A DNA stretch of 64,000 bases from Shewanella mangrovisoli (GTDB lineage Bacteria > Pseudomonadota > Gammaproteobacteria > Enterobacterales > Shewanellaceae), in the NCBI RefSeq assembly GCF_019457635.1, contig NZ_CP080412.1, positions 2,170,001 through 2,234,000 on the forward strand, written 5' to 3'. The translations under genes were made by a program, and so were the position numbers. Below, piece after piece: positions 1 through 64,000 of this stretch; position 1 is the first letter of the stretch, and the number at the start of each line of letters is the position of its first letter. The notes under the pieces were generated by a model. It saw only the letters and a list, made by a program, of their open reading frames with translations, ran no database searches and was not told the origin of the DNA.

Positions 1-1
1 C

Positions 2-1321
2 TATTGGCAGTATCTCGATGCCCAAGCTGAATGCATCACACCATGCTCATCGGCAGCACTGCTGCCAAAGGATGCGTATTTTCGCGCAGTGGTCCTCAAG
101 CTGAAGCAATTAATGGCGTTAGCGGAGGCCTCTACGTGGGATACACTCAACCTCGAAGATAAGCTAAGTCCAGGACAAGAGAGTCCACTCATCGCGCCGA
201 TTGCGCGGCGTCTTTTCCTATTAGGTTTTCTGCCGGCTATGCCTAGCACAGTTTCCGAGCCAGTAGCCGATAAAGTATCGATGCAAGTATCTGAACGAGG
301 ATCTGAGCCAGTCATTAAGTCAGACATTGAGCCAAACATTGAGTCAGATAGAATTTTGCCAGATGCAACAACTCCTGCTGGGTCAGTCGCACAGTCAAAG
401 CAGGTTGCAACTGTTAACAATCCCCTGCGTTATGATGATGCGCTGGTTAGCGCAATCAAAGCCTTTCAAACCCAGCATGGCTTACAGGCGGATGGGGTGA
501 TAGGTAAGCAAACCCTGTATTGGCTTAATCAATCTCCCTATGCTCGGGCAAAGCTGTTGGCCAAAAATACTCTTAGGCAGCAGATTTTTACGCGCACCTT
601 ACCTGCAAGCTATCTGATGATAAACATCCCGGCATTTGAGCTGCAATTCGTCGAAGCGGGTAAGGTAACTCTTAATTCTAAAGTAATAGTAGGCAAAGCA
701 TCGCGGCCAACACCGTTGTTAAGTAGTCATATCTCCAGTGTGGTGCTCAATCCACAGTGGCGAGTGCCGCGCACTATTGTCCGGCGCGATATCTTGCCCC
801 ATATACGCCAAGATGGTCATTACCTGCAGGATCGCGGGTTTGATGTCTACGACTATGACGGCGCGCGAGTCGAACATTCGCCGCAGGAGTGGCAAGAGTT
901 GGCGTCCAGCCATTTTCCCTATCGCTTAGTGCAGCGCCCCGGGGCAAAAAACGCCTTAGGTCGGTATAAATTTCATTTCGACAACAGTTTTAGCGTGTAT
1001 TTGCACGGAACTTCTGAGCCAAGTCTCTTTAAAAAGACCGATAGGGCCTTATCATCGGGTTGCATTCGGGTTGAAAAGGTCGAGGAGCTGGCCCGCTGGT
1101 TTCAGACTCACTTAGTTAAAGATACGCGCCTTTGGGACAAATTAGCGCCTAATAGCACTCAATCCCAATGGTTTGCGTTGTCAGATACCATGCCGGTTTA
1201 CACGGTTTATTGGACAGCATGGCTTGATGATGCTGGGCAAATTCAATATCGCAATGATATTTATCAGCTAGAGGCTGAGTTTACCCTAGCGGTACCTGCA
1301 GCAATTTTTTACATTCTATAA
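2..1321 (+). CDS. L,D-transpeptidase, LdtD/YcbB-like (5' end outside window)
   Basis: Periplasmic enzyme that forms 3-3 cross-links in peptidoglycan. The frame is open from base 2 with no stop before the left edge, so the N-terminus is missing; the GTG at 89 is an internal codon, not the start. Visible in order: the end of the scaffold region, a peptidoglycan-binding stretch (around FQTQHGLQADGVIGKQTL, 466-525), then the YkuD catalytic domain. The catalytic signature is HGTSEPSLF followed by SSGCIRVE, with the nucleophile Cys codon at 1061-1063. A Ser/Glu/Pro-rich insert (about 250-410) interrupts the PG-binding part. E. coli LdtD (about 615 aa) has the same domain order and is also followed by the mepK (ycbK) gene, which supports the call. 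The protein ends in a tail past the YkuD domain, as in LdtD. Confidence 0.88.
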   Translation, partial: YWQYLDAQAECITPCSSAALLPKDAYFRAVVLKLKQLMALAEASTWDTLNLEDKLSPGQESPLIAPIARRLFLLGFLPAMPSTVSEPVADKVSMQVSERGSEPVIKSDIEPNIESDRILPDATTPAGSVAQSKQVATVNNPLRYDDALVSAIKAFQTQHGLQADGVIGKQTLYWLNQSPYARAKLLAKNTLRQQIFTRTLPASYLMINIPAFELQFVEAGKVTLNSKVIVGKASRPTPLLSSHISSVVLNPQWRVPRTIVRRDILPHIRQDGHYLQDRGFDVYDYDGARVEHSPQEWQELASSHFPYRLVQRPGAKNALGRYKFHFDNSFSVYLHGTSEPSLFKKTDRALSSGCIRVEKVEELARWFQTHLVKDTRLWDKLAPNSTQSQWFALSDTMPVYTVYWTAWLDDAGQIQYRNDIYQLEAEFTLAVPAAIFYIL

Positions 1322-1376
1322 CGACCTGAACTTTTAAGAGATTTTGAAATCTGAAATCTTGCGAGCCAGTCAAGGC

Positions 1377-1403
1377 TTGATCTGGATGGCGATTCAGTAT
1401 AAT
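1377..1403 (+). promoter_or_regulatory. candidate sigma70 promoter for the mepK-like gene
   Basis: A perfect TATAAT lies at 1398-1403, about 40 bases before the preferred GTG start. A partial -35 (TTGATC, 1377-1382) is 15 bases upstream, shorter than the usual 17. This suggests the gene can be transcribed separately from the transpeptidase gene. Seen in sequence; activity is inferred. Confidence 0.45.
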
Positions 1404-1444
1404 TTGCGGTTTTAGTGTCCAAAAAACGAACAAAAGGTGATGAT

Positions 1445-1993
1445 GTGACGTTACTTTGTCCTGCCCGTAGGCAGTTGTTGTTAGGCCTCAGTGGTGTGGC
1501 ATTGTGTTCTTTAATTCCTTCTAAAGCGTTTGCAAGTCGGTCAACCAAAGGGGTTCGCGATCTCAGCCTCTATAATCGCCACACGGGCGAGCATAACAAT
1601 GGCAGTTATTGGATTGACGGCCATTATCAGAGCGAAGTGTTGAATGATTTCAGTCATTTGCTGCGGGACCATCGCCAAAATGTGGCGGCGCCCATGGATA
1701 AACGCTTATTCGATCTGCTTTACACCCTTAAGAGCACCCTCAATACCGAGAACGAAATCCATGTGATTTCAGGCTATCGTTCGCCCAAGACCAACGCCAT
1801 GTTGGCGGGTAAGAGCAGTGGGGTGGCAAAGAAAAGTTATCATATGCAAGGCATGGCAATGGACATCGCTATCCCGGGCGTGAACCTAAAAACCCTTCGT
1901 GATGCGGCGTTATCGCTTAAATTGGGAGGGGTGGGCTATTATCCTAAGTCGGGCTTTGTGCATGTTGACTGTGGCCCAGTCCGCCACTGGTAG
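1445..1993 (+). CDS. mepK: MepK/YcbK-type murein endopeptidase (DUF882, peptidase M15 family)
   Basis: Probable zinc endopeptidase that cuts peptide cross-links in peptidoglycan. It has a twin-arginine-type signal (ARRQLLLGLSG, then a hydrophobic run ending at AFA), so Tat export to the periplasm is likely. Zinc-site motifs are SYHMQGMAMD (SxHxxGxAxD) and the C-terminal FVHVDCGPVRHW. The GTG at 1445 is preferred over the GTG at 1415: it has AAGGTG just upstream, puts the twin arginine near the N-terminus, and gives 182 aa, the length of E. coli YcbK. It directly follows the LdtD-like gene, as in E. coli ycbB-ycbK. Its last 50 bases overlap the convergent gene at 1944-2378. Confidence 0.87.
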   Translation: MTLLCPARRQLLLGLSGVALCSLIPSKAFASRSTKGVRDLSLYNRHTGEHNNGSYWIDGHYQSEVLNDFSHLLRDHRQNVAAPMDKRLFDLLYTLKSTLNTENEIHVISGYRSPKTNAMLAGKSSGVAKKSYHMQGMAMDIAIPGVNLKTLRDAALSLKLGGVGYYPKSGFVHVDCGPVRHW

Positions 1994-2378
1994 TCTTATC
2001 GTTTTGTACTGAGAGCTGCTGATAAAACTGCAGCTCGAGTGCTTGAATATCCTGCAAATAATGTTTTAACAGCGGCAAAAAGAGTTGCCCAAGCTTGTTC
2101 ATTTCCCTGTGTTGTTGCCAGTCATTCACATGCTGATTGAGGCACTGTGAAAACTTAAATTGCCTGAGTCGTTGGCCTTCAACGGCGGATGATTCACAAA
2201 GCTGCATCAACATCAGCAAACTGCGATTTTTTTGTTGAGTGCAGGCGAGCAGCTCTAACAGTTTCAATTCGATTGTGGTCTGCTGATAGGGTACCGTTTC
2301 GATAAGTGAGACGAGTTCACGGGCTAATTGGCATGAAAGACGATTTTCTTGTTGCAATAAATACAGCTCGTGACGCAT
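1944..2378 (-). CDS. hypothetical protein, helical, convergent with mepK
   Basis: A 144-residue protein from the ATG at 2378; a TTG at 2387 would add three residues. I do not recognise the family. The sequence is rich in Leu, Gln and charged residues and looks mostly alpha-helical (for example LLELLACTQQKNRSLLMLMQ). It has no signal peptide, membrane segment or metal motif, so a small soluble cytoplasmic protein is likely. Its 3' end overlaps the 3' end of mepK by 50 bases on the other strand. No clear Shine-Dalgarno precedes the ATG. It is kept as a gene because of its length, its balanced composition and the otherwise empty space, but it could be spurious. Confidence 0.55.
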   Translation of the reverse strand: MRHELYLLQQENRLSCQLARELVSLIETVPYQQTTIELKLLELLACTQQKNRSLLMLMQLCESSAVEGQRLRQFKFSQCLNQHVNDWQQHREMNKLGQLFLPLLKHYLQDIQALELQFYQQLSVQNDKTTSGGLGHSQHAQSPT

Positions 2379-2588
2379 GTTTGACAAGACTGAAGTGACA
2401 AAATTTGCCCGAGCTTAGCAGGCATAGACGGGCTTAAGTGTGATCAAGATCGCGTGTTTTTTGATTCAGATCAAAGCCGCTTCGGCTATGTAACAGGCTA
2501 CAAACAAGTTTTCCAATTCAATAAATACTCTTTGTGATTTATAACGATAGCCGCTCGGTATCATTCAGGTTTAAGAGTGGGGCTGTTC

Positions 2589-2617
2589 TTGTACCTGCCG
2601 AGTAACTGTGTTAGTAT
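2589..2617 (+). promoter_or_regulatory. rplY promoter with GC-rich discriminator
   Basis: TTGTAC (2589-2594), 17 bases, then TAGTAT (2612-2617), followed at once by GCGCGCGC. A GC-rich discriminator after the -10 box is typical of stringently controlled rRNA and ribosomal-protein promoters. The transcript would start about 70 bases before the rplY ATG. The motif is seen; growth-rate or ppGpp control is inferred. Confidence 0.55.
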
Positions 2618-2634
2618 GCGCGCGCTTTATATGA

Positions 2635-2659
2635 GTCACCATTGGTCGAAAATGGTGAC
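2635..2659 (+). promoter_or_regulatory. rplY 5' leader hairpin
   Basis: A perfect 9-bp stem, GTCACCATT (2635-2643) with AATGGTGAC (2651-2659), closes a 7-nt loop about 30 bases before the rplY start. In E. coli and relatives the rplY leader is known to bind L25 and repress its own translation. This hairpin sits where such a control element would be, but its likeness to the 5S rRNA L25 site was not tested. Confidence 0.5.
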
Positions 2660-2690
2660 GGTTTTTACTCTAAATTTAAGTGAGAAACAC

Positions 2691-2978
2691 ATGTCTTACA
2701 CTATCCAAGCACAAACCCGCACTGAAATAGGGAAAGGTTCGAGCCGCCGCCTACGTCATGCAGGTAAAGTTCCTGCTGTTATCTACGGCGCAGGCAAAGA
2801 GCCAGTTTCTATTGTTTTTGATCACAAAGACATCATCAACATTCAAACTAACGAAGACTTCTACACTTCTGTTGTGACTATCGTTTTAGATGGCAAAGAA
2901 GTAGGTGTTCGTGCACAAGCTATGCAACGTCACGCGTTCAAGCCAATGATCGAGCACGTTGACTTCGTTTACGCTTAA
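2691..2978 (+). CDS. rplY: 50S ribosomal protein L25
   Basis: Binds 5S rRNA in the large ribosomal subunit. The ATG at 2691 gives 95 aa ([19 protein letters not shown]...), matching the single-domain gammaproteobacterial L25 of about 94 aa rather than the longer CTC form. The family motif [20 protein letters not shown] is clear. An in-frame extension back to 2577 exists but would put the promoter and leader hairpin inside the gene, so it is rejected. A strong bidirectional terminator follows directly. It is monocistronic. Confidence 0.96.
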
Positions 2979-2991
2979 TCGCGTGATTGAA

Positions 2992-3022
2992 GCAAAAAAG
3001 CGCCTATAGGGCGCTTTTTTTG
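2992..3022 (+). terminator. bidirectional terminator between rplY and tamB
   Basis: GCGCC (3000-3004) pairs with GGCGC (3010-3014). An A-run lies before it and a T-run after it, so it can stop rplY on the plus strand and tamB on the minus strand. Confidence 0.85.
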
Positions 3023-3047
3023 TGGCTGTTTTTTAACGTACAAAAGT

Positions 3048-3076
3048 ATCCCCGCGCAACATGGCTACGCGGGGGA
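3048..3076 (-). terminator. second hairpin at the tamB end
   Basis: CCCCGCG (3050-3056) pairs with CGCGGGG (3068-3074), just after the tamB stop on the minus strand, followed on that strand by ATACTTTTG. A GC-rich stem with a short T-run; probably the first tamB terminator. Confidence 0.5.
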
Positions 3077-3079
3077 GTA

Positions 3080-6000
3080 TCACTTGATATTGAAGTTGTA
3101 ATAGATATCGAGGGATTGGCCTAAGGTGCCCGATACCGTTTCCAGATAGAGTTGTGATAACAGGTAGTATCTGACCGTCATCTCGTACCCTGGGTTAAAT
3201 ACCCCGACGCCATATTTCACCATCAGGTTATCACCGATAAAGCCACTGATCGCCACGCGGCCCTCATCGTTGGTGTCCAGTTGTACGTTCGAGAAACCAA
3301 ACTCTTCAATAATCCCTGTGGCGGTACTGCCAATGTTATTGATGGCGCCACCGCCGCCGACTTGTGAACCTAAGCCCAGTGCAGCCCCCATCATCAGCGA
3401 ATTATTCTGCTCGTTATTGCTGCTGTTAAAGCCGCTGCCTTTGATAATGTAAGACAGGATCTCCGCTTGCTCCTTAGCAGGGTTAGAGAACAGGGTCACC
3501 ACCGGGCGGGCAGGCGTACCTGTTACACGGACGCCCGCGACCAGATCTTCACTCTTAATTTCACGAATCGCTTCAATATTTAAGTTAGGCACGGATGTTG
3601 GTCCGACAAACTGCACTTCACCGGTACGGATTTTCAAGGTTTGTCCCATAAACTTATAGCTGCCTTGTTTGACTTTAATATCGCCAAACAGCAGTGGTGG
3701 GCGAAACGCCTGTTGCTGCAGTTTTAAGGTTCCTTGTAGCTTACCTTTAAGCCCCATGCCATCTACTTTTAAGTCGTTACCGACATTAATGTTTAGATCC
3801 GCCACTATGGCATAGGGACTGGCTTTCGGTTGCGCCGCGGCAATCGAATCATCGAAGACCACATCTTCCGACAGGGCAACACCGCCCTCGGCGAGCTGGA
3901 CGATTTTGATATTACCTGAAGGCACATCGACAACCCCTTTGACTTCGAGTTGTTGACTGCTAAAGGCGATGGTGAGATCGGGCGAAACATCAAGCAGCGC
4001 AAGTGGCGGTTGGATCACGGCTAATTTGTCGCCCTTAATCGCAAGCTCGCCACTGAATTGGCCCTGAGGCCAGCGCATATCACCCGTAACACGCCCCAAA
4101 CCATTGCCCATCATCCAGCGGCCTTTGAGGGATGCCTGTTGGCCACCCAAGTCCATCGACATATCGATTTTATTAATAAGCGTCGGGTTGGCCGTCAATG
4201 CGAGGGCGCCTTGAGTTAGGGACACATTGCCCGAAACCTCTGGGGCATCTAAAGTGCCGGCAAAGTTTAATCTGCTGGTCAGCAAGCCTTCGAGGGTATT
4301 GAGCTGCGGGAAAAACTCACCCAAGGGTTGCAGGTTAATTTGCTTGATATTGGCATAACCCGACAAGGTTCTGTCTGGCGTAACGTTGACCGTGACCTCA
4401 CTCTGCCAACTGGCGACATCTTCCGATTCAAAGCTAATCGATGAGAGGAGTCGTTTAGCATCTAAGTTAGCTTTAAAATCAAGCTGTTGATAATTAATGG
4501 TGACTTCACGGTTTTTGGCCCGTTTAAGCTTGATGCTACCGGGCGTAAAATTAAAGTCGACATTGGCCGTGGGTTTACGTCCCGCCGCCCAGGCAAAGTT
4601 TGCCAAGAGTGAAGAACCGCCGTCCCACTGCATATTGTTTGGTAATACAGGCACTAATAGTTTACCTAAATTACCTGCATAGCTGAGCTGAGCCTCGCCA
4701 GTTTTGCCAATCGTCACTTGATTATCGAGGCAAACCTTACTGTTGGGGTTGACCAGACAGAAGGGGCTGATATTGCCTTTGGACTTATTTTGATCCCAGG
4801 CGACAAGAATATCCTTATCAATCTCCCAGCGTCCGACGGGGGTTGCCAAGTTGATTTTATTCACCTGCGCCTGCAGTTGGGATTTTTTCATATCGTATTG
4901 GCTAGTGACGCCAAGCTCGAGTCCAAGATCCCCTGTGGCGCTGAGGGTGAGTTTTTGGTTTTGAATATCGCCCTTACTGCCTAAAGTCACTGTATCTAAA
5001 CTCTGTGAGCCGAGTTGTAGCGCCTTGGACTTGAGTGATAGGGCAAACTCATGGGCATCCAAAGGCTTATAGTAAGCCTTGAGTGTTGACTCCCTGAGCT
5101 TAATATTTTGATGCACAAGATCGACCAGTTGCGCGGTTAACTCTACCTGTGGATGTTTTTCATCCCCTGTGACATTGATATCGGCCTGTAATTGGCCACT
5201 GGCTTGGGGCAACCATAAACCGAAATCGGGGACTTGCAGCTTGCCCTCGAGGTTCCAGGATTTGTTGGTTTCGCCCGCTAAGGTTAAGGTGGATCCCAGT
5301 ACCTTGGCATTTACGCCTTTAGCGCTGATATACAGTTTATCGTTGATGCTGACATCGGCTGTGATATCAAACGGATAACCCTGCATTGTGCCTGACAGTT
5401 GGGTGTCCGTTAGAGCCACTTGCCACAGTTTATCTAACAGGCGCCCGGTGGTCTGCAATTGGCCCGAGATTAAACTGTTTGGCAAGCTGCTCGTTGCACT
5501 TGGACTTGCACTTGTAGTTGCTTTTGCATTTGTAGTTGCAGCTGCGGTTGTTGTTGCAGGAGCGGGAGCATTTACTGTGGCAGGCGCCGGCTTATCGGTA
5601 TTTGTGCTCGGCGCTTTAGCGTCCTTTGTAGGTGTTGATCCTGAAGTCTGTGCAGTTTCAGGCAGAGTGATTTCCTGTAATTTCAGGTTATCGAGTAATA
5701 CCTTGGCTTTCCAAGTGATCGCCTTAGCGTAATCTAGCTCACCAGTCACATCGACCGAACCTAGTTCGCCCTTCGCATTAAACTGCTTAATATCGAGCTT
5801 TGCATCCTGATGATGAAGCTCACTGCTGATGGCTAACACTTTATGGAAAGGTGTGATGACATTTCCATTGAGCGTCGCTGCTTGTTGGGAGAGGGAGCCT
5901 TGGCTGTCGAGATTGAGGTCGCTGACGAGATACTCGGCATGTTGCAGCGGCCACTGTGCGCGCACTTTTTCCAGTTTGACCTTGTAGGGCAGCGTGGGAT

Positions 6001-7399
6001 CTTTGAGGGTCAATTGTCCATTGAGACTAAAATCCACATCCCCTTTGGCAAGGGCATGGATCCCCAGCTGTCCGACGCTTTGGCTAAGGGTTAGGCTTAA
6101 TTGTTGATGGGTCAGTTCTGGCAACTCGGCAACCTGAGTGACATTGGCCTGAACCTCAAGCGCGAGCGGATAGTCCTGTTCGAGAGTGAGTTGGCCCACC
6201 ACAGACACTTCGCCATAACTATGGGCAAGCAACAGTTTTTCTAGGGTTAACTGATACTTGGCAAATTGACCTTGAAGCTCAATATGGCTAAATAGATCTT
6301 CGCGCGGACCAATCTGTAAACGGCTGTTGTCTAAACTGAGGTGCTTAACATCCACCGGGAAAGGCATAAAAACCTGTGGTAAATGGGCAAGTGCCCATTG
6401 CTCGGTAGATGCTTGCTTATCGGCGTTTTCATCCGTTTGTTTATCCGCTTGAGGATTTGTGGAAGTTTTTTCCGAGTCCTTATCGACACTGGGCTTGTCC
6501 GCTGAAGCTTTAGCACTTGCAGTCGCCACTGCGGTTGCTGATTTTTCTGTCTCAGGCTGAGGAGGCGTAGTCGCTGCCGCAGCAGTTGTCTCGGCTGCCT
6601 TAGTGTTAGTAACTTGTGTGCCTGTGATTTGAGTGTCAGTGACTTGAGTTCCTGTAGCTTGAGTGCCTGCGCCTTGAGGAGCTGTGGCTGGTGTGTCTGG
6701 CGCAGGGCTGTCGTCGGTAGGAATTAACACGGCTAAGCCTTCACTGCTAAGCTGTTCGACCGTCAGTCCTTCGGCAAACCAAGTGGCGGCGGTCTGAATA
6801 TGATTTGCCGAAAAGCGCATCTTATCGACCGCAATATTGATGTTATTCAGTTCGGCGCTGTCGAGTTTGATGCCAAAGGGCAAAACCAGTTCACTCGGCT
6901 CATCATTTTCGGGGGCGACGTCGACTTCAGTGGAACCTGAGCTTAAGGCCTCGGTATCGATATTGACATCGATTTGGCTCGCCGTTAAAGCATTCACGCA
7001 CAGCTGTTTTTGCAGCAGACATGTGGGTTGCCATGCTAAGTGTAAATCCTTGAGTTCGACCTTAATCCCATCCATCGACCAACTGGCGTGGGCTAAAGTG
7101 AGGTCTTTATTTAAGGAGCCTGAGGTGTAGGTGAGCGCCAGATCGGGCACAAACTTATCCGCTAAACCCACACTTACCCGAGAGCCAATTTCAGTCCCTA
7201 GCAGTAATGCCGTTAACACCAAAAGACTTAAGGGAACGTAAACAATAATCCGCGTGCAGAGTTTAAATATTTGCCAAATGCGCAGCTTAAGTGATTTGGG
7301 CTGCACGCATGTTGGGTTTTGCGCCAAAGAGGATTGCTCAGACGTTTGATTCTCTTGTTGAGCCGTTGCATTAGGTTCATGAATTGGGGGCTGACTCAT
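3080..7399 (-). CDS. tamB: TamB, translocation and assembly module inner-membrane subunit
   Basis: Long AsmA/VPS13-like bridge protein anchored in the inner membrane. It works with TamA in outer-membrane protein insertion and phospholipid transport. About 1439 aa. One N-terminal membrane segment (IIVYVPLSLLVLTALLLGTE) is followed by a very long beta-rich periplasmic part and the conserved C-terminal DUF490/TamB domain (GDIKVKQGSYKFMGQTLKIRTGEVQF near 3600-3690). Two Thr/Ala/Pro/Lys-rich low-complexity inserts (about 6410-6720 and 5490-5660) make it longer than E. coli TamB (1259 aa). The ATG at 7399 is chosen because it overlaps the tamA stop as ATGA (7396-7399), implying translational coupling; the longer reading to 7432 is unlikely. 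Confidence 0.95.
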   Translation of the reverse strand: MSQPPIHEPNATAQQENQTSEQSSLAQNPTCVQPKSLKLRIWQIFKLCTRIIVYVPLSLLVLTALLLGTEIGSRVSVGLADKFVPDLALTYTSGSLNKDLTLAHASWSMDGIKVELKDLHLAWQPTCLLQKQLCVNALTASQIDVNIDTEALSSGSTEVDVAPENDEPSELVLPFGIKLDSAELNNINIAVDKMRFSANHIQTAATWFAEGLTVEQLSSEGLAVLIPTDDSPAPDTPATAPQGAGTQATGTQVTDTQITGTQVTNTKAAETTAAAATTPPQPETEKSATAVATASAKASADKPSVDKDSEKTSTNPQADKQTDENADKQASTEQWALAHLPQVFMPFPVDVKHLSLDNSRLQIGPREDLFSHIELQGQFAKYQLTLEKLLLAHSYGEVSVVGQLTLEQDYPLALEVQANVTQVAELPELTHQQLSLTLSQSVGQLGIHALAKGDVDFSLNGQLTLKDPTLPYKVKLEKVRAQWPLQHAEYLVSDLNLDSQGSLSQQAATLNGNVITPFHKVLAISSELHHQDAKLDIKQFNAKGELGSVDVTGELDYAKAITWKAKVLLDNLKLQEITLPETAQTSGSTPTKDAKAPSTNTDKPAPATVNAPAPATTTAAATTNAKATTSASPSATSSLPNSLISGQLQTTGRLLDKLWQVALTDTQLSGTMQGYPFDITADVSINDKLYISAKGVNAKVLGSTLTLAGETNKSWNLEGKLQVPDFGLWLPQASGQLQADINVTGDEKHPQVELTAQLVDLVHQNIKLRESTLKAYYKPLDAHEFALSLKSKALQLGSQSLDTVTLGSKGDIQNQKLTLSATGDLGLELGVTSQYDMKKSQLQAQVNKINLATPVGRWEIDKDILVAWDQNKSKGNISPFCLVNPNSKVCLDNQVTIGKTGEAQLSYAGNLGKLLVPVLPNNMQWDGGSSLLANFAWAAGRKPTANVDFNFTPGSIKLKRAKNREVTINYQQLDFKANLDAKRLLSSISFESEDVASWQSEVTVNVTPDRTLSGYANIKQINLQPLGEFFPQLNTLEGLLTSRLNFAGTLDAPEVSGNVSLTQGALALTANPTLINKIDMSMDLGGQQASLKGRWMMGNGLGRVTGDMRWPQGQFSGELAIKGDKLAVIQPPLALLDVSPDLTIAFSSQQLEVKGVVDVPSGNIKIVQLAEGGVALSEDVVFDDSIAAAQPKASPYAIVADLNINVGNDLKVDGMGLKGKLQGTLKLQQQAFRPPLLFGDIKVKQGSYKFMGQTLKIRTGEVQFVGPTSVPNLNIEAIREIKSEDLVAGVRVTGTPARPVVTLFSNPAKEQAEILSYIIKGSGFNSSNNEQNNSLMMGAALGLGSQVGGGGAINNIGSTATGIIEEFGFSNVQLDTNDEGRVAISGFIGDNLMVKYGVGVFNPGYEMTVRYYLLSQLYLETVSGTLGQSLDIYYNFNIK
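6605..6690 (-). repeat. 15-bp imperfect tandem repeat inside tamB
   Basis: About five degenerate copies of a 15-base unit (plus-strand sense like ACTTGAGTTCCTGTA) encode a Thr-Gln-Val-Thr-Gly-type peptide repeat in the first low-complexity linker of TamB. The unit is a multiple of three, so copy changes keep the frame. Confidence 0.7.
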
Positions 7400-9279
7400 A
7401 GCTCTGTCCCCATGGTTAAGTGAATGCGCCATGAACGGTCAATGGTGTCTGTCTCTTTCAAACCAACCCCTAGATCTAACTTAATTGGGCCAATGGGGGA
7501 GATCCAATGGATACCGCCACCCACAGAGACCACAGGCTCAAACTGATTGTTATCAAAGGCGTTACCCGCATCCACAAAGGTGGCAACACGCCAAGTCGGG
7601 GTAACGTAATATTGATATTCCAAACTGCCTACCATGAGATAGCGACCACCGATAACCTCACGATTAACTTTGCCATCTGCATCGAGGTAATCGAGATAGG
7701 GCCCAAGTTCTTGATAGCCATAACCCCGGATGGTTTGGTCGCCACCGGCAAAGTAGCGCAGTGACGGTGGAATAAAGGCCAGCTCATTTTCATTGGCTAG
7801 GTTGGCGGCGAGATCCATGCGCGCCACGATTCTGTGGTTATCAAAAAAGGTATCAATCCACTTAAACTTGGCCTGTAAACGAGCAAGGCGGGTTTCTGAT
7901 CCCAGATAAGGATCGGCATAATCTAGGCTGTATATTTGCCTAAAGCCGGACTTAGGATCGAGTGAGTTATCGCCACGGGTGGTTTTAGAAAAGTTAATTC
8001 CCGCCAGATAAAAACTGGGGCTGTAATCGATATCAGATTGAGTATATTCCTCGCGGATCGCATCGAGGGAATAACTCATGAGCCATTGATTATCTAAGCG
8101 TTGTTGCCTAAGTAGCCCGAGCAAATACTTGGTCGACTCCAATTGGCCCGTGTTACGAAAATCACGGTTCTCGGGCTCGTAAATCTGGGTGACCCCGTAT
8201 TTGTCCCGCAGCAGGCCTAAACGAATTTTGAGTTGATCGTCTAAGGGATGAGTCAGCGGAATAGTATAAGTGGTTAAAAACTTGGGCCTGTCAGGCGACC
8301 ATTCCAAACTGGTTTCTTGGGAATGACCGTATTTATTGATCTGTGGCGTACGCCAAGTAACCCGTACCCTGGGATCGAAGGTTTTATCCGCGCTTTGACC
8401 TATGTCACCACCAAGACCTAACTCGATAGAATGACTGGCTTTATCCGTGAGTTCTACTTTTACGGGAAGCTGATTGTCCTTGGCCTGATCGATCTGTGGG
8501 ATGACCTTGATATTGGCAAAATAACCCGTATCCAACAATTGGCGGTTAAGTGCACTGACACGGCGGGTCGAATAGGCCGCATCTTCCTTAAAAGGAATAA
8601 GCTTAGAGAGAATGTCCGGCTCTAAACTATGGCCTTCAAAACTCACTTGACCAAAGTGGTAACGCACGCCGGAGTTAAAATGCAGGCTAATTTGCGCCGT
8701 GTTTAAATCGCGGTTGATTTTGATCTGTGACTCGGTGAATTCGCCATCGAAATAACCTCTAGCCAAGGCAAGCGTCACCAGTTGGGATTTCACATCGGAA
8801 TACACCCCATGGTTGAGTGTATCCCCAGGTTTGATATTGACCTCCGCCAGCCACTTATCGAAGGCGCGGTCGTCGAGCATCCCGCCGGAAAAATTAATGT
8901 CGACCCATTGGATCTTTACCGGTTCGCCCGCTTTGACCGTGAGCTTGAGTTCCCACGGGCCTTTGTCCTTTTCGAGTAACTGTTCTTCCACTTCACCATG
9001 GTAATAACCCATGGACTCGAGGGCGGTGGAGACATTGTCTTCCACGTTAAATAAGAAGGCGCGCCGCTGCACTTCGGAGTCTGGCATCGCACCTAAGTGG
9101 GCGAGAATGTTACGCTTTAGGGCTTCGTCGACCCCGTTGACAGAAAGCGTTAAAAAGTTATCGGCGGCCATAGTCCCTGATGTGACTAAACTCAGACCAA
9201 CAAGCAAATGAAGACGAAAAGGTAATGACGTTATTTGCAAGAATCGCTGCACTTTAATATCCCTGTGATGTGGTTTCAT
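7396..9279 (-). CDS. tamA: TamA, Omp85-family outer-membrane assembly protein
   Basis: Outer-membrane barrel partner of TamB. From the ATG at 9279 it is 627 aa; the longer reading to 9306 starts at TTG. A signal peptide with a long N-region ends near SGTMAA. POTRA-type repeats follow (about residues 45-270), then a D15/Omp85 beta-barrel with the conserved stretch FAGGDQTIRGYGYQELGP and the C-terminal strand HLTMGTEL. E. coli TamA is 577 aa, so the size fits. The last codons overlap tamB by 4 bases, forming a tamA-tamB operon. It is divergent from the isoaspartyl peptidase gene, with about 90 bases between the starts. Confidence 0.93.
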   Translation of the reverse strand: MKPHHRDIKVQRFLQITSLPFRLHLLVGLSLVTSGTMAADNFLTLSVNGVDEALKRNILAHLGAMPDSEVQRRAFLFNVEDNVSTALESMGYYHGEVEEQLLEKDKGPWELKLTVKAGEPVKIQWVDINFSGGMLDDRAFDKWLAEVNIKPGDTLNHGVYSDVKSQLVTLALARGYFDGEFTESQIKINRDLNTAQISLHFNSGVRYHFGQVSFEGHSLEPDILSKLIPFKEDAAYSTRRVSALNRQLLDTGYFANIKVIPQIDQAKDNQLPVKVELTDKASHSIELGLGGDIGQSADKTFDPRVRVTWRTPQINKYGHSQETSLEWSPDRPKFLTTYTIPLTHPLDDQLKIRLGLLRDKYGVTQIYEPENRDFRNTGQLESTKYLLGLLRQQRLDNQWLMSYSLDAIREEYTQSDIDYSPSFYLAGINFSKTTRGDNSLDPKSGFRQIYSLDYADPYLGSETRLARLQAKFKWIDTFFDNHRIVARMDLAANLANENELAFIPPSLRYFAGGDQTIRGYGYQELGPYLDYLDADGKVNREVIGGRYLMVGSLEYQYYVTPTWRVATFVDAGNAFDNNQFEPVVSVGGGIHWISPIGPIKLDLGVGLKETDTIDRSWRIHLTMGTEL

Positions 9280-9372
9280 TGTCGCCAGAATGGAGGTAAC
9301 AGGCAAGGAGATGATTGAAATTAGTCATTGAAATGGTTACAAAGGACGCTACTGTTTAAGGGGATGTAAATA

Positions 9373-10404
9373 ATGAAAATAAAATTAGCCACCTTTAGTT
9401 TAATTCTCTCGAGTGCACTTTTTATGTCACAAAATACCCATGCGAATGAAAAACCTTTTGCCATTGCGATCCACGGTGGCGCGGGCACCATTTCTAAGGC
9501 CAACCTCACGCCAGAGCTGCGTCAGGCCTATAAAGACAAGCTTAAAGAAGCCGTCGATAAAGGCTCAAAAGTGCTCGAGCAGGGCGGCGATAGCTTAGTT
9601 GCGGTGCAAACTGCCATCAATGTATTAGAAAATAGCCCGCTGTTTAACGCTGGTGTCGGTTCGGTTTACACCTATGATGGCGGCCACGAGTTAGATGCCT
9701 CCATTATGGATGGTAAAACCATGAATGCGGGCGCCGTAGCGGGCGTGCGCCATATCGCTAATCCCATCGATTTGGCCTTAGCCGTGATGAATAAGTCTGA
9801 GCATGTGATGCTCTCGGGCGCAGGCGCCGAGGAGTTTGCCTTAACCCAAGGTTTTAAACTGGAACCTAACAGCCATTTCGATAGCGATGCCCGTTATCAG
9901 CAATTGCTCGATGCCAGACAAAAACTGCAGGCGGCTGAAAAATCAGATCAAATTGCAGGTATTGAGATGAAAGATCTCGATTATAAATTTGGCACCGTCG
10001 GCGCTGTCGCCTTAGATAAAAACGGCAACTTAGCGGCGGGGACTTCGACTGGCGGCATGACGGCCAAGCGTTTTGGTCGCATTGGGGACTCGCCCGTGAT
10101 TGGGGCGGGCACCTATGCCGAAAACGGCGTTTGCGCCGTGTCGGCTACTGGCCACGGTGAGTTCTTTATTCGCTACCAAGTGGCGGGCGATATCTGCGCC
10201 AAGGTGAAATACCAGCAAAAATCCATTATTCAAGCGGCAGATGAAGTGATTAATCAACGCCTTATCACCGCTGGCGGCTCTGGTGGTGTGATTGCGGTCG
10301 ACCACAGAGGCAATATTGCCACGCCATTTAACACCGAAGGCATGTACCGCGCTACCCGTAGTAATGGCGAGCCTGCCCAAGTGATGATTTGGCAGGACCA
10401 ATAA
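9373..10404 (+). CDS. iaaA: isoaspartyl peptidase / plant-type L-asparaginase, exported
   Basis: Ntn-hydrolase that removes isoaspartyl residues from dipeptides and hydrolyses asparagine. 343 aa with a cleavable signal peptide (cut near THA-NEK), so periplasmic; E. coli IaaA lacks such a signal. The precursor is expected to self-cleave before Thr208 in DYKFGTVGAVALD, releasing the nucleophile. The GTSTGGMTAKRFGRIGDSP and GHGE motifs of the small subunit are present. Good Shine-Dalgarno (AAGGGGAT) before the ATG. A 10-bp hairpin follows the stop. Confidence 0.93.
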   Translation: MKIKLATFSLILSSALFMSQNTHANEKPFAIAIHGGAGTISKANLTPELRQAYKDKLKEAVDKGSKVLEQGGDSLVAVQTAINVLENSPLFNAGVGSVYTYDGGHELDASIMDGKTMNAGAVAGVRHIANPIDLALAVMNKSEHVMLSGAGAEEFALTQGFKLEPNSHFDSDARYQQLLDARQKLQAAEKSDQIAGIEMKDLDYKFGTVGAVALDKNGNLAAGTSTGGMTAKRFGRIGDSPVIGAGTYAENGVCAVSATGHGEFFIRYQVAGDICAKVKYQQKSIIQAADEVINQRLITAGGSGGVIAVDHRGNIATPFNTEGMYRATRSNGEPAQVMIWQDQ

Positions 10405-10416
10405 TCCATATCAATT

Positions 10417-10447
10417 GCCTTAGCGCACGTGAAGCGAGCGCTAAGGC
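10417..10447 (+). terminator. hairpin after iaaA
   Basis: GCCTTAGCGC (10417-10426) pairs perfectly with GCGCTAAGGC (10438-10447) around an 11-nt loop. It lacks a T-run, so it may be a weak terminator or an mRNA-stabilising hairpin. Confidence 0.45.
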
Positions 10448-10654
10448 TCATATCCTCAACGCGTTACCCTCACAAAGGGTGTTTTAAGATCCAATTTAGG
10501 CCCACTAAATCGCACTTATTGTTCACCCAATATCCATTCTGATAGGCAAATAGATAACTCCAATCGGTATTAATCGCTTACCTGTTGCGAGATTTTGACT
10601 AGACTCAAAGCGTAGGTGTGTTGAGTTGGTAAAGGATAGATTGGGGAGATTGCT

Positions 10655-11071
10655 ATGGATTCAATAAAAATACGCGACCATATGGATCGTCAGCCCGTGT
10701 TGCTACGCACCAATATGTCGCTGGCCACTGCGGTTGAAAAACTGTTAGACAACAACAAGATGGGTGCCGCTGTCGTGGATGATAACGGCGATTTAGTGGG
10801 ATTTTTATCCCAGCAAGATTGTTTAGCCGTGATGCTTAAAAGCAGTTATCACTGTGATATGACCTCAGTGGTAAAAGATTGTATGCGCACCGAAGTCTTG
10901 TATGTCGGTCCCGATGACAGCATTTTGCAATTAGCAGAGCAAATGCTTGGCTCTAAACCTAAGATTTATCCCGTGGTCGAGCAGGGCAAAGTCGTTGGTA
11001 CCATTAACCGCACGAATGTGCTGCGTGCCATGAATGTGTATATGCAGCAATGTTACTTAGCACCCGCCTAA
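10655..11071 (+). CDS. tandem CBS-domain protein
   Basis: A 138-residue cytoplasmic protein made of a CBS pair: domain 1 about residues 8-60 (VLLRTNMSLATAVEKLLDNN, GAAVVDDNGDLVGFLSQQD) and domain 2 about 70-130 (VLYVGPDDSILQLAEQML, YPVVEQGKVVGTINRTNVL). CBS pairs usually bind adenine nucleotides such as AMP, ATP or SAM and act as energy sensors, but nothing here identifies the ligand or partner. There is no other domain. GGGGAG lies 8 bases before the ATG. It is probably a single-gene unit. Confidence 0.85.
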   Translation: MDSIKIRDHMDRQPVLLRTNMSLATAVEKLLDNNKMGAAVVDDNGDLVGFLSQQDCLAVMLKSSYHCDMTSVVKDCMRTEVLYVGPDDSILQLAEQMLGSKPKIYPVVEQGKVVGTINRTNVLRAMNVYMQQCYLAPA

Positions 11072-11199
11072 GCTCTAAGCGCTAAGCCCTTCAAAAGGTG
11101 ATTAATTTGCCTGTTTTTCATCCTTTTGAGGCCAAATTAGTCGTACCAATACGTCCCGTTCCTTGCTAGGATCGCTGTTTTCGATGCTAGCAATGGAAT

Positions 11200-14100
11200 T
11201 TGGTTTTGAACTCTGACAAACATCCGCTATCGAGCGACTTTCTCAAGCAGTGCTTTCAAAGTGATGCCTCGCGGATCCGCCGCCGTTTATTTAAGCTCAA
11301 TAAAGAAGCCGATTCTGATAAGAAAACCCAAGAGTTAGCCAAACTTGCCGAGCAGGCGCAAGCAGCGTTCGAAAAGGTCGAGCAGCGTCTTAAGGCGCGC
11401 CCGAAAATCCAATACCCAGATAATTTGCCCGTGAGCGGCATGCGCGAAGAGATCGCTAAAGCCATAAGTGAAAACCAAGTGGTGATCATCGCGGGTGAAA
11501 CCGGTTCGGGTAAAACCACTCAGCTCCCAAAAATCTGTTTAGAACTGGGCCTTGGTAGCCGCGGCTTTATTGGTCATACCCAGCCACGGCGTTTAGCGGC
11601 GCGCAGCGTGGCGACACGTGTTGCCGAAGAGTTGCAAAGTCCGCTCGGCGAAGTGGTGGGCTTTAAGGTGCGTTTTGCCGATGCCTTAAAGAGCGAATCC
11701 TATATCAAGCTGATGACCGACGGGATTTTACTGGCGGAGCTCACCTCGGATCGCTATTTAGAGCAATACGATACTATCATCATCGACGAGGCGCACGAGC
11801 GCAGCCTCAACATCGACTTTATCTTGGGTTACCTCAAGCAAATTCTGAAAAAACGCCCCGATCTTAAGATCATCATCACCTCGGCAACCATCGATGTTGA
11901 GCGTTTTTGTAAGCATTTCAATAATGCACCTATTATCGAAGTCTCTGGCCGGACGTATCCAGTGGAAACCCGTTATCGCCCGCTAGTGCAAGATACCGAA
12001 GCGGATCTCGACCAAATCGAAGGGATTTTTGCCGCCGTCGATGAGTTAGTCGCCGAAGGCTTGGGCGATATTCTGATCTTTATGAACGGCGAGCGGGAAA
12101 TTCGCGATACCGCCGAGCAGTTAAATCGTCGCAATTACCGCGATACCGAGATTTTGCCGTTATATGCGCGCCTCTCCTACGGCGAGCAGTCCAAGGTGTT
12201 TAGCAACCATACTGGGCGTCGCATCGTGCTTGCCACGAACGTGGCGGAAACCTCGCTGACAGTCCCTGGTATTCGTTATGTGATTGACCCAGGGACAGCG
12301 CGGATCAGCCGTTACAGTTATCGCACTAAGGTGCAGCGCTTGCCCATAGAGCCCATTTCACAGGCCAGTGCCAATCAGCGTCAAGGCCGCTGCGGCCGTG
12401 TTGGCCCGGGTATTTGTATTCGTTTATACGATGAGGCGGATTTTAACAGTCGTCCCGCATTTACCGATCCCGAAATCCTGCGCACAAACTTAGCCTCGGT
12501 GATTTTACAGATGCTCGCCATCGGTCTTGGCGATATTGCAGCGTTCCCCTTTATTGAGCCGCCCGATCCGCGCCATATTCGCGATGGCTTCTTACTGCTT
12601 GAGGAATTACAAGCCGTTAAGCAGCAGAAGGGCAATATTGTGTTAACGCCGCTTGGGCGTCAGTTATCGCAGATCCCGGTGGATCCGCGTCTGGCTCGTA
12701 TGGTGGTGGAGAGTCATCAGCAGGGCTGTTTGCAGGAAGTGCTAGTGATTGCGGCGGGTCTGTCGATTCAAGACCCCCGTGAGCGCCCCATGGATAGAAA
12801 GCAGGCGTCCGATGAGGCTCATCGCCGTTTTGCCGATCCCCATTCTGATTTTGTCAGCTGGGTGAATCTATGGCAGCACTTAAAAGAGCAGCAAAAGGAA
12901 TTATCCGCCAGCCAGTTCCGTAAAAAATGCCGCGACGAGTACTTAGCCTACCTGCGTGTGCGTGAATGGCAGGATTTATATACTCAGCTAAAACAAGCGG
13001 TTCACGATTTAAAGTGGCGCTTAAATGACACTCCAGCCAACTACGATGCGCTGCACCGTGCGTTGTTATCGGGTCTGCTGAGTCATATCGGTTTTAAGGA
13101 CAATAACAACGAGTACTTAGGTGCGCGCAATCGTAAGTTTTTTGTGTTCCCAGGTTCACCGCTGGCGAAAAAAGGCCCGAAATGGATCATGGCGGCGGAG
13201 CTCACCGAAACCTCTAAGCTGTTTGCCCGCTGCTGCGCCAAAATTGAGCCTGAGTGGCTCGAGCCGTTAGCGGCGCATCTGATTAAAAAGAATCACTTAG
13301 AGCCGCATTTTGAGGCCAAACAGGGCAGTGTGATTGCCTTTGAAAACCAAGTGCTTTACGGTTTGACCGTGGTGCATCGCCGCCGCGTGCAATACGGGCC
13401 GATAAATCCTGTTGAAGCGCGGGAAATCTTTATCCGTAGCGCGCTTGCCGAAGGGCAATTACAGACCAAAGAAGCCTTCTTTATCGCTAACCAAAAGCTA
13501 TTAGAGGATGTCGAAGCACTCGAGCACAAGTCCCGTCGCCGCGATATTTTGGTCGATGAACAAGTGTTAATGGACTTTTACGAGCCGCGCATTCCCGAAG
13601 GCATCTATAACGCGCCTAAGTTCTTTAGCTGGTGGAAGGAAGCGCGCCGTACTCAGCCCGATTTACTCGATTTTAATAAGTCACTGCTTATGCAGCGCAG
13701 TGCCGATCATATCTCGGCGCTCGATTTCCCTGACACTTGGCATAAGGGTAATATCCGCCTGCAACTGAGTTATCACTTCGACCCCGCGGCGAGTGATGAT
13801 GGCGTTTCTGTGCATATTCCAGTGGCGCTACTCAATCAAATCGATGATACGGATTTCGATTGGCTGGTGGCGGGGATGCGTGAGGAGAAATGCGTCGCCC
13901 TGATTAAGTCTTTACCTAAGGGGCTGAGACGTAACTTTGTGCCTGCGCCCGATTATGCCCGCGCCTGCGTGCAGGCGATGCAGCCCTTTAGCGCCAGTTT
14001 ACTCGATGCCATGTGCAAACAGCTTTTGCGTATGAGTGGTACGCGCGTTAATCCTGAAGATTTTGATGTCACGCAGATGCCCGCGCATTTGCAGATGAAC

Positions 14101-15081
14101 TTTAAGATTGAGGACGACAAGGGCAAGTTAGTGGCTCAGGGGCGGGTACTCGATACCCTAAAGGCCGAGTTACAGGGCGTGGTCGCTAAGGCGATTCGTC
14201 AAGTGGCGGATAAGGGGATTGAAAAGGAAGCGCTCACCGAGTGGTCCTTTGGCGACTTACCGAAACAATTTGAGCAGCGTAAGGGCAACTATCAAGTTCG
14301 GGCTTTCCCTGCACTAATTGACAATAAAGACTCAGTTGCTATCAAATTATTTGATGATGAATTTGAGGCGCAGGCGGCGCACCGTCAGGGTCTACGTCGC
14401 TTGTTGTTACTCAATATTCCATCGCCGGTAAAACACCTGCAACAGGCACTGCCTAACAAGGCAAAACTGGCGATGTATTTCAATCCATTTGGTCAAGTGC
14501 AAATTCTGATTGATGACATCATTACCGCAGCCGTGCAGCAATTGCTCGATGAAAAGGCGCTGGATGTGCGCGATGCTGCTCAGTTCGAGCAGGCCAAGGA
14601 TTGGGTGCGCCAAGAGCTGAACCCTACCGCCGAGCAAATCGCCCTAAAAGTGGAGCAAATTTTGACGCTCTACCAAGGCATTAAAAAGCGGACCAAGGGC
14701 AAAATTAGCTTAGATATCGCTTTTGCGATGAGTGATATTCAAAGTCAATTAGACCAATTAGTGTTCAAGGGATTCGTCGAAGCCTGTGGTTGGAATCGCC
14801 TAGCGGATGTGGCGCGTTACTTAAAGGCGATTGAAACCCGTATCGACAAGTTGCCCGTGGATCCGACCCGTGACCGTTTGCATATGCAGAGTATCACTAA
14901 AGTGCAGGAGGCCTTAGCGGCGCAGCTTGCTAAGGTGCCACGCTCGCAACCCGTGCCTGCGGCACTGATTGAAGCCCGTTGGATGATTGAAGAATACCGC
15001 GTGTCTTGCTTTGCACAGGCGCTGGGAACGGCTTATCCCATCTCGGAAAAGCGTATTTTAAACCATATCTTGCTGAGTTAA
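11200..15081 (+). CDS. hrpA: ATP-dependent RNA helicase HrpA
   Basis: DEAH-box RNA helicase, 1293 aa (E. coli HrpA is 1300). Walker A GETGSGKTT at residues 99-107, DEAH at 196-199, SAT motif (IIITSATID) and QRQGRCGRVGPG (motif VI) are all present, followed by HA2, OB-fold and the long HrpA-specific C-terminal region (DUF3418). In E. coli HrpA rescues stalled ribosomes by acting on mRNA. The start is not ATG: TTG at 11200 or TTG at 11206 are the options, and an in-frame TAG at 11188-11190 excludes anything further upstream. It stands alone and is followed by a strong terminator. Confidence 0.96.
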   Translation: MVLNSDKHPLSSDFLKQCFQSDASRIRRRLFKLNKEADSDKKTQELAKLAEQAQAAFEKVEQRLKARPKIQYPDNLPVSGMREEIAKAISENQVVIIAGETGSGKTTQLPKICLELGLGSRGFIGHTQPRRLAARSVATRVAEELQSPLGEVVGFKVRFADALKSESYIKLMTDGILLAELTSDRYLEQYDTIIIDEAHERSLNIDFILGYLKQILKKRPDLKIIITSATIDVERFCKHFNNAPIIEVSGRTYPVETRYRPLVQDTEADLDQIEGIFAAVDELVAEGLGDILIFMNGEREIRDTAEQLNRRNYRDTEILPLYARLSYGEQSKVFSNHTGRRIVLATNVAETSLTVPGIRYVIDPGTARISRYSYRTKVQRLPIEPISQASANQRQGRCGRVGPGICIRLYDEADFNSRPAFTDPEILRTNLASVILQMLAIGLGDIAAFPFIEPPDPRHIRDGFLLLEELQAVKQQKGNIVLTPLGRQLSQIPVDPRLARMVVESHQQGCLQEVLVIAAGLSIQDPRERPMDRKQASDEAHRRFADPHSDFVSWVNLWQHLKEQQKELSASQFRKKCRDEYLAYLRVREWQDLYTQLKQAVHDLKWRLNDTPANYDALHRALLSGLLSHIGFKDNNNEYLGARNRKFFVFPGSPLAKKGPKWIMAAELTETSKLFARCCAKIEPEWLEPLAAHLIKKNHLEPHFEAKQGSVIAFENQVLYGLTVVHRRRVQYGPINPVEAREIFIRSALAEGQLQTKEAFFIANQKLLEDVEALEHKSRRRDILVDEQVLMDFYEPRIPEGIYNAPKFFSWWKEARRTQPDLLDFNKSLLMQRSADHISALDFPDTWHKGNIRLQLSYHFDPAASDDGVSVHIPVALLNQIDDTDFDWLVAGMREEKCVALIKSLPKGLRRNFVPAPDYARACVQAMQPFSASLLDAMCKQLLRMSGTRVNPEDFDVTQMPAHLQMNFKIEDDKGKLVAQGRVLDTLKAELQGVVAKAIRQVADKGIEKEALTEWSFGDLPKQFEQRKGNYQVRAFPALIDNKDSVAIKLFDDEFEAQAAHRQGLRRLLLLNIPSPVKHLQQALPNKAKLAMYFNPFGQVQILIDDIITAAVQQLLDEKALDVRDAAQFEQAKDWVRQELNPTAEQIALKVEQILTLYQGIKKRTKGKISLDIAFAMSDIQSQLDQLVFKGFVEACGWNRLADVARYLKAIETRIDKLPVDPTRDRLHMQSITKVQEALAAQLAKVPRSQPVPAALIEARWMIEEYRVSCFAQALGTAYPISEKRILNHILLS

Positions 15082-15151
15082 TGATGTTGATACATTACTG
15101 ATTGAATCTGTAGATTCAGTGAGTTGAGCGCAACGCGTCATCTTTAGCATT

Positions 15152-15182
15152 AAAAGCCGAACCTTAGGGTTCGGCTTTTTTA
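15152..15182 (+). terminator. hrpA terminator
   Basis: AGCCGAACC (15155-15163) pairs with GGTTCGGCT (15168-15176), flanked by AAAA before and TTTTT after. Classic intrinsic terminator. Confidence 0.85.
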
Positions 15183-15808
15183 TTGCCCACTTTCACCTAA
15201 CTACCATTAGCCGCGACAAACTTGTACTTACTGCGTAGATTTTTACTATGGGCTATCGCTACAGGCTATCGCAGGTCGCTAACCCCAAAGGACAAAGCTG
15301 GTGGCGAATAAATTAGCCGAAACGACTTTTAAAAGACCTAAAAATTGATGGGTCAGTTAGCCAATACGCTAGAGGATTTAGCAGTATCTTGAGTGAGTTA
15401 ACGCCTTGACGCAGATGTTAAACCGATTTTGCCGTGGATAATTGGTAATTTGTTCCTTCCTTTACCATCTCCCAATACTCCTTAAGGAATATTTTGTTTA
15501 AATTTTGTGCGGTTTCCTTGCTTAGCGCCTCTCTCTTTTCCATGCTTTAGCAATTGGTTAATAAAAAAATATAACCAATCAATCGATTTACAATCTAAAA
15601 AAACGCTTAAAAACCATGATCTAACTAAATCTATCGCCAAATTGATGATCTGGATCAAGCATCAAAGGGTTTACCGATTTGGAGGTATACAGTTTGTTAA
15701 CACCTTAACGCTATGATCATTTCGTGGATCAAAGATGTAATTGAGATACCTATAAATCCTGCATTGGTCAGAGCAATCCATCACAGGAACGAACCTCTTG
15801 GAGGACGC
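15183..15808. other. long intergenic region upstream of the nap operon
   Basis: About 630 bases with no convincing gene. The only open frame (15507-15716) has no ribosome site and no recognisable sequence. The right half is AT-rich and holds the FNR-type site at 15645-15658, and a NarP-like half heptamer TACCTAT at 15747-15753. The left half shows nothing I can support. Confidence 0.6.
15645..15658 (+). promoter_or_regulatory. FNR/CRP-type site upstream of napE
   Basis: ATGAT-CTGG-ATCAA matches the FNR consensus TTGAT-N4-ATCAA at 9 of 10 defined bases. A TATACA -10-like box follows at 15686-15691, putting the site near the class II activator position (about -45). CRP, which in Shewanella controls much of anaerobic respiration, recognises a related sequence, so either protein could bind. 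Confidence 0.65.
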
Positions 15809-15967
15809 ATGAGTGCTAACAGCGCAGCAGAAAAATCCTTAGAACTGAAAATTTTTATCTTTTTAACCGTATTTCTCGCCCCCCTCTTATCCGTGTTGTT
15901 GGTGAGTGGATTGGGATTTGCCATATGGTTTAGCCAAATCTTCACCGGCCCGCCGGGTGCAGGTTGA
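15809..15967 (+). CDS. napE: NapE, small membrane protein of periplasmic nitrate reductase operon
   Basis: 52 residues, one hydrophobic span (about 14-42). It carries the NapE/TorE pattern: ELKIFIFLTVFLAPLLSVLL, then GFAIWF and a GPPG tail. Function in the Nap system is not settled. The ATG has an excellent Shine-Dalgarno (GGAGGA, 15800-15805). It is the first gene of napEDABC and lies 44 bases before napD. Confidence 0.88.
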   Translation: MSANSAAEKSLELKIFIFLTVFLAPLLSVLLVSGLGFAIWFSQIFTGPPGAG

Positions 15968-16011
15968 GGCCTAAAGAATAATAACAACAGCATGAATAAG
16001 CGGAGTGTCGG

Positions 16012-16269
16012 ATGAGCAAAGAGCTTCATATCACGAGTCTAGTGGTGCAAGTCATGCCACACAAAATGGCGGATGTTAGGCAACACATTATGGCGATTGA
16101 AAATGCCGAACTCTCTGTTAATAACGAAGTGAAACTCGTCGTCGTACTTGAAGGTGACTCCCAACGTGCCTTGATGGACGGTATCGAACAGATTAATGCC
16201 ATTCCTGGCGTCTTGTCCGCCACTATGGTTTACCACCAGAGTGAAGAGCTCGAAGAGGGTGAAGAATGA
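16012..16269 (+). CDS. napD: NapD, NapA-specific chaperone
   Basis: 85 residues with the ferredoxin-like NapD fold pattern ([21 protein letters not shown] and [15 protein letters not shown]). NapD binds the Tat signal of NapA and holds back export until the molybdenum cofactor is in place. An acidic tail (EELEEGEE) is present. The stop overlaps the napA ATG as ATGA (16266-16269), so translation is probably coupled. Confidence 0.94.
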
Positions 16270-18761
16270 ACATGAATAGACGTGACTTTATCAAAGCCAA
16301 TGCGGTGATTGCAGCAGCGGGCGCAGCGGGCTTAGCGCTGCCGGCATCGGCGAGCAACTTAATCACCAGCTCAGAACAAACCAAATTAGAGTGGAACAAA
16401 GCCCCATGCCGCTTCTGTGGTACGGGTTGCTCCGTGATTGTCGCGACCCGCGAGGGCAAAGTGGTTGCCACCCACGGCGATGCAAACAGCGAAGTAAACC
16501 GCGGCCTTAACTGTATTAAAGGTTACTTCCTGTCGAAAATTATGTACGGCAGCGATCGTTTAACCACGCCAATGCTCAGAATGACCGATGGCAAGTACGA
16601 TAAGCACGGTGAATTCACTCCCATTAGTTGGGATAGCGCCTTCGATATCATGGCGCAGAAATGGAAAGAAACCTTAAAAGCCAAAGGCCCGACCGCGGTT
16701 GGGATGTTTGGCTCGGGCCAGTGGACCGTTTGGGAAGGCTATGCCGCGGTTAAGCTGATGAAGGCAGGCTTTGGCTCTAACAACATCGACCCGAATGCGC
16801 GCCACTGTATGGCGTCTGCCGTTGTCGGCTTTATGCGTACCTTCGGTATCGATGAGCCTATGGGCTGTTACGATGATATGGAAGCGGCCGATGCCTTTGT
16901 GCTTTGGGGTTCCAACATGGCTGAAATGCACCCGATTTTATGGACTCGGGTCACCGATCGCCGTTTAAGCGCATCCCATGTGAAGGTCGCAGTTTTATCG
17001 ACGTTTGAACATCGCTCCTTCGACTTGGCAGATTTACCTATAGTATTTACGCCGCAAACCGACTTAGCCATCCTGAACTTTATCGCCAACTACATCATTC
17101 AAAACGATAAAGTGAACTGGGACTTTGTGAAGAAGCACGTGAACTTCCGCCAAGGTACTACGGATATCGGCTACGGTTTACGTCCAACCCATCCGCTGGA
17201 GCAGAAAGCCAAGAACGTGAAAACGGCAGGGGATTCAACTCCGATTGATTTCGATACCTTTAAGGCCTTTGTCGCCGAATATACGGTGGAGAAGGTCAGC
17301 AAGATGTCGGGTGTGCCTGAGGCTAAACTCATCGAATTGGCCAAACTCTATGCTGATCCCGAGACGAAAGTCACCTCTTTCTGGACCATGGGCTTTAACC
17401 AACATACCCGTGGTGTATGGTGTAACAACCTGATTTATAACATTCACTTACTGACAGGTAAGATTTCAACGCCCGGTAACAGCCCGTTCTCGTTAACCGG
17501 TCAGCCTTCTGCCTGTGGTACGGCTCGCGAAGTGGGAACCTTCTCCCACCGTTTACCTGCCGACATGGTGGTAACAAACCCAGAGCATAGAAAACACGCC
17601 GAAGAAATTTGGAAGATCCCCAGTGGCATTATTCCGCCAAAACCCGGTTATCACGCCGTAGAGCAAAACCGCCGCTTAAAAGATGGCGACTTGAACTGCT
17701 ATTGGGTGCAAGTGAACAACAATATGCAGGCGGGGCCGAACATCAACGAGGAAGGCTTACCTGGCTATCGTAATCCTGCCAACTTTATTGTGGTATCCGA
17801 TGCCTATCCCACAGTCACGACCCAGGCTGCGGACTTAATTTTGCCAACCGCCATGTGGGTTGAGAAAGAGGGCGCCTATGGTAATGCCGAGCGTCGTACT
17901 CAATTCTGGCATCAAATGGTGCAGGCGCCGGGCGAATCCCACTCGGATCTGTGGCAGTTGATGGAGTTCTCTAAGCGCTTTACGACCGACGAAGTCTGGT
18001 CGAAGGAAGTCTTAGCGGCGAATCCACAATTTAAGGGCAAAACCTTATTTGAAGTGCTGTACAAAAACGGCAATGTCGATAAGTTCCCGCTGGCCGATAC
18101 CGATCCTAAGTATTTAAACAACGAAGCGAAATATTTTGGCTTCTATGTCCAAAAAGGCCTGTTTGAAGAATACGCCACCTTTGGCCGTGGCCATGGTCAC
18201 GATTTAGCACCTTTCGATGCCTACCACGAAGCCCATGGTATTCGCTGGCCGGTGGTCGATGGTAAAGAAACCAAATGGCGTTTCCGTGAGGGCAGCGATC
18301 CTTACGTCAAACCTGGCTCAGGCTTTGAGTTTTACGGTAAACCCGATGGCCGCGCAGTGATTTACGCCTTGCCCTTCGAGCCGCCCGCAGAATCGCCAGA
18401 CACTGAATACGATATGTGGTTATCCACCGGACGGGTGCTCGAACATTGGCATTCAGGTTCGATGACTCAACGCGTGCCAGAGCTTTATCGTGCCTTCCCC
18501 GATGCAGTGTGTTTTATGCACCCAGAAGATGCGAAAAAACGCGGCTTACGCCGTGGTGACGAAGTGCGCGTGGTGTCTCGCCGCGGTGAAATTAAAACCC
18601 GTGTCGAAACCCGTGGCCGCAACAAACCGCCTGTGGGACTCGTGTTCGTACCTTGGTTCGATGCCAGTCAGCTCATTAACAAAGTCACCTTGGATGCGAC
18701 AGATCCACTGTCAAAACAAACCGACTTTAAGAAATGCGCCGTGAAAATCGTCAAGGTATAA
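16266..18761 (+). CDS. napA: NapA, periplasmic nitrate reductase catalytic subunit
   Basis: Reduces nitrate to nitrite in the periplasm. 831 aa with a Tat signal ([16 protein letters not shown], cut after ASA). The N-terminal [4Fe-4S] site has Cys48, Cys51, Cys55 and Cys83, with the electron-transfer Lys85 in CIKGYF. Cys181 (ARHCMASA) is the expected molybdenum ligand. The full bis-MGD reductase length is present with no break. It sits between napD (4-base overlap) and napB (10 bases). Confidence 0.97.
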
Positions 18762-18771
18762 GGAGTACAGG

Positions 18772-19257
18772 ATGAAAACATTCAAATTAGTCTCAGCATT
18801 CAGTGTGCTTGCCTTCTCCACCCTGATGATGACCAGCGTGACTGCGGCGAGTATTCCTGAGGACAGAATCGATACTTTGCGTCAGGCGCCAATCAACGTT
18901 GAGCCAACTCCGCCCGCCATGCAGGCGGTGCTGAACAAAGATATCAAAGAGATGCGTAACTACCCGATGCAGCCACCAGTTATCCCGCACAAGATCGACG
19001 GCTATCAGCTCGATCTTAAGGTCAACAAGTGTATGTCATGCCATGCCAGACACCGCACGGGGGACTCCCAAGCGCCTATGGTCAGCGTGACTCACTATAT
19101 GGATAGGGATAACAACTTCTTAGCCGAGCTTTCGCCAAGACGTTACTTCTGCACTCAGTGCCATGTGCCGCAACTGGATGCCAAATTACTGGTCGAGAAC
19201 GACTTTGTGGATATGGATCATCTGATTAAAGCGAACACTGAGCAGAAAACACACTAG
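18772..19257 (+). CDS. napB: NapB, diheme cytochrome c electron-transfer subunit
   Basis: Periplasmic electron donor to NapA. 161 aa with an N-terminal signal peptide (cut near VTA-AS). Two c-type heme motifs: CMSCH (87-91) and CTQCH (127-131), with His distal ligands in the usual NapB context ([12 protein letters not shown] and [12 protein letters not shown]). It is 8 bases before napC. Confidence 0.95.
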
Positions 19258-19265
19258 GAGTCAGC

Positions 19266-19853
19266 ATGTTAGATAAACTCAAAAAGATCTGGCAAGTTCT
19301 CAATCGTCCGAGTGTGCACTACAGTTTAGGGTTTTTAACCTTAGGTGGCTTTGTGGCGGGGGTGATCTTCTGGGGGGGCTTTAACACCGCGCTTGAAGCC
19401 ACCAACAAAGAAGCCTTCTGTATCGGTTGCCATGAAATGGAAAATAACGTCTATCAAGAGTTACAGTCGACTATCCATTTCACGAACCGCAGTGGTGTGC
19501 GTGCGACTTGTCCTGACTGCCACGTACCGCACAACTGGACCGATAAGATTGCTCGTAAGATGCAGGCATCGAAAGAAGTGTGGGGTAAAGTGTTTGGTAC
19601 CATCAATACCCGCGAAAAGTTTGAGAACAAACGTCGCGAGCTGGCCGAACATGAATGGGAGCGGTTAAAGGCAAACGACTCGCTTGAGTGCCGTAACTGC
19701 CATAACTTTACCTACATGGACTTTACCAGACAGTCGCCACGCGCCGCCCAGATGCACTCGACATCCTTGGCCAGTGGTGAGAAAACCTGTATCGATTGCC
19801 ATAAGGGGATTGCCCATCATCTTCCCGATATGGCAGGGGTTGAAGGCTTCTAA
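19266..19853 (+). CDS. napC: NapC, tetraheme quinol dehydrogenase
   Basis: NapC/NirT-family membrane-anchored cytochrome c that passes quinol electrons to NapB. 195 aa, one N-terminal membrane anchor (about 17-40) and four hemes: CIGCH (52-56), CPDCH (82-86), CRNCH (142-146), CIDCH (175-179). In Shewanella the related CymA can supply the Nap system; a dedicated NapC is the mark of the nap-alpha operon. It is the last gene of the operon, followed by a terminator. Confidence 0.95.
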
Positions 19854-19877
19854 ACTCGACTCACATTCCATCTCCAG

Positions 19878-19913
19878 CCAAAGGCCAAGTGCTCTCCACA
19901 CTTGGCCTTTTTA
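19878..19913 (+). terminator. nap operon terminator
   Basis: AAGGCCAAGTG (19881-19891) pairs perfectly with CACTTGGCCTT (19899-19909), followed by a T-run. Strong intrinsic terminator right after napC. Confidence 0.9.
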
Positions 19914-20673
19914 TGGCGTAGATAAAGCGTATGCCGCATAAGGTGGGATTTTGTTCGCTATCGCCTTTTCTGGCTCGTTTCAGCCCTAAAACTAGATAAG
20001 TTTGTCGTCAGGTGTGCAAGATGAATTGTCATTGTTTCCCCAGTGACTCGCCGCCTATTTATTTCATAAGAAGCATCCCTATAGGCTCGATGACGGCATC
20101 TGCTGTATATGGATGTACGAATGTCGCGTTCACATGGCCAATGATGTTCCCAACATCATAGTGGCATTTCCCATATCCCTATGGGGCAGATGTAAAAGAG
20201 CTGCTATGCCGCCAACGGTCACTGTTGCAACAATGCCAATCCTAGCTATCCCTCTAGCTGTTAGCTCAGCTAAAAAGAAATTGCCCCATTCCTGATTTCG
20301 GTTCGTTAGCTCAATCGAAAATTCCCACTCCAGTTGCCATACAAATTCTCATCTAGTTACCTATGTTTGGTTCTACCATAAATCGGCTAACAATGTACGG
20401 GTATACAGTCATATTTAAATTTAGGTGTTTCGGTATGATTTTTAGACAAAATCAGTGTGCATTAACTCCATTTGCAATAAATAAAACGCTATAAAATCAA
20501 ATGACTATAGTGGCTGACTTTTAGTTAATAGGTTTGAAAAACGCGCATGCGCGTTTTTCCAGATGGTGTATTTGGCAGAAAGCTGATAAGTTCTTTGCAT
20601 ACAGATACTTAATCGTGCGCGTTTTCATTGGTTCAACGAGGTAAACGCGCATGCGCACTAATAAAATAATGAA
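19914..20673. other. non-coding region between nap operon and the IS element
   Basis: About 760 bases without a gene I can support. The plus-strand frame 20113-20295 has no ribosome site. A minus-strand frame ending at 20130-20132 stays open for about 63 codons up to about 20340 and would encode a hydrophobic stretch, but it lacks an early start codon. Nothing resembling an integron integrase was seen on either strand. The right part is AT-rich and holds the palindrome at 20537-20558 and a second copy of its core at 20643-20656. Confidence 0.55.
20537..20558. terminator. perfect palindrome, terminator-like
   Basis: A 22-base perfect palindrome: arm AAAAACGCGCA at 20537-20547 and its complement to 20558. 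With A-runs and T-runs on both sides it would act as a bidirectional terminator. The core AAACGCGCATGCGC is repeated at 20643-20656, next to the IS left end, which is unusual for a plain terminator. Confidence 0.6.
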
Positions 20674-20721
20674 ATGGACACCCCTCCTATACTGAGAAAG
20701 TCAGTTTAAAAGGAGACCGTC

Positions 20722-21744
20722 ATGAGTGATATTTATACAATCGGAATTGATTTAGCCAAGTCAGTTTTTCAATTATGTGCGTTTGATAAGGCAGGGAAAA
20801 AACTAGTAAATAGAGCCTTAAGAAGAAATAAAGTCATTAAGTTTTTAAGCAATATAGCCCCTTGTCTTATAGGAATGGAAGCCTGTGCCAGTTCTCATTA
20901 TTGGGCTCGAGAAATAAGGAAGCTAGGCCATGAAGTCAGGCTCATGCCACCTCAGTATGTAAAGCCTTACGTAAAGACAAATAAGAACGATATGGCTGAT
21001 GCTGAAGCGATTTGTGAAGCTGTTCGCCGACCAACGATGCGATTTGTTTCCGTTAAAAGTGAAGAGCAACAAGCTTTATTGCTGCTTCATCGAGAAAGAG
21101 AAGGCGTAATCAGAGACCGTACCGCATTAATCAATAGAATCAGGGCAAGCCTTCAAGAATTTGGTGTGAGTGTTCCTGCAGGAAGATTTCAGCTAAGAAA
21201 ATGGTTTAGAGAAGGTTTTAGCTTGGTAGAGTATCAGTTGCCAAAGCTGCTGGTTGGGCACATTAAATTAATGCAAACACGTTTAAGAGAGCTTGAACAG
21301 TATGCGGAATATTTGGATAAGCAGATAGATCTCGCGAGTGAAGTCAGTGATGAGTGTCAGAAGGTCAGGGGTATCCCTGGTGTTGGTCGCCTAACCTCAT
21401 CCGCATTAGTTGCCAGTATTGGTGATGCAAAAGCGTTTTCATCAGGGCGCCAGTTATCCGCTTGGATGGGATTAGTGCCAAGTCAGCACTCGAGTGGAGG
21501 TAAGTCACTGCTGCTAGGTATCAGTAAGCGAGGAGATACCTACTTAAGACGTATGTTTATCCATGGTGCTAGAGCAGTGATGAGACATTTGAAAGAAGGA
21601 AAACCGTTCTTTGGATGGGTAACCTCGTTGCTCAAGAGAATGCATAAAAATAAAGTGATTGTAGCGTTAGCTAATAAACTGGTTCGTATCTCTTGGGCTG
21701 TATTGGCCAAAGAAGAAAATTTTAGCGTAGAACGAACCTATTAA
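20722..21744 (+). CDS. IS110 family (IS1111 group) DEDD transposase
   Basis: 340 aa. The N-terminal RuvC-like domain has the DEDD acidic residues: Asp10 (IGIDLAK), Glu53 (IGMEAC), Asp90 and Asp93 (NKNDMADAEAI). A coiled central part (about 170-215) and the C-terminal Transposase_20 domain (RGIPGVGRLTSSALVASIGD, then the GLVPSQHSSGGK region with its catalytic serine) follow. Intact, with Shine-Dalgarno AGGAG before the ATG. IS110/IS1111 recombinases are now known to be guided by an RNA encoded in the element's non-coding end. Confidence 0.95.
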   Translation: MSDIYTIGIDLAKSVFQLCAFDKAGKKLVNRALRRNKVIKFLSNIAPCLIGMEACASSHYWAREIRKLGHEVRLMPPQYVKPYVKTNKNDMADAEAICEAVRRPTMRFVSVKSEEQQALLLLHREREGVIRDRTALINRIRASLQEFGVSVPAGRFQLRKWFREGFSLVEYQLPKLLVGHIKLMQTRLRELEQYAEYLDKQIDLASEVSDECQKVRGIPGVGRLTSSALVASIGDAKAFSSGRQLSAWMGLVPSQHSSGGKSLLLGISKRGDTYLRRMFIHGARAVMRHLKEGKPFFGWVTSLLKRMHKNKVIVALANKLVRISWAVLAKEENFSVERTY

Positions 21745-21969
21745 GTGAAAAGTACATCCAGTTTTGCTAAGTGAAAGCAAGTGATGACAATACAGGTTAG
21801 ACCGTGACTTGGAAATTCTGTGCCTAACATCGTTTCTTAGAAAACGATAAAATGATTAGAGCCAAGCCAGCGAAGTTCATCGGGGATCAAGAGCAAGTCT
21901 CTTACAAGGAATCCGAATAGATGGCTGCAAAACCACATTTGTTATCGTCTGATTTCTCTTGCAAAAAAC
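21745..21969 (+). ncRNA. predicted seekRNA/bridge RNA region of the IS1111 element
   Basis: Non-coding stretch between the transposase stop and the right inverted repeat, where IS1111-group elements are known to encode their guide RNA. Visible structure: hairpin ATCGTTT (21829-21835) with AAACGAT (21842-21848), and a longer-range GTTAG/CTAAC pairing around 21796-21828. TGTTAT at 21940-21945 matches the first bases of the right flank (21984-21989), a possible target-specifying segment, though 6 bases is weak. Exact RNA ends are unknown. Confidence 0.5.
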
Positions 21970-21994
21970 GGGGTGTCCATAGATGTTATATGCC

Positions 21995-22348
21995 ATGAAT
22001 AGAATCGACGCCATCACGAAGATTGAGGCCTCTTTGAAAAGCTGTGAACCTCAAGTTATTGCTCCTAAAGGAAGGAGCTATGAGGAGTATGTCAAACAGC
22101 TTTCGGAACAGTTGCTTGAATCTGTCATTGACCCAGTTTTAGTTGAAGTTACGTCGACAATAATTGAAGGTGGTGATTTCGAATCATATAAACCCGCGAC
22201 CGTTTGGGGAATAGCTAGAATAGGCATTAATTGGTTGATAACAATTGAAGGGGAGCCGGAGTTTGCGCTTGCATTTGGAGTGGATCCTTTAGACTTGAAA
22301 ATGCATGGTTGCTCTTCAAGCGATGTTTTAGCGGAATGGTGCAGCTAG
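21995..22348 (+). CDS. cassette 1: hypothetical protein
   Basis: 117 aa from the ATG at 21995; a longer in-frame start at 21983 overlaps the attC core and is less likely. I do not recognise the family. The protein is acidic, without signal or membrane segment (NRIDAITKIEASLKS, then a helical part and a probable beta pair around WGIARIGINWLITIEGEPEF). It is the first cassette after the IS and has no obvious ribosome site. Confidence 0.7.
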   Translation: MNRIDAITKIEASLKSCEPQVIAPKGRSYEEYVKQLSEQLLESVIDPVLVEVTSTIIEGGDFESYKPATVWGIARIGINWLITIEGEPEFALAFGVDPLDLKMHGCSSSDVLAEWCS

Positions 22349-22350
22349 GC

Positions 22351-22450
22351 ATATAACAAGCTGTTGAATAGTGGGCAAAATTCAGTTGGCTGATTTCGCT
22401 CCGCTCAAGATTATAGCCAACTAAATTTTGCCAATTAACAGGGCGTTATG
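22351..22450 (+). other. attC site 1
   Basis: Left core TATAAC, right core GTTATG (22445-22450). Strong inner arms: GGCAAAATT (22374-22382) with AATTTTGCC (22424-22432), and AGTTGGCT (22384-22391) with AGCCAACT (22415-22422), interrupted by a single unpaired base as expected for attC. CTGTT and AACAG form the next outer pair. Confidence 0.88.
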
Positions 22451-22463
22451 TTTCAGGACAGTC

Positions 22464-22898
22464 ATGAGTGAACATTTGGAATTTGAGCAATTATCCGAAA
22501 TAGATGATTTGCTGAAACTAAAAGTTAAGGGCGAAAGTTGCGGCTTTGCCGGTACTGCCGATTGCTACGTTAACGAAGCCCAGTTTCAAGCGTTTTGCGC
22601 ACAACTGATTGGCTTTCCCAAGAAACGAGAGGATCGCGTTCAGTTTTGCTCTGGTGAGAGTGATCAGTTGTCTTACTTCGATATTAAGTTCTCTTGCATT
22701 GATAGTTCTGGGCGCATACTTGCAGCTATACAAATCGTATCTAGAGGTACGCGTTATCCTCGAGAGAAGGTATGTTTTGCCGCTTCGTTCTCATTTAAGG
22801 TAGAACCTGCCGCATTCGATCGTTTTGTAAAAGGCTTATCTCGGGTTGCGGTTATTAATAATGTGGGTTTAAAAGCGGCCCTAGTAAATGAAACATAA
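22464..22898 (+). CDS. cassette 2: hypothetical protein
   Basis: 144 aa from the ATG at 22464; the longer frame from 22428 begins inside attC 1. Family not recognised. It looks like a small soluble alpha/beta protein, with an acidic N-terminus (SEHLEFEQLSEIDDLL) and several Cys residues (GESCGFAGTADCYV). No signal peptide or known motif. The stop lies next to the left core of attC 2. Confidence 0.72.
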   Translation: MSEHLEFEQLSEIDDLLKLKVKGESCGFAGTADCYVNEAQFQAFCAQLIGFPKKREDRVQFCSGESDQLSYFDIKFSCIDSSGRILAAIQIVSRGTRYPREKVCFAASFSFKVEPAAFDRFVKGLSRVAVINNVGLKAALVNET

Positions 22899-22981
22899 GA
22901 ATACGCATCACGCGCAGCCTGCCGGCCGCTGGGATGTCAACCCGCTGCGCGGCTCGTCGCCGTTGTGCTTTGCGTTATATG
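22888..22981 (+). other. attC site 2
   Basis: Right core GTTATAT (22974-22980). Arms GCGCAGC (22912-22918) and GCTGCGC (22944-22950) pair perfectly. The left core reads ATAAG rather than the usual TAAC, a diverged R'' box that could lower recombination. Confidence 0.7.
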
Positions 22982-22992
22982 GCGGAAAAGTT

Positions 22993-23319
22993 ATGAACCT
23001 GCTCTTCGTATGCAGTGAGAATAGATTGCGGAGCCCGACTGGAGAAGAAGTCTTTTCTCAGTACGAAGGGGTCAATGCAATAGGAGCAGGAACGAATGCT
23101 GACGCCGAGACGGTCGTAAGCGGAGATTTGGTTGAGTGGGCAGACGTTATAATCGTCATGGAAAAGACCCACAGGAATAAGGTCTCAAAGAAATTCAAAG
23201 ACTTGCTTCATGGAAAAAAGCTTGTGTGCCTAGATATACCAGATAACTATGACCGAATGGACCCTGAGCTTGTCCGGTTACTACAAAACAGAGTGGCCAA
23301 ACATGTTCGCTTGCGATAG
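22993..23319 (+). CDS. cassette 3: low-molecular-weight tyrosine phosphatase-like protein
   Basis: 108 aa from the ATG at 22993 (MNLLFVCSENRLRSP). The P-loop has the C(X)5R(S/T) form: Cys7, Arg13, Ser14. The later LVCLDIPDNYDRMDPEL holds a candidate general-acid Asp. It is shorter than classical LMW-PTPs (about 150 aa), matching the short phosphatase-like proteins often found in bacterial gene cassettes. Cytoplasmic; substrate unknown. The longer in-frame reading to 22888 runs through attC 2 and is rejected. Confidence 0.8.
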   Translation: MNLLFVCSENRLRSPTGEEVFSQYEGVNAIGAGTNADAETVVSGDLVEWADVIIVMEKTHRNKVSKKFKDLLHGKKLVCLDIPDNYDRMDPELVRLLQNRVAKHVRLR

Positions 23320-23322
23320 GCC

Positions 23323-23389
23323 ATATAACAAGAAACTGCAGCCGACCGCTACGCGTCGGCTGAGTTAAGTTCAGTATCGAGGTTAAATT
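23323..23389 (+). other. attC site 3
   Basis: Left core ATATAAC, right core GTTAAAT (23382-23388). Stem GCCGAC (23341-23346) with GTCGGC (23355-23360), and a short outer pair ACTG/CAGT. A compact site of about 67 bases. Confidence 0.8.
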
Positions 23390-23782
23390 TTGAGTCAAAA
23401 GGAATTGGATGATTCATTAATTCAGGCGGCAGACTGTGACGTCAAATCAGCTCGAGAGTTGCTTGCTGCTGGGGCGAATCCAAATGGCATGCCGTTGATT
23501 ATGGCAATTCAGTGTGGTGCTGAGGATATAGTCTCTCTTTTCATAAAAGCCGGTGCTGACTTAAATTCTAGTTATTCTGATACAACACCTCTAATCAGAG
23601 CAGTCACTGCAGGCTTCCCTAATATCGTGAAGTTGCTTATTGTTAACGGAGCTAAACATGACTTAACAGATACCTCGGGTAAAACAGCGGAACAAAGGTT
23701 ATCTGAATGCTCTATGCCTCGTTTAAATGAACACAATAGAAAGTTAATTACTGGGTACCTAAGTGGCGCAAAGCAAATATAA
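23390..23782 (+). CDS. cassette 4: ankyrin-repeat protein
   Basis: 130 aa, beginning at TTG (23390) right behind the attC 3 core, with GAGG of the core region serving as a possible ribosome site. Three ankyrin-like repeats are visible: SARELLAAGANPN, AEDIVSLFIKAGADLN and FPNIVKLLIVNGAKHDLTD. Ankyrin proteins bind other proteins; the partner is unknown. No signal or membrane segment. The stop codon lies within the left core of attC 4. Confidence 0.8.
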   Translation: MSQKELDDSLIQAADCDVKSARELLAAGANPNGMPLIMAIQCGAEDIVSLFIKAGADLNSSYSDTTPLIRAVTAGFPNIVKLLIVNGAKHDLTDTSGKTAEQRLSECSMPRLNEHNRKLITGYLSGAKQI

Positions 23783-23858
23783 CAATCGCCATCAAAAGCG
23801 CGCCCTTTGGGCGCTCGACTCGCAACAAGTTGCTCGCGTTTGTGGCGGGCGTTATAAA
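23777..23858 (+). other. attC site 4
   Basis: Left core ATATAAC followed by TCGCCA; right side TGGCGGGC followed by core GTTATAA (23851-23857). Both core and spacer arms pair (TATAAC/GTTATA, CGCCA/TGGCG). Inner hairpin GCGCCC/GGGCGC. Confidence 0.88.
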
Positions 23859-23871
23859 TCAGGAGAGATGT

Positions 23872-24264
23872 GTGCACGTTGAACCATGGAAAGGACTCAA
23901 AGAACATCTAGGTCAGAACAGATTTTTAGCCAATCTTTCATACTCTTATGGTTTACTAACAATCCAAATTGAATACAGAAAACTGGATAGTTCTTATGTC
24001 GTTATGTTTAGATCACCTACTTTATTCAGGGTAATGGATGAAGGCGATCTTTTGAGATTCCAGAGTCAGTTTGAAGGGCCTGTATTTGCTAGCAGTTTCA
24101 TATTCGAGTTGTTTGACACGGAGTTAATCAATTTTTGTTATGAAGAAAGAGATCGCTCTATGGACAAAGAGAAATATTGTCATTTTGCGGTTGTATCAGA
24201 CGACGATTTTGTTGAAATAGTTACATACGATGATGAACCAACAATCACGGCGATTGATTTATAA
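23872..24264 (+). CDS. cassette 5: hypothetical protein
   Basis: 130 aa from the GTG at 23872, chosen because AGGAGAG lies five bases before it; the longer frame from 23830 is inside attC 4. I do not recognise the family. It is a soluble, acidic, beta-rich protein (LSYSYGLLTIQIEYRKLDSS, then DDDFVEIVTYDDEPTITAID) with no signal peptide. Gene context gives no function. Confidence 0.72.
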   Translation: MHVEPWKGLKEHLGQNRFLANLSYSYGLLTIQIEYRKLDSSYVVMFRSPTLFRVMDEGDLLRFQSQFEGPVFASSFIFELFDTELINFCYEERDRSMDKEKYCHFAVVSDDDFVEIVTYDDEPTITAIDL

Positions 24265-24337
24265 CAAGCCGCGTCATTTGCAACCTGCGGCTGCAGCGAC
24301 GCTCACAAGTTCGCGCGCATGCACGGGTCGTTAAGCG
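24259..24337 (+). other. attC site 5
   Basis: Left core TTATAAC, right core GTTAAGC (24330-24336). Inner pairing is less regular than in sites 1 and 4 but includes GCGCGC-rich arms. The preceding gene stop is within the left core. Confidence 0.75.
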
Positions 24338-24352
24338 TAAAAGAGAAACAGA

Positions 24353-25036
24353 ATGTCATTGCAAGCTAAAGTCAGTAGAGGAGAATACGAAGGCACTCCT
24401 TTGTTTCCTCATCTACACGAGGATGGAATGTATGTCGCAACCCGTACCAGGTACAAGGCAGATTATGTGCGGGTAAAGAACCTTGAACAATTAGAAGCTC
24501 TCGTTCAACAAGGTTATGGTGCAAGAATGTCAAATCCTGATATTCCAAATGCGCCTTCGTTCATAGTTAACAAAAATATTGAAGTCAGTGATCAGGCAAA
24601 TAACTTATCTAAAGCTTTGCCTAAAGCTATAGAGGATCTCGATCTTGACCCTGATTCAGTGACAAAACGTCGTGCTGAACAATCACTACTCCGAGCATTT
24701 TTGTTAAATGGTCGCGAGCACGCACCTTGCATATTATGTAGCCGTGATTTACCTGAAAACATGTTAGTGGCTGCGCATATAAAGAAAAGGTCAAAATGCA
24801 GCACAGAAGAAAAGCTGGATTTTGGGAATGTTGCAGCCCTAATGTGTAAATTAGGCTGTGACGATCTTTTCGAAAAAAAATATGTTTATGTTTCAAATGG
24901 GCGGCTAGTCGGTAACTTTAACACAACTCTTACAGAGCCTTTGAGGGATGCAATAAAAGCTTTAGAGGGCAATACTGTTTCCAATTGGAGTAGCAGCGAA
25001 AGGTACTATGCTTGGCATGCAAAACAATCAACATAA
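24353..25036 (+). CDS. cassette 6: HNH-type nuclease-like protein
   Basis: 227 aa. The C-terminal half resembles an HNH endonuclease domain: Cys126-x2-Cys129, then AAHIKKRSK with His142, then FGNVAALMCKLGCDDLFE (Asn159, Cys165/Cys169, Asp170-171). The usual pattern is AHI...N..LLC..HD.LFD; here Cys-Asp replaces His-Asp, so activity is uncertain. The N-terminal part (about 1-120) is unknown. Such domains occur in restriction-like and defence proteins, but no methyltransferase or partner gene is adjacent. It is the longest cassette gene here. Confidence 0.7.
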   Translation: MSLQAKVSRGEYEGTPLFPHLHEDGMYVATRTRYKADYVRVKNLEQLEALVQQGYGARMSNPDIPNAPSFIVNKNIEVSDQANNLSKALPKAIEDLDLDPDSVTKRRAEQSLLRAFLLNGREHAPCILCSRDLPENMLVAAHIKKRSKCSTEEKLDFGNVAALMCKLGCDDLFEKKYVYVSNGRLVGNFNTTLTEPLRDAIKALEGNTVSNWSSSERYYAWHAKQST

Positions 25037-25038
25037 AG

Positions 25039-25088
25039 CGCTTAACAATTACAGCCAGCAGGACAAACCTACGCTGTAGGCGTTAACC
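25039..25088 (+). other. attC site 6
   Basis: Short site of about 50 bases: left core CTTAAC, right core GTTAACC (25082-25088), with TTACAGC and GCTGTA as inner arms. Confidence 0.78.
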
Positions 25089-25101
25089 CCCTAGGAGAAT
25101 T

Positions 25102-25629
25102 ATGAAGCATCTAAGCATATTTTTAATTCTTGTATTTACTGCTTTTAGCCAATCTACATTCGCTTGTTCCTTTGGAGGTGCGGACCTTTTTAAACCCACC
25201 TTGGAAGGCTGGGAAGAACATCCTGGACCAGCTCAAAAAGGTGAGAAAGGAGATTACTGGGAAAAAGTTCCAGCTCCGGTAGTCAAGGTTTCAAGTATCA
25301 CAAGAGGTTTGGCTAAATCAGGCTGCTCGTGCGATGACGCAGGGGTTATCCTGTTAGAAATCTCGTTGCCGAAAGAATCGACCTATTCAATTGAAGAATT
25401 TGCTGTCTATTTCCGTGTTAAAGAGGGGCTGTTGCCGGATGCTATATTTCCTGACGTTCCGCTAGTTGGTGAGTATAAAGATGGGAAAATGACATTGTTA
25501 CTTGCGTGGCTGGATGGGCACCCATCGCGTCAAATACCTCTTGATTTAAAGGTAGAGGCATTCTTTATTACCAACAGCCTTAACATTGGTGAATCTACCA
25601 TATTCAATATTGTGGCAAGCAAGGGTTAA
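25102..25629 (+). CDS. cassette 7: secreted hypothetical protein
   Basis: 175 aa with a clear signal peptide (KHLSIFLILVFTAFSQ, cut near TFA-C). The mature protein starts with Cys, but the preceding residues are not a good lipobox, so a periplasmic protein is more likely than a lipoprotein. A CSCDD motif lies in the middle. Family not recognised. Shine-Dalgarno AGGAGA precedes the ATG. Its stop overlaps the remnant attC 7. Confidence 0.78.
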   Translation: MKHLSIFLILVFTAFSQSTFACSFGGADLFKPTLEGWEEHPGPAQKGEKGDYWEKVPAPVVKVSSITRGLAKSGCSCDDAGVILLEISLPKESTYSIEEFAVYFRVKEGLLPDAIFPDVPLVGEYKDGKMTLLLAWLDGHPSRQIPLDLKVEAFFITNSLNIGESTIFNIVASKG

Positions 25630-25647
25630 CAAGTGCAGGCGTTAGGA
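25625..25647 (+). other. attC site 7, reduced to its cores
   Basis: GTTAAC (25625-25630) and GTTAGGA (25641-25647) are only 10 bases apart, with no room for inner arms. It looks like an attC that lost its stem by deletion, fusing cassettes 7 and 8. Confidence 0.6.
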
Positions 25648-25653
25648 GACTAG

Positions 25654-26067
25654 ATTAGACTGGCTAAGGATTTAGCAAAAGCAGCATACTTTACTCTGTC
25701 GAATATGCGGCCATATTATGCACAATACTATGTAGATTGGGATCAAGCTCAAATTGAGCAAATGACACAAGAGCTTGTGAACTTTGATATTTTGTTTGAA
25801 GAAAAGCTTGTTGGTGTTGTTAGATTATCTTTTGACATTGAAGCGTGCTGGTTACGAGATTTACAAGTGGATCAGAGTTACCAGAATCGTGGGATTGGCT
25901 CAATCGCTATTGCTGAGGCAGAACGTCTGGCTAAAGAGCATGGCTTTCACATTTTGAAGCTTAAAGTGTTTAAAAATAGCCCTGCCGTTCATTTGTATAA
26001 GAGACAAGGGTTTGGTTTAACAAGTGAAGATGATCGGTTTTACTACATGAGCCGTGCCGTATCCTAA
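25654..26067 (+). CDS. cassette 8: GNAT acetyltransferase, probable ATT start
   Basis: Acetyl-CoA-dependent N-acetyltransferase. The acetyl-CoA loop is QNRGIGSIAIAEAE, and the C-terminal KLKVFKNSPAVHLYKRQGF motif is typical. The first ATG (25705) would drop the usual N-terminal strand and helix, yet the frame is open back to a TAG at 25651 and reads RLAKDLAKAAYFTLSNMRPYY, a normal GNAT N-terminus. AGGAG (25644-25648) lies five bases before an ATT codon at 25654, so ATT is either the start or a mutated ATG. From ATT the protein is 137 aa; from ATG 120. Substrate unknown. Confidence 0.72.
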   Translation: MRLAKDLAKAAYFTLSNMRPYYAQYYVDWDQAQIEQMTQELVNFDILFEEKLVGVVRLSFDIEACWLRDLQVDQSYQNRGIGSIAIAEAERLAKEHGFHILKLKVFKNSPAVHLYKRQGFGLTSEDDRFYYMSRAVS

Positions 26068-26152
26068 CAATCAAATTTTATCGTTAGCAAAAAGCGTTGG
26101 TGGCGCGTCAACCCACTGCGCGGTTTTCCGCGCTAAATTTAGGCGTTACCCC
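26062..26152 (+). other. attC site 8 (last of the array)
   Basis: Left core CCTAAC, right core GTTACCC (26145-26151). AAATTT arms pair next to the cores; GCGCGG/CCGCGC forms an inner hairpin. Confidence 0.78.
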
Positions 26153-26437
26153 ATAGACATTTTTACCCGAAATTCACCTGATACAGCTGACGTCCTGACA
26201 CGCCTTTGTTCCTTTCCACGCGTCTTGCTTCGGCTTGTATGAAACTTCAATACGTGAGGCACGTTCTTATCCAACGCATTTTAGTGGCGAGTATTAATCT
26301 TTATTATTCAATGCTTCATCTTTGCTGTGAAAGGTTGGTTGTATACGCCAAGCTAGGCTGAAACGTTATTTCTCTCCCATAAAAAAGGCGCTAGTGCGCC
26401 TTTTTGAAGAATAAATCTGGGGAGTAAAGCCATTCGC
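26153..26437. other. gene-free end of the cassette region
   Basis: About 285 bases between the last attC and the DUF2897 gene. No gene is supported. It could be the remains of one more cassette: ACGTTATTT near 26363 resembles a right core, but no paired left core is evident. It ends with the terminator at 26382-26405. Confidence 0.5.
26382..26405. terminator. bidirectional terminator at the end of the kds/kdn operon
   Basis: AAAAAGGCGC (26382-26391) and GCGCCTTTTT (26396-26405) form a perfect 10-bp stem with a TAGT loop. It serves the minus-strand operon and would also stop transcription from the cassette array. Confidence 0.9.
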
Positions 26438-26674
26438 TTAGGGTTTATCTTGCTCAACTTGGGTTGATTTATCGCCATTCTCAATTGTCACATCCGCAGA
26501 CTTATCGGCATCGGGTGAGGGATTGGCGCGATTATCGGTCTTTAACTGTTTCTCTTTATCGTGCTGACCAAACTGTGGCAGTTTGAATTTGGCACTGTAT
26601 TTCAGTGCGGCAAGATTGCTGGCAATCACCCCGACCACCAAAATAATAATGATCCACACTTCTAAGCTCGACAT
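26438..26674 (-). CDS. DUF2897-type small membrane protein
   Basis: 78 aa. One N-terminal membrane span (VWIIIILVVGVIASNLAALKY) followed by a hydrophilic tail rich in Asp, Lys and Ser. This layout matches the DUF2897 family, of unknown function. AAGGAG precedes the ATG. It is 28 bases downstream of kdsB and probably the last gene of that operon. Confidence 0.78.
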   Translation of the reverse strand: MSSLEVWIIIILVVGVIASNLAALKYSAKFKLPQFGQHDKEKQLKTDNRANPSPDADKSADVTIENGDKSTQVEQDKP

Positions 26675-26702
26675 GGCAACTCCTTATTGAGCAAGGGCCT
26701 GA

Positions 26703-27440
26703 TTAATCAACGGCTAAACGCTGCTCACACTTACGAATATCTTCCGGCGTGTCAACTTCGATTGAGTCGAAGGCGCTGATGGCGACTTTGATCTTATGGC
26801 CATGTTCTAGGGCGCGTAGCTGCTCTAACTTTTCCAGATCTTCGAGACGACCTAAGGGGAGGGCGGCGAAGGCTTGCACGAATCTACGGGTGTAAGCATA
26901 CACGCCTAAGTGCTTGTAAACTGGATAATCTTTGGTATCGCGGCCGAAGGGAATACGTGCGCGGGAGAAATACAGCGCGTAGTAGTCGTTATCGAACACC
27001 ATCTTCACATGCATAGGATCGTCGAGCTCGGCTTTGTTGACAATTTCATAGCCGAGGGTCGCCATTTCGAACTCGCCGGGATGACGTTCGAAGAGGCTGA
27101 TCACTTGCTCGATGGAAGTCGGGTCGATTAGCGGTTGGTCGCCTTGAAGGTTAATGACCAGATCGTCATCCTTCAAACCTAATTGGTTAATCGCATCATT
27201 GATACGGTCTGTGCCCGATGCGGCATCAGGGCTGGTCATGACTACTTTGCCACCGAAACCTTCTACGGCGCTTTTAATACGCTCATCATCGGTTGCAACA
27301 TAAATATTGGTGAGGCCTTTGGCTAACGACGCGCGTTCGTACACGTGTTGGATCATCGGCTTGCCGTTAATCGGGGCTAAGGGCTTGCCCGGGAAGCGGC
27401 TTGAACCGTAACGCGCCGGGATTAACAGAGTCACATTCAT
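26703..27440 (-). CDS. kdsB: KdsB, CMP-Kdo / CMP-Kdo8N synthetase
   Basis: Cytidylyltransferase that activates Kdo with CTP for transfer to lipid A. In Shewanella oneidensis the enzyme encoded beside kdnAB uses 8-amino-Kdo. 245 aa (E. coli KdsB 248). Clear motifs: [15 protein letters not shown] (nucleotide binding), ATDDERI and NLQGDQPLI. Cytoplasmic. It follows kdnB on the same strand after an 82-base gap that holds a hairpin. Confidence 0.95.
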
Positions 27441-27484
27441 TAAATTATCCTAATTTATCAAAGATATGCAGTGTAGATAGACAA

Positions 27485-27505
27485 AAGGGCTCACAACGAG
27501 CCCTT
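27485..27505 (-). terminator. hairpin between kdnB and kdsB
   Basis: AAGGGCTC (27485-27492) pairs with GAGCCCTT (27498-27505). On the minus strand it is followed by TTTTGT, so it may partly terminate kdnAB transcripts before kdsB or mark an mRNA end. Confidence 0.5.
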
Positions 27506-27522
27506 GTCATCTGCTTGAGAGC

Positions 27523-28608
<1,086 letters not shown>

Positions 28609-28612
28609 TTAA

Positions 28613-30172
<1,560 letters not shown>

Positions 30173-30197
30173 AAAAACCTGCACTGGGCAGGTTTTT
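30173..30197 (-). terminator. carbonic anhydrase terminator
   Basis: AAAAACCTGC (30173-30182) pairs perfectly with GCAGGTTTTT (30188-30197). The T-run on the minus strand makes it the terminator of the gene at 30243-30848. Confidence 0.85.
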
Positions 30198-30242
30198 GGC
30201 GGAGAAAACGTCGCGCTTATGGCGCGTTTCACTCAAACCGAT

Positions 30243-30848
30243 TTAAATCTTTTGCGCGCGATCGACAGTCACATCAAGGTCGGTTAACAGACCATTATCG
30301 ATACCGTAAATCCAGCCGTGGATCGCCAGTTCTTGGCCGCGAGCCCACGCTTCCTGCACGATGGTGGTGCTGGTGACGTTGGCCACTTGCTCAATTACGT
30401 TGAGTTCACACAGGCGGTCGAAACGCTTGGCTTCATCCATTTGCATTAATTCATCGTGGTAGATGCGGTAAATATCGCGTAAATGGCCGAGCCAGTTGTC
30501 GATAAGGCCTAAGCGCTGGCTGCCCATGGCCGCACGTACACCACCACAGCCGTAGTGGCCGACTACCATAATGTGCTTCACCTTAAGCACATCGATGGCG
30601 TATTGCAGTACAGACAGGCAGTTAAGATCGGTGTGGATCACCATGTTGGCAATATTGCGGTGAACGAAGACTTCGCCCGGCATTAAATCGATGATTTGGT
30701 TTGAAGGTACTCGGCTGTCGGAACAACCAATCCAAAGATATTCAGGGTTCTGCTGTTTTGCCAGTTGCTCAAAAAAATCAGGGTGCTCTTGGCGGATGCG
30801 TCCGGCCCAGCGGCGGTTGTTATCGAATAAGGGTTTGAGTAGTTTCAT
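30243..30848 (-). CDS. can: beta-class carbonic anhydrase
   Basis: Interconverts CO2 and bicarbonate in the cytoplasm, supplying bicarbonate for carboxylases. 201 aa. Zinc ligands Cys42, His98 and Cys101 with the Asp44/Arg46 dyad are in WIGCSDSRVP and VVGHYGCGGV. Length and motifs match E. coli Can (220 aa). Single-gene unit, convergent with nothing and closed by its own terminator. Confidence 0.94.
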   Translation of the reverse strand: MKLLKPLFDNNRRWAGRIRQEHPDFFEQLAKQQNPEYLWIGCSDSRVPSNQIIDLMPGEVFVHRNIANMVIHTDLNCLSVLQYAIDVLKVKHIMVVGHYGCGGVRAAMGSQRLGLIDNWLGHLRDIYRIYHDELMQMDEAKRFDRLCELNVIEQVANVTSTTIVQEAWARGQELAIHGWIYGIDNGLLTDLDVTVDRAQKI

Positions 30849-31001
30849 TTTAACCTATTGTTTTATTGACATATTAAAATGTCTTTATTGCCCTAAGTGA
30901 TGCAAGCAGCACATTTTTAGCAAGAGTATACCAGTAAATTTACGCTTGCTGGTCTATCCAATGTGCCACAGTGTAGTGACACATTGATGATAGGTGCGCA
31001 G

Positions 31002-31832
31002 TTACAATACCTTCGCTAAAAACCGAGTTAAATGCTCAGTGACAAAATCAGCTTGCTCTAGGCTGGAAATATGCCCAGCGTTAGGAATATGCACTAATTG
31101 ACTACCGTCGATGGCATCGCTCATCAGGTAACTTTCGAGTACGCTGCGAGCCTTGTCTTCTACCCCGACCATGACTAAACAGGGCAGAGTAAATTGCTCG
31201 GCAAATTCCATGGTATCGCGGCGGCCAAAAATCATCCGCCCAAGCTTAACTATGCTGGGGATAGTCTCTGGCGTTTGCGCGGCCAAGTAGGCTTCAAAAC
31301 GCTGCAATAATTCGGGGTTATTTTCTTTGGCATTATCGGCAAAAAACAGCGGTGAAATAGCGCTGATAAGTGGTGCTGGAATACTGCCGGCGGCTTGGAT
31401 CATGTCCAGCATGCCAAAATATTTGGCGCGGGTGATCTCGGGTTCAAACCCGATAAAACTGTCGAGCATCACCAGTGCATTGACGCGCGTCGGCGCTTTA
31501 AGCACTAACTCTGCGCCCCACATGGCGCCCACGGATAAACCGATAACCGCAAATTGTTCGATATTGAGAGTATCCATCAGGGTTAGCATATGCTCGCTGA
31601 TGTCTAAGAGACTGTTGCAGCTGTCTGGGACGGCGCCCGATTGGCCGTGTCCCCAAAGATCCGGCACGATGCAGCGATACTGTTGACTCAAGCTGGCAAT
31701 TTGCGGCGCCCACATGGCGCTATCCCAGAGGTAACTGTGGCCAAATAACAGTGCTGGGCCTGAGCCTATATCGAGGTAACTGAGTTGACTACCCGCGATG
31801 CTAATTTGTTGTCTGTATGAAGAAAAATCCAT
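31002..31832 (-). CDS. alpha/beta hydrolase
   Basis: 276 aa soluble hydrolase. Nucleophile Ser100 in VIGLSVGAMWG (GxSxG); late His in IPNAGHISSLEQ; an acid near VMVGVEDKARS. An oxyanion-type LLFGHSYLWDS follows the first strands. This layout is like haloperoxidase/esterase or 3-oxoadipate enol-lactonase family members, but the substrate cannot be told. It stands alone, with 65 bases to the next minus-strand gene. Confidence 0.85.
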   Translation of the reverse strand: MDFSSYRQQISIAGSQLSYLDIGSGPALLFGHSYLWDSAMWAPQIASLSQQYRCIVPDLWGHGQSGAVPDSCNSLLDISEHMLTLMDTLNIEQFAVIGLSVGAMWGAELVLKAPTRVNALVMLDSFIGFEPEITRAKYFGMLDMIQAAGSIPAPLISAISPLFFADNAKENNPELLQRFEAYLAAQTPETIPSIVKLGRMIFGRRDTMEFAEQFTLPCLVMVGVEDKARSVLESYLMSDAIDGSQLVHIPNAGHISSLEQADFVTEHLTRFLAKVL

Positions 31833-31897
31833 AAAACCTACTTTTTAAAGATAAGCGCCGAGTGTAGGGCGCCATCAAGTTGTTGAATTGCTAACCC

Positions 31898-34190
<2,293 letters not shown>

Positions 34191-34410
34191 GATGATGCTC
34201 CTATCGAGGGGCGCCGTTGGCACGCATTGATTTTGCTCGCATTGTGGCATTGTGCGCTGGATGCCACAAGGGGGATATAAGCTTGTGTGGGCGGTAACTA
34301 TTCAGAATGCAGCTAGAAGTATTCAGGCAAACAGTGACGAAACGCTTAAGCGTCAGTTAAGTATTGGCTTCTAGGCTAAGTGTTGAGCCTAAATCGACTA
34401 GGGGATCGCA

Positions 34411-34586
34411 ATGAATATCAGTGCAAGCAGCCCAATGTTAGCGCACAGCTATGCCGCCAACCGTCGTCTTCACCCACTGTGTTGCCCGCTCAGCCTACGC
34501 CAGCCAAAGTGGAAGAGCTGAGTGAGTCTACCAAGGAGCGCGCCCGTGAGGCGAGTCAAGGCAAATCGATTGATACCTATGCGTAA
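34411..34586 (+). pseudogene. small gene with an apparent frameshift
   Basis: An ATG at 34411 has a strong Shine-Dalgarno (AGGGGAT) and reads MNISASSPMLAHSYAANR. After the codons around 34455-34462 this frame becomes unlike protein and stops, while the neighbouring frame continues with SSSPTVLPAQPTPAKVEEL and a Lys/Glu-rich tail to the TAA at 34584-34586. The two halves together make one sensible protein of about 58 aa. A one-base loss (or sequencing error) near CGTCGT would explain it. No known family; probably a small cytoplasmic protein. Confidence 0.5.
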
Positions 34587-34607
34587 CTGAGCGTGAAGCC
34601 TATAGAT

Positions 34608-34637
34608 AAAAGCCGAGCAATTGCTCGGCTTTGTGTT
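34608..34637. terminator. terminator between the small gene and the TonB receptor
   Basis: AGCCGAGC and GCTCGGCT (34611-34630) form a perfect stem around AATT. A-runs and T-runs on both sides make it usable in both directions. Confidence 0.75.
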
Positions 34638-34671
34638 TTAGGAAGCACAGCTAATCAAAACATGAGGTTGA

Positions 34672-37344
34672 TTAGAAGTTCATCTCTACCGCTAAATAAT
34701 ATTCACGCCCAACAACGTTGTAGTAAGAACGTGGATAATGCGGCCAAGAGTTTTGGGTTTCATCAATCTCAGGGCCTGCATCGAAGATATTATTAATACC
34801 GCCAGAGAACTTAATCGCATCGGTTAACATATAGCTGGCGGCCCAGTTTACTTCGACATGGCTGTCGATTGTGACGGCATACTTGTCCGCTAAGCCATTG
34901 TTAATGAATGCCTCTTTACGCTGGCCATTCATGCTATCTGTGTACTTGATCAGCAGGTTAGTGGCGAAGTCATCGTAGTTCCAACCCAGATTTAAGTTAC
35001 CACGGATTTGCGGGGCAGAGCCGTCACCATCGATCAGATCTAAAGGCTCAGAATCTGGGGTTAATTGCTCTTCCCATTTCAGCAAATAGGTGCCCTCTAA
35101 CCGTGCGGTTAAATCGCCGTAGCCTGACGTTTCATAGCGATAACCTACCGAGAAGTCGATACCCGAGGTTTCTTGGGATGACATGTTAATCGCTTGAGTA
35201 TTCACTTGAATTAACTTGCCGCTGGCATCGCGGAAAATCTTATCGGCGAAGGCGTCAGCGTGATCCAAGATATACTGGGCGCTTGGACTGTTCACTAGGT
35301 TATCGATTTCAACAATCCAGTAGTCCAAGGTTAAATTGAGATCGTTATAATCCCACACCATTCCAAGGTTATAGTTTTTACCGGTTTCCGCTTCCAGCTC
35401 TGGGTTGGCACCGATAGTAATTGGCAGTGAGTCAATCTTCTCACAGGCTGGGCCTGTGCCACCTGCGGCTTCACAGGTTGGAGTGTCGATCACTGTGCTA
35501 TAGGCTGCCGTTGGCTCACCAAATAAGCGCTGCATATCCGGTGCGCGGAAGGTTTCCGCATACAGACCGCGTAACAACAGGTTATCAATCGGGCGATACT
35601 CGACCGCGACCTGTGGGCTAAATTGACCACCGACATCGGATAAATCGTCATAGTAGTCGTAACGGCCCGCAAGGGTGACTGTGAGGTTTTCGATCACGGG
35701 CACGGCGACTTCGGCATAACCAGCATATTGCTCACGTTCACCTTGGGCGCTGCTGCCACCTTTACCAATCACGCCACCATTGCTGGTGAAACTATCTGAC
35801 TTATCGTAGAACCATTCTTTTCCGTATTCGACGCCCACGGCATAAGCCACTGTGCCTGCTGGTAATTCAAAGGCATCGCCACTGATCCCCGCATTGAAGC
35901 TCGATAGGGTGGATTGCCCCTTCTTGCCACCTTGGAAATCCAGCAATGCTGCATCTTCTGCCGAGATCACATCCAGTAGCGAATTACCGTTTGTGCCCGC
36001 GGTGAGGTAGTTCCACATGCTTTGGTAGGTTGGCGAGCCTGCGGTGGTGGATTCCACCGTTTGGCGTGCAATCGACCATGAGGTGTCGTACTCGATTGAA
36101 TCGGTGAGGTAACCTTTGCTGCCTAATAAGAAGGAGAAATTGTTAGTCTCAAAGTCAGAGGTACGCGGACCTAACTCAGACATACGGCGAGTGTAGTAAT
36201 AGTCCCCATCGGCGGCGCCGGCAAAATCTCCGCCGAAGGCGGTATTTTTATCGAAAACTTGGGATAACCCATTGAGTTCATCAACAATAGTGACGTTATT
36301 GCCCGATACATTGAACATAAAATCTTCGCCGACCGTTGCCGATTCAATTTCAGTGTAGGTCGAGGCATGGGTGTAATCGAGGCGCGAATACAGCTGATGA
36401 TTGTCGTTTAAGTCTTTGGTGAGGTTGATCATGGTTGAGTAACGTTTTTGCTCTGGCGAAAAGTCGCGCTGTGCGGAGCGATCGAAACCACACTTACCAT
36501 TGGCCATCATCACATAGCCGCGCGCATCACATTCTGCGGCGCTTAAGGTCTTGAGTAATTTACCATTGCTATCCACAAGGTTGGCGCCATAGGAGCTGTA
36601 ACTGGAATAGTAGTTACCCGGAACAATATCGGTTCCCCATTCAGGACGATCCGAGGCCTTTAACGCTTGGCGGTCTTCATACTCGGCGAAGAAGGTCAGG
36701 TTTGCTTTATCACTGCTGACACCCGTCATAAAGGAGAACTGGTTATTTTGCAGACCACCATCGAAGGTATCGGAGTGACGGTATTTGAAGGTGCTTTGTT
36801 CAACGTCTTTTTTCAAGATGATGTTAATAACACCGCCCATCGCATCTGAGCCGTAAATTGCCGAGGCGCCTGTGGTTAAAATCTCGATGCGCTCAATCGC
36901 CCCTAACGGAATGTTGGCAGTATCGACAAAGCTGTCAGTCCCACCAGCACCAAACGGATATTTAGGCACACGTTTGCCATTGATTAACGTCAGTACGCGG
37001 CCAGCGCCCACACCACGCAGGTTGACGGCCGATGCCGCAGGGGTAAAGCCGTGCACTTCCTGCTGGGTCATCGAGCCGCCAGAGTTTTGCGACAGGTTAC
37101 CTAACACGTCTTGCACTGAGTTAAAGCCGCCTTTTTCGATATCTGCTGCGCTCACCACCACGATAGGGGAGGCATTTTCAAGATCGGTACGTTTAATACG
37201 TGAACCCGTGACTTCGATACGCTCCACTTTATCATCGATAACGGCCGCTTCATCGGCGGCAAATACCAACGGCGATAAGGATGTTGATACTAAAGCGAGT
37301 AAACTAAAACGAACCGCACGTGCCACGGTTGTTTGCGTAGTCAT
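34672..37344 (-). CDS. TonB-dependent outer-membrane receptor
   Basis: 890 aa. Signal peptide (cut near VFA-ADE), a TonB-box-like ERIEVTGSRI, the plug domain (ADIEKGGFNSVQDVLGNL, GAGRVLTLINGKRV, IYGSDAMGGVINIILKK) and a long 22-strand-type barrel ending in Phe (LAVEMNF), as needed for outer-membrane assembly. It resembles the large Alteromonadales receptors for oligosaccharides or peptides rather than siderophore receptors, but the substrate is not shown. No TonB/ExbBD or degradation genes are next to it. Confidence 0.92.
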   Translation of the reverse strand: MTTQTTVARAVRFSLLALVSTSLSPLVFAADEAAVIDDKVERIEVTGSRIKRTDLENASPIVVVSAADIEKGGFNSVQDVLGNLSQNSGGSMTQQEVHGFTPAASAVNLRGVGAGRVLTLINGKRVPKYPFGAGGTDSFVDTANIPLGAIERIEILTTGASAIYGSDAMGGVINIILKKDVEQSTFKYRHSDTFDGGLQNNQFSFMTGVSSDKANLTFFAEYEDRQALKASDRPEWGTDIVPGNYYSSYSSYGANLVDSNGKLLKTLSAAECDARGYVMMANGKCGFDRSAQRDFSPEQKRYSTMINLTKDLNDNHQLYSRLDYTHASTYTEIESATVGEDFMFNVSGNNVTIVDELNGLSQVFDKNTAFGGDFAGAADGDYYYTRRMSELGPRTSDFETNNFSFLLGSKGYLTDSIEYDTSWSIARQTVESTTAGSPTYQSMWNYLTAGTNGNSLLDVISAEDAALLDFQGGKKGQSTLSSFNAGISGDAFELPAGTVAYAVGVEYGKEWFYDKSDSFTSNGGVIGKGGSSAQGEREQYAGYAEVAVPVIENLTVTLAGRYDYYDDLSDVGGQFSPQVAVEYRPIDNLLLRGLYAETFRAPDMQRLFGEPTAAYSTVIDTPTCEAAGGTGPACEKIDSLPITIGANPELEAETGKNYNLGMVWDYNDLNLTLDYWIVEIDNLVNSPSAQYILDHADAFADKIFRDASGKLIQVNTQAINMSSQETSGIDFSVGYRYETSGYGDLTARLEGTYLLKWEEQLTPDSEPLDLIDGDGSAPQIRGNLNLGWNYDDFATNLLIKYTDSMNGQRKEAFINNGLADKYAVTIDSHVEVNWAASYMLTDAIKFSGGINNIFDAGPEIDETQNSWPHYPRSYYNVVGREYYLAVEMNF

Positions 37345-38115
37345 ATTTTCATTCCCTTTGTTATGCCGTGATGATCAGGAAGGTTTTCATCATGGCTTAT
37401 ATTTATTTGCAACTGCCCTCCATAGCCGGAAAATTATCATTAACAACTTTAATATCAACCGCTTAATTGTTATTCAATAGCTGCGACGCTGTTGCATTTG
37501 TAATATTTAAAAGGCTAATTAAGTGTGCTAAAAAATAAAGAATGGCGGTATGGCGTGCGAAAATGACTAGATGTATCTCAATGTAACTAAACATCGTCTT
37601 TACAATGTCAATTTTATTATTAAAGAGTCGAGGATAAGTAGTTTTAAATAATGTGATCTGTGTCAAGTTAGTGTTGAAGTGGCAAATTAAATAAACGTTA
37701 GTAAGTGCTTAAAAATAAACCTTAAATAAGTCTTAAAAACATAATTTAACATTTTATTTTTGTCAGAATGGTCAAAGTTCTACATTTCAAAACTCTCAGT
37801 TTTAAAATAGTCGCATTTATCGAGGAATTTGAAACATCCTGTCACCAATAAAGATAGGTTGTATTTAGTGGTGTTGGTATTGTGTCTAAACTAGTCGTTT
37901 TACTCTTAACCTGCTTAAATATTATTCGGTCAATTTACCGCTTCTAAAAAGGCTGTTTTATTGCTCACGCCTTATCCTGATCTAGCGAGATGCAAAAGGT
38001 CGATAAATCAATTTGCTATCCTGTATAGTGTGCAGCATTGCGGCGATAAGATTCGAGGCTAGCGGATCGTCACGCGAGCGCTACGCTGATGGCGGACAAA
38101 TAGAACGAGGTGAAT
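37345..38115. other. AT-rich intergenic region upstream of the TonB receptor and LysR genes
   Basis: About 770 bases, clearly AT-richer than its flanks, separating divergent genes. The frame 37463-37666 (minus) has no ribosome site and odd composition. No clear operator palindrome was found. It must hold the promoters of both neighbours. Confidence 0.55.
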
Positions 38116-39021
38116 GTGAGAATTAATGATCTTAGGCTGTTTTTGTTGGTCGTTGAGTTAGGCAGTTTTGCTGCCGCGGCCAGTTCGATTGGGAGCCCGC
38201 GGGCTTCGGTCAGTCGCCGTATCGGTGAGTTAGAGGCGGATCTGGGGACTAAGCTGTTTACCCGCACGACACGCCAATTGTCGCTGACACCCACAGGCGA
38301 AAACTACCATCAGCAGTTGATGGAGATTATCCCAAGGCTCGAATCCTTGAATGAGTCGGTCAAAAATCAACGTAATATGCCAACGGGATCGGTCAAGCTA
38401 GGTTTAGTTGGCGATGCCGATGTTGTGACCCATCATTTATTGCAGGACTTTTTAAAAAATTACCCTCTTATTACCTTAGAAACCCATGTAAGTAATCTTG
38501 GTTATCACGATATCTTAAATTATGGTTTGGATGCCTGTATTCATATCGGGAATATCAAAGATAATTCTTTTGTCGCTCGACCGTTAATGCGCGTGTGTCG
38601 CAAATTATATGCAAGCCCTGATTATATTGCGGCCCATGGTATGCCAACATCACTGGATGATCTCAGTCAACATGCATTAATGATCTATCGTTTACAAAAT
38701 GGTGAATTAGAAGATCGTTGGAAATTTAATTTAGGTGAATATCGAGTAAAAAGTCGACTGGTTTCTAACAGTAGCCAATATATTCGTCATGCCATTTTAA
38801 GTGGTGCAGGGATCAGTTTATTATCCGAATTAAGTGTGGTTGAACACTTGCAATTGGGTAATTTGGTTGAAGTTTTACCCGAGTATGAGGTTTACGTTGA
38901 CGATGCCTGGTTAGTCTATCCTAGCCGCAAAGGCATGACCCATGCGGCTCGGCTGCTAATCGATAGCTTAATTCATGAGGCGAGTAAGACACCGGATGTC
39001 ACATTGTCACAAAATTCGTGA
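38116..39021 (+). CDS. LysR-family transcriptional regulator
   Basis: 301 aa from the GTG at 38116, with GAGG five bases upstream; the GTG at 38110 overlaps that site and is less likely. The N-terminal winged helix-turn-helix reads FLLVVELGSFAAAASSIGSPRASVSRRIGELEADLGTKLF. A periplasmic-binding-like effector domain follows. It lies 85 bases before the RND operon and on the same strand, so it may control that operon or itself; the effector is unknown. Confidence 0.9.
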   Translation: MRINDLRLFLLVVELGSFAAAASSIGSPRASVSRRIGELEADLGTKLFTRTTRQLSLTPTGENYHQQLMEIIPRLESLNESVKNQRNMPTGSVKLGLVGDADVVTHHLLQDFLKNYPLITLETHVSNLGYHDILNYGLDACIHIGNIKDNSFVARPLMRVCRKLYASPDYIAAHGMPTSLDDLSQHALMIYRLQNGELEDRWKFNLGEYRVKSRLVSNSSQYIRHAILSGAGISLLSELSVVEHLQLGNLVEVLPEYEVYVDDAWLVYPSRKGMTHAARLLIDSLIHEASKTPDVTLSQNS

Positions 39022-39106
39022 CATTGATGTACCTTTTTTGATTATTGTCCAATAAATTCACCTCCTTTACTCTGTGCCGCCTTAGTCCTAGTTACAGGAA
39101 ATTGTG

Positions 39107-40216
39107 GTGAACAGAGTAAAACCAATCAAAATCGGAACGGGTTTGTGTTGTGCGGGCATTGCATTAGTGCTCGCAGGCTGTGGCAGCAGTGAAGACCAAA
39201 CCCTCACAACCTCAAAACGTCCGTTAGTACAAGTGATGGAACTGCCCGCAGCTGTCACGGATAAAGGTTACAAGTTTAGCGGCGTGTTGGAGTCGGAGAA
39301 TCGTGCGGATTTGTCCTTCCGAGTCCAAGGCGTCCTCGCTGAACTGTTGGCCGAAGAAGGAGTAGAGGTTACCAAGGGACAAGTGATTGCAAGGCTCGAT
39401 CCCCATGATTTTCAAGTCAGTGTTCTGGAGCTGACGGCTAAGTTGGATGAGGCGAAAACCGCCCATCAATTAGCAAAAATCGAACTGCAAAGGGTTAAAA
39501 GTGCGATTAATGACCGCGCGATTGCCAGCGTGAAGTTAGACCGTGCCGTGGCCGCCGAAGCGCGCGCGAAAGCGGGCGTTGAATTAGTCAGCCAGTCGCT
39601 GAAAAAAGCCCAGGATGCCCTGCGTTACACTGAGCTGACCGCGCCCTATGACGGTGTGGTGGGTAAAACCTTTGTCGATCAGCATGAACAAGTCAATGTT
39701 GGCACAACAATCCTGACCATTCATCGCCCAGAACGACTCAATGCGGTAGTGGATGTGCCCGAGAGCCAGATCTGGAACCTAAAACTTGGCACCGAAGGCC
39801 AAGTGACTTGGTTTAAGGGCACGGAAGCCGTACCCGCTGTAGTTGCCAAAATCGCGTCAGTGCCCGATCGCCTAAAGCGCACCTATGAGGTGACCTTTAA
39901 TCTAGCGCATGTTCCAAAACAGTTAGTCGCGGGCAAGGCGGTGAGTGTGGACGTCGCTCTGCCTTATGCTAGTGATAAACCTATCTATTGTATTCCTGCC
40001 ATGGCGGTTACGAGCCGCGAGAACCAACTTTATGTCAATCGTGTCATTGCCGAGCATGTGAGTGCGACTCCCGTGGAATCTGTGAGTCAGACCGACGATT
40101 CTTTATGCGTGACCGGCGGCTTAACCTCTGGTGAGCCCATCGTGATTGCGGGCGGCGCTTTTGTCGAAGAAGGCCAAGCTGTCACCATTTTACGTGGGGC
40201 GTCGGTTAAATCATGA
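39107..40216 (+). CDS. RND efflux periplasmic adaptor (membrane fusion protein), lipoprotein
   Basis: 369 aa from the GTG at 39107 (AGGAA six bases upstream; GTG 39104 is the alternative). Lipobox VLAGC with Cys25, so lipid-anchored in the inner membrane facing the periplasm. A lipoyl-like domain split around a coiled hairpin (about 95-180) and a beta-barrel domain follow: LSFRVQGVLAELL, YTELTAPYDGVVGK. It links the pump at 40213 to the outer-membrane channel at 43323. The stop overlaps the pump ATG by 4 bases. Confidence 0.93.
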   Translation: MNRVKPIKIGTGLCCAGIALVLAGCGSSEDQTLTTSKRPLVQVMELPAAVTDKGYKFSGVLESENRADLSFRVQGVLAELLAEEGVEVTKGQVIARLDPHDFQVSVLELTAKLDEAKTAHQLAKIELQRVKSAINDRAIASVKLDRAVAAEARAKAGVELVSQSLKKAQDALRYTELTAPYDGVVGKTFVDQHEQVNVGTTILTIHRPERLNAVVDVPESQIWNLKLGTEGQVTWFKGTEAVPAVVAKIASVPDRLKRTYEVTFNLAHVPKQLVAGKAVSVDVALPYASDKPIYCIPAMAVTSRENQLYVNRVIAEHVSATPVESVSQTDDSLCVTGGLTSGEPIVIAGGAFVEEGQAVTILRGASVKS

Positions 40217-43200
40217 GTCTTTCAACCTTTGCGCTAAGGCAAAAAACCTTTGTTATTTTCTTCACTGTGCTGTCGATCATCGCGGGGATTTATTCCTACT
40301 TCGACCTAGGCAAGCTGGAAGATCCGTCTTTTACCGTAAAAAGTGCGGTGATTGTGACCCTCTATCCCGGCGCGAATGCCAAGGAAGTCGAGCAGTTAGT
40401 TACCGATAAAATTGAAACTAAGCTCGAGGAGATGGAATCCCTCTGGAAGTTACGTTCACTATCTCGTCCGGGCAGTTCGATGATCTTTGTCGATCTGAAG
40501 GAAAAAGTGAACTCGGAGGCCTTGCCACAACAGTGGGATTTGATGCGCCGTAAAGTGGAAGACGTCAAATTAGAGCTGCCAGTGCAGGCGCAAATCAGCA
40601 TAGTTCAAGATGAATTCTCTGAAGTCTACGGCATGTTGTTCGCTGTCTATGGCGACAACATGGAAATGGCGGAATTGAAGGATCATGCGCGAGAGTTACA
40701 GCGCCGCATTAAAGCCGTCGATGGGGTGAAGAAAGTTCAGCTGCACGGCATTAACGAGCAGGAGGTGAATATCCGCATCTCCGAGGAGCGTTTGGCGGAA
40801 GCTAACCTCACCATGCTGCAATTAATTGAGCAATTGCATAGCCAGAATATGCCGATTGTGGCGGGGGATTTTGATCTTGGCATCGAAAACCTACGCGTGG
40901 AGCAGGGCGATACCTTTAAGAGTATTGAGGATATTCGCAATCTCAGCATTCAGACTGGCTTAAATGGGCTGCAATCGGCGGTGATCCGCTTAGGGGATAT
41001 TGCCGATGTGACTATGGCGTATCAAGATCCTGCCTCAACACTCAGCCGCTATAACGGCCAACAGGCGATTACCTTGGCCGTCAGCCCTGTGAATGGCATA
41101 AACGTGGTCAGCATCGGCGATACCTTAAAGGCGGTGCTGGCTGATTATCAAGCCAAGTTACCAGATGGTGCGGGCATTGGGGTGATTGCCTATCAACCGG
41201 AAGAAGTTCAAAAGTCGGTTAACAACTTTATCGTTAACTTAATTGAGAGTGTGGTGATTGTGGTTGTCGTGCTGCTGATCTTTATGGGATGGCGCAGCGC
41301 CGCGATTGTGGGAGTGAGTCTGCTGCTCACTATTTTGTTCACCTTGATTTATATGAATCTAACCAGCGTCGATTTGCAGCGGGTTTCCCTCGGCTCCTTT
41401 GTATTAGCGCTAGGGATGCTGGTGGATAATGCCATTGTGATTGTCGATCTGTTCCAAGCCAAGATCAAGCAGGGTATAGAGCGTACTCAGGCGGTTATCG
41501 ACAGCATTAAAGAAATGGCCATGCCGCTCCTCGGTGCCACTGTGATTGCCGCTATGGGCACGGCGCCCGTGCTGCTATCACAAACCGACTCGGCGGAGTT
41601 TTCACTCTCGATTGTGCAGGTGTTGTGTAGCTCGCTGCTGCTCTCATGGATTATCGCCATGGTCGTTACCCCGCTGATGTGTTGGTATTTCTTGGGAAAA
41701 ACCAGCGAAGTCGATGCTGAAAATGCGAAACCGCCTTCTCGCTACACGCTGATGTATCAACAAGCGGTGGAGTGGGTCGTAGAAAACCCGAAGAAGACCA
41801 TTCTCTTTACCGTGCCTTTACTGCTGGGCACCTTACTGATCGCGCCGTTATTGAAAGTGAATTTTATGCCGTCGTCCGATCGCGCCATCGTGTTCCTCGA
41901 TTATTGGCTGCCCAATGGCGGGCGCATCGAGCAGACCTCGACGGATATGCGTAAGGTCGAGCATTGGTTACTGGCGCAACCTGAGGTGGCAAGCATCTCC
42001 AGTTATGTGGGCGAAAGTGCACCGCGGTTCTCGGTCACGGTCGAGCCTGAGCCTTTGGATGCGAGCTATGGCCAGATCCTCGTCAATATGCGCAGTTTCG
42101 ATGATATCGACACCTTAGTGCAGCGTGGCGATGCCTGGTTAGCCAAGGAATTTCCCTATGCAGAGCCAAGATTTAGGGAGTTAAAGCTGGCGACTAAGGA
42201 TAAATATTCGATTGAAGCGCGTTTTATTGGCCCGGATCCCGAGGTGCTGCATAGCTTAGCCAATCAGGCTAAGGACATCATGCGCCAACATCCAAATTTA
42301 AAATACGTTCGCGATGACTGGCGACAAGAGAGCAAAGTCATGACGCCACAGGTGGATTTGCATGCCGCCCGTTTAGCTGGCGTGACACGCACCGATATTG
42401 CCAATGCTATCAATCGTGTCACCGAAGGCACCCATGTTGGCACTATGCGACACGGTGACGATTTGATCCCGATTAAATTGCGTAGCGCCGATGCCTCTTT
42501 AGAGCATTTTGAAAATATTCCCGTGCGTTCATTACTCGGCACACACAGCGTACCTATGGGGCAAGTGGTTGAGAGTATTGAGATTAAAGGTGAGGAAAGC
42601 ATGGTGTGGCGTCGCAACCGCTTACCTGCAATCACCGCTCAAGCGGGCGTGAGTGGCGATACCGCATCGAACGTACGCCAAAGCATTGCGGCAGATATCG
42701 AGGCGATTGCGCTGCCCGAAGGCTATCGGATGGAATGGGGCGGTGAATACTATGATGAACAGCGCTCGATTGACGACTTGATGCAGCAAAACCCTAAGGC
42801 AACCCTGTTGATGGTGATTATTTTGGTGGCGATGTTTAACGCCTTCCGTCAACCGCTGATCATTATGATTACTCTGCCATTGGCGGCGATAGGCATAGTC
42901 TGGAGTTTACTCTTATTGGACAAACCCTTCGGCTTTATGGCGATCGTCGGCATGATCTGTCTGTCGGGAATGATCATCAAAAATGGCATTGTGCTAATGG
43001 ATCAGATTGAACTCGAACGCCGCAATGGCCGCAGAATTGCCGAGGCGATTAAGGCGGCGACGCTCAACCGCACTATGGCGATTTCAATGGCGGCGCTGAC
43101 GACGGCGCTGGGGATGATCCCCTTGTTGACCGACAGACTGTTTGACCAAATGGCCGCGACCATTATTGGCGGTTTGACCGCAGCGTCTGTGCTGTCCTTG

Positions 43201-43320
43201 TTTGTGATGCCTGCCTTGTATCGACTCTTTTATCGTCGAGAAGAGCGTGAGGAAGATGCATTAGTCGATGCTCAAACGGACAACACACCATCGGTTATTA
43301 GCAGTGCCAAAGGGGCCTAA
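40213..43320 (+). CDS. RND efflux transporter, inner-membrane pump
   Basis: 1035 aa with the 12-span RND layout: a membrane helix at the N-terminus, a large periplasmic loop, a central helix group, and a repeat of this. TM4 has LALGMLVDNAIVIVDL (near residue 405), with an Asp in the place of the proton-relay acids. It belongs to the AcrB-like branch seen with NodT-type lipoprotein channels; the substrate is unknown but drug or toxic-compound export is the usual role. Three-gene operon: adaptor, pump, channel. Confidence 0.94.
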   Translation: MSLSTFALRQKTFVIFFTVLSIIAGIYSYFDLGKLEDPSFTVKSAVIVTLYPGANAKEVEQLVTDKIETKLEEMESLWKLRSLSRPGSSMIFVDLKEKVNSEALPQQWDLMRRKVEDVKLELPVQAQISIVQDEFSEVYGMLFAVYGDNMEMAELKDHARELQRRIKAVDGVKKVQLHGINEQEVNIRISEERLAEANLTMLQLIEQLHSQNMPIVAGDFDLGIENLRVEQGDTFKSIEDIRNLSIQTGLNGLQSAVIRLGDIADVTMAYQDPASTLSRYNGQQAITLAVSPVNGINVVSIGDTLKAVLADYQAKLPDGAGIGVIAYQPEEVQKSVNNFIVNLIESVVIVVVVLLIFMGWRSAAIVGVSLLLTILFTLIYMNLTSVDLQRVSLGSFVLALGMLVDNAIVIVDLFQAKIKQGIERTQAVIDSIKEMAMPLLGATVIAAMGTAPVLLSQTDSAEFSLSIVQVLCSSLLLSWIIAMVVTPLMCWYFLGKTSEVDAENAKPPSRYTLMYQQAVEWVVENPKKTILFTVPLLLGTLLIAPLLKVNFMPSSDRAIVFLDYWLPNGGRIEQTSTDMRKVEHWLLAQPEVASISSYVGESAPRFSVTVEPEPLDASYGQILVNMRSFDDIDTLVQRGDAWLAKEFPYAEPRFRELKLATKDKYSIEARFIGPDPEVLHSLANQAKDIMRQHPNLKYVRDDWRQESKVMTPQVDLHAARLAGVTRTDIANAINRVTEGTHVGTMRHGDDLIPIKLRSADASLEHFENIPVRSLLGTHSVPMGQVVESIEIKGEESMVWRRNRLPAITAQAGVSGDTASNVRQSIAADIEAIALPEGYRMEWGGEYYDEQRSIDDLMQQNPKATLLMVIILVAMFNAFRQPLIIMITLPLAAIGIVWSLLLLDKPFGFMAIVGMICLSGMIIKNGIVLMDQIELERRNGRRIAEAIKAATLNRTMAISMAALTTALGMIPLLTDRLFDQMAATIIGGLTAASVLSLFVMPALYRLFYRREEREEDALVDAQTDNTPSVISSAKGA

Positions 43321-43322
43321 AC

Positions 43323-44792
43323 ATGAATAAACATCTATTAATGGCCTTTACGGCAATGAGCTTGCTTGGCGGATGCAGTATGTCGCCTGATTACGCACCG
43401 CCAAAGGTGAAAGTCAATGAGCTGTATTTGAATGCGGCGACAGAGGGCGTGAGCCAAGAGGCCTTGGCTTACCAAGCTTGGTGGCGTCAGTTTAACGACC
43501 CTCAGCTCAATGCGCTGGTCGTAAAGGCGCAGCAGCAAAATATTAGTCTGCAGATCGCCAGCGAGCGTGTGCGCGCCGCACGGGCCTATCAGGCGGCGGT
43601 GTCATCGTTAAAAGTACCGACCATTTCGGTGGGCGCGGGGTACCTCGATATGCGCATCAGTGAAAACGATCCGCTGATGGGCAGTGCGGTTGGAGGCATC
43701 GATCTGCCCGCAGGTTTGGGGGGCGGCAACCTTAAGTTGATGAATCGCGACCCGAACAGTACAACCGTGGGCGCGACCATTGCTTGGGAGGCGGATTTGT
43801 TTGGCCGAATCGCGAGTTTAACGCAGGCCGCAGAAATCCGTGCCGAGCAGGCGCAATTGTACCGCGCTAATTTGACAACCCTAATGACGGCGGAGGTTAT
43901 CGATAACTATCTGCAATACCGTGGTACGCAGGAGCGGATGGCGATCGCAAGGCAAAACATTGCCGAACAAGCCGAAGTCTTGGCCTTGGTGGAATCCTTG
44001 GAGCGCAATGGTTATGGCTCGCCGCTGGATGTCGCTAATGCCAAGGCGGCGCTTGCCGCCAGCGAGGCCATGTTACCCATGTTAAGTTCGGCCGAGCAGG
44101 CGCATTTGCATCGATTGGCGATTTTGCTCGGGGAAAACCTCAATGAGACGTCAGGACGGTTAAGCACCGCGGCATTACCCGCAATGACGGAGTTAATCCC
44201 AACGGGCGTACCTTCAGAGTTACTGACACGCCGTTTAGATATTGCCATTGCCGAGCGTGAAATGGCCGCCAAAAACCAAGAGCTTGGCGCGGCGATTGCG
44301 GCTAAGTATCCGAGCTTTTTCTTAACGGGGGCACCGGGATTATCGGCCGATCATATTGACGATCTCTTCTCATCGGATTCCCTTACTTGGGCTTTAGGTG
44401 CGGGCGTGAGCTGGAATGTCTTCGATGGTGGCCGCACTCAAGCCATGGTGGAGATACAGGAAGCGGGTTTTAAAACCGCGGCGCTTAGCTATCAGCAGGC
44501 GGTGAATAACGCCATCAATGAAGTCGAAACCGTGCTAAAGCATTATGGCAATAACCAGCAATATCATCGATTTATTGCAAAGGCAGAGGCGCAATCTGAG
44601 GTCGCGGTACAAAAAGCGACTTCGCTGTATCGCGCCGGTTTAGAAAATCACTTGAGCGTGTTAACTGCGCAGAATGTGAAAAACAATATGAAGGATGCGG
44701 AAGTGTTAGCCCGCCTACAAACGGCCTCGAGTGTGGTGTCGCTTTATAAGGCATTGGGCGGCGATTGGACTCTGGCAAACACCGCGGATTAA
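43323..44792 (+). CDS. outer-membrane efflux lipoprotein, NodT/TolC family
   Basis: 489 aa. Lipobox LLGGC with Cys18; then the usual SPDYAPP start of NodT-family channels. Long coiled helices repeat in both halves (FNDPQLNALVVKAQQQN and NAINEVETVLKHYGNN), and the conserved WNVFDGGRTQA closes the second half. It completes the tripartite pump; its ATG is two bases after the pump stop. Confidence 0.94.
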   Translation: MNKHLLMAFTAMSLLGGCSMSPDYAPPKVKVNELYLNAATEGVSQEALAYQAWWRQFNDPQLNALVVKAQQQNISLQIASERVRAARAYQAAVSSLKVPTISVGAGYLDMRISENDPLMGSAVGGIDLPAGLGGGNLKLMNRDPNSTTVGATIAWEADLFGRIASLTQAAEIRAEQAQLYRANLTTLMTAEVIDNYLQYRGTQERMAIARQNIAEQAEVLALVESLERNGYGSPLDVANAKAALAASEAMLPMLSSAEQAHLHRLAILLGENLNETSGRLSTAALPAMTELIPTGVPSELLTRRLDIAIAEREMAAKNQELGAAIAAKYPSFFLTGAPGLSADHIDDLFSSDSLTWALGAGVSWNVFDGGRTQAMVEIQEAGFKTAALSYQQAVNNAINEVETVLKHYGNNQQYHRFIAKAEAQSEVAVQKATSLYRAGLENHLSVLTAQNVKNNMKDAEVLARLQTASSVVSLYKALGGDWTLANTAD

Positions 44793-44911
44793 AGATTGTA
44801 TAAGGGTGCTCTTGCCGTTAAGTGGTACTACAGCGGCAGGGGCGCCTGATTTCATGACGATTATTCGTTGCTAATAATCCTCTTTAATCGTGACCAGAGT
44901 GAGGAGTTGCC

Positions 44912-46195
44912 GTGTCACAGAACATTTATTCCCGCCATGATGGCGTGTTACAGGCCTGCGAGGAGTGTGGTTTAGTCACGCCTTACACAGAGCCTCAGCC
45001 TGGCTATCGTACCCATTGCCCAAGATGTCAGCATGGATTGCAGTCCGTGTTGGCCACTCCCTTTCAGCCGATTTGGGCCTATGGGGCCGCGACCTTAATC
45101 ATGCTAGGGCTGAGTCTGGGGTTTCCTTTCTTATCCTTTAGCGTGCAGGGCTTATCCCAAAAGGCGAGTCTGTGGTCGGCGCTGATCAGTATGCACTATG
45201 CCAGTAACAGTCTGTTGGCCTTGGTCATCTTACTGTGTGTGGTGATCTTGCCACTGATTTATATCAGTTTTTCAATGCTGATTTATCGACAGGCCTATTT
45301 AGTCCAGCAAGGGAGAACGATTGAACTGAGCTGGCTTAAACGCGCTAGCAAGTGGGTATTTCGTTTTGAGTCTTGGTTAATGGCGGATGTGTTCCTTGTG
45401 GGGATCTTAGTCGCCATGGTGAAAATTCTGTCGTTGGCAGAAGTCGGCTTTGGCCCTTCTTTCTGGGCGTTTTGCATTTATACCTTACTGCTAGTGAAGT
45501 TTGTCAGTCTAGTCGACAGCTCATGGGTATGGGATCAATTAACGCCGAGAGTCGCAACGCCGTACGTGAGGGGAGGTGAGTCGCACCTGCAACAGAATCA
45601 TGGCGTTTGCCCTATTTGTGGTCAGTTAAATGCCATCGATGCGACTGAATGTAGCCGCTGCGCTGGCGCTGTGCACAAGTACTTACCCGCAAACAGTATG
45701 CAAGCCGCGTGGGCATTTTTGCTCGCAGCAACGGTGTTTTATATTCCGGCAAACTTCTATCCGATTATGTACACCACCAGCGTCGGCCAAACCGAGGCGT
45801 CAACCATTATCAGTGGTGTCGTGCTGTTATGGCATTTGGGCTCTTACCCTGTGGCCTCAATTATCTTCTTCGCCAGCATAGTGATCCCCACGGCCAAAAT
45901 CGCTTCTCTGGCTTATTTGTTCCGCCAAGCGGGTAAGGCCCATTCATCAGACCAAGCCATTAAAAATCAACAGCTATACCGCGTGACTGAATTTATTGGT
46001 CGTTGGTCGATGATTGATATTTTTGTGGTGGCCTTACTCACGGCACTGGTCCAGCTCGATGAGCTAATGGCGATTAAACCCGGCCCTGCGGCCCTGTCCT
46101 TTGCCATGGTGGTGATCTTAACCATGCTGTCGGCAATCGCCTTTGATTCTCGCGTGCTGTGGCGACAATCCAGCACCAACAACTGCGAAAAATAA
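44912..46195 (+). CDS. pqiA: PqiA, integral membrane protein of the Pqi system
   Basis: 427 aa. Two zinc-ribbon-like cysteine pairs (CEECGLVTP...CPRC and CPICGQ...CSRC), each before a block of four membrane spans, as in E. coli PqiA. PqiABC forms an envelope-spanning lipid transport or membrane-integrity system. GTG start with GAGGAG five bases upstream. The gene is followed at 10 bases by pqiB. Confidence 0.93.
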   Translation: MSQNIYSRHDGVLQACEECGLVTPYTEPQPGYRTHCPRCQHGLQSVLATPFQPIWAYGAATLIMLGLSLGFPFLSFSVQGLSQKASLWSALISMHYASNSLLALVILLCVVILPLIYISFSMLIYRQAYLVQQGRTIELSWLKRASKWVFRFESWLMADVFLVGILVAMVKILSLAEVGFGPSFWAFCIYTLLLVKFVSLVDSSWVWDQLTPRVATPYVRGGESHLQQNHGVCPICGQLNAIDATECSRCAGAVHKYLPANSMQAAWAFLLAATVFYIPANFYPIMYTTSVGQTEASTIISGVVLLWHLGSYPVASIIFFASIVIPTAKIASLAYLFRQAGKAHSSDQAIKNQQLYRVTEFIGRWSMIDIFVVALLTALVQLDELMAIKPGPAALSFAMVVILTMLSAIAFDSRVLWRQSSTNNCEK

Positions 46196-46205
46196 CCCAT
46201 TTAAT

Positions 46206-47870
46206 ATGAGTAGTAACATGATAAATAATGAAAATATCCGAGCGAAAGAGTCTAAGGTTAGACAGCTTTCGCCCGTGTGGTTGATCCCTATCATCGCCGC
46301 CATGATTGGCTGCTGGATGTTGTATAGCTATTTCAGCCAATTAGGGACCGAAATCCAGCTGCATTTAAAAACCGCCGAGGGCATAGAAGTCGGTAAAACC
46401 TTTTTAAAATCCCGCAATGTGAATGTTGGGGTGATAGAAAGCATTAAATTGAGCGATGACTACAGCGCCATTGTTGCAACTGCGCGGATTTCAAATGATG
46501 CCAAACGCATGTTAAAGCAAGATGCACGTTTTTGGGTGGTAAAACCACGGATTGGTATGGAAGGCGTCTCGGGATTAGATACCTTGCTCTCAGGCGCTTA
46601 TATCGAACTAGAGCCAGGGAAATCTTCGACGCCCCAGTATGAATTTACTGTGCTGGACAATCCGCCAGTGGCATCGGCCGACGAGGAGGGGATGCGGATC
46701 ACCCTGACTAGCCCGCAGGCCGGTAAGTTAAGTGTGGGCGATCCTGTGCTGTATGAAGGTTTTAGAGTCGGCCGAGTGGAAACCTTAGGCTTTAACACCG
46801 AGCGGCGCGAAGCCTTTTACCAGCTGTTTATCAATAAACCCTACGATGAACTCGTTCGGGATAACAGCCAGTTTTGGTTGACCTCTGGCATTAACATGCA
46901 ACTCTCGGCCAAAGGGTTAAATCTGCAGGTGGGGTCGCTCGAAACCTTGCTCTCTGGTGGTGTGAGTTTCCGTTTGCCCGAAGGGCGCCTCGCAGGGGCA
47001 AAAATCACAGAGGATGGCCATGATTTTAGGTTGTATGACTCACAGGAGCTTGCGAGCCAAAGCGTATACGACAAGTACTTAGAATTCGTGATGTTATTCG
47101 ATGAGTCTATTCGTGGATTACACGACGGTGCGACGGTAGAGTTCCGTGGCATCACCATAGGCGAAGTGGTGAAATCACCGCTCACTTTGCAGCAACTCGA
47201 TCCGCATTTTGGTCGCTTTAGCCATGGCACGATTCCCGTATTGGTCAAAATCGAACTAGCGCGGGTGTTTGAGCATGCCGAACAGGTAGGCTTGGACAAT
47301 TTACGCGCTGAAATCGAGCGAGAGTTGCACTCGGGTCTGCGGGCGAGCCTGAAAACCGGCAATTTACTCACGGGTGCCTTGTTTATCGACCTGGATTTAT
47401 ACGCCGATGCTAAGCCCTATCAAACCGCCGATTTTATGGGCTATCCGGTATTCCCGACGCAGCGCGCGGGTGTGGCTGAGATCCAAAAGCAAGTTGGGCA
47501 GCTTATCAGCAAGCTCAATAATTTACCGCTGGAAAAAACCTTCTCTGAGGTGAATACCACGCTACAAAATACCGCCAGTGCATTGGTGCAGTGGGATAAG
47601 GTGGGCGCGAGCTTAGACCAAGTGTTACAGCAGCAAGAAATGATGTCGCTGCCCGCAGAAATACAACAAACCTTGAAAGCCGTAAGCTTGACGGCGAAGG
47701 GATATGGGCCAGAGTCGAGCGTTTATGCCGAACTACAGACCAGTCTGCAGCAACTGCAAACCTTAATGAAAGAATTAGCGCCCTTGTCGCGTCAGCTGAA
47801 TCAAAAGCCTAACGCACTTATTTTAGGGGCAGATCTGCCCGCAGACCCCATCCCAGTTAAAGGTAACTAA
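46206..47870 (+). CDS. pqiB: PqiB, MCE/MlaD-repeat protein
   Basis: 554 aa from the ATG at 46206 (E. coli PqiB 546). An N-terminal membrane anchor (VWLIPIIAAMIGCWMLYSYF) is followed by three MCE domains (each with the GxxVG-type turn, for example VGDPVLYEGFRVGRV and GATVEFRGITIGEV) and a C-terminal helical needle (about 440-540). It forms the periplasmic tunnel of the Pqi system. The longer frame back to 46143 overlaps pqiA and is rejected. Confidence 0.94.
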   Translation: MSSNMINNENIRAKESKVRQLSPVWLIPIIAAMIGCWMLYSYFSQLGTEIQLHLKTAEGIEVGKTFLKSRNVNVGVIESIKLSDDYSAIVATARISNDAKRMLKQDARFWVVKPRIGMEGVSGLDTLLSGAYIELEPGKSSTPQYEFTVLDNPPVASADEEGMRITLTSPQAGKLSVGDPVLYEGFRVGRVETLGFNTERREAFYQLFINKPYDELVRDNSQFWLTSGINMQLSAKGLNLQVGSLETLLSGGVSFRLPEGRLAGAKITEDGHDFRLYDSQELASQSVYDKYLEFVMLFDESIRGLHDGATVEFRGITIGEVVKSPLTLQQLDPHFGRFSHGTIPVLVKIELARVFEHAEQVGLDNLRAEIERELHSGLRASLKTGNLLTGALFIDLDLYADAKPYQTADFMGYPVFPTQRAGVAEIQKQVGQLISKLNNLPLEKTFSEVNTTLQNTASALVQWDKVGASLDQVLQQQEMMSLPAEIQQTLKAVSLTAKGYGPESSVYAELQTSLQQLQTLMKELAPLSRQLNQKPNALILGADLPADPIPVKGN

Positions 47871-47871
47871 T

Positions 47872-48486
47872 ATGCGTATTTTACTGTTATTGATTGCATT
47901 TTTAATGGCGGGCTGTAGCAGTCAGCCCACTCCTCAAACCTATTTTATCGCCCTGCAACATACGGCAGTTTCAGGTACAACGGATACCAGCCGTGGCGTT
48001 ATCCGTTCTGGCGAGCCGTGCTCATTAACGGTTAATCGGGTGAACTTGACTGACTATCTCAATACCCATGGTTTGGTCTATCAAACCTCTGCACAGGAGC
48101 TGGTCGTAGCAAGGCAGCATTTATGGGCAGGTTCTCTGGCCGAGCAAATCCAATTGAGATTAAACAATTTGCTAAGCCAGTCATGCAGCGCATCTGCTAG
48201 ATGGGCCTTAGCAACCGATAGTCCTGCGAAATCCGTCCAACTCGACCTGATAGTGACTGAATTTTATGGCAGCTATACAGGTGAGGCTGTTGTGGGCGGG
48301 CAGTGGCGCCTGATGGATAATACGCAGCAAGTGCTGCGTGAGCAGCCGTTCCAATATCGTGTCTCTTTGCCTGAAGAAGGTTATCCGGCTCTTGTCAGCA
48401 GCCTAGATAAAGGCCTAATACAGCTTGCTGAAGATATCCGCTTAATGGCGCCGCCGCATACGGCTCTGTTACTGCCAGCTCAGTGA
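47872..48486 (+). CDS. pqiC: PqiC, ABC-type transport auxiliary lipoprotein
   Basis: 204 aa, DUF330/PqiC family. Lipobox FLMAGC with Cys15; probably anchored in the outer membrane, where PqiC docks the PqiB tunnel. The sequence after it (QPTPQTYFIAL, VNLTDYLNTHGLVYQTSAQEL, AGSLAEQIQLRLNNLL) fits the family. The ATG is one base after the pqiB stop. Confidence 0.9.
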   Translation: MRILLLLIAFLMAGCSSQPTPQTYFIALQHTAVSGTTDTSRGVIRSGEPCSLTVNRVNLTDYLNTHGLVYQTSAQELVVARQHLWAGSLAEQIQLRLNNLLSQSCSASARWALATDSPAKSVQLDLIVTEFYGSYTGEAVVGGQWRLMDNTQQVLREQPFQYRVSLPEEGYPALVSSLDKGLIQLAEDIRLMAPPHTALLLPAQ

Positions 48487-48530
48487 CTGCCTACTGAGTT
48501 ACCCTCTGCTCAATAGGCAAAATAACTGCT

Positions 48531-48636
48531 TAAGGCGATATTAAGCTGAGCTTTTGCCTAAGCTCAGGCATATGGGCTTTGGTCTGCGAGCTTTGGCATA
48601 ACTGGCCAAAGTATAAATTGCTTAATGTCGCCTTTA
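48531..48636. other. structured intergenic element, probable bidirectional terminator
   Basis: A closing stem AAGGCGATATTAAG (48532-48545) pairs with 48621-48634 (14 bp, one G-T pair). Inside are two hairpins: CTGAGCTT (48546-48553) with AAGCTCAG (48560-48567), and CTTTGG (48591-48596) with CCAAAG (48606-48611). It lies between convergent pqiC and the SLC13 gene. Confidence 0.55.
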
Positions 48637-48683
48637 TCTTAACGTTTGTCGCAGGAAAACCGATTAATGCTTCTGGGGGAGAG

Positions 48684-50072
48684 TTAGCTTATCCAGCCCA
48701 ACAACTGCCACCAGAGGTAGTCGAGCGGCATCAGCACTAATAAGGTGATCAGCGCTAAGGGTAAGGTGACTTTCAGTAGATGGGCGAGGGACTCCTGCGA
48801 CAGTTGCATTGCCAAAATCAGCGGCGGCGCTTGATAGGGGAAAATCACCGTCGAAAAGCCGATCACTTGGGTCATCAATACCGCGGGCAGAGAAAACCCA
48901 GTCGCATTCGCTAAGTCGGCAGCCATGGGGGTGAGTACCGTAGGCACACCAGGCACGGTTGCCACTAATCCGGTTAAGGTCGATATCAATGATAAGGACA
49001 TAAAGTTTAGGAAAGAGGCGCCTTGCGACAAGGGTAAGTATTGGCTGAATGCTTGGCCGAGTGCGCTACCGAGCCCAGATTGATTGACTAGGGCGCCTAA
49101 TCCTAGCGCGGCGGCAACAAAGATAACCGTTGAAAAATCAACTGATTGATTAAAACGCTTTGGCTCAATAATGCCCCATTTCGGCAGCAAGAGGATGATG
49201 GCGGTCGTTTGCCCCACCCATGCCGGATTAATCCCATGCCATGAGTCTGTTATCCAAAACAGCAGGGTGATGATGAGTAACACAGCGAGTTTAACTTGCT
49301 TGACCACATCATACGCTTCGATATCCGTCGTTGCCGCAATCTGGGTTTTATCAATCTTGGCCGGAAACAAATACACCACGAGTGCCACTATGATGGCCGA
49401 TTTGAGCAGACCTAAAATTGGAAAGTGCAGAAACAGATATTCAGCATAGCCAAAATGCACGTTAAACAGGTTTTCGCTCGCACCAGCCAAAATCATGTTG
49501 GGAATATTGGCGGGCAGCACCGCAAGGCTTGGCATATTACAGGCAAGTGCTAGGGCGGTGGCTATGCCTATTCGGCCATTGCTGCCACGGCTAAAACCGA
49601 GCTGCTCGGCCAAGGCCATGCCGATGGGCAGCATCACTACCGCGCGCCCCACGGAGGATGGCATCACAAATCCCAGTAGCATCGCGCTGATGACCAGTCC
49701 CGCAATCATGCGTGGATAACTCATGGTTAACGCGGGGGCGATAACGGCGGCGAGGCGGCGACTCAAGCCCGACTCTGAAATGGCGCTACCAATCACAAAG
49801 CCAGAGATAATTAACCACACCGCCGCCGAACCGAATCCCGAAAACAACGCACTGGGATCGATCAGTTTAAAAATGGTGGCCAAGGCAAAAAAGATCAGCC
49901 CCGCCATAAAGGGCGGAATAAAGCCAGTGCTCCAAAATAACAGGGTGATGAGTACGACCGATGCGCTGTAGGAAAAAAGTGCAGAGTGCTGCTGTAGTGG
50001 AAACATGGCCAACAAGACTGCGACGAGCATGGCGCTAAAGACCAGCCATTTTTTAATACTTAACTTACCCAT
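48684..50072 (-). CDS. SLC13/DASS-type anion transporter
   Basis: 462 aa integral membrane protein with about 11-12 spans. It has the SLC13 (divalent anion:sodium symporter) pattern: VMPSSVGRAVVMLPIGMAL and TGLVATVPGVPTVLTPMAADL, two pseudo-symmetric motifs with Pro/Ser-Thr-rich tips that bind the anion. Substrate (dicarboxylate, sulfate or other) cannot be told. Divergent from the AraC gene at 50152, which may control it. Confidence 0.82.
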   Translation of the reverse strand: MGKLSIKKWLVFSAMLVAVLLAMFPLQQHSALFSYSASVVLITLLFWSTGFIPPFMAGLIFFALATIFKLIDPSALFSGFGSAAVWLIISGFVIGSAISESGLSRRLAAVIAPALTMSYPRMIAGLVISAMLLGFVMPSSVGRAVVMLPIGMALAEQLGFSRGSNGRIGIATALALACNMPSLAVLPANIPNMILAGASENLFNVHFGYAEYLFLHFPILGLLKSAIIVALVVYLFPAKIDKTQIAATTDIEAYDVVKQVKLAVLLIITLLFWITDSWHGINPAWVGQTTAIILLLPKWGIIEPKRFNQSVDFSTVIFVAAALGLGALVNQSGLGSALGQAFSQYLPLSQGASFLNFMSLSLISTLTGLVATVPGVPTVLTPMAADLANATGFSLPAVLMTQVIGFSTVIFPYQAPPLILAMQLSQESLAHLLKVTLPLALITLLVLMPLDYLWWQLLGWIS

Positions 50073-50151
50073 AGGGGATCACCTTAATATTGCGGGCATT
50101 GATATTGCGGCCTAAGATAGCCCAGTTAATATGGCGTTTTAAGGTGGTAAT

Positions 50152-50964
50152 GTGTCAGATGTTATTTCTAAAGCGACAATGTTGGCGCCCAGCCAATTTG
50201 CATTCACGTTAGATGCAAATCGTCCCGTATTGAGTAATGCGCGCAATCTTGAGGCCGAAATGGGCGTCGAACCCCATTCTCACCCTCGGGGGCAGTTACT
50301 TTGGGCGGCAAAAGGGATTTTACGGGTTCAAAGCGACAATGCGGTTTGGGTGGTGCCATCGACCCATGCTGTGTGGCTCCCCAGTGGTTGCCGGCATCAA
50401 ATTAACTGTGAAACCCAAGCTCATCTTCGCAATTTATATATCGACCCCAGTTATCGCGTCAGAGTGCAGGACACACAGGTGGTGATGGTTACAATGACGC
50501 AGCTAATGCGTGAAATGGTACTGAAACTATGCCAAGACGCCACAATGGAACCAGCCAAGTATTTTCGCTTGGGTTTAAGTGCCATAGACGAGTTAGATGC
50601 GCTCGACAGTGTGAATACCTACTTGAATGCGGGCTCGGATCCACGTCTTGGCCGAGTGATCCTGTTATTGATCAAAAAACCGCAGGCGGAGTATACCTTG
50701 GCCGAATTAGCCCAAAGCGCGGGGGCGAGTATTCGAACCATAGAACGACTCTTTAAAGCCGAAACCGGGCAGACCTACAGGCAATGGCGGCAAAGATACC
50801 GATTACTCAACTCCCTTGAGCGGTTAACCCAAGGGGAGAGCACGACGAGCGTGGCCCATAGCCTTGGGTATTTAAGTGTCAGTAGTTTTAGCGCAGCATT
50901 TAAAGCCTTATTTGGTTGCACGCCTCAGGAATACGCCCAAAAAAGCGTGCAAGCCACGCGGTAG
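50152..50964 (+). CDS. AraC-family transcriptional regulator with cupin sensor
   Basis: 270 aa from GTG, with AAGGTGG upstream. The N-terminal cupin-like domain (EPHSHPRGQLLWAAKGILRV, VVPSTHAVWLPSGCRHQI) senses an unknown ligand. The C-terminal AraC domain has two helix-turn-helix motifs (TLAELAQSAGASIRTIERLF and SVAHSLGYLSVSSFSAAFK). Divergent from the SLC13 transporter with 79 bases between starts, a typical regulator-target layout. Confidence 0.88.
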   Translation: MSDVISKATMLAPSQFAFTLDANRPVLSNARNLEAEMGVEPHSHPRGQLLWAAKGILRVQSDNAVWVVPSTHAVWLPSGCRHQINCETQAHLRNLYIDPSYRVRVQDTQVVMVTMTQLMREMVLKLCQDATMEPAKYFRLGLSAIDELDALDSVNTYLNAGSDPRLGRVILLLIKKPQAEYTLAELAQSAGASIRTIERLFKAETGQTYRQWRQRYRLLNSLERLTQGESTTSVAHSLGYLSVSSFSAAFKALFGCTPQEYAQKSVQATR

Positions 50965-51017
50965 AATTACCATATTTAAATCAAATAGTTACAAAGAAGT
51001 CTGCTTTAAATAGCTGC

Positions 51018-51125
51018 AAGGATAGTTCTTTAAGATAGTTCCTTTAGATTGCTCTTAAGGTTAGATCGTAGAGATAGCTCTTAGAAGTAGATCTTAGAGA
51101 TAGACCTTAGAAATAACCCCTTAAG
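51018..51125. repeat. degenerate tandem repeats, unit about 13-15 bases
   Basis: About eight imperfect copies of a GATAGNTCTTAGA-like unit (for example GATAGTTCTTTAA, GATAGTTCCTTTA, GATAGCTCTTAGA, TAGATCTTAGA, GATAGACCTTAGA) fill the space between the AraC gene and the glucoamylase gene end. Non-coding. Confidence 0.7.
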
Positions 51126-51146
51126 AGCGTTTCCAAAGAGAGTCCC

Positions 51147-51166
51147 TTAGTGCTAATCAGCACTAA
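51147..51166 (-). terminator. hairpin after the glucoamylase gene
   Basis: TTAGTGCT (51147-51154) pairs with AGCACTAA (51159-51166). It lies 30 bases past the minus-strand stop but lacks a strong T-run, so termination is uncertain. Confidence 0.4.
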
Positions 51167-51196
51167 AGGACACATTTAGATTGTCTCGAGTAGGAT

Positions 51197-53704
51197 TTAT
51201 TTCAACGCTTCTGGGACGATAGGGTAGTTATCCCATACTCGACCGTCGCTCATTGAACGCACCAGCTTGATATATTCAGCGTGGGTCCAGGCGAGCGGGG
51301 TGGCGGAGTTAGTGCCTTGGCCGAGTTGATATTGGTAGCGAGTGGCGTTACCTACACCGTCCCATGCTTGCTCGGGGAGCATCAGACCCGCGTTGGCGAA
51401 GGTTTCCATCCCTTGCACATAGGTATTGATAAGCTGCTGTTTGGTTTGCTGCGCGTGAGTACCCGTTAGCTCTCCCTTGGCGCTGGCGAGGGCCAGCTCA
51501 AAATGTCCACGCTCGCCGGTGAAGAAGGGCCAGACGCGGCCGCGTTGGTTGTCGCTATTACTGCCCGATTCGGCGTAGTTTGCGCCCGTGACAGTATCTT
51601 CACCGTAGCCATCGTTACCGTAACGTCTAAAGCCGGGTACACTACTGCCATCTTTTGCAGTAAAGCTGTATTTGAGGCGTAAATTGTCCTCAAGTTCGGT
51701 GTTATCCACCAGCGCAAGACTTTGATTAATCAGCTTATCGGTTGCGCCACGTACGCCATAGCGAACCAGTTCTAAAAAGCCGCCATCGAGGATCTGGCGT
51801 TGATCTAATCCCGCTCGACCATTATTAGCGGCGAGTGTCTCGGCGGTGTTTGGCTCACCATTCGGGCTTAAGCGAAGATAATAAGGCGCCTTAATGCCTT
51901 GGCCATCCGTGAGCAAACCTTGGGTCGTCACTAAGTGTTTTTCAAGTTGTTGATTAAGCGTTTTAGCGGTCGCTAAATAACGCTGACTAGCATCGCTGTC
52001 GTTTACTGCCTTGGCAATATCACTCGCAGCCACTAAGCCTGCGATCACTGCGGCCGTGGTGGAAGGCGAATAACCAGCTTGTTCTTCCCAACGTTCTTGT
52101 TGGGTTTTCGGTGGCGTAATTTGGGTGTGATTCCAGTCGAGATTCACCTCTCCGCCGCTAACTAAAAAGTCCGCCGCGGCTTTTAACATCTCTTGATACC
52201 AATGGCTCAGTTCCGCTTGGCTGAGTACGCCTGCCTGCCAGAGTTTCCAGCCGAGCATGATCGGCATCGCCGTTTGGTCGAGCTGTACGCCCACCCATTC
52301 GATTTGGCCATCCACATGGGTCTTTTGTAAAAACCAACCGGGTGTGCCGCTAAAGCCTGGGGTTTTGTCGCTCACTTGCACCTTTTTAAGGTACTCAAAG
52401 GCGACTTTAGGCGTTTGGGTATCGCCCATGGCGAGAAATGCCATGGCGCATTGGTAAAAGTCACGGGGCCAAACGGCTTTGTAGCCCGTGCTGGGGGTGA
52501 CAGCAGGGACGGTATCGCCCCAAGGATTAGAAAGCGACGCGATAAGGGCGCCCGCGTAGGTTTTATCTTCCTGCGCCTTGAGTACCATGGCACTGGTATA
52601 CAGCAGTTTGCCATTATCTGTGGTGCTTTGCGCCATAGCAGGCATCGCGGGCAGTGATTGTAAATAACTGTGCCAACCGGCGTTGTATTGGCTCAGCACA
52701 GCATCATACCCCGACGTTAGGCTGGCATTGGCATTGGCTAAACTGCTGGTTTCATCATGGCCAAAACCAATCGCCAAATTCACATTAAGAGGTTGATTCG
52801 CTTGGAGTGTGGGATAACTGGCGGTAAAGGCAATGTTGCCTTGAGTCGGATTTTCGGCGCTGCTGGTGGCCTGATAAAGGGTATCGAGCTTGCCATTATC
52901 GGCTAAATCGGCCAAACCATCGGATACACCGACAAAGCCCGTGGTCGCCTGCGCAAAATCGATATCCGATTTCACCGTCATTACACTGCTGTGTGGATCA
53001 GCGGTGCGAGCGATAAGGGCTTGATGATCGATTCTGCCAATATCATTCGCACCCGCATTATCGATATGGGGGTTAACGTATAAATGCGGTGTGATGCCCG
53101 CTTCAAAGGCGGTAAACGTCACGCGCATCATCAGCGTATCGCGGTCGGGGTCGGTAAAGATATGTTTTTCTATCTGATACTTACCTTCAACGTCGCGATT
53201 GATAATCTTATAGGCCAAGGATTGTGGGCGGCCATTGGCATCGGTATCTAAGTATTCAATGCTACTGATCGTGTTGTCTTTCTCTGTATCGACAAAGCCA
53301 TTGCCGATGATCACAAATTGCAACTCTTTGAGTTGAGCGTTGTGAATAAGGCCGTACATGGTTTCGGTTAAAATCCCCTGCGCGACGGAGAACCACACGC
53401 GGCTGATGGGATTTTGGGCACTATCTTGATATTGCCCTTGAGTATAAGGCTCATAGGAGGTGCCAATCCCTGTTTTACCGGAGAACGCCCAAGTAGGCGC
53501 TTTGCCGGGGGCGCCGGGGGCAATCTGTACGTTTGCGGATTTGGCGACGGTCGGTGTGGATACGTCAGTATTGGGGGCCGAGGGTGAGCAGCCTGTTAAG
53601 CTGGCAACGCCAATAAGGCTTGCGGCGATCGCAAGCGCAATCGGCTTACGGCTTAAGTCGCGGCGGTCAGAAAAGCTGCTAACTGTTGTTGATTCCATAT
53701 TCAT
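51197..53704 (-). CDS. cga: glucan 1,4-alpha-glucosidase (GH15 glucoamylase), lipoprotein
   Basis: Releases glucose from the ends of alpha-glucans. 835 aa from the ATG at 53704 (GGGGAG six bases upstream; the TTG at 53722 is rejected). Lipobox SLTGC, Cys39, so cell-envelope anchored. A beta-sandwich glucodextranase-type N-domain is followed by the (alpha/alpha)6 GH15 domain; GYKAVWPRDFYQCAMAFLAMGD and the catalytic-Glu region RWEEQAGYSPSTTAA (near residue 538) are clear. Follows the symporter gene at 53821 on the same strand. Shewanella maltodextrin loci are known to carry such an enzyme. Confidence 0.9.
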   Translation of the reverse strand: MNMESTTVSSFSDRRDLSRKPIALAIAASLIGVASLTGCSPSAPNTDVSTPTVAKSANVQIAPGAPGKAPTWAFSGKTGIGTSYEPYTQGQYQDSAQNPISRVWFSVAQGILTETMYGLIHNAQLKELQFVIIGNGFVDTEKDNTISSIEYLDTDANGRPQSLAYKIINRDVEGKYQIEKHIFTDPDRDTLMMRVTFTAFEAGITPHLYVNPHIDNAGANDIGRIDHQALIARTADPHSSVMTVKSDIDFAQATTGFVGVSDGLADLADNGKLDTLYQATSSAENPTQGNIAFTASYPTLQANQPLNVNLAIGFGHDETSSLANANASLTSGYDAVLSQYNAGWHSYLQSLPAMPAMAQSTTDNGKLLYTSAMVLKAQEDKTYAGALIASLSNPWGDTVPAVTPSTGYKAVWPRDFYQCAMAFLAMGDTQTPKVAFEYLKKVQVSDKTPGFSGTPGWFLQKTHVDGQIEWVGVQLDQTAMPIMLGWKLWQAGVLSQAELSHWYQEMLKAAADFLVSGGEVNLDWNHTQITPPKTQQERWEEQAGYSPSTTAAVIAGLVAASDIAKAVNDSDASQRYLATAKTLNQQLEKHLVTTQGLLTDGQGIKAPYYLRLSPNGEPNTAETLAANNGRAGLDQRQILDGGFLELVRYGVRGATDKLINQSLALVDNTELEDNLRLKYSFTAKDGSSVPGFRRYGNDGYGEDTVTGANYAESGSNSDNQRGRVWPFFTGERGHFELALASAKGELTGTHAQQTKQQLINTYVQGMETFANAGLMLPEQAWDGVGNATRYQYQLGQGTNSATPLAWTHAEYIKLVRSMSDGRVWDNYPIVPEALK

Positions 53705-53766
53705 CAAAATCTCCCCAATCAATAGATGGTGCTAATTGCGATTTATTCTTGTTGTAAGTTATGCGT

Positions 53767-53802
53767 CTTGGCGTTGAGTTGCCCAAACGCCTAAACGCCA
53801 AG
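53767..53802 (-). other. hairpin between the sugar symporter and glucoamylase genes
   Basis: CTTGGCGTT (53767-53775) pairs with AACGCCAAG (53794-53802). No T-run, so it may stabilise mRNA ends or set the ratio between the two genes. Confidence 0.5.
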
Positions 53803-53820
53803 TTTGCTGAGTTGTAGGAT

Positions 53821-55416
53821 TTATACTTGAGTGTGCTGAGTATTCGGTTGCTCAACAAAGAGCACGGCAATTCCGGCGCAGAGCATCAGAACGCCGCCGG
53901 TGATCAGGGCGTAGATGGGTTGACCATCAAATAATCCATTAAGAATTAAGCCTAAAACACTGGCTGCGAGCAGCTGTGGGATCACAATAAAGAAGTTAAA
54001 GATCCCCATGTACACGCCCATCTTTTTCGGCGGCAAGGCGCCGGATAACATGGCGTAGGGCACGGAGAGAATCGAGGCCCAGGCGATACCCACTCCAATC
54101 ATAGGCAGCCATAACAGACTGGGATCTTTAATAAAATAGAAACTGATCAAGCCAAAACCGCCGCAGAACATATTAAAAGTGTGGGTCAGTTTGATGCCGA
54201 TACGTTTAGCAAGCAGTGGGATAAACAGGGCCGCAATGGCCGAAAATCCGTTGTAGGAGGCGAACAGTACACCCACCCAATCGGCGCCATCGTTATAGGC
54301 CTTAGACAACACATCGCTGCTGCCAAAATGGTAGGACGTCACCGCCGAGGTGGTGTAAATCCACATCGCAAATAGCGCGAACCAAGAGAAAAACTGCACT
54401 ATCGCTAACTGATGCATGGCCTTCGGCATATGGAATAAATCGTCGACCACATTAAAGACAATGCCCAGTTGCGCGCGTTGTGAGGGCGTTGATTTGCCTA
54501 AACGCAGTGCGCAGTAAAGTTGCAATGGGCCAAAGGCAAAAATCCCTAAGGTTAAAATATACAGCTGCTTATCTAAATCCTGTGCCCAAACCGCAAGAGT
54601 CAGTAGTGCGCCTACGGCCATCCAAACGATAGCGGCAAATTGATAATTCTTATGGGTACGAGTGCGATGTAGTTGCTCCTCAGCACTTGAGTCAGCATTG
54701 CCATGGAAGGCGTCGAGTTCATCGGGGGAATATTCTTTGGTGGAGATAACAGTCCAAGCCACACTGAGAAACAGCACTGCGCCACCAAAATAGAAGGCAT
54801 AACGCACAGAATCGGCTATTTCGCCTGCGGACGCTGTATTGGCGACATTAAAGAAGTTGCTGAGAACATAGGGCAGGGCTGAAGCCACAACCGCGCCGAT
54901 GCCGATAAAAAAGCTTTGCATGGCATAGCCTTGGGTGCGCTGCTTGGGAGGCAAATTATCCCCCACAAAGGCACGGAAGGGTTCCATGGCGATATTGATT
55001 GAGGCATCCATAATCCACAGCATACCTGCGGCAATCCACAACGTAGGGGAATGTGGCATCACAAAAATAGCAAGAGTCGTACAAATGGCGCCGATTAAAA
55101 AATACGGCCGGCGGCGACCTAAGCGCCCCCATGTGTTATCGCTCAGATAACCAATAATAGGTTGAACTAGCAGACCGGTTAACGGCGCGGCAATCCACAG
55201 GATAGGAATATCATCGATAGAGGCGCCAAGGGTTTGGAAAATGCGGCTGACGTTGGCATTTTGCAGTGCAAAGCCGAATTGGATCCCCAAAAAGCCAAAG
55301 CACATATTGAAGATTTGCCAGAAATTCAGCTCGGGTTGTACCTTATGCACGGCGCGTTGCGCCACCTTGGGCGAGAAATTCTCTAATGGGGTAACCGTTT
55401 GTTGATCCGCGGACAT
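53821..55416 (-). CDS. malT: SLC45-type sugar:proton symporter (maltose transporter MalT-like)
   Basis: 531 aa from the ATG at 55416 (GAAGGGAAG upstream; the frame to 55488 lacks a ribosome site). MFS/GPH-like protein with 12 spans and the motif GRLGRRRPYFLIGA after span 2-3 (DNTWGRLGRRRPY). A large cytosolic loop (about residues 225-255) is typical. Likely imports maltose or maltodextrins, inferred from the glucoamylase and GH97 genes nearby. The symbol follows Shewanella usage for the transporter and is not the E. coli regulator. Confidence 0.82.
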   Translation of the reverse strand: MSADQQTVTPLENFSPKVAQRAVHKVQPELNFWQIFNMCFGFLGIQFGFALQNANVSRIFQTLGASIDDIPILWIAAPLTGLLVQPIIGYLSDNTWGRLGRRRPYFLIGAICTTLAIFVMPHSPTLWIAAGMLWIMDASINIAMEPFRAFVGDNLPPKQRTQGYAMQSFFIGIGAVVASALPYVLSNFFNVANTASAGEIADSVRYAFYFGGAVLFLSVAWTVISTKEYSPDELDAFHGNADSSAEEQLHRTRTHKNYQFAAIVWMAVGALLTLAVWAQDLDKQLYILTLGIFAFGPLQLYCALRLGKSTPSQRAQLGIVFNVVDDLFHMPKAMHQLAIVQFFSWFALFAMWIYTTSAVTSYHFGSSDVLSKAYNDGADWVGVLFASYNGFSAIAALFIPLLAKRIGIKLTHTFNMFCGGFGLISFYFIKDPSLLWLPMIGVGIAWASILSVPYAMLSGALPPKKMGVYMGIFNFFIVIPQLLAASVLGLILNGLFDGQPIYALITGGVLMLCAGIAVLFVEQPNTQHTQV

Positions 55417-56165
55417 GCAACTTCCCTTCAGTAGCGGGCAGCGGGGCTGCCTTGAGTCATTTATCGTTATAATGTGTGGCCTATTCAATGGCCTTTGCTC
55501 AGTTTTACGCGTGTTGTGCTAGCTTCCACAGAAAATGCATCACCGCCTGGTCGTGTGGGTGAAAAAATGGCGAATATACCTCTCCCTCAGAAGCATATTC
55601 GCCAATAAATTCATTTTCATACGCTATGATGCAAATGCTCAGTAGCAGAAAAGAACCTAAGCCTGACAGCTATCCTCAAAGGCAACCACCAGAAACGACC
55701 TCACAGTGTTCAACCCCACAAGCAGAGGGTGAAACTAGCGAATTTATAGTAGCCGCAGCGCCAATTGACGCACAACCGCTTACATACGTATTCATCATTC
55801 CTTGATAACCCTGGCGAAACAGCCTTGTAACTAATAGTGTGTGGATTTTACGTGAGGTGTGGATGGGTTTAAACCCTAGATGTATCCTGTTATCACATCG
55901 GTGGGGATGAGTGTAGCGTCTTGGAATTGGGTTACTCGCGTTGTGATGAGTGGGAATGTGTTGAAATCTGCTAATTGGTGGAAGTACATGGATCATTTTC
56001 AATTTAATCAACAGACTCATCTTTCTAGGCTATTGATAGCGAAAGCATAATGCATCACTATGTCGCCAGACTTTACTGACCGTTAGCGACTTGCCGCCAT
56101 TGACGTGTGTGGCAAGAGCAATTGAATATTCATTCTGGCTTGGTATTACGCCCTTAAGGAACCCT
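55417..56165. other. gene-free region upstream of malT
   Basis: About 750 bases, divergent between malT and the YciI-like gene. It contains an inverted repeat GGCGAATAT (55569-55577) / ATATTCGCC (55595-55603) and the CATACGTATTCA element at 55782-55793. The frame 55676-56020 (minus) has no ribosome site and an unusual composition, so it is not called. Confidence 0.6.
55780..55797. promoter_or_regulatory. candidate MalR-type operator upstream of malT
   Basis: TTACATACGTATTCATCA, centred on the palindrome ATACGTAT. The same core CATACGTATTCA recurs upstream of the GH97 gene. LacI-family regulators bind such palindromes; a MalR-type repressor is known for Shewanella maltodextrin genes. No regulator gene is in the window. 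Confidence 0.5.
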
Positions 56166-56459
56166 ATGTTTGTTATCACCTTAACCTACAAAAAACCGCT
56201 GGCCGATGTGGAACTGCATTTGGCGGCCCATATTGCCTATCTCGATGAATATTATGCCAAGGGCACCTTTATCGCCTCCGGTCGTAAGGTACCCCGCACT
56301 GGCGGAGTGATCCTTGCCAAGGCTGATAATCGCGCCGAGCTTGAAACCATTGTCAAACTCGACCCCTTCTATATCGAAGAGGTGGCCGAATTTGAGGTGG
56401 TGGAGTTTGTACCTACTCGGGCCGCAGCAGGTTTAGAAGCTTTAGTTGAGCAGATTTAA
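56166..56459 (+). CDS. YciI-family protein
   Basis: 97 aa, with AGGA five bases before the ATG at 56166; the frame from 56091 has no ribosome site. The ferredoxin-like YciI fold pattern is clear: FVITLTYKKPL, HIAYLDEYYAKGTFIASGRK, GGVILAKADNR, LDPFYIEEVAEFEVVEF. The His-Asp pair near the first helix (AHIAYLDEY) matches the family. Function of YciI proteins is not established. Confidence 0.85.
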   Translation: MFVITLTYKKPLADVELHLAAHIAYLDEYYAKGTFIASGRKVPRTGGVILAKADNRAELETIVKLDPFYIEEVAEFEVVEFVPTRAAAGLEALVEQI

Positions 56460-56486
56460 AGGGTAGGGATACGAGCTAAAAACATA

Positions 56487-56963
56487 ATGGAATATACCCA
56501 AAATTTAATGCAGCCTGTGGATCTTGAATGGGTGCCTGCGCAACAAGTCCCTATGGCCTTGCTGTTAGAGGCCGATCCTTCCACTGCCAGTATCGAAGCG
56601 TATTTGGATAATGCTTGGTGTTTTGCCGCCAAGTATAAGGATGAGATTGTGGCCGTGTGTGTGGCTAAGCTCATTCGCGATAAGGTTGCGGAAATCTTCA
56701 ATATGGCGGTGCGGCCTGACTATCAGCGGCAGGGAATTGGTTCTGTGTTACTGTCATTTGCCTTAACTGAATTGGCGAAAAAGTCGGTGGTTCGTGTGGA
56801 GTTGGGTACGGGTAGCTTTGGGTATCAACTCACTTATTATCAGCGACTGGGGTTTAGAGTCGAGGCTGTGATAAAAGACCACTTCTTAACCCATTACGAC
56901 GAACCTCTGTTTGAACAGGGATTACAACATAAGGATATGCTGCAATTAGCGCTGGAGTTATAA
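56487..56963 (+). CDS. GNAT-family acetyltransferase
   Basis: 158 aa. Acetyl-CoA motif AVRPDYQRQGIGSVLLSFAL; the following ELGTGSFGYQLTYYQRLGFR is the usual beta5-alpha4 segment. Substrate unknown. It begins 27 bases after the YciI-like gene and is probably co-transcribed with it. Confidence 0.87.
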   Translation: MEYTQNLMQPVDLEWVPAQQVPMALLLEADPSTASIEAYLDNAWCFAAKYKDEIVAVCVAKLIRDKVAEIFNMAVRPDYQRQGIGSVLLSFALTELAKKSVVRVELGTGSFGYQLTYYQRLGFRVEAVIKDHFLTHYDEPLFEQGLQHKDMLQLALEL

Positions 56964-57010
56964 ACCTTGCTGTCGATTATGGACGTAATGACAAATCGAA
57001 AGGATCTCGA

Positions 57011-57526
57011 ATGAAACGTTATTTCACGGCAGTCTTATTCGCACTGTTCTCTCAAGTCGCACTGTTTTCAGAAGTCACAGTTGCTGAGCCACTTAAGTGG
57101 CAGACAAGATTAGCAGATCATGACGCGGTGATTTTTGCCTCAAGCACGGGTGTAGATAGCTTGAAAGACGCGATTACCGCAGTTCCCAAGTCGGTGTGGA
57201 TTCGTTCGGTACAAGTGTCAACCCTTGCACAGTTCGATGGTCTTCAGCACGAGTTGCACACTTATCTGCAGCGACATTACCCTCAGGAGTTAGCCGATGC
57301 TTTGGCTTCTTCGGGCAATATACATAACCCAAAGGTGGTGGCCCTACGGGAGGGATTTAAGGAAGCCATTCTCGCCTCAGGTTTTGTTAAGCAGATGAAT
57401 GCCGATTTTAGTGCGCGCTGCGAAAGTATCACTTCAGTCGATATCGAGAAGTTTTTTATCACGACACCATCCTCATCACCCCAATTTGAAGCCATGCTCT
57501 GGTTAAAGACCGAACAGTGCCACTAG
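57011..57526 (+). CDS. secreted hypothetical protein
   Basis: 171 aa with a clear signal peptide (FTAVLFALFSQVALFSEVTVA, cut near VA-EP). The mature part is soluble, with two Cys (ARCESI and the EQCH end) that could form a disulfide. Family not recognised. AAGGAT precedes the ATG. 47 bases after the GNAT gene on the same strand. Confidence 0.75.
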   Translation: MKRYFTAVLFALFSQVALFSEVTVAEPLKWQTRLADHDAVIFASSTGVDSLKDAITAVPKSVWIRSVQVSTLAQFDGLQHELHTYLQRHYPQELADALASSGNIHNPKVVALREGFKEAILASGFVKQMNADFSARCESITSVDIEKFFITTPSSSPQFEAMLWLKTEQCH

Positions 57527-57731
57527 GCTACAAAAATCCCTTATCTAGCGTGAGTCACTATCAATATTTCCTTGACCAAACTGCTATCCCTCTTTACTGA
57601 GTCAGCCGATCAATGCTGTTAGATATTGGATGCTCGCCAAAACATGACTGCTGCGAGTGCTGGTATTGAGGGCACCAGAGTAGGTGCCCTTGCTGGCTTT
57701 GAAGAACAGGCTTGCGATAATTTTAGCGCGA

Positions 57732-58181
57732 CTAGAGCGGTTGAAGATGGAAGGCGATCGCGATGCGGTTCCAACCATTAATGGCGATAATTAGGCTGGT
57801 GAGATCGACAATCTCCTTCTCTGAATAATGCTCGGCGAGCGCGGCGTATTCACTGTCGTGCACTGGCGATTGGGCGACGCGGGTTAAGGTTTCCGTCCAG
57901 CGCAGCGCCGCTTGCTCCCGTGCATCAAAGAGATCATCGACTTCGTGCCAAGCGGCCAGTAAATCTAAACGGCGCTGGGTTTCACCGTCGTGTCGCGCTT
58001 CTTCGGCGTGCATTCGCTGACAAAACGCGCAGCCATTGAGTTGCGATGCCCTCAGTTTGACTAAATGTACCAATAATGGCGAAAAAGCCGAGTCAGCGGC
58101 TGCTTTATCTAGGCTAATGAGTGCCTTGGCGAGCTCGGGTTGGAGTTGGTAAATCTGTTGGCGCGGAATACGTTCTGACAT
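57732..58181 (-). CDS. AhpD-like / carboxymuconolactone decarboxylase family protein
   Basis: 149 aa. The alkylhydroperoxidase D core is LVKLRASQLNGCAFCQRMHAEEAR, with the Cys51-x2-Cys54 pair and His58. Such proteins often reduce peroxides or act as thiol-based antioxidants. AGGAGG before the ATG. It follows the AraC gene by 36 bases on the same strand, so the regulator likely controls it. Confidence 0.9.
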   Translation of the reverse strand: MSERIPRQQIYQLQPELAKALISLDKAAADSAFSPLLVHLVKLRASQLNGCAFCQRMHAEEARHDGETQRRLDLLAAWHEVDDLFDAREQAALRWTETLTRVAQSPVHDSEYAALAEHYSEKEIVDLTSLIIAINGWNRIAIAFHLQPL

Positions 58182-58217
58182 AAAGCCTCCTGTAAGTTGA
58201 GGCTTGAATCTAAGGGA

Positions 58218-59102
58218 TTAATCGTCCTTGATATTGGAGATTTGCGACATCTTGCGTTTTTTATATTGTCCCGGTGTTTGCTGCATCACCCGTAAAAAAT
58301 GCTGATGTAGATGGGCTTGGTCGTAAAATCCACAATCGAAGGCCACCTGCGCGAGGCTAAGCGACGGCGATTGACTCAATAGGTTGCGGGCAATTTTTAC
58401 TCGATTCAGCTGCAATAACTGCGCGGGCGATAAACCCGTTTCCTGCTTAAATTTGCGTTCAAATTGGCGACGACTCATGGGGAGTTGCCCGTAAAAGGTC
58501 TCCAAATTGGCTTGGGTTTGAATGAGTCGAGGCAAGGTTGCGGGCACTAGGCTCATTCGCGTCGATAAGCTTAAGTCTAATTGCTGCGCTCGTTGCAATA
58601 GCCAACGTTCCACGAGGGCGATACGCTGGCTTGGCTTGGGCGTATCAACGAGTTGGTATAAGAGCGTTGTTAAACCGACGATGGGCCACTGGGTCACATC
58701 GATAACGCTTGCTGTCGTATCGGCCTGCATGGCGGCAAACTCAACCCCCAGTAAATGGAAGGCGCCACTGGGCTGAAAACGCACCGTAATTTGCTCGGTA
58801 CCCGGTGCGAAGCTGTGGTAATGCCGCTGCTGGCCCGAGTAAAAATACACCGAAGGCGCGTCGCCAATGCCGGGCGATGGCAAATAAAAATGCAGGCTTG
58901 TGCCGCCATCGGGATAGAAGGTTTGGTCGATTGGCTCGAGTAAATCCGCCGCGACACGCAAGTGAAAATAGCGCTGAACCCAAGGGCGCAGTGGGGCAAT
59001 GGCTTGAAAATGATTAAAGCCTAAGTGGGCAAATTGGGTCTCAAAACGCTTAAAACTGCACATTTCGAGTTCATTAGCCGTGTATCGCAAGGTCGTCACC
59101 AT
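58218..59102 (-). CDS. AraC-family transcriptional regulator
   Basis: 294 aa from the ATG at 59102; a second ATG 13 codons later is possible since neither has a good ribosome site. The N-terminal part resembles the DUF6597-type sensor (FYPDGGTSLHFYLPSPG, ITVRFQPSGAFHLLGVEF). The C-terminal AraC domain reads MSRRQFERKFKQETGLSPAQLLQLNRV and SLAQVAFDCGFYDQAHLHQHFLR. First gene of a two-gene unit with the AhpD-like protein. Confidence 0.87.
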   Translation of the reverse strand: MVTTLRYTANELEMCSFKRFETQFAHLGFNHFQAIAPLRPWVQRYFHLRVAADLLEPIDQTFYPDGGTSLHFYLPSPGIGDAPSVYFYSGQQRHYHSFAPGTEQITVRFQPSGAFHLLGVEFAAMQADTTASVIDVTQWPIVGLTTLLYQLVDTPKPSQRIALVERWLLQRAQQLDLSLSTRMSLVPATLPRLIQTQANLETFYGQLPMSRRQFERKFKQETGLSPAQLLQLNRVKIARNLLSQSPSLSLAQVAFDCGFYDQAHLHQHFLRVMQQTPGQYKKRKMSQISNIKDD

Positions 59103-59227
59103 TAAGCATTGGGGGAGTTTAGCTTAAGCTAACTTTCGATGATTTGCATCCTAGTGGAGGGCCGTGGTACTGCTCAAATGAAATCCGCCAACGGTTGTTA
59201 GGCGCTGTAACTAAAACTAAGCAACTC

Positions 59228-59270
59228 AATAATAAAAAATAGTCACCAAGAAGGGCTTCTTGGTGACTAT
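59228..59270 (-). terminator. terminator of the GH97 gene
   Basis: ATAGTCACCAAGAAG (59239-59253) pairs perfectly with 59256-59270. On the minus strand a T-run (TTTTTTATT) follows, so it terminates transcription from the GH97 gene. Confidence 0.85.
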
Positions 59271-59368
59271 TGTAATGGCCACTATCGTTTCGATTGCTGT
59301 TGCAATAGTCACTGTTGCAAGAGTGACTGTCGCTCGAGGTTTTTAAGCGTACATGTTAACGCTTGAGT

Positions 59369-61480
59369 TTACAGCGCTTTAAAGCGGATCGCTGTGCCGC
59401 CACTGCTGGCTAGCTGTAATGCCAGGCTATCTTTGGCGCTAACCTCTTTGGTTTCAATCACATAATCATATGGGTTGGTTTTCCAATCGGCTTTTGCGCC
59501 ATCACGGTAGATCTGTGCTTGATAACGTTTGTTTGGGTCGAGGAAATCCAGTTTAACCTTAACATCGCGGGCATTTTCATCGGTCAGCGCGCCTAAGTAC
59601 CAATCCTGTTGGTCCTTGGCTTGGCGGGCAAACACCACATAATCACCCACTTCGCCAGCCAGTGCGATACTTTGATACCAGTCTGTTGGCACATCGCGGA
59701 TGAACTGGAAAGCATCTAAATGTTTTTGATAATTACGCGGTAAGTCAGCAGCCATTTGGATTGGGCTATAGAGCACCACATACAGGGCGAGCTGCTTCAT
59801 CAAGGTGGTTTGCACGCGGTTTTCGGCATCTAAGCCCTTAGGCGCTAAGTCAAAAATCCCCGGGGTAAAATCCATAGGGCCTGCCAGCATGCGGGTAAAG
59901 GGCAGCATGGCGGTGTGCTCTGGGCTATTTGGAGGACTGCCCCAGGCATTATATTCCTGTCCGCGTGCGCCTTCGCGGGCAAGCCAGTTCGGATAGGTGC
60001 GACGAAGCCCTGTATCTTTAATCGGCTCATGGCTGTTGATGCTGATATGGTGCTTGGCGGCTTCGGTCACGCTTTGCAGATATTCGCCAACCATAAACTG
60101 ACCATCGTGCCATTCGTGACGGGTAATACCGTTCTCATCGATGCGTTTGATTTGTCCTCCGTCAGCCACATAGCCGGTTTTGACTTGGGTCACGCCATGT
60201 TTTTCATACAGGGCGAAGGCATCATCCATTTGATTACGGTAATGGGTCACTGAGCCTGCTGTCTCATGGTGACCAATTAGGCGCACGCCTTTTTTCGCGC
60301 CGTAGGCGGTAATGGCGGGTAAATCGAAATCATCATAGGCCTTGGTAAAACTGAATTGGTCGCCATTATGGAACCAATCACCATCCCAACCTTGGTTCCA
60401 ACCCTCGACCAAGACACCATCAAACTGGTACTTGGCGGCGAAATCCATATAGCGCTCAGTTTCACTGGTGGTTGCGCCGTGTGTTGGGCCCGAGCCCCAA
60501 GTGTTTTCATTGAGGTGCATACCCCACCAAATACCGACATATTTGCCCGGTTTAACCCAAGTGACATCCCCCAGTTTATTGGGCTCATTCAGGTTGAGGA
60601 TAAGGTGCGAATTAAGCAGTCCCGTGGCCTTGTCGGCGATTTGAATCGTGCGCCATGGGGTATAAAAGCCCGCTTGGGTTTTAACCCGAATACCATCTGA
60701 CCAAGGGGTGAGATCGGCCTTGAGCTTGCCATCACGCTGTTGATCGAGGGTCATCGAGGCAAAATCAACTAACGCCGCCTCGTGAATGCTTAAATGGGTG
60801 CCATCGACCAGTTTAAAGGTAAAAGGAGTATGGGCTCTGTCGACCTGATTGAGCGCGCTGGTGCGATACAAATATTCGTAGCGGTTCCATCCCCGAGAGG
60901 GGATCCACCAGGCGGTGGCCTTATCACTCTGACCAATATTAAATTCGGTGAGTTCATCGGTAATGGCAAGCTGTGTATTAGCTGGCAGGGCGTTTTGAGC
61001 CGCTAAGTGATAACGAAAGCCTATGCCATCGTCAAAGGCTTTAAACTCGAGTTTTAAGTCGATTTTCCCGTCGGTTAATACCACGTTCAGTTGATTGTGT
61101 TGATCCTTTATCCACTCTTGCTCACCCCAAGGTTGCTGCCATTTTTCATCTGCGCTGGCGCTGTTACTCGATTTGATGCGTAGACCCTGGCCTAATTCCC
61201 CCAGTGAGGCAAAGACTAAGCCTAAGCGGCTCGGTTCGATAATCGATTTGCCATGAAAATGAATTTGGTATTCGGGGCGGCCCGTATCATCACTCAGACT
61301 CAAGACGATTTGTTTATCGGGGGAGCTTAGGTTGAGGGTCTGCGCTGTGGCACTGGTGCTGAGCAGGCTGCCAATGCTGAGTGCTAGCAAGCTGGGCGTA
61401 AATAGGTTGGCGGCCCAATGGCGGCTATGTCGTTTTGGCGAGTTGATGTGGCGCGCGTGGGTAAGAGGATTGCTGAACAT
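59369..61480 (-). CDS. susB: GH97 alpha-glucosidase (SusB-like)
   Basis: 703 aa from the ATG at 61480 (AAGGA upstream; the TTG at 61516 is rejected). Long basic N-terminus, then a signal peptide cut near TATA-QTL, so periplasmic. GH97 layout: beta-sandwich N-domain, TIM barrel, C-terminal beta domain. The Glu residues of the inverting SusB type are present in SINSHEPIKDTG and REGARGQEYNAW, so an alpha-glucosidase rather than an alpha-galactosidase is likely. Works with glucoamylase and the symporter in alpha-glucan use. Confidence 0.92.
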   Translation of the reverse strand: MFSNPLTHARHINSPKRHSRHWAANLFTPSLLALSIGSLLSTSATAQTLNLSSPDKQIVLSLSDDTGRPEYQIHFHGKSIIEPSRLGLVFASLGELGQGLRIKSSNSASADEKWQQPWGEQEWIKDQHNQLNVVLTDGKIDLKLEFKAFDDGIGFRYHLAAQNALPANTQLAITDELTEFNIGQSDKATAWWIPSRGWNRYEYLYRTSALNQVDRAHTPFTFKLVDGTHLSIHEAALVDFASMTLDQQRDGKLKADLTPWSDGIRVKTQAGFYTPWRTIQIADKATGLLNSHLILNLNEPNKLGDVTWVKPGKYVGIWWGMHLNENTWGSGPTHGATTSETERYMDFAAKYQFDGVLVEGWNQGWDGDWFHNGDQFSFTKAYDDFDLPAITAYGAKKGVRLIGHHETAGSVTHYRNQMDDAFALYEKHGVTQVKTGYVADGGQIKRIDENGITRHEWHDGQFMVGEYLQSVTEAAKHHISINSHEPIKDTGLRRTYPNWLAREGARGQEYNAWGSPPNSPEHTAMLPFTRMLAGPMDFTPGIFDLAPKGLDAENRVQTTLMKQLALYVVLYSPIQMAADLPRNYQKHLDAFQFIRDVPTDWYQSIALAGEVGDYVVFARQAKDQQDWYLGALTDENARDVKVKLDFLDPNKRYQAQIYRDGAKADWKTNPYDYVIETKEVSAKDSLALQLASSGGTAIRFKAL

Positions 61481-61552
61481 TCCCTGATCCTTGTTTTTAT
61501 AGTGAATATGGGTCAATGCATACTAGTGGCGATGGGTTTTTGCTCGCAATGG

Positions 61553-61571
61553 TTTGCATACGTATTCACCA
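61553..61571. promoter_or_regulatory. candidate MalR-type operator upstream of susB
   Basis: TTTGCATACGTATTCACCA shares CATACGTATTCA with the site upstream of malT. It lies about 75 bases before the gene start, where a repressor or activator could act. Confidence 0.5.
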
Positions 61572-61744
61572 TAGTGAGCGGTTAGGCGGCAGTCGGATAG
61601 TAAGGCGTAAAGAGATGGGTTTTAACCGCTGACTCGGGTAGAATGCGCGGCTTTCTTGGCTTTCTTATTGTGTTTAAGGGGCTTTAGGTGTTTAAGGCAC
61701 TAAGCCGATATGGGCAGTGATATAAACGGGTTTGGGAGTGAGCG

Positions 61745-62566
61745 GTGAAAATCAGTCAGCGATTACAGCAGATCAATCGAATGGTGGGCCCTGGATACGA
61801 TCATATTTGGGACTGCTGCTGCGATCATGGTTTACTCGGCATGCTACTACTGCAAAGAAATGCTGCACCTAAGGTGCATTTTGTCGATTGTGTCGCACCC
61901 TTGATGCAGCAACTTAGCCTTGAGTTAGCAAGGTTTTTCCCCCAGCAGCCTATCTCAAACACTCAAAACGCTGAGCAACAGGCCAATACCCAGAGTGAAT
62001 GGCAAGTGCATTGCCTCGACGTGGCGGCCTTGCCACTGGTGCAATACGGCAAACAAGCCAAGCACTTAGTGATTATTGCGGGTGTGGGCGGTGAGTTGTT
62101 GGTTGAATTGGTGCGCAGTATTGTTATAAACCAGCAAACTCAACATGTTGCTCAGAGTGGAACTGATTCGGGCAATCATGACCTTAGTCAAGGCGCCTGC
62201 CAGCTCGAATTTATTTTGTGTCCCGTGCATCATAATTACCATGTGCGCAGCGCGTTGGCGGAATTGGGCTTATCCCTTAAAGATGAATATTTACTCGAAG
62301 AAAACCAACGTTTCTACGAAATACTGCATTTAACTCAGAATGCTAGCTCAAAGACGAATACCAGCTCAAAAACAAATCAAGCTGTGCCCTTAAGTGCGAC
62401 GGGCTCAATCATGTGGCAAGGGCTAAATGCGGATAAAACCAACCAAGCCAAGCGGTATCTTGACCAAACCATAGGCCATTATCAGCGTATTCCTGCGCAT
62501 CGCATACCAAACAAGTCGCAAATTGTGGCGGCCTATCAGCACATTTTGCAGCAACTGAATTGTTAA
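61745..62566 (+). CDS. TrmK-like tRNA (adenine22-N1)-methyltransferase family protein
   Basis: 273 aa from GTG. SAM-binding motif I is DHIWDCCCDHGLLGMLLL, and VIIAGVGGELLVELV is the TrmK (DUF633) GMGG-like signature. Substitution of GAGVGG for GMGG and the extra Gln/Asn/Ser-rich inserts (TQNAEQQANTQSE, NASSKTNTSSKTNQ) are differences from the Bacillus enzyme. The proposed reaction, m1A22 in tRNA, is from the family. Cytoplasmic. Confidence 0.8.
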   Translation: MKISQRLQQINRMVGPGYDHIWDCCCDHGLLGMLLLQRNAAPKVHFVDCVAPLMQQLSLELARFFPQQPISNTQNAEQQANTQSEWQVHCLDVAALPLVQYGKQAKHLVIIAGVGGELLVELVRSIVINQQTQHVAQSGTDSGNHDLSQGACQLEFILCPVHHNYHVRSALAELGLSLKDEYLLEENQRFYEILHLTQNASSKTNTSSKTNQAVPLSATGSIMWQGLNADKTNQAKRYLDQTIGHYQRIPAHRIPNKSQIVAAYQHILQQLNC

Positions 62567-62680
62567 CCTCATAGGTCAACATGTAGTCATTGAGCGCTTA
62601 GCCTTGGCGTTGAAACGGTTTTACTCTGTAAATCCATCGAGTTGGTTTATGCTATTAGGCCGTTAATCTTGAGTTTTATT

Positions 62681-63211
62681 ATGCGTTTATTGAAGTCCAC
62701 CCAAGCTGCCAATCTCAATCTTAAACAGGCGAAGATTTTTTATCGCCAAGCCGCCCGTGCCATAGTGCTATCGGGGGAAGATATTTTGCTGCTCTATACC
62801 CAAAAATATCGCGATTACGGTTTGCCTGGTGGTGGGGTAGATAAGGGCGAGAGCCTTGAAGTTGGACTTATCCGCGAGTTGCAGGAAGAAACCGGCGCCA
62901 TTGCCGCCAAAGTGTTAGCGCCCTTTGGTCGTTATGAGGAATATCGTTCCTGGTTTCGTGAGGGCGCAAATGTTGTACACATGGACTCTTACTGTTACCT
63001 GTGCGAAATCGATATGAGCCTTGGCGAGCGCGGCTTAGGTGAGCCAAGACTTGAAGCCCATGAGATTAAAAATGGCATGCGCCCCGAGTGGATCAATATC
63101 CACCAAGCGATTGCCCATAATGAAGAAATTCAGCGAACGTTTGCAAATAAAGGGCAATCCATTGACAGGGAAACCTTTCTGCTCAAACGAATCGTAGAAG
63201 AGTTGCTGTAG
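62681..63211 (+). CDS. Nudix hydrolase
   Basis: 176 aa from the ATG at 62681; the TTG at 62642 is less likely. The Nudix box Gx5Ex7REUxEExGU is intact at residues 51-73 (GGVDKGESLEVGLIRELQEE then TGA). It hydrolyses some nucleoside diphosphate derivative; the substrate cannot be predicted. A hairpin with the convergent gene's terminator follows. Confidence 0.9.
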   Translation: MRLLKSTQAANLNLKQAKIFYRQAARAIVLSGEDILLLYTQKYRDYGLPGGGVDKGESLEVGLIRELQEETGAIAAKVLAPFGRYEEYRSWFREGANVVHMDSYCYLCEIDMSLGERGLGEPRLEAHEIKNGMRPEWINIHQAIAHNEEIQRTFANKGQSIDRETFLLKRIVEELL

Positions 63212-63261
63212 ATAAAGTCTGCTTGATGGCGTTATTGCACAGTGGTTTAAAGCGCCGCCAT

Positions 63262-63290
63262 AAAAAAGCCATCCTGAGGATGGCTTATGA
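63262..63290 (-). terminator. terminator of the hemolysin III family gene
   Basis: AAGCCATCC (63266-63274) pairs with GGATGGCTT (63278-63286). The T-run is on the minus strand, so it serves the gene at 63318-63971. Confidence 0.8.
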
Positions 63291-63317
63291 GGATCTGTTG
63301 TGCGAGTAGCCTAGCGT

Positions 63318-63971
63318 CTAGATCACGGTTAAATAAATACAAAAGAAATGGCTCATCGCGCCCGCCAATACAAATAAATGCCAAATCGCGTGATTGTATG
63401 GGATGCGTTTACCAACATAGAAGACCACCCCTAAGGTGTAAAACAACCCGCCCAATAGTAGAAGCTTAAATCCTAGCGGTGACATCGCCGCCGTCAAATC
63501 GCCCATTACAGTCACACACAGCCAACCCATCACTAAATAGAGCACTAGGCTCATTTTTTTAAAGCGATGAATAAACAAAGTCTTAAATAAAATCCCACCA
63601 ATAGCCAAGGACCAAATCGCCGTCAGGATAATGGTCGAAAGTTGTCCTTGCAGGCTGATTAACATCAGTGGGGTATAGGTGCCTGCAATTAAGCAGTAGA
63701 TGGCACAGTGATCGGCAATCTTAAGTTTATGTTTCCAGCCTACATGCGTCACGCTGTGATACAGGGTAGAACTTAAAAACAACAGGATAAGGCTTGCACC
63801 ATAAATAATAACACCTGTGAGCTGAATACTGGTGAGGTGGTCGGCGCCCTTGAGGATCATAAAGACTAAGCCGACCACGCCTGCGATCACCCCTAGGCCA
63901 TGGCTGATGCTATTGGCTATCTCCTCACTAAGGCTATAGCCACTGATATTCAATGATTTTTCATGACTCAT
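63318..63971 (-). CDS. hemolysin III family membrane protein (YqfA/PAQR-like)
   Basis: 217 aa from the ATG at 63971 (the TTG at 63986 is rejected); E. coli YqfA is 219. Seven membrane spans. Conserved family residues: EEIANSISHGLG, the SSTLYHS motif, KIADHCAIYCLIAGTYTP and the C-terminal NHAIWHLFVLAGAMSHFF, whose His residues form a putative metal site. The biological role of the bacterial family is unclear, and haemolysis is not implied. Confidence 0.92.
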   Translation of the reverse strand: MSHEKSLNISGYSLSEEIANSISHGLGVIAGVVGLVFMILKGADHLTSIQLTGVIIYGASLILLFLSSTLYHSVTHVGWKHKLKIADHCAIYCLIAGTYTPLMLISLQGQLSTIILTAIWSLAIGGILFKTLFIHRFKKMSLVLYLVMGWLCVTVMGDLTAAMSPLGFKLLLLGGLFYTLGVVFYVGKRIPYNHAIWHLFVLAGAMSHFFCIYLTVI

Positions 63972-64000
63972 TTGCGGCTCTATCAAACTCTGGCTTGGCA

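Follow-up and report, generated by a model that had tools for sequence, protein, structure and literature searches.

An integrase-free cassette array of Shewanella mangrovisoli is headed by its own attI and is probably one copy of a dispersed integron unit

Eight gene cassettes in the window, the whole stretch of 64,000 nucleotides that we analyzed, appear to form one copy of a dispersed integron unit that lacks an integrase gene, and sequence comparison suggests that the cassettes probably were inserted at attI by an integrase encoded elsewhere. Such a unit consists of a left arm with the Shewanella attI, followed by cassettes and closed by a right end that is conserved between copies. An earlier note on this DNA had described an integrase-less cassette array at 21984..26152. 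The array does lie there and this reading was right, but its own attI, its defined ends and its membership in a family of many such units had been missed, and the feature starts further upstream, since it includes attI and a left arm that begins at 20281.

Architecture of the array

The array, whose neighbours we take from their open reading frames to be nap and kdn/kdsB genes, exhibits the full layout of a unit on the plus strand: left end at 20281, attI, an insertion sequence (IS), GTT at 21985 and right end to 26212. The left arm (20281..20667, ~390 bp) starts with TTGCCCC at 20281, a left end common to intI-bearing and intI-less units. Its terminal segment (20643..20667) is identical at 25/25 nt, up to the GTT, to the Shewanella attI given in passages of the published work (PMC9892861). 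An IS of the IS110 family is located inside attI on the plus strand, with probable outer limits at 20668 and 21982, inverted repeats at 20674-20684 and 21970-21980, and a transposase gene at 20722..21744 (+; NF033542, 347.9 bits, cut-off 140). The element separates attI from its GTT crossover, about two bases before the GTT; its left junction at attI is shared with loci L044, L045 and L108, and its right junction with L045 and L108. Because this element split attI from the crossover, further cassette insertion at the window copy would be impaired. The conserved right end (26142..26212, +, ~70 bp) terminates in TTGTTCC in the window copy and in TGTCC in 31 of 36 copies.

Outside the unit, the left arm is flanked by extL (20000..20280, +), a dispersed intergenic repeat with 24 matching pieces in the genome of the window (G000) and 42, 23 and 25 in three other genomes read at the nap locus (G023, G126 and G038, respectively). 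Neither extL nor extA was accepted as part of the unit: both are dispersed repeats in their own right and occur next to other cargo as well. At another site, occupied in relatives by attI units, the same flanking repeats bracket a complete Gabija system. Alignment of the window with L029 and L030 indicated that 19981..19999 (+) is likely what remains of the left end of a previous unit at this locus, and a stretch similar to it continues into a unit in G023 and G038.

Cassettes and attC sites

All eight cassettes share the plus orientation and are accompanied by seven attC-like sites and one truncated site. Cassette 1 (21985..22444), delimited by core/attC pairing, encodes a product without an assigned family (Pfam match below the cut-off, no accepted NCBIfam family). 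Cassette 2 (22445..22973), with a product without Pfam match, also lies directly behind a different attI in G044 (97%), with GTT junctions on both sides at L041. Cassette 3 (22974..23381) encodes a short protein resembling LMW phosphatases in the P-loop region (PF01451, 24.7 bits, cut-off 23.2), cassette 4 (23382..23850) ankyrin repeats (PF12796, 47 bits), cassette 5 (23851..24329) a product without accepted Pfam or NCBIfam family, cassette 6 (24330..25081) a protein with weak HNH similarity (PF13391, 12.5 bits, below the cut-off of 21), cassette 7 (25082..25640) a product without Pfam match whose start looks, by eye, like a signal peptide, and cassette 8 (25641..26144) a GNAT acetyltransferase (PF00583, 59.7 bits). 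The Pfam search returned nothing for cassettes 2, 5 and 7 and only the match below cut-off for cassette 1, in agreement with the earlier view that these four products are of unknown function. The ankyrin and GNAT assignments made at that time are well supported, the phosphatase assignment only weakly, through its P-loop region, and the HNH assignment scored below its cut-off. Defence-like roles, which had also been suggested, are not established for this array, because in PADLOC matches were limited to the ankyrin cassette (38 bits, to a candidate family) and the HNH-like one (~15 bits).

Left cores of the GTTRRRY type start at 21985, 22445, 22974, 23382, 23851, 24330, 25082 and 25641. Each core matches, in reverse complement, the first bases of the attC of its cassette, exactly in six of eight cases and with one mismatch in two. 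Eight co-oriented genes do alternate with attC-like sites, as had been proposed. Pairing of cores and attC sites gave 2 mismatches in total compared to a mean of 15.4 for random pairing, and 39 of 200,000 shuffles were as good, a statistic that covers the pairing and not the choice of sites, which were selected by eye. As bottom-strand DNA, four of the eight sites folded better than dinucleotide shuffles (z -4.6, -3.0, -3.2 and -2.5). Both pairing and folding point to the attC of cassettes 1 (22351..22451) and 3 (23323..23388) and the short attC of cassette 6 (25040..25088), all on the plus strand like the others. Pairing was one base off for cassettes 2 (22893..22980, folded from 22894) and 4 (23777..23857). 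The fold was no better than shuffles at the c2/c3 site (z 0.3), the c5/c6 site (attC of cassette 5, 24259..24336; z -0.1) and the site between cassette 8 and the end of the array (26062..26151; z -1.1). The c7/c8 site is a truncated remnant of 24 bp (25624..25647) that formed no hairpin in bottom-strand folding. An Rfam search of the array returned nothing at gathering score. With seven attC-like sites and one truncated site, the array holds the two or more consecutive attC sites required of a CALIN (cluster of attC sites lacking an integron-integrase).

A dispersed family of units

The genome contains at least nine scattered copies of the unit without an intact integrase gene, and the window array is among them. 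The attI segment matched 87 of 129 genomes of the same genus, and a single genome had as many as 12 matches, in a count that scored at most six candidate stretches per genome. Plasmids, an E. coli IncC plasmid among them, and a prophage carry the segment as well. Two plasmid copies of the unit carry dfrA1 and fosG cassettes; the window array itself (megablast of 21900-26200) had no match in plasmids.

For the end features, we examined 45 copies above 85 bits in G000, G023, G126 and G038 at loci from earlier matches; 47 loci entered the count, L179 and L191 were left out (no left arm above 85 bits), and G038 contributed 7 of its 12 matches. GTT was present at the attI boundary in 40 of the 45 copies, and the right end followed 3' of attI, on the same strand and within 9 kb, in 40 of 45. 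The left-end motif was observed in 29 of 45 copies versus 0 of 45 in a mirrored control, the strict pattern being absent from 16; among aligned intI-less rows, TGCCCCA was exact in 13 of 21. Units with intact, damaged or absent intI start alike. No protein-coding gene could be assigned as a companion of the units: the largest clusters among those listed (an IS110 transposase and a GGDEF/EAL-like family) span 5 of 42 loci, a tyrosine-recombinase cluster 4.

The units may spread as mobile elements with the ends TTGCCCC...TGTCC by some machinery. Orthologous sites without a unit were found in G002, G006 and G097, where the intergenic DNA is too highly diverged to place junctions and to read a target-site duplication from them. 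None of 30 matches to an exact pattern (in 28 of 127 genomes) was an empty unit with the left arm joined straight to the right end, in a search that would miss variants. This weakens a simple model of a mobile empty platform, because free movement should leave some empty units.

Integrase genes in the window, the genome and its relatives

In line with the earlier note, no integron integrase was found in the window: tblastn with the C-terminal part of the L006 IntI gave nothing better than E = 1.3. The array is thus CALIN-like in having no integron integrase nearby, while, with respect to a complete integron, an attI heads the array but no functional intI stands next to it. Across the genome, the only close relative of intI is located at a distance of 2.4 Mb and carries a frameshift near codon 26.

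Some units do carry the gene, although most of those read do not. In L083 and L121, the attI segment lies immediately upstream of an intact integron integrase gene; in L006 and L108, the gene in this position is damaged. Only intI codons 1-53 are left in L050 and 1-52 in L084, and in L050 the fragment is joined to DNA resembling that behind the intI stop. The copies without intI may have arisen by internal deletion from a mobile integron that had the gene. Between the integrases of L083 and prophage M16-3 the identity is 96.9%, and for the M16-3 enzyme passages of the published report give 95.3% identity to the S. oneidensis integrase (PMC9892861). Full-length relatives of the L083 integrase (at least 91% identity) occur in 8 of 127 genomes. 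A survey of 30 of the 31 genomes with at least five attI-segment matches and a best E of at most 1e-30 revealed eight with full-length intI (at least 91%), five with damaged or partial genes and one with only a 46% relative; the other 16 of 30 had no close relative (nothing better than E = 2e-20).

Cassette turnover and competing explanations

At the nap locus, the last cassette (GNAT) is the only cassette of the window that is present in G023, G038 and G126 (91-94% identity), and besides it the four genomes have no stretch of at least 150 bp in common. The same eight genes are thus not fixed at this locus. The loci L129 and L131 align at 95% across the flank, left arm and attI, without intI, and share the distal 1.3 kb at 99%, while the attI-proximal part differs. 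Likewise, L139 and L089 have the distal 0.6 kb in common. No match to intI at 1e-15 was found at the nap-locus, L129/L131 or L139/L089 loci. In five aligned pairs, a count that leaves out the window/L137 pair as out of register, cassette junctions fall between the G and the TT of GTT, and the sequence common before the junction amounts to a few bases only. The L119/L138 pair showed no turnover. Since both L129 and L131 are without intI and differ in their attI-proximal cassettes, the intI-less state most simply predates their split, with insertions following. Cassettes would enter the orphan attI at this G/TT point, likely through an integrase acting in trans, an action that is likely given the absence of the enzyme from the site. 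The enzyme would be of the SonIntIA type, arriving on a plasmid, a phage or another unit.

The strongest competitor, which we nevertheless regard as unlikely, would have the dispersed units and flanking repeats recombine homologously and thereby swap cargo without any integrase. Homology between loci covers left arms, right ends, extL and extA, and the genes next to such loci have been rearranged: nap and kdsB are on separate contigs in drafts G044, G074 and G093 and ~24 kb apart in the single-contig G041. The whole cargo differs at some loci, including the Gabija system versus attI units, and recombination could also generate the two sets without common cargo of at least 150 bp (L087/L091/L045/L108 and L096/L101/L105). 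Partial turnover, however, retains distal cassettes and breaks at the G/TT point after few common bases, which argues against such recombination.

Considerably less probable is the assumption that intI was present in every unit at the time of cassette entry and disappeared afterwards, with no action in trans. Units with intI and the same left end exist, and the gene is damaged in G000 and G118; yet L129 and L131, 95% alike through attI and without intI, differ in their attI-proximal cassettes. We consider it quite improbable that the array is an ordinary CALIN, the relic of a local integron that lost its integrase and attI by decay at the site. In favour of this view, no intI was found in the window, the c7/c8 attC is truncated, the attI is split by an IS, and Shewanella often carries CALINs and single orphan cassettes according to passages of a published report (PMC9229058). 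Against this stand the published-type attI, left arm and right end common to unlinked copies, and attI-proximal cassettes that differ at orthologous sites without intI.

SE (strand-biased circularizing) elements carry four conserved genes, intA, cap, intB and srap, two of which encode recombinases. In one enterobacterial IncC record, genes for a site-specific integrase, a hypothetical protein, a second site-specific integrase and a second hypothetical protein, which we take to be SE genes, end ~320 bp left of the attI segment. Passages on SE elements support this naming (PMC9345347). As the general mover of the units, these elements were rejected and are the least probable explanation: only 2 of 127 genomes have a close relative (at least 72%) of the second recombinase, and G000 shows no match.

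Relation to known systems and significance

The usual description of an integron is of a single platform in which one attI lies next to the integrase gene. The window array resembles CALINs and SALINs in that its attC-bearing cassettes have no integrase gene close to them, but differs from them in its own attI, conserved left arm and right end, and in belonging to a repeat family with intI-bearing members. It shares attI and integrase type with the SonIntIA chromosomal/mobile integron of Shewanella; in contrast, the window copy has no integrase and its genome's only close relative is frameshifted. Elements of the IS1111-attC group are IS110-family elements inserted in attC. The window IS, with its transposase and terminal repeats, is likewise an IS110-family element at an integron recombination site, but sits in attI rather than attC and is thus outside that group. 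Integron mobilization units, also linked with Shewanella, are bracketed, non-autonomous, integron-bearing and bounded by two identical MITE-like copies; going by this general description, units of the window type are set apart, as such copies do not bound them.

An integrase-less array headed by the same attI has been published for Shewanella prophage M16-3 (PMC9892861), where, in the passages concerned, it is reported as a single prophage CALIN and dispersal, common ends and turnover are not described. In our sequence scan, this CALIN also has the right end (L254, 16995-17072). CALINs and SALINs are frequent and scattered in Shewanella, according to passages of another report (PMC9229058), and the orphan attI units would explain the origin of many of them.

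More broadly, we tentatively envisage, at somewhat less than even likelihood, a distributed integron of Shewanella: a transposable, integrase-free attI platform in about ten copies per genome, carried by plasmids and prophages into other genera and filled in trans by passing SonIntIA-type integrases. The same mover may carry whole defence systems, because the same flanking repeats bracket the Gabija system. In a family of orphan attI units, landing site and enzyme are no longer side by side. A single integrase could then supply cassettes to many sites, and cassettes, such as dfrA1 and fosG in the two plasmid copies, would have a way to travel in units without an integrase gene. The action of an integron integrase in trans on chromosomal attI copies thereby becomes a testable question.

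The window array and its attI site

The earlier note had proposed an array of eight co-oriented cassettes, and these were indeed present at 21985-26144, flanked by genes that we take, from their ORFs, to be of the nap type (ending at 19853) and of the kdsB/kdn type. The region corresponds to G000:C1:2170001-2234000, G000 being the Shewanella mangrovisoli genome, a single contig of 4.71 Mb. The claim that no integron integrase accompanies the array was borne out by a search of the whole 64-kb stretch. The left core of each cassette paired exactly with the start of its own attC in six of eight cases and with one mismatch in the other two, and equally good agreement arose in 39 of 200,000 random pairings. 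Folding supported four of the eight attC sites, while the site between cassettes 7 and 8 was a 24-bp remnant. Compared with loci L030 and L137, the GNAT cassette (c8) is also short by a few bases at its start (25624-25705), and the annotated GNAT start is an internal ATG.

To the left of the array lies an IS110-family element (transposase, 347.9 bits), the left edge of which directly abuts a 25-nt exact match (20643-20667) to the Shewanella attI reported in PMC9892861. The junctions fit an insertion of the element two bases ahead of the GTT crossover, which has come to lie at 21985. The left junction recurs at attI copies in L044, L045 and L108, and two of these, L045 and L108, share the right junction as well, so that the element appears to target attI. 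The nap and kdsB neighbours of the window unit (flanks 19911-19999 and 26216-26535) are adjacent in G000, G023, G038 and G126 and apart in other close genomes (e.g., G044, G074, G093, G041); the window unit is thus located at a rearrangement boundary.

A dispersed family of bounded units

A 150-bp attI segment (20519-20668) was matched in 87 of 129 same-genus genomes (E ≤ 0.001), with at least 12 matches in the richest genome, these counts being lower bounds as up to six candidate stretches were scored per genome. Weaker matches may represent other attI types. Unit architecture was examined in 45 copies above 85 bits from G000 (nine copies), G023, G126 and G038. GTT followed the attI segment in 40 copies, and a conserved right end occurred on the same strand within 9 kb in 40; a TTGCCCC-type left end was present at a fixed distance in 29 (mirrored control, 0/45). 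TGTCC lay within the right end in 31 of 36 copies, the window being among the five without it. In the 50 two-ended units among all fetched loci, the cargo ran from 0.5 to 5.5 kb, with a median of 1.9 kb. In L087 (3242-3945), a younger unit has beside it an old attI-like half site in degenerate form (model about 75-149), as is also the case in L045, L091, L107, L108 and L109, so that the family includes decayed members. A weak right end was seen about 555 bp beyond the half site in L087 and L107.

A longer query (20380-20670) matched 21 plasmid records, including Pseudoalteromonas, Moellerella and Enterobacteriaceae. Most of the named plasmid and phage records that share these sequences are from Shewanella. 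The Moellerella plasmid copy is followed by dfrA1 (L048, 6001-7340) and the copy on an E. coli IncC plasmid by fosG (L049, 6001-7459), with no integron integrase annotated in the stretches read of either. The 150-bp segment also occurred at two places in one Shewanella prophage. In prophage M16-3 (L254), the array at 38590-39950 includes intI, behind which lies a TGCCCC end, and the array at 14471-17072 lacks intI and has the right end.

PMC9229058 reports many CALINs and SALINs in Shewanella, and PMC9892861 a single CALIN that has an attI of its own, located in a prophage. No description of dispersed bounded units was found in the open-licence PubMed Central literature, surveyed mostly at listing level.

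Mobility and flanking repeats

No single gene accompanied the units (largest cluster, 5/42 loci), a search for an empty unit found none, and the orthologous sites of G002, G006 and G097, which lack a unit, had diverged too far for junctions to be defined. Two dispersed repeats, extL and extA, lie outside the units and also bracket a complete Gabija pair in L175 (G000:C1:3666000-3675000; 2785-6371; GajA 1061.6 bits, GajB 840.9 bits), at a site where both matching flanks have attI units in G126 and G023 and one flank does in G038. The same repeats bracket presumably LysR/MFS-type genes in L176, where G126, G023 and G038 again have attI units. Three attI copies of G060 and G082 are followed first by a gene for the same 287-aa tyrosine recombinase (L033 6443-7303, L121 4870-5730, L063 1735-2595; 98.6-100% identical to one another, about 30% to IntI). 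This recombinase may belong to an IS91-type element inserted at the core, and it is a candidate for moving DNA there.

Presence and probable loss of the integrase gene

An intact integron integrase lay inside the unit in L083 (S. xiamenensis plasmid; 96.9% identity to the M16-3 integrase) and L121 (G060), a damaged one in L006 (G000) and L108 (G118), and intI was reduced to its first 53 codons in L050 and first 52 in L084. In L006 (4419-8086; G000:C1 about 4630418-4634085), the damaged intI and its attI are followed by two large genes as the cargo of one unit: a methyltransferase gene and one for a type I specificity-like subunit, with the unit's right end behind them. The intI-bearing versions begin with TGCCCCA, about 101 bp beyond the stop codon of intI; this motif occurs in 13 of 21 aligned intI-less rows, and sequences farther out are mostly unrelated. 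Copies lacking intI thus look as if they arose by internal deletion from intI-bearing units. An intI search covered 30 of the 31 genomes with at least five matches and a best E ≤ 1e-30 (all but G126). Full-length relatives (91% or more) were found in eight (G009, G013, G035, G060, G072, G100, G107, G115), damaged or partial ones in five (G000, G050, G082, G118, G119) and only a 46% relative in G023. The other 16 gave no relative better than E = 2e-20; several are drafts, and G038, G041, G069 and G111 are single-contig.

Cassette turnover at orphan attI sites

At the nap locus, G000, G023, G038 and G126 have the last cassette (GNAT) in common and no further common stretch of 150 bp or more. L129 and L131 represent one locus of G000 and G023, with flanks and left arm at 95-96%; their distal 1.3 kb agree at 99%, while the attI-proximal cassettes differ. 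The pair L139/L089 follows the same pattern, with a common distal and a different attI-proximal part. None of these loci gave an intI match. In five pairs aligned in register, convergence or divergence fell at GTT, and window cassette 2 recurred at an unrelated locus of G044, where it immediately follows attI and has GTT junctions on both sides. There are counter-examples, as other orthologous sets had no common cargo and the pair L119/L138 was identical. The orphan attI sites appear to have been used for cassette insertion, and because the integrase is absent at the site, we infer that it would have been supplied in trans.
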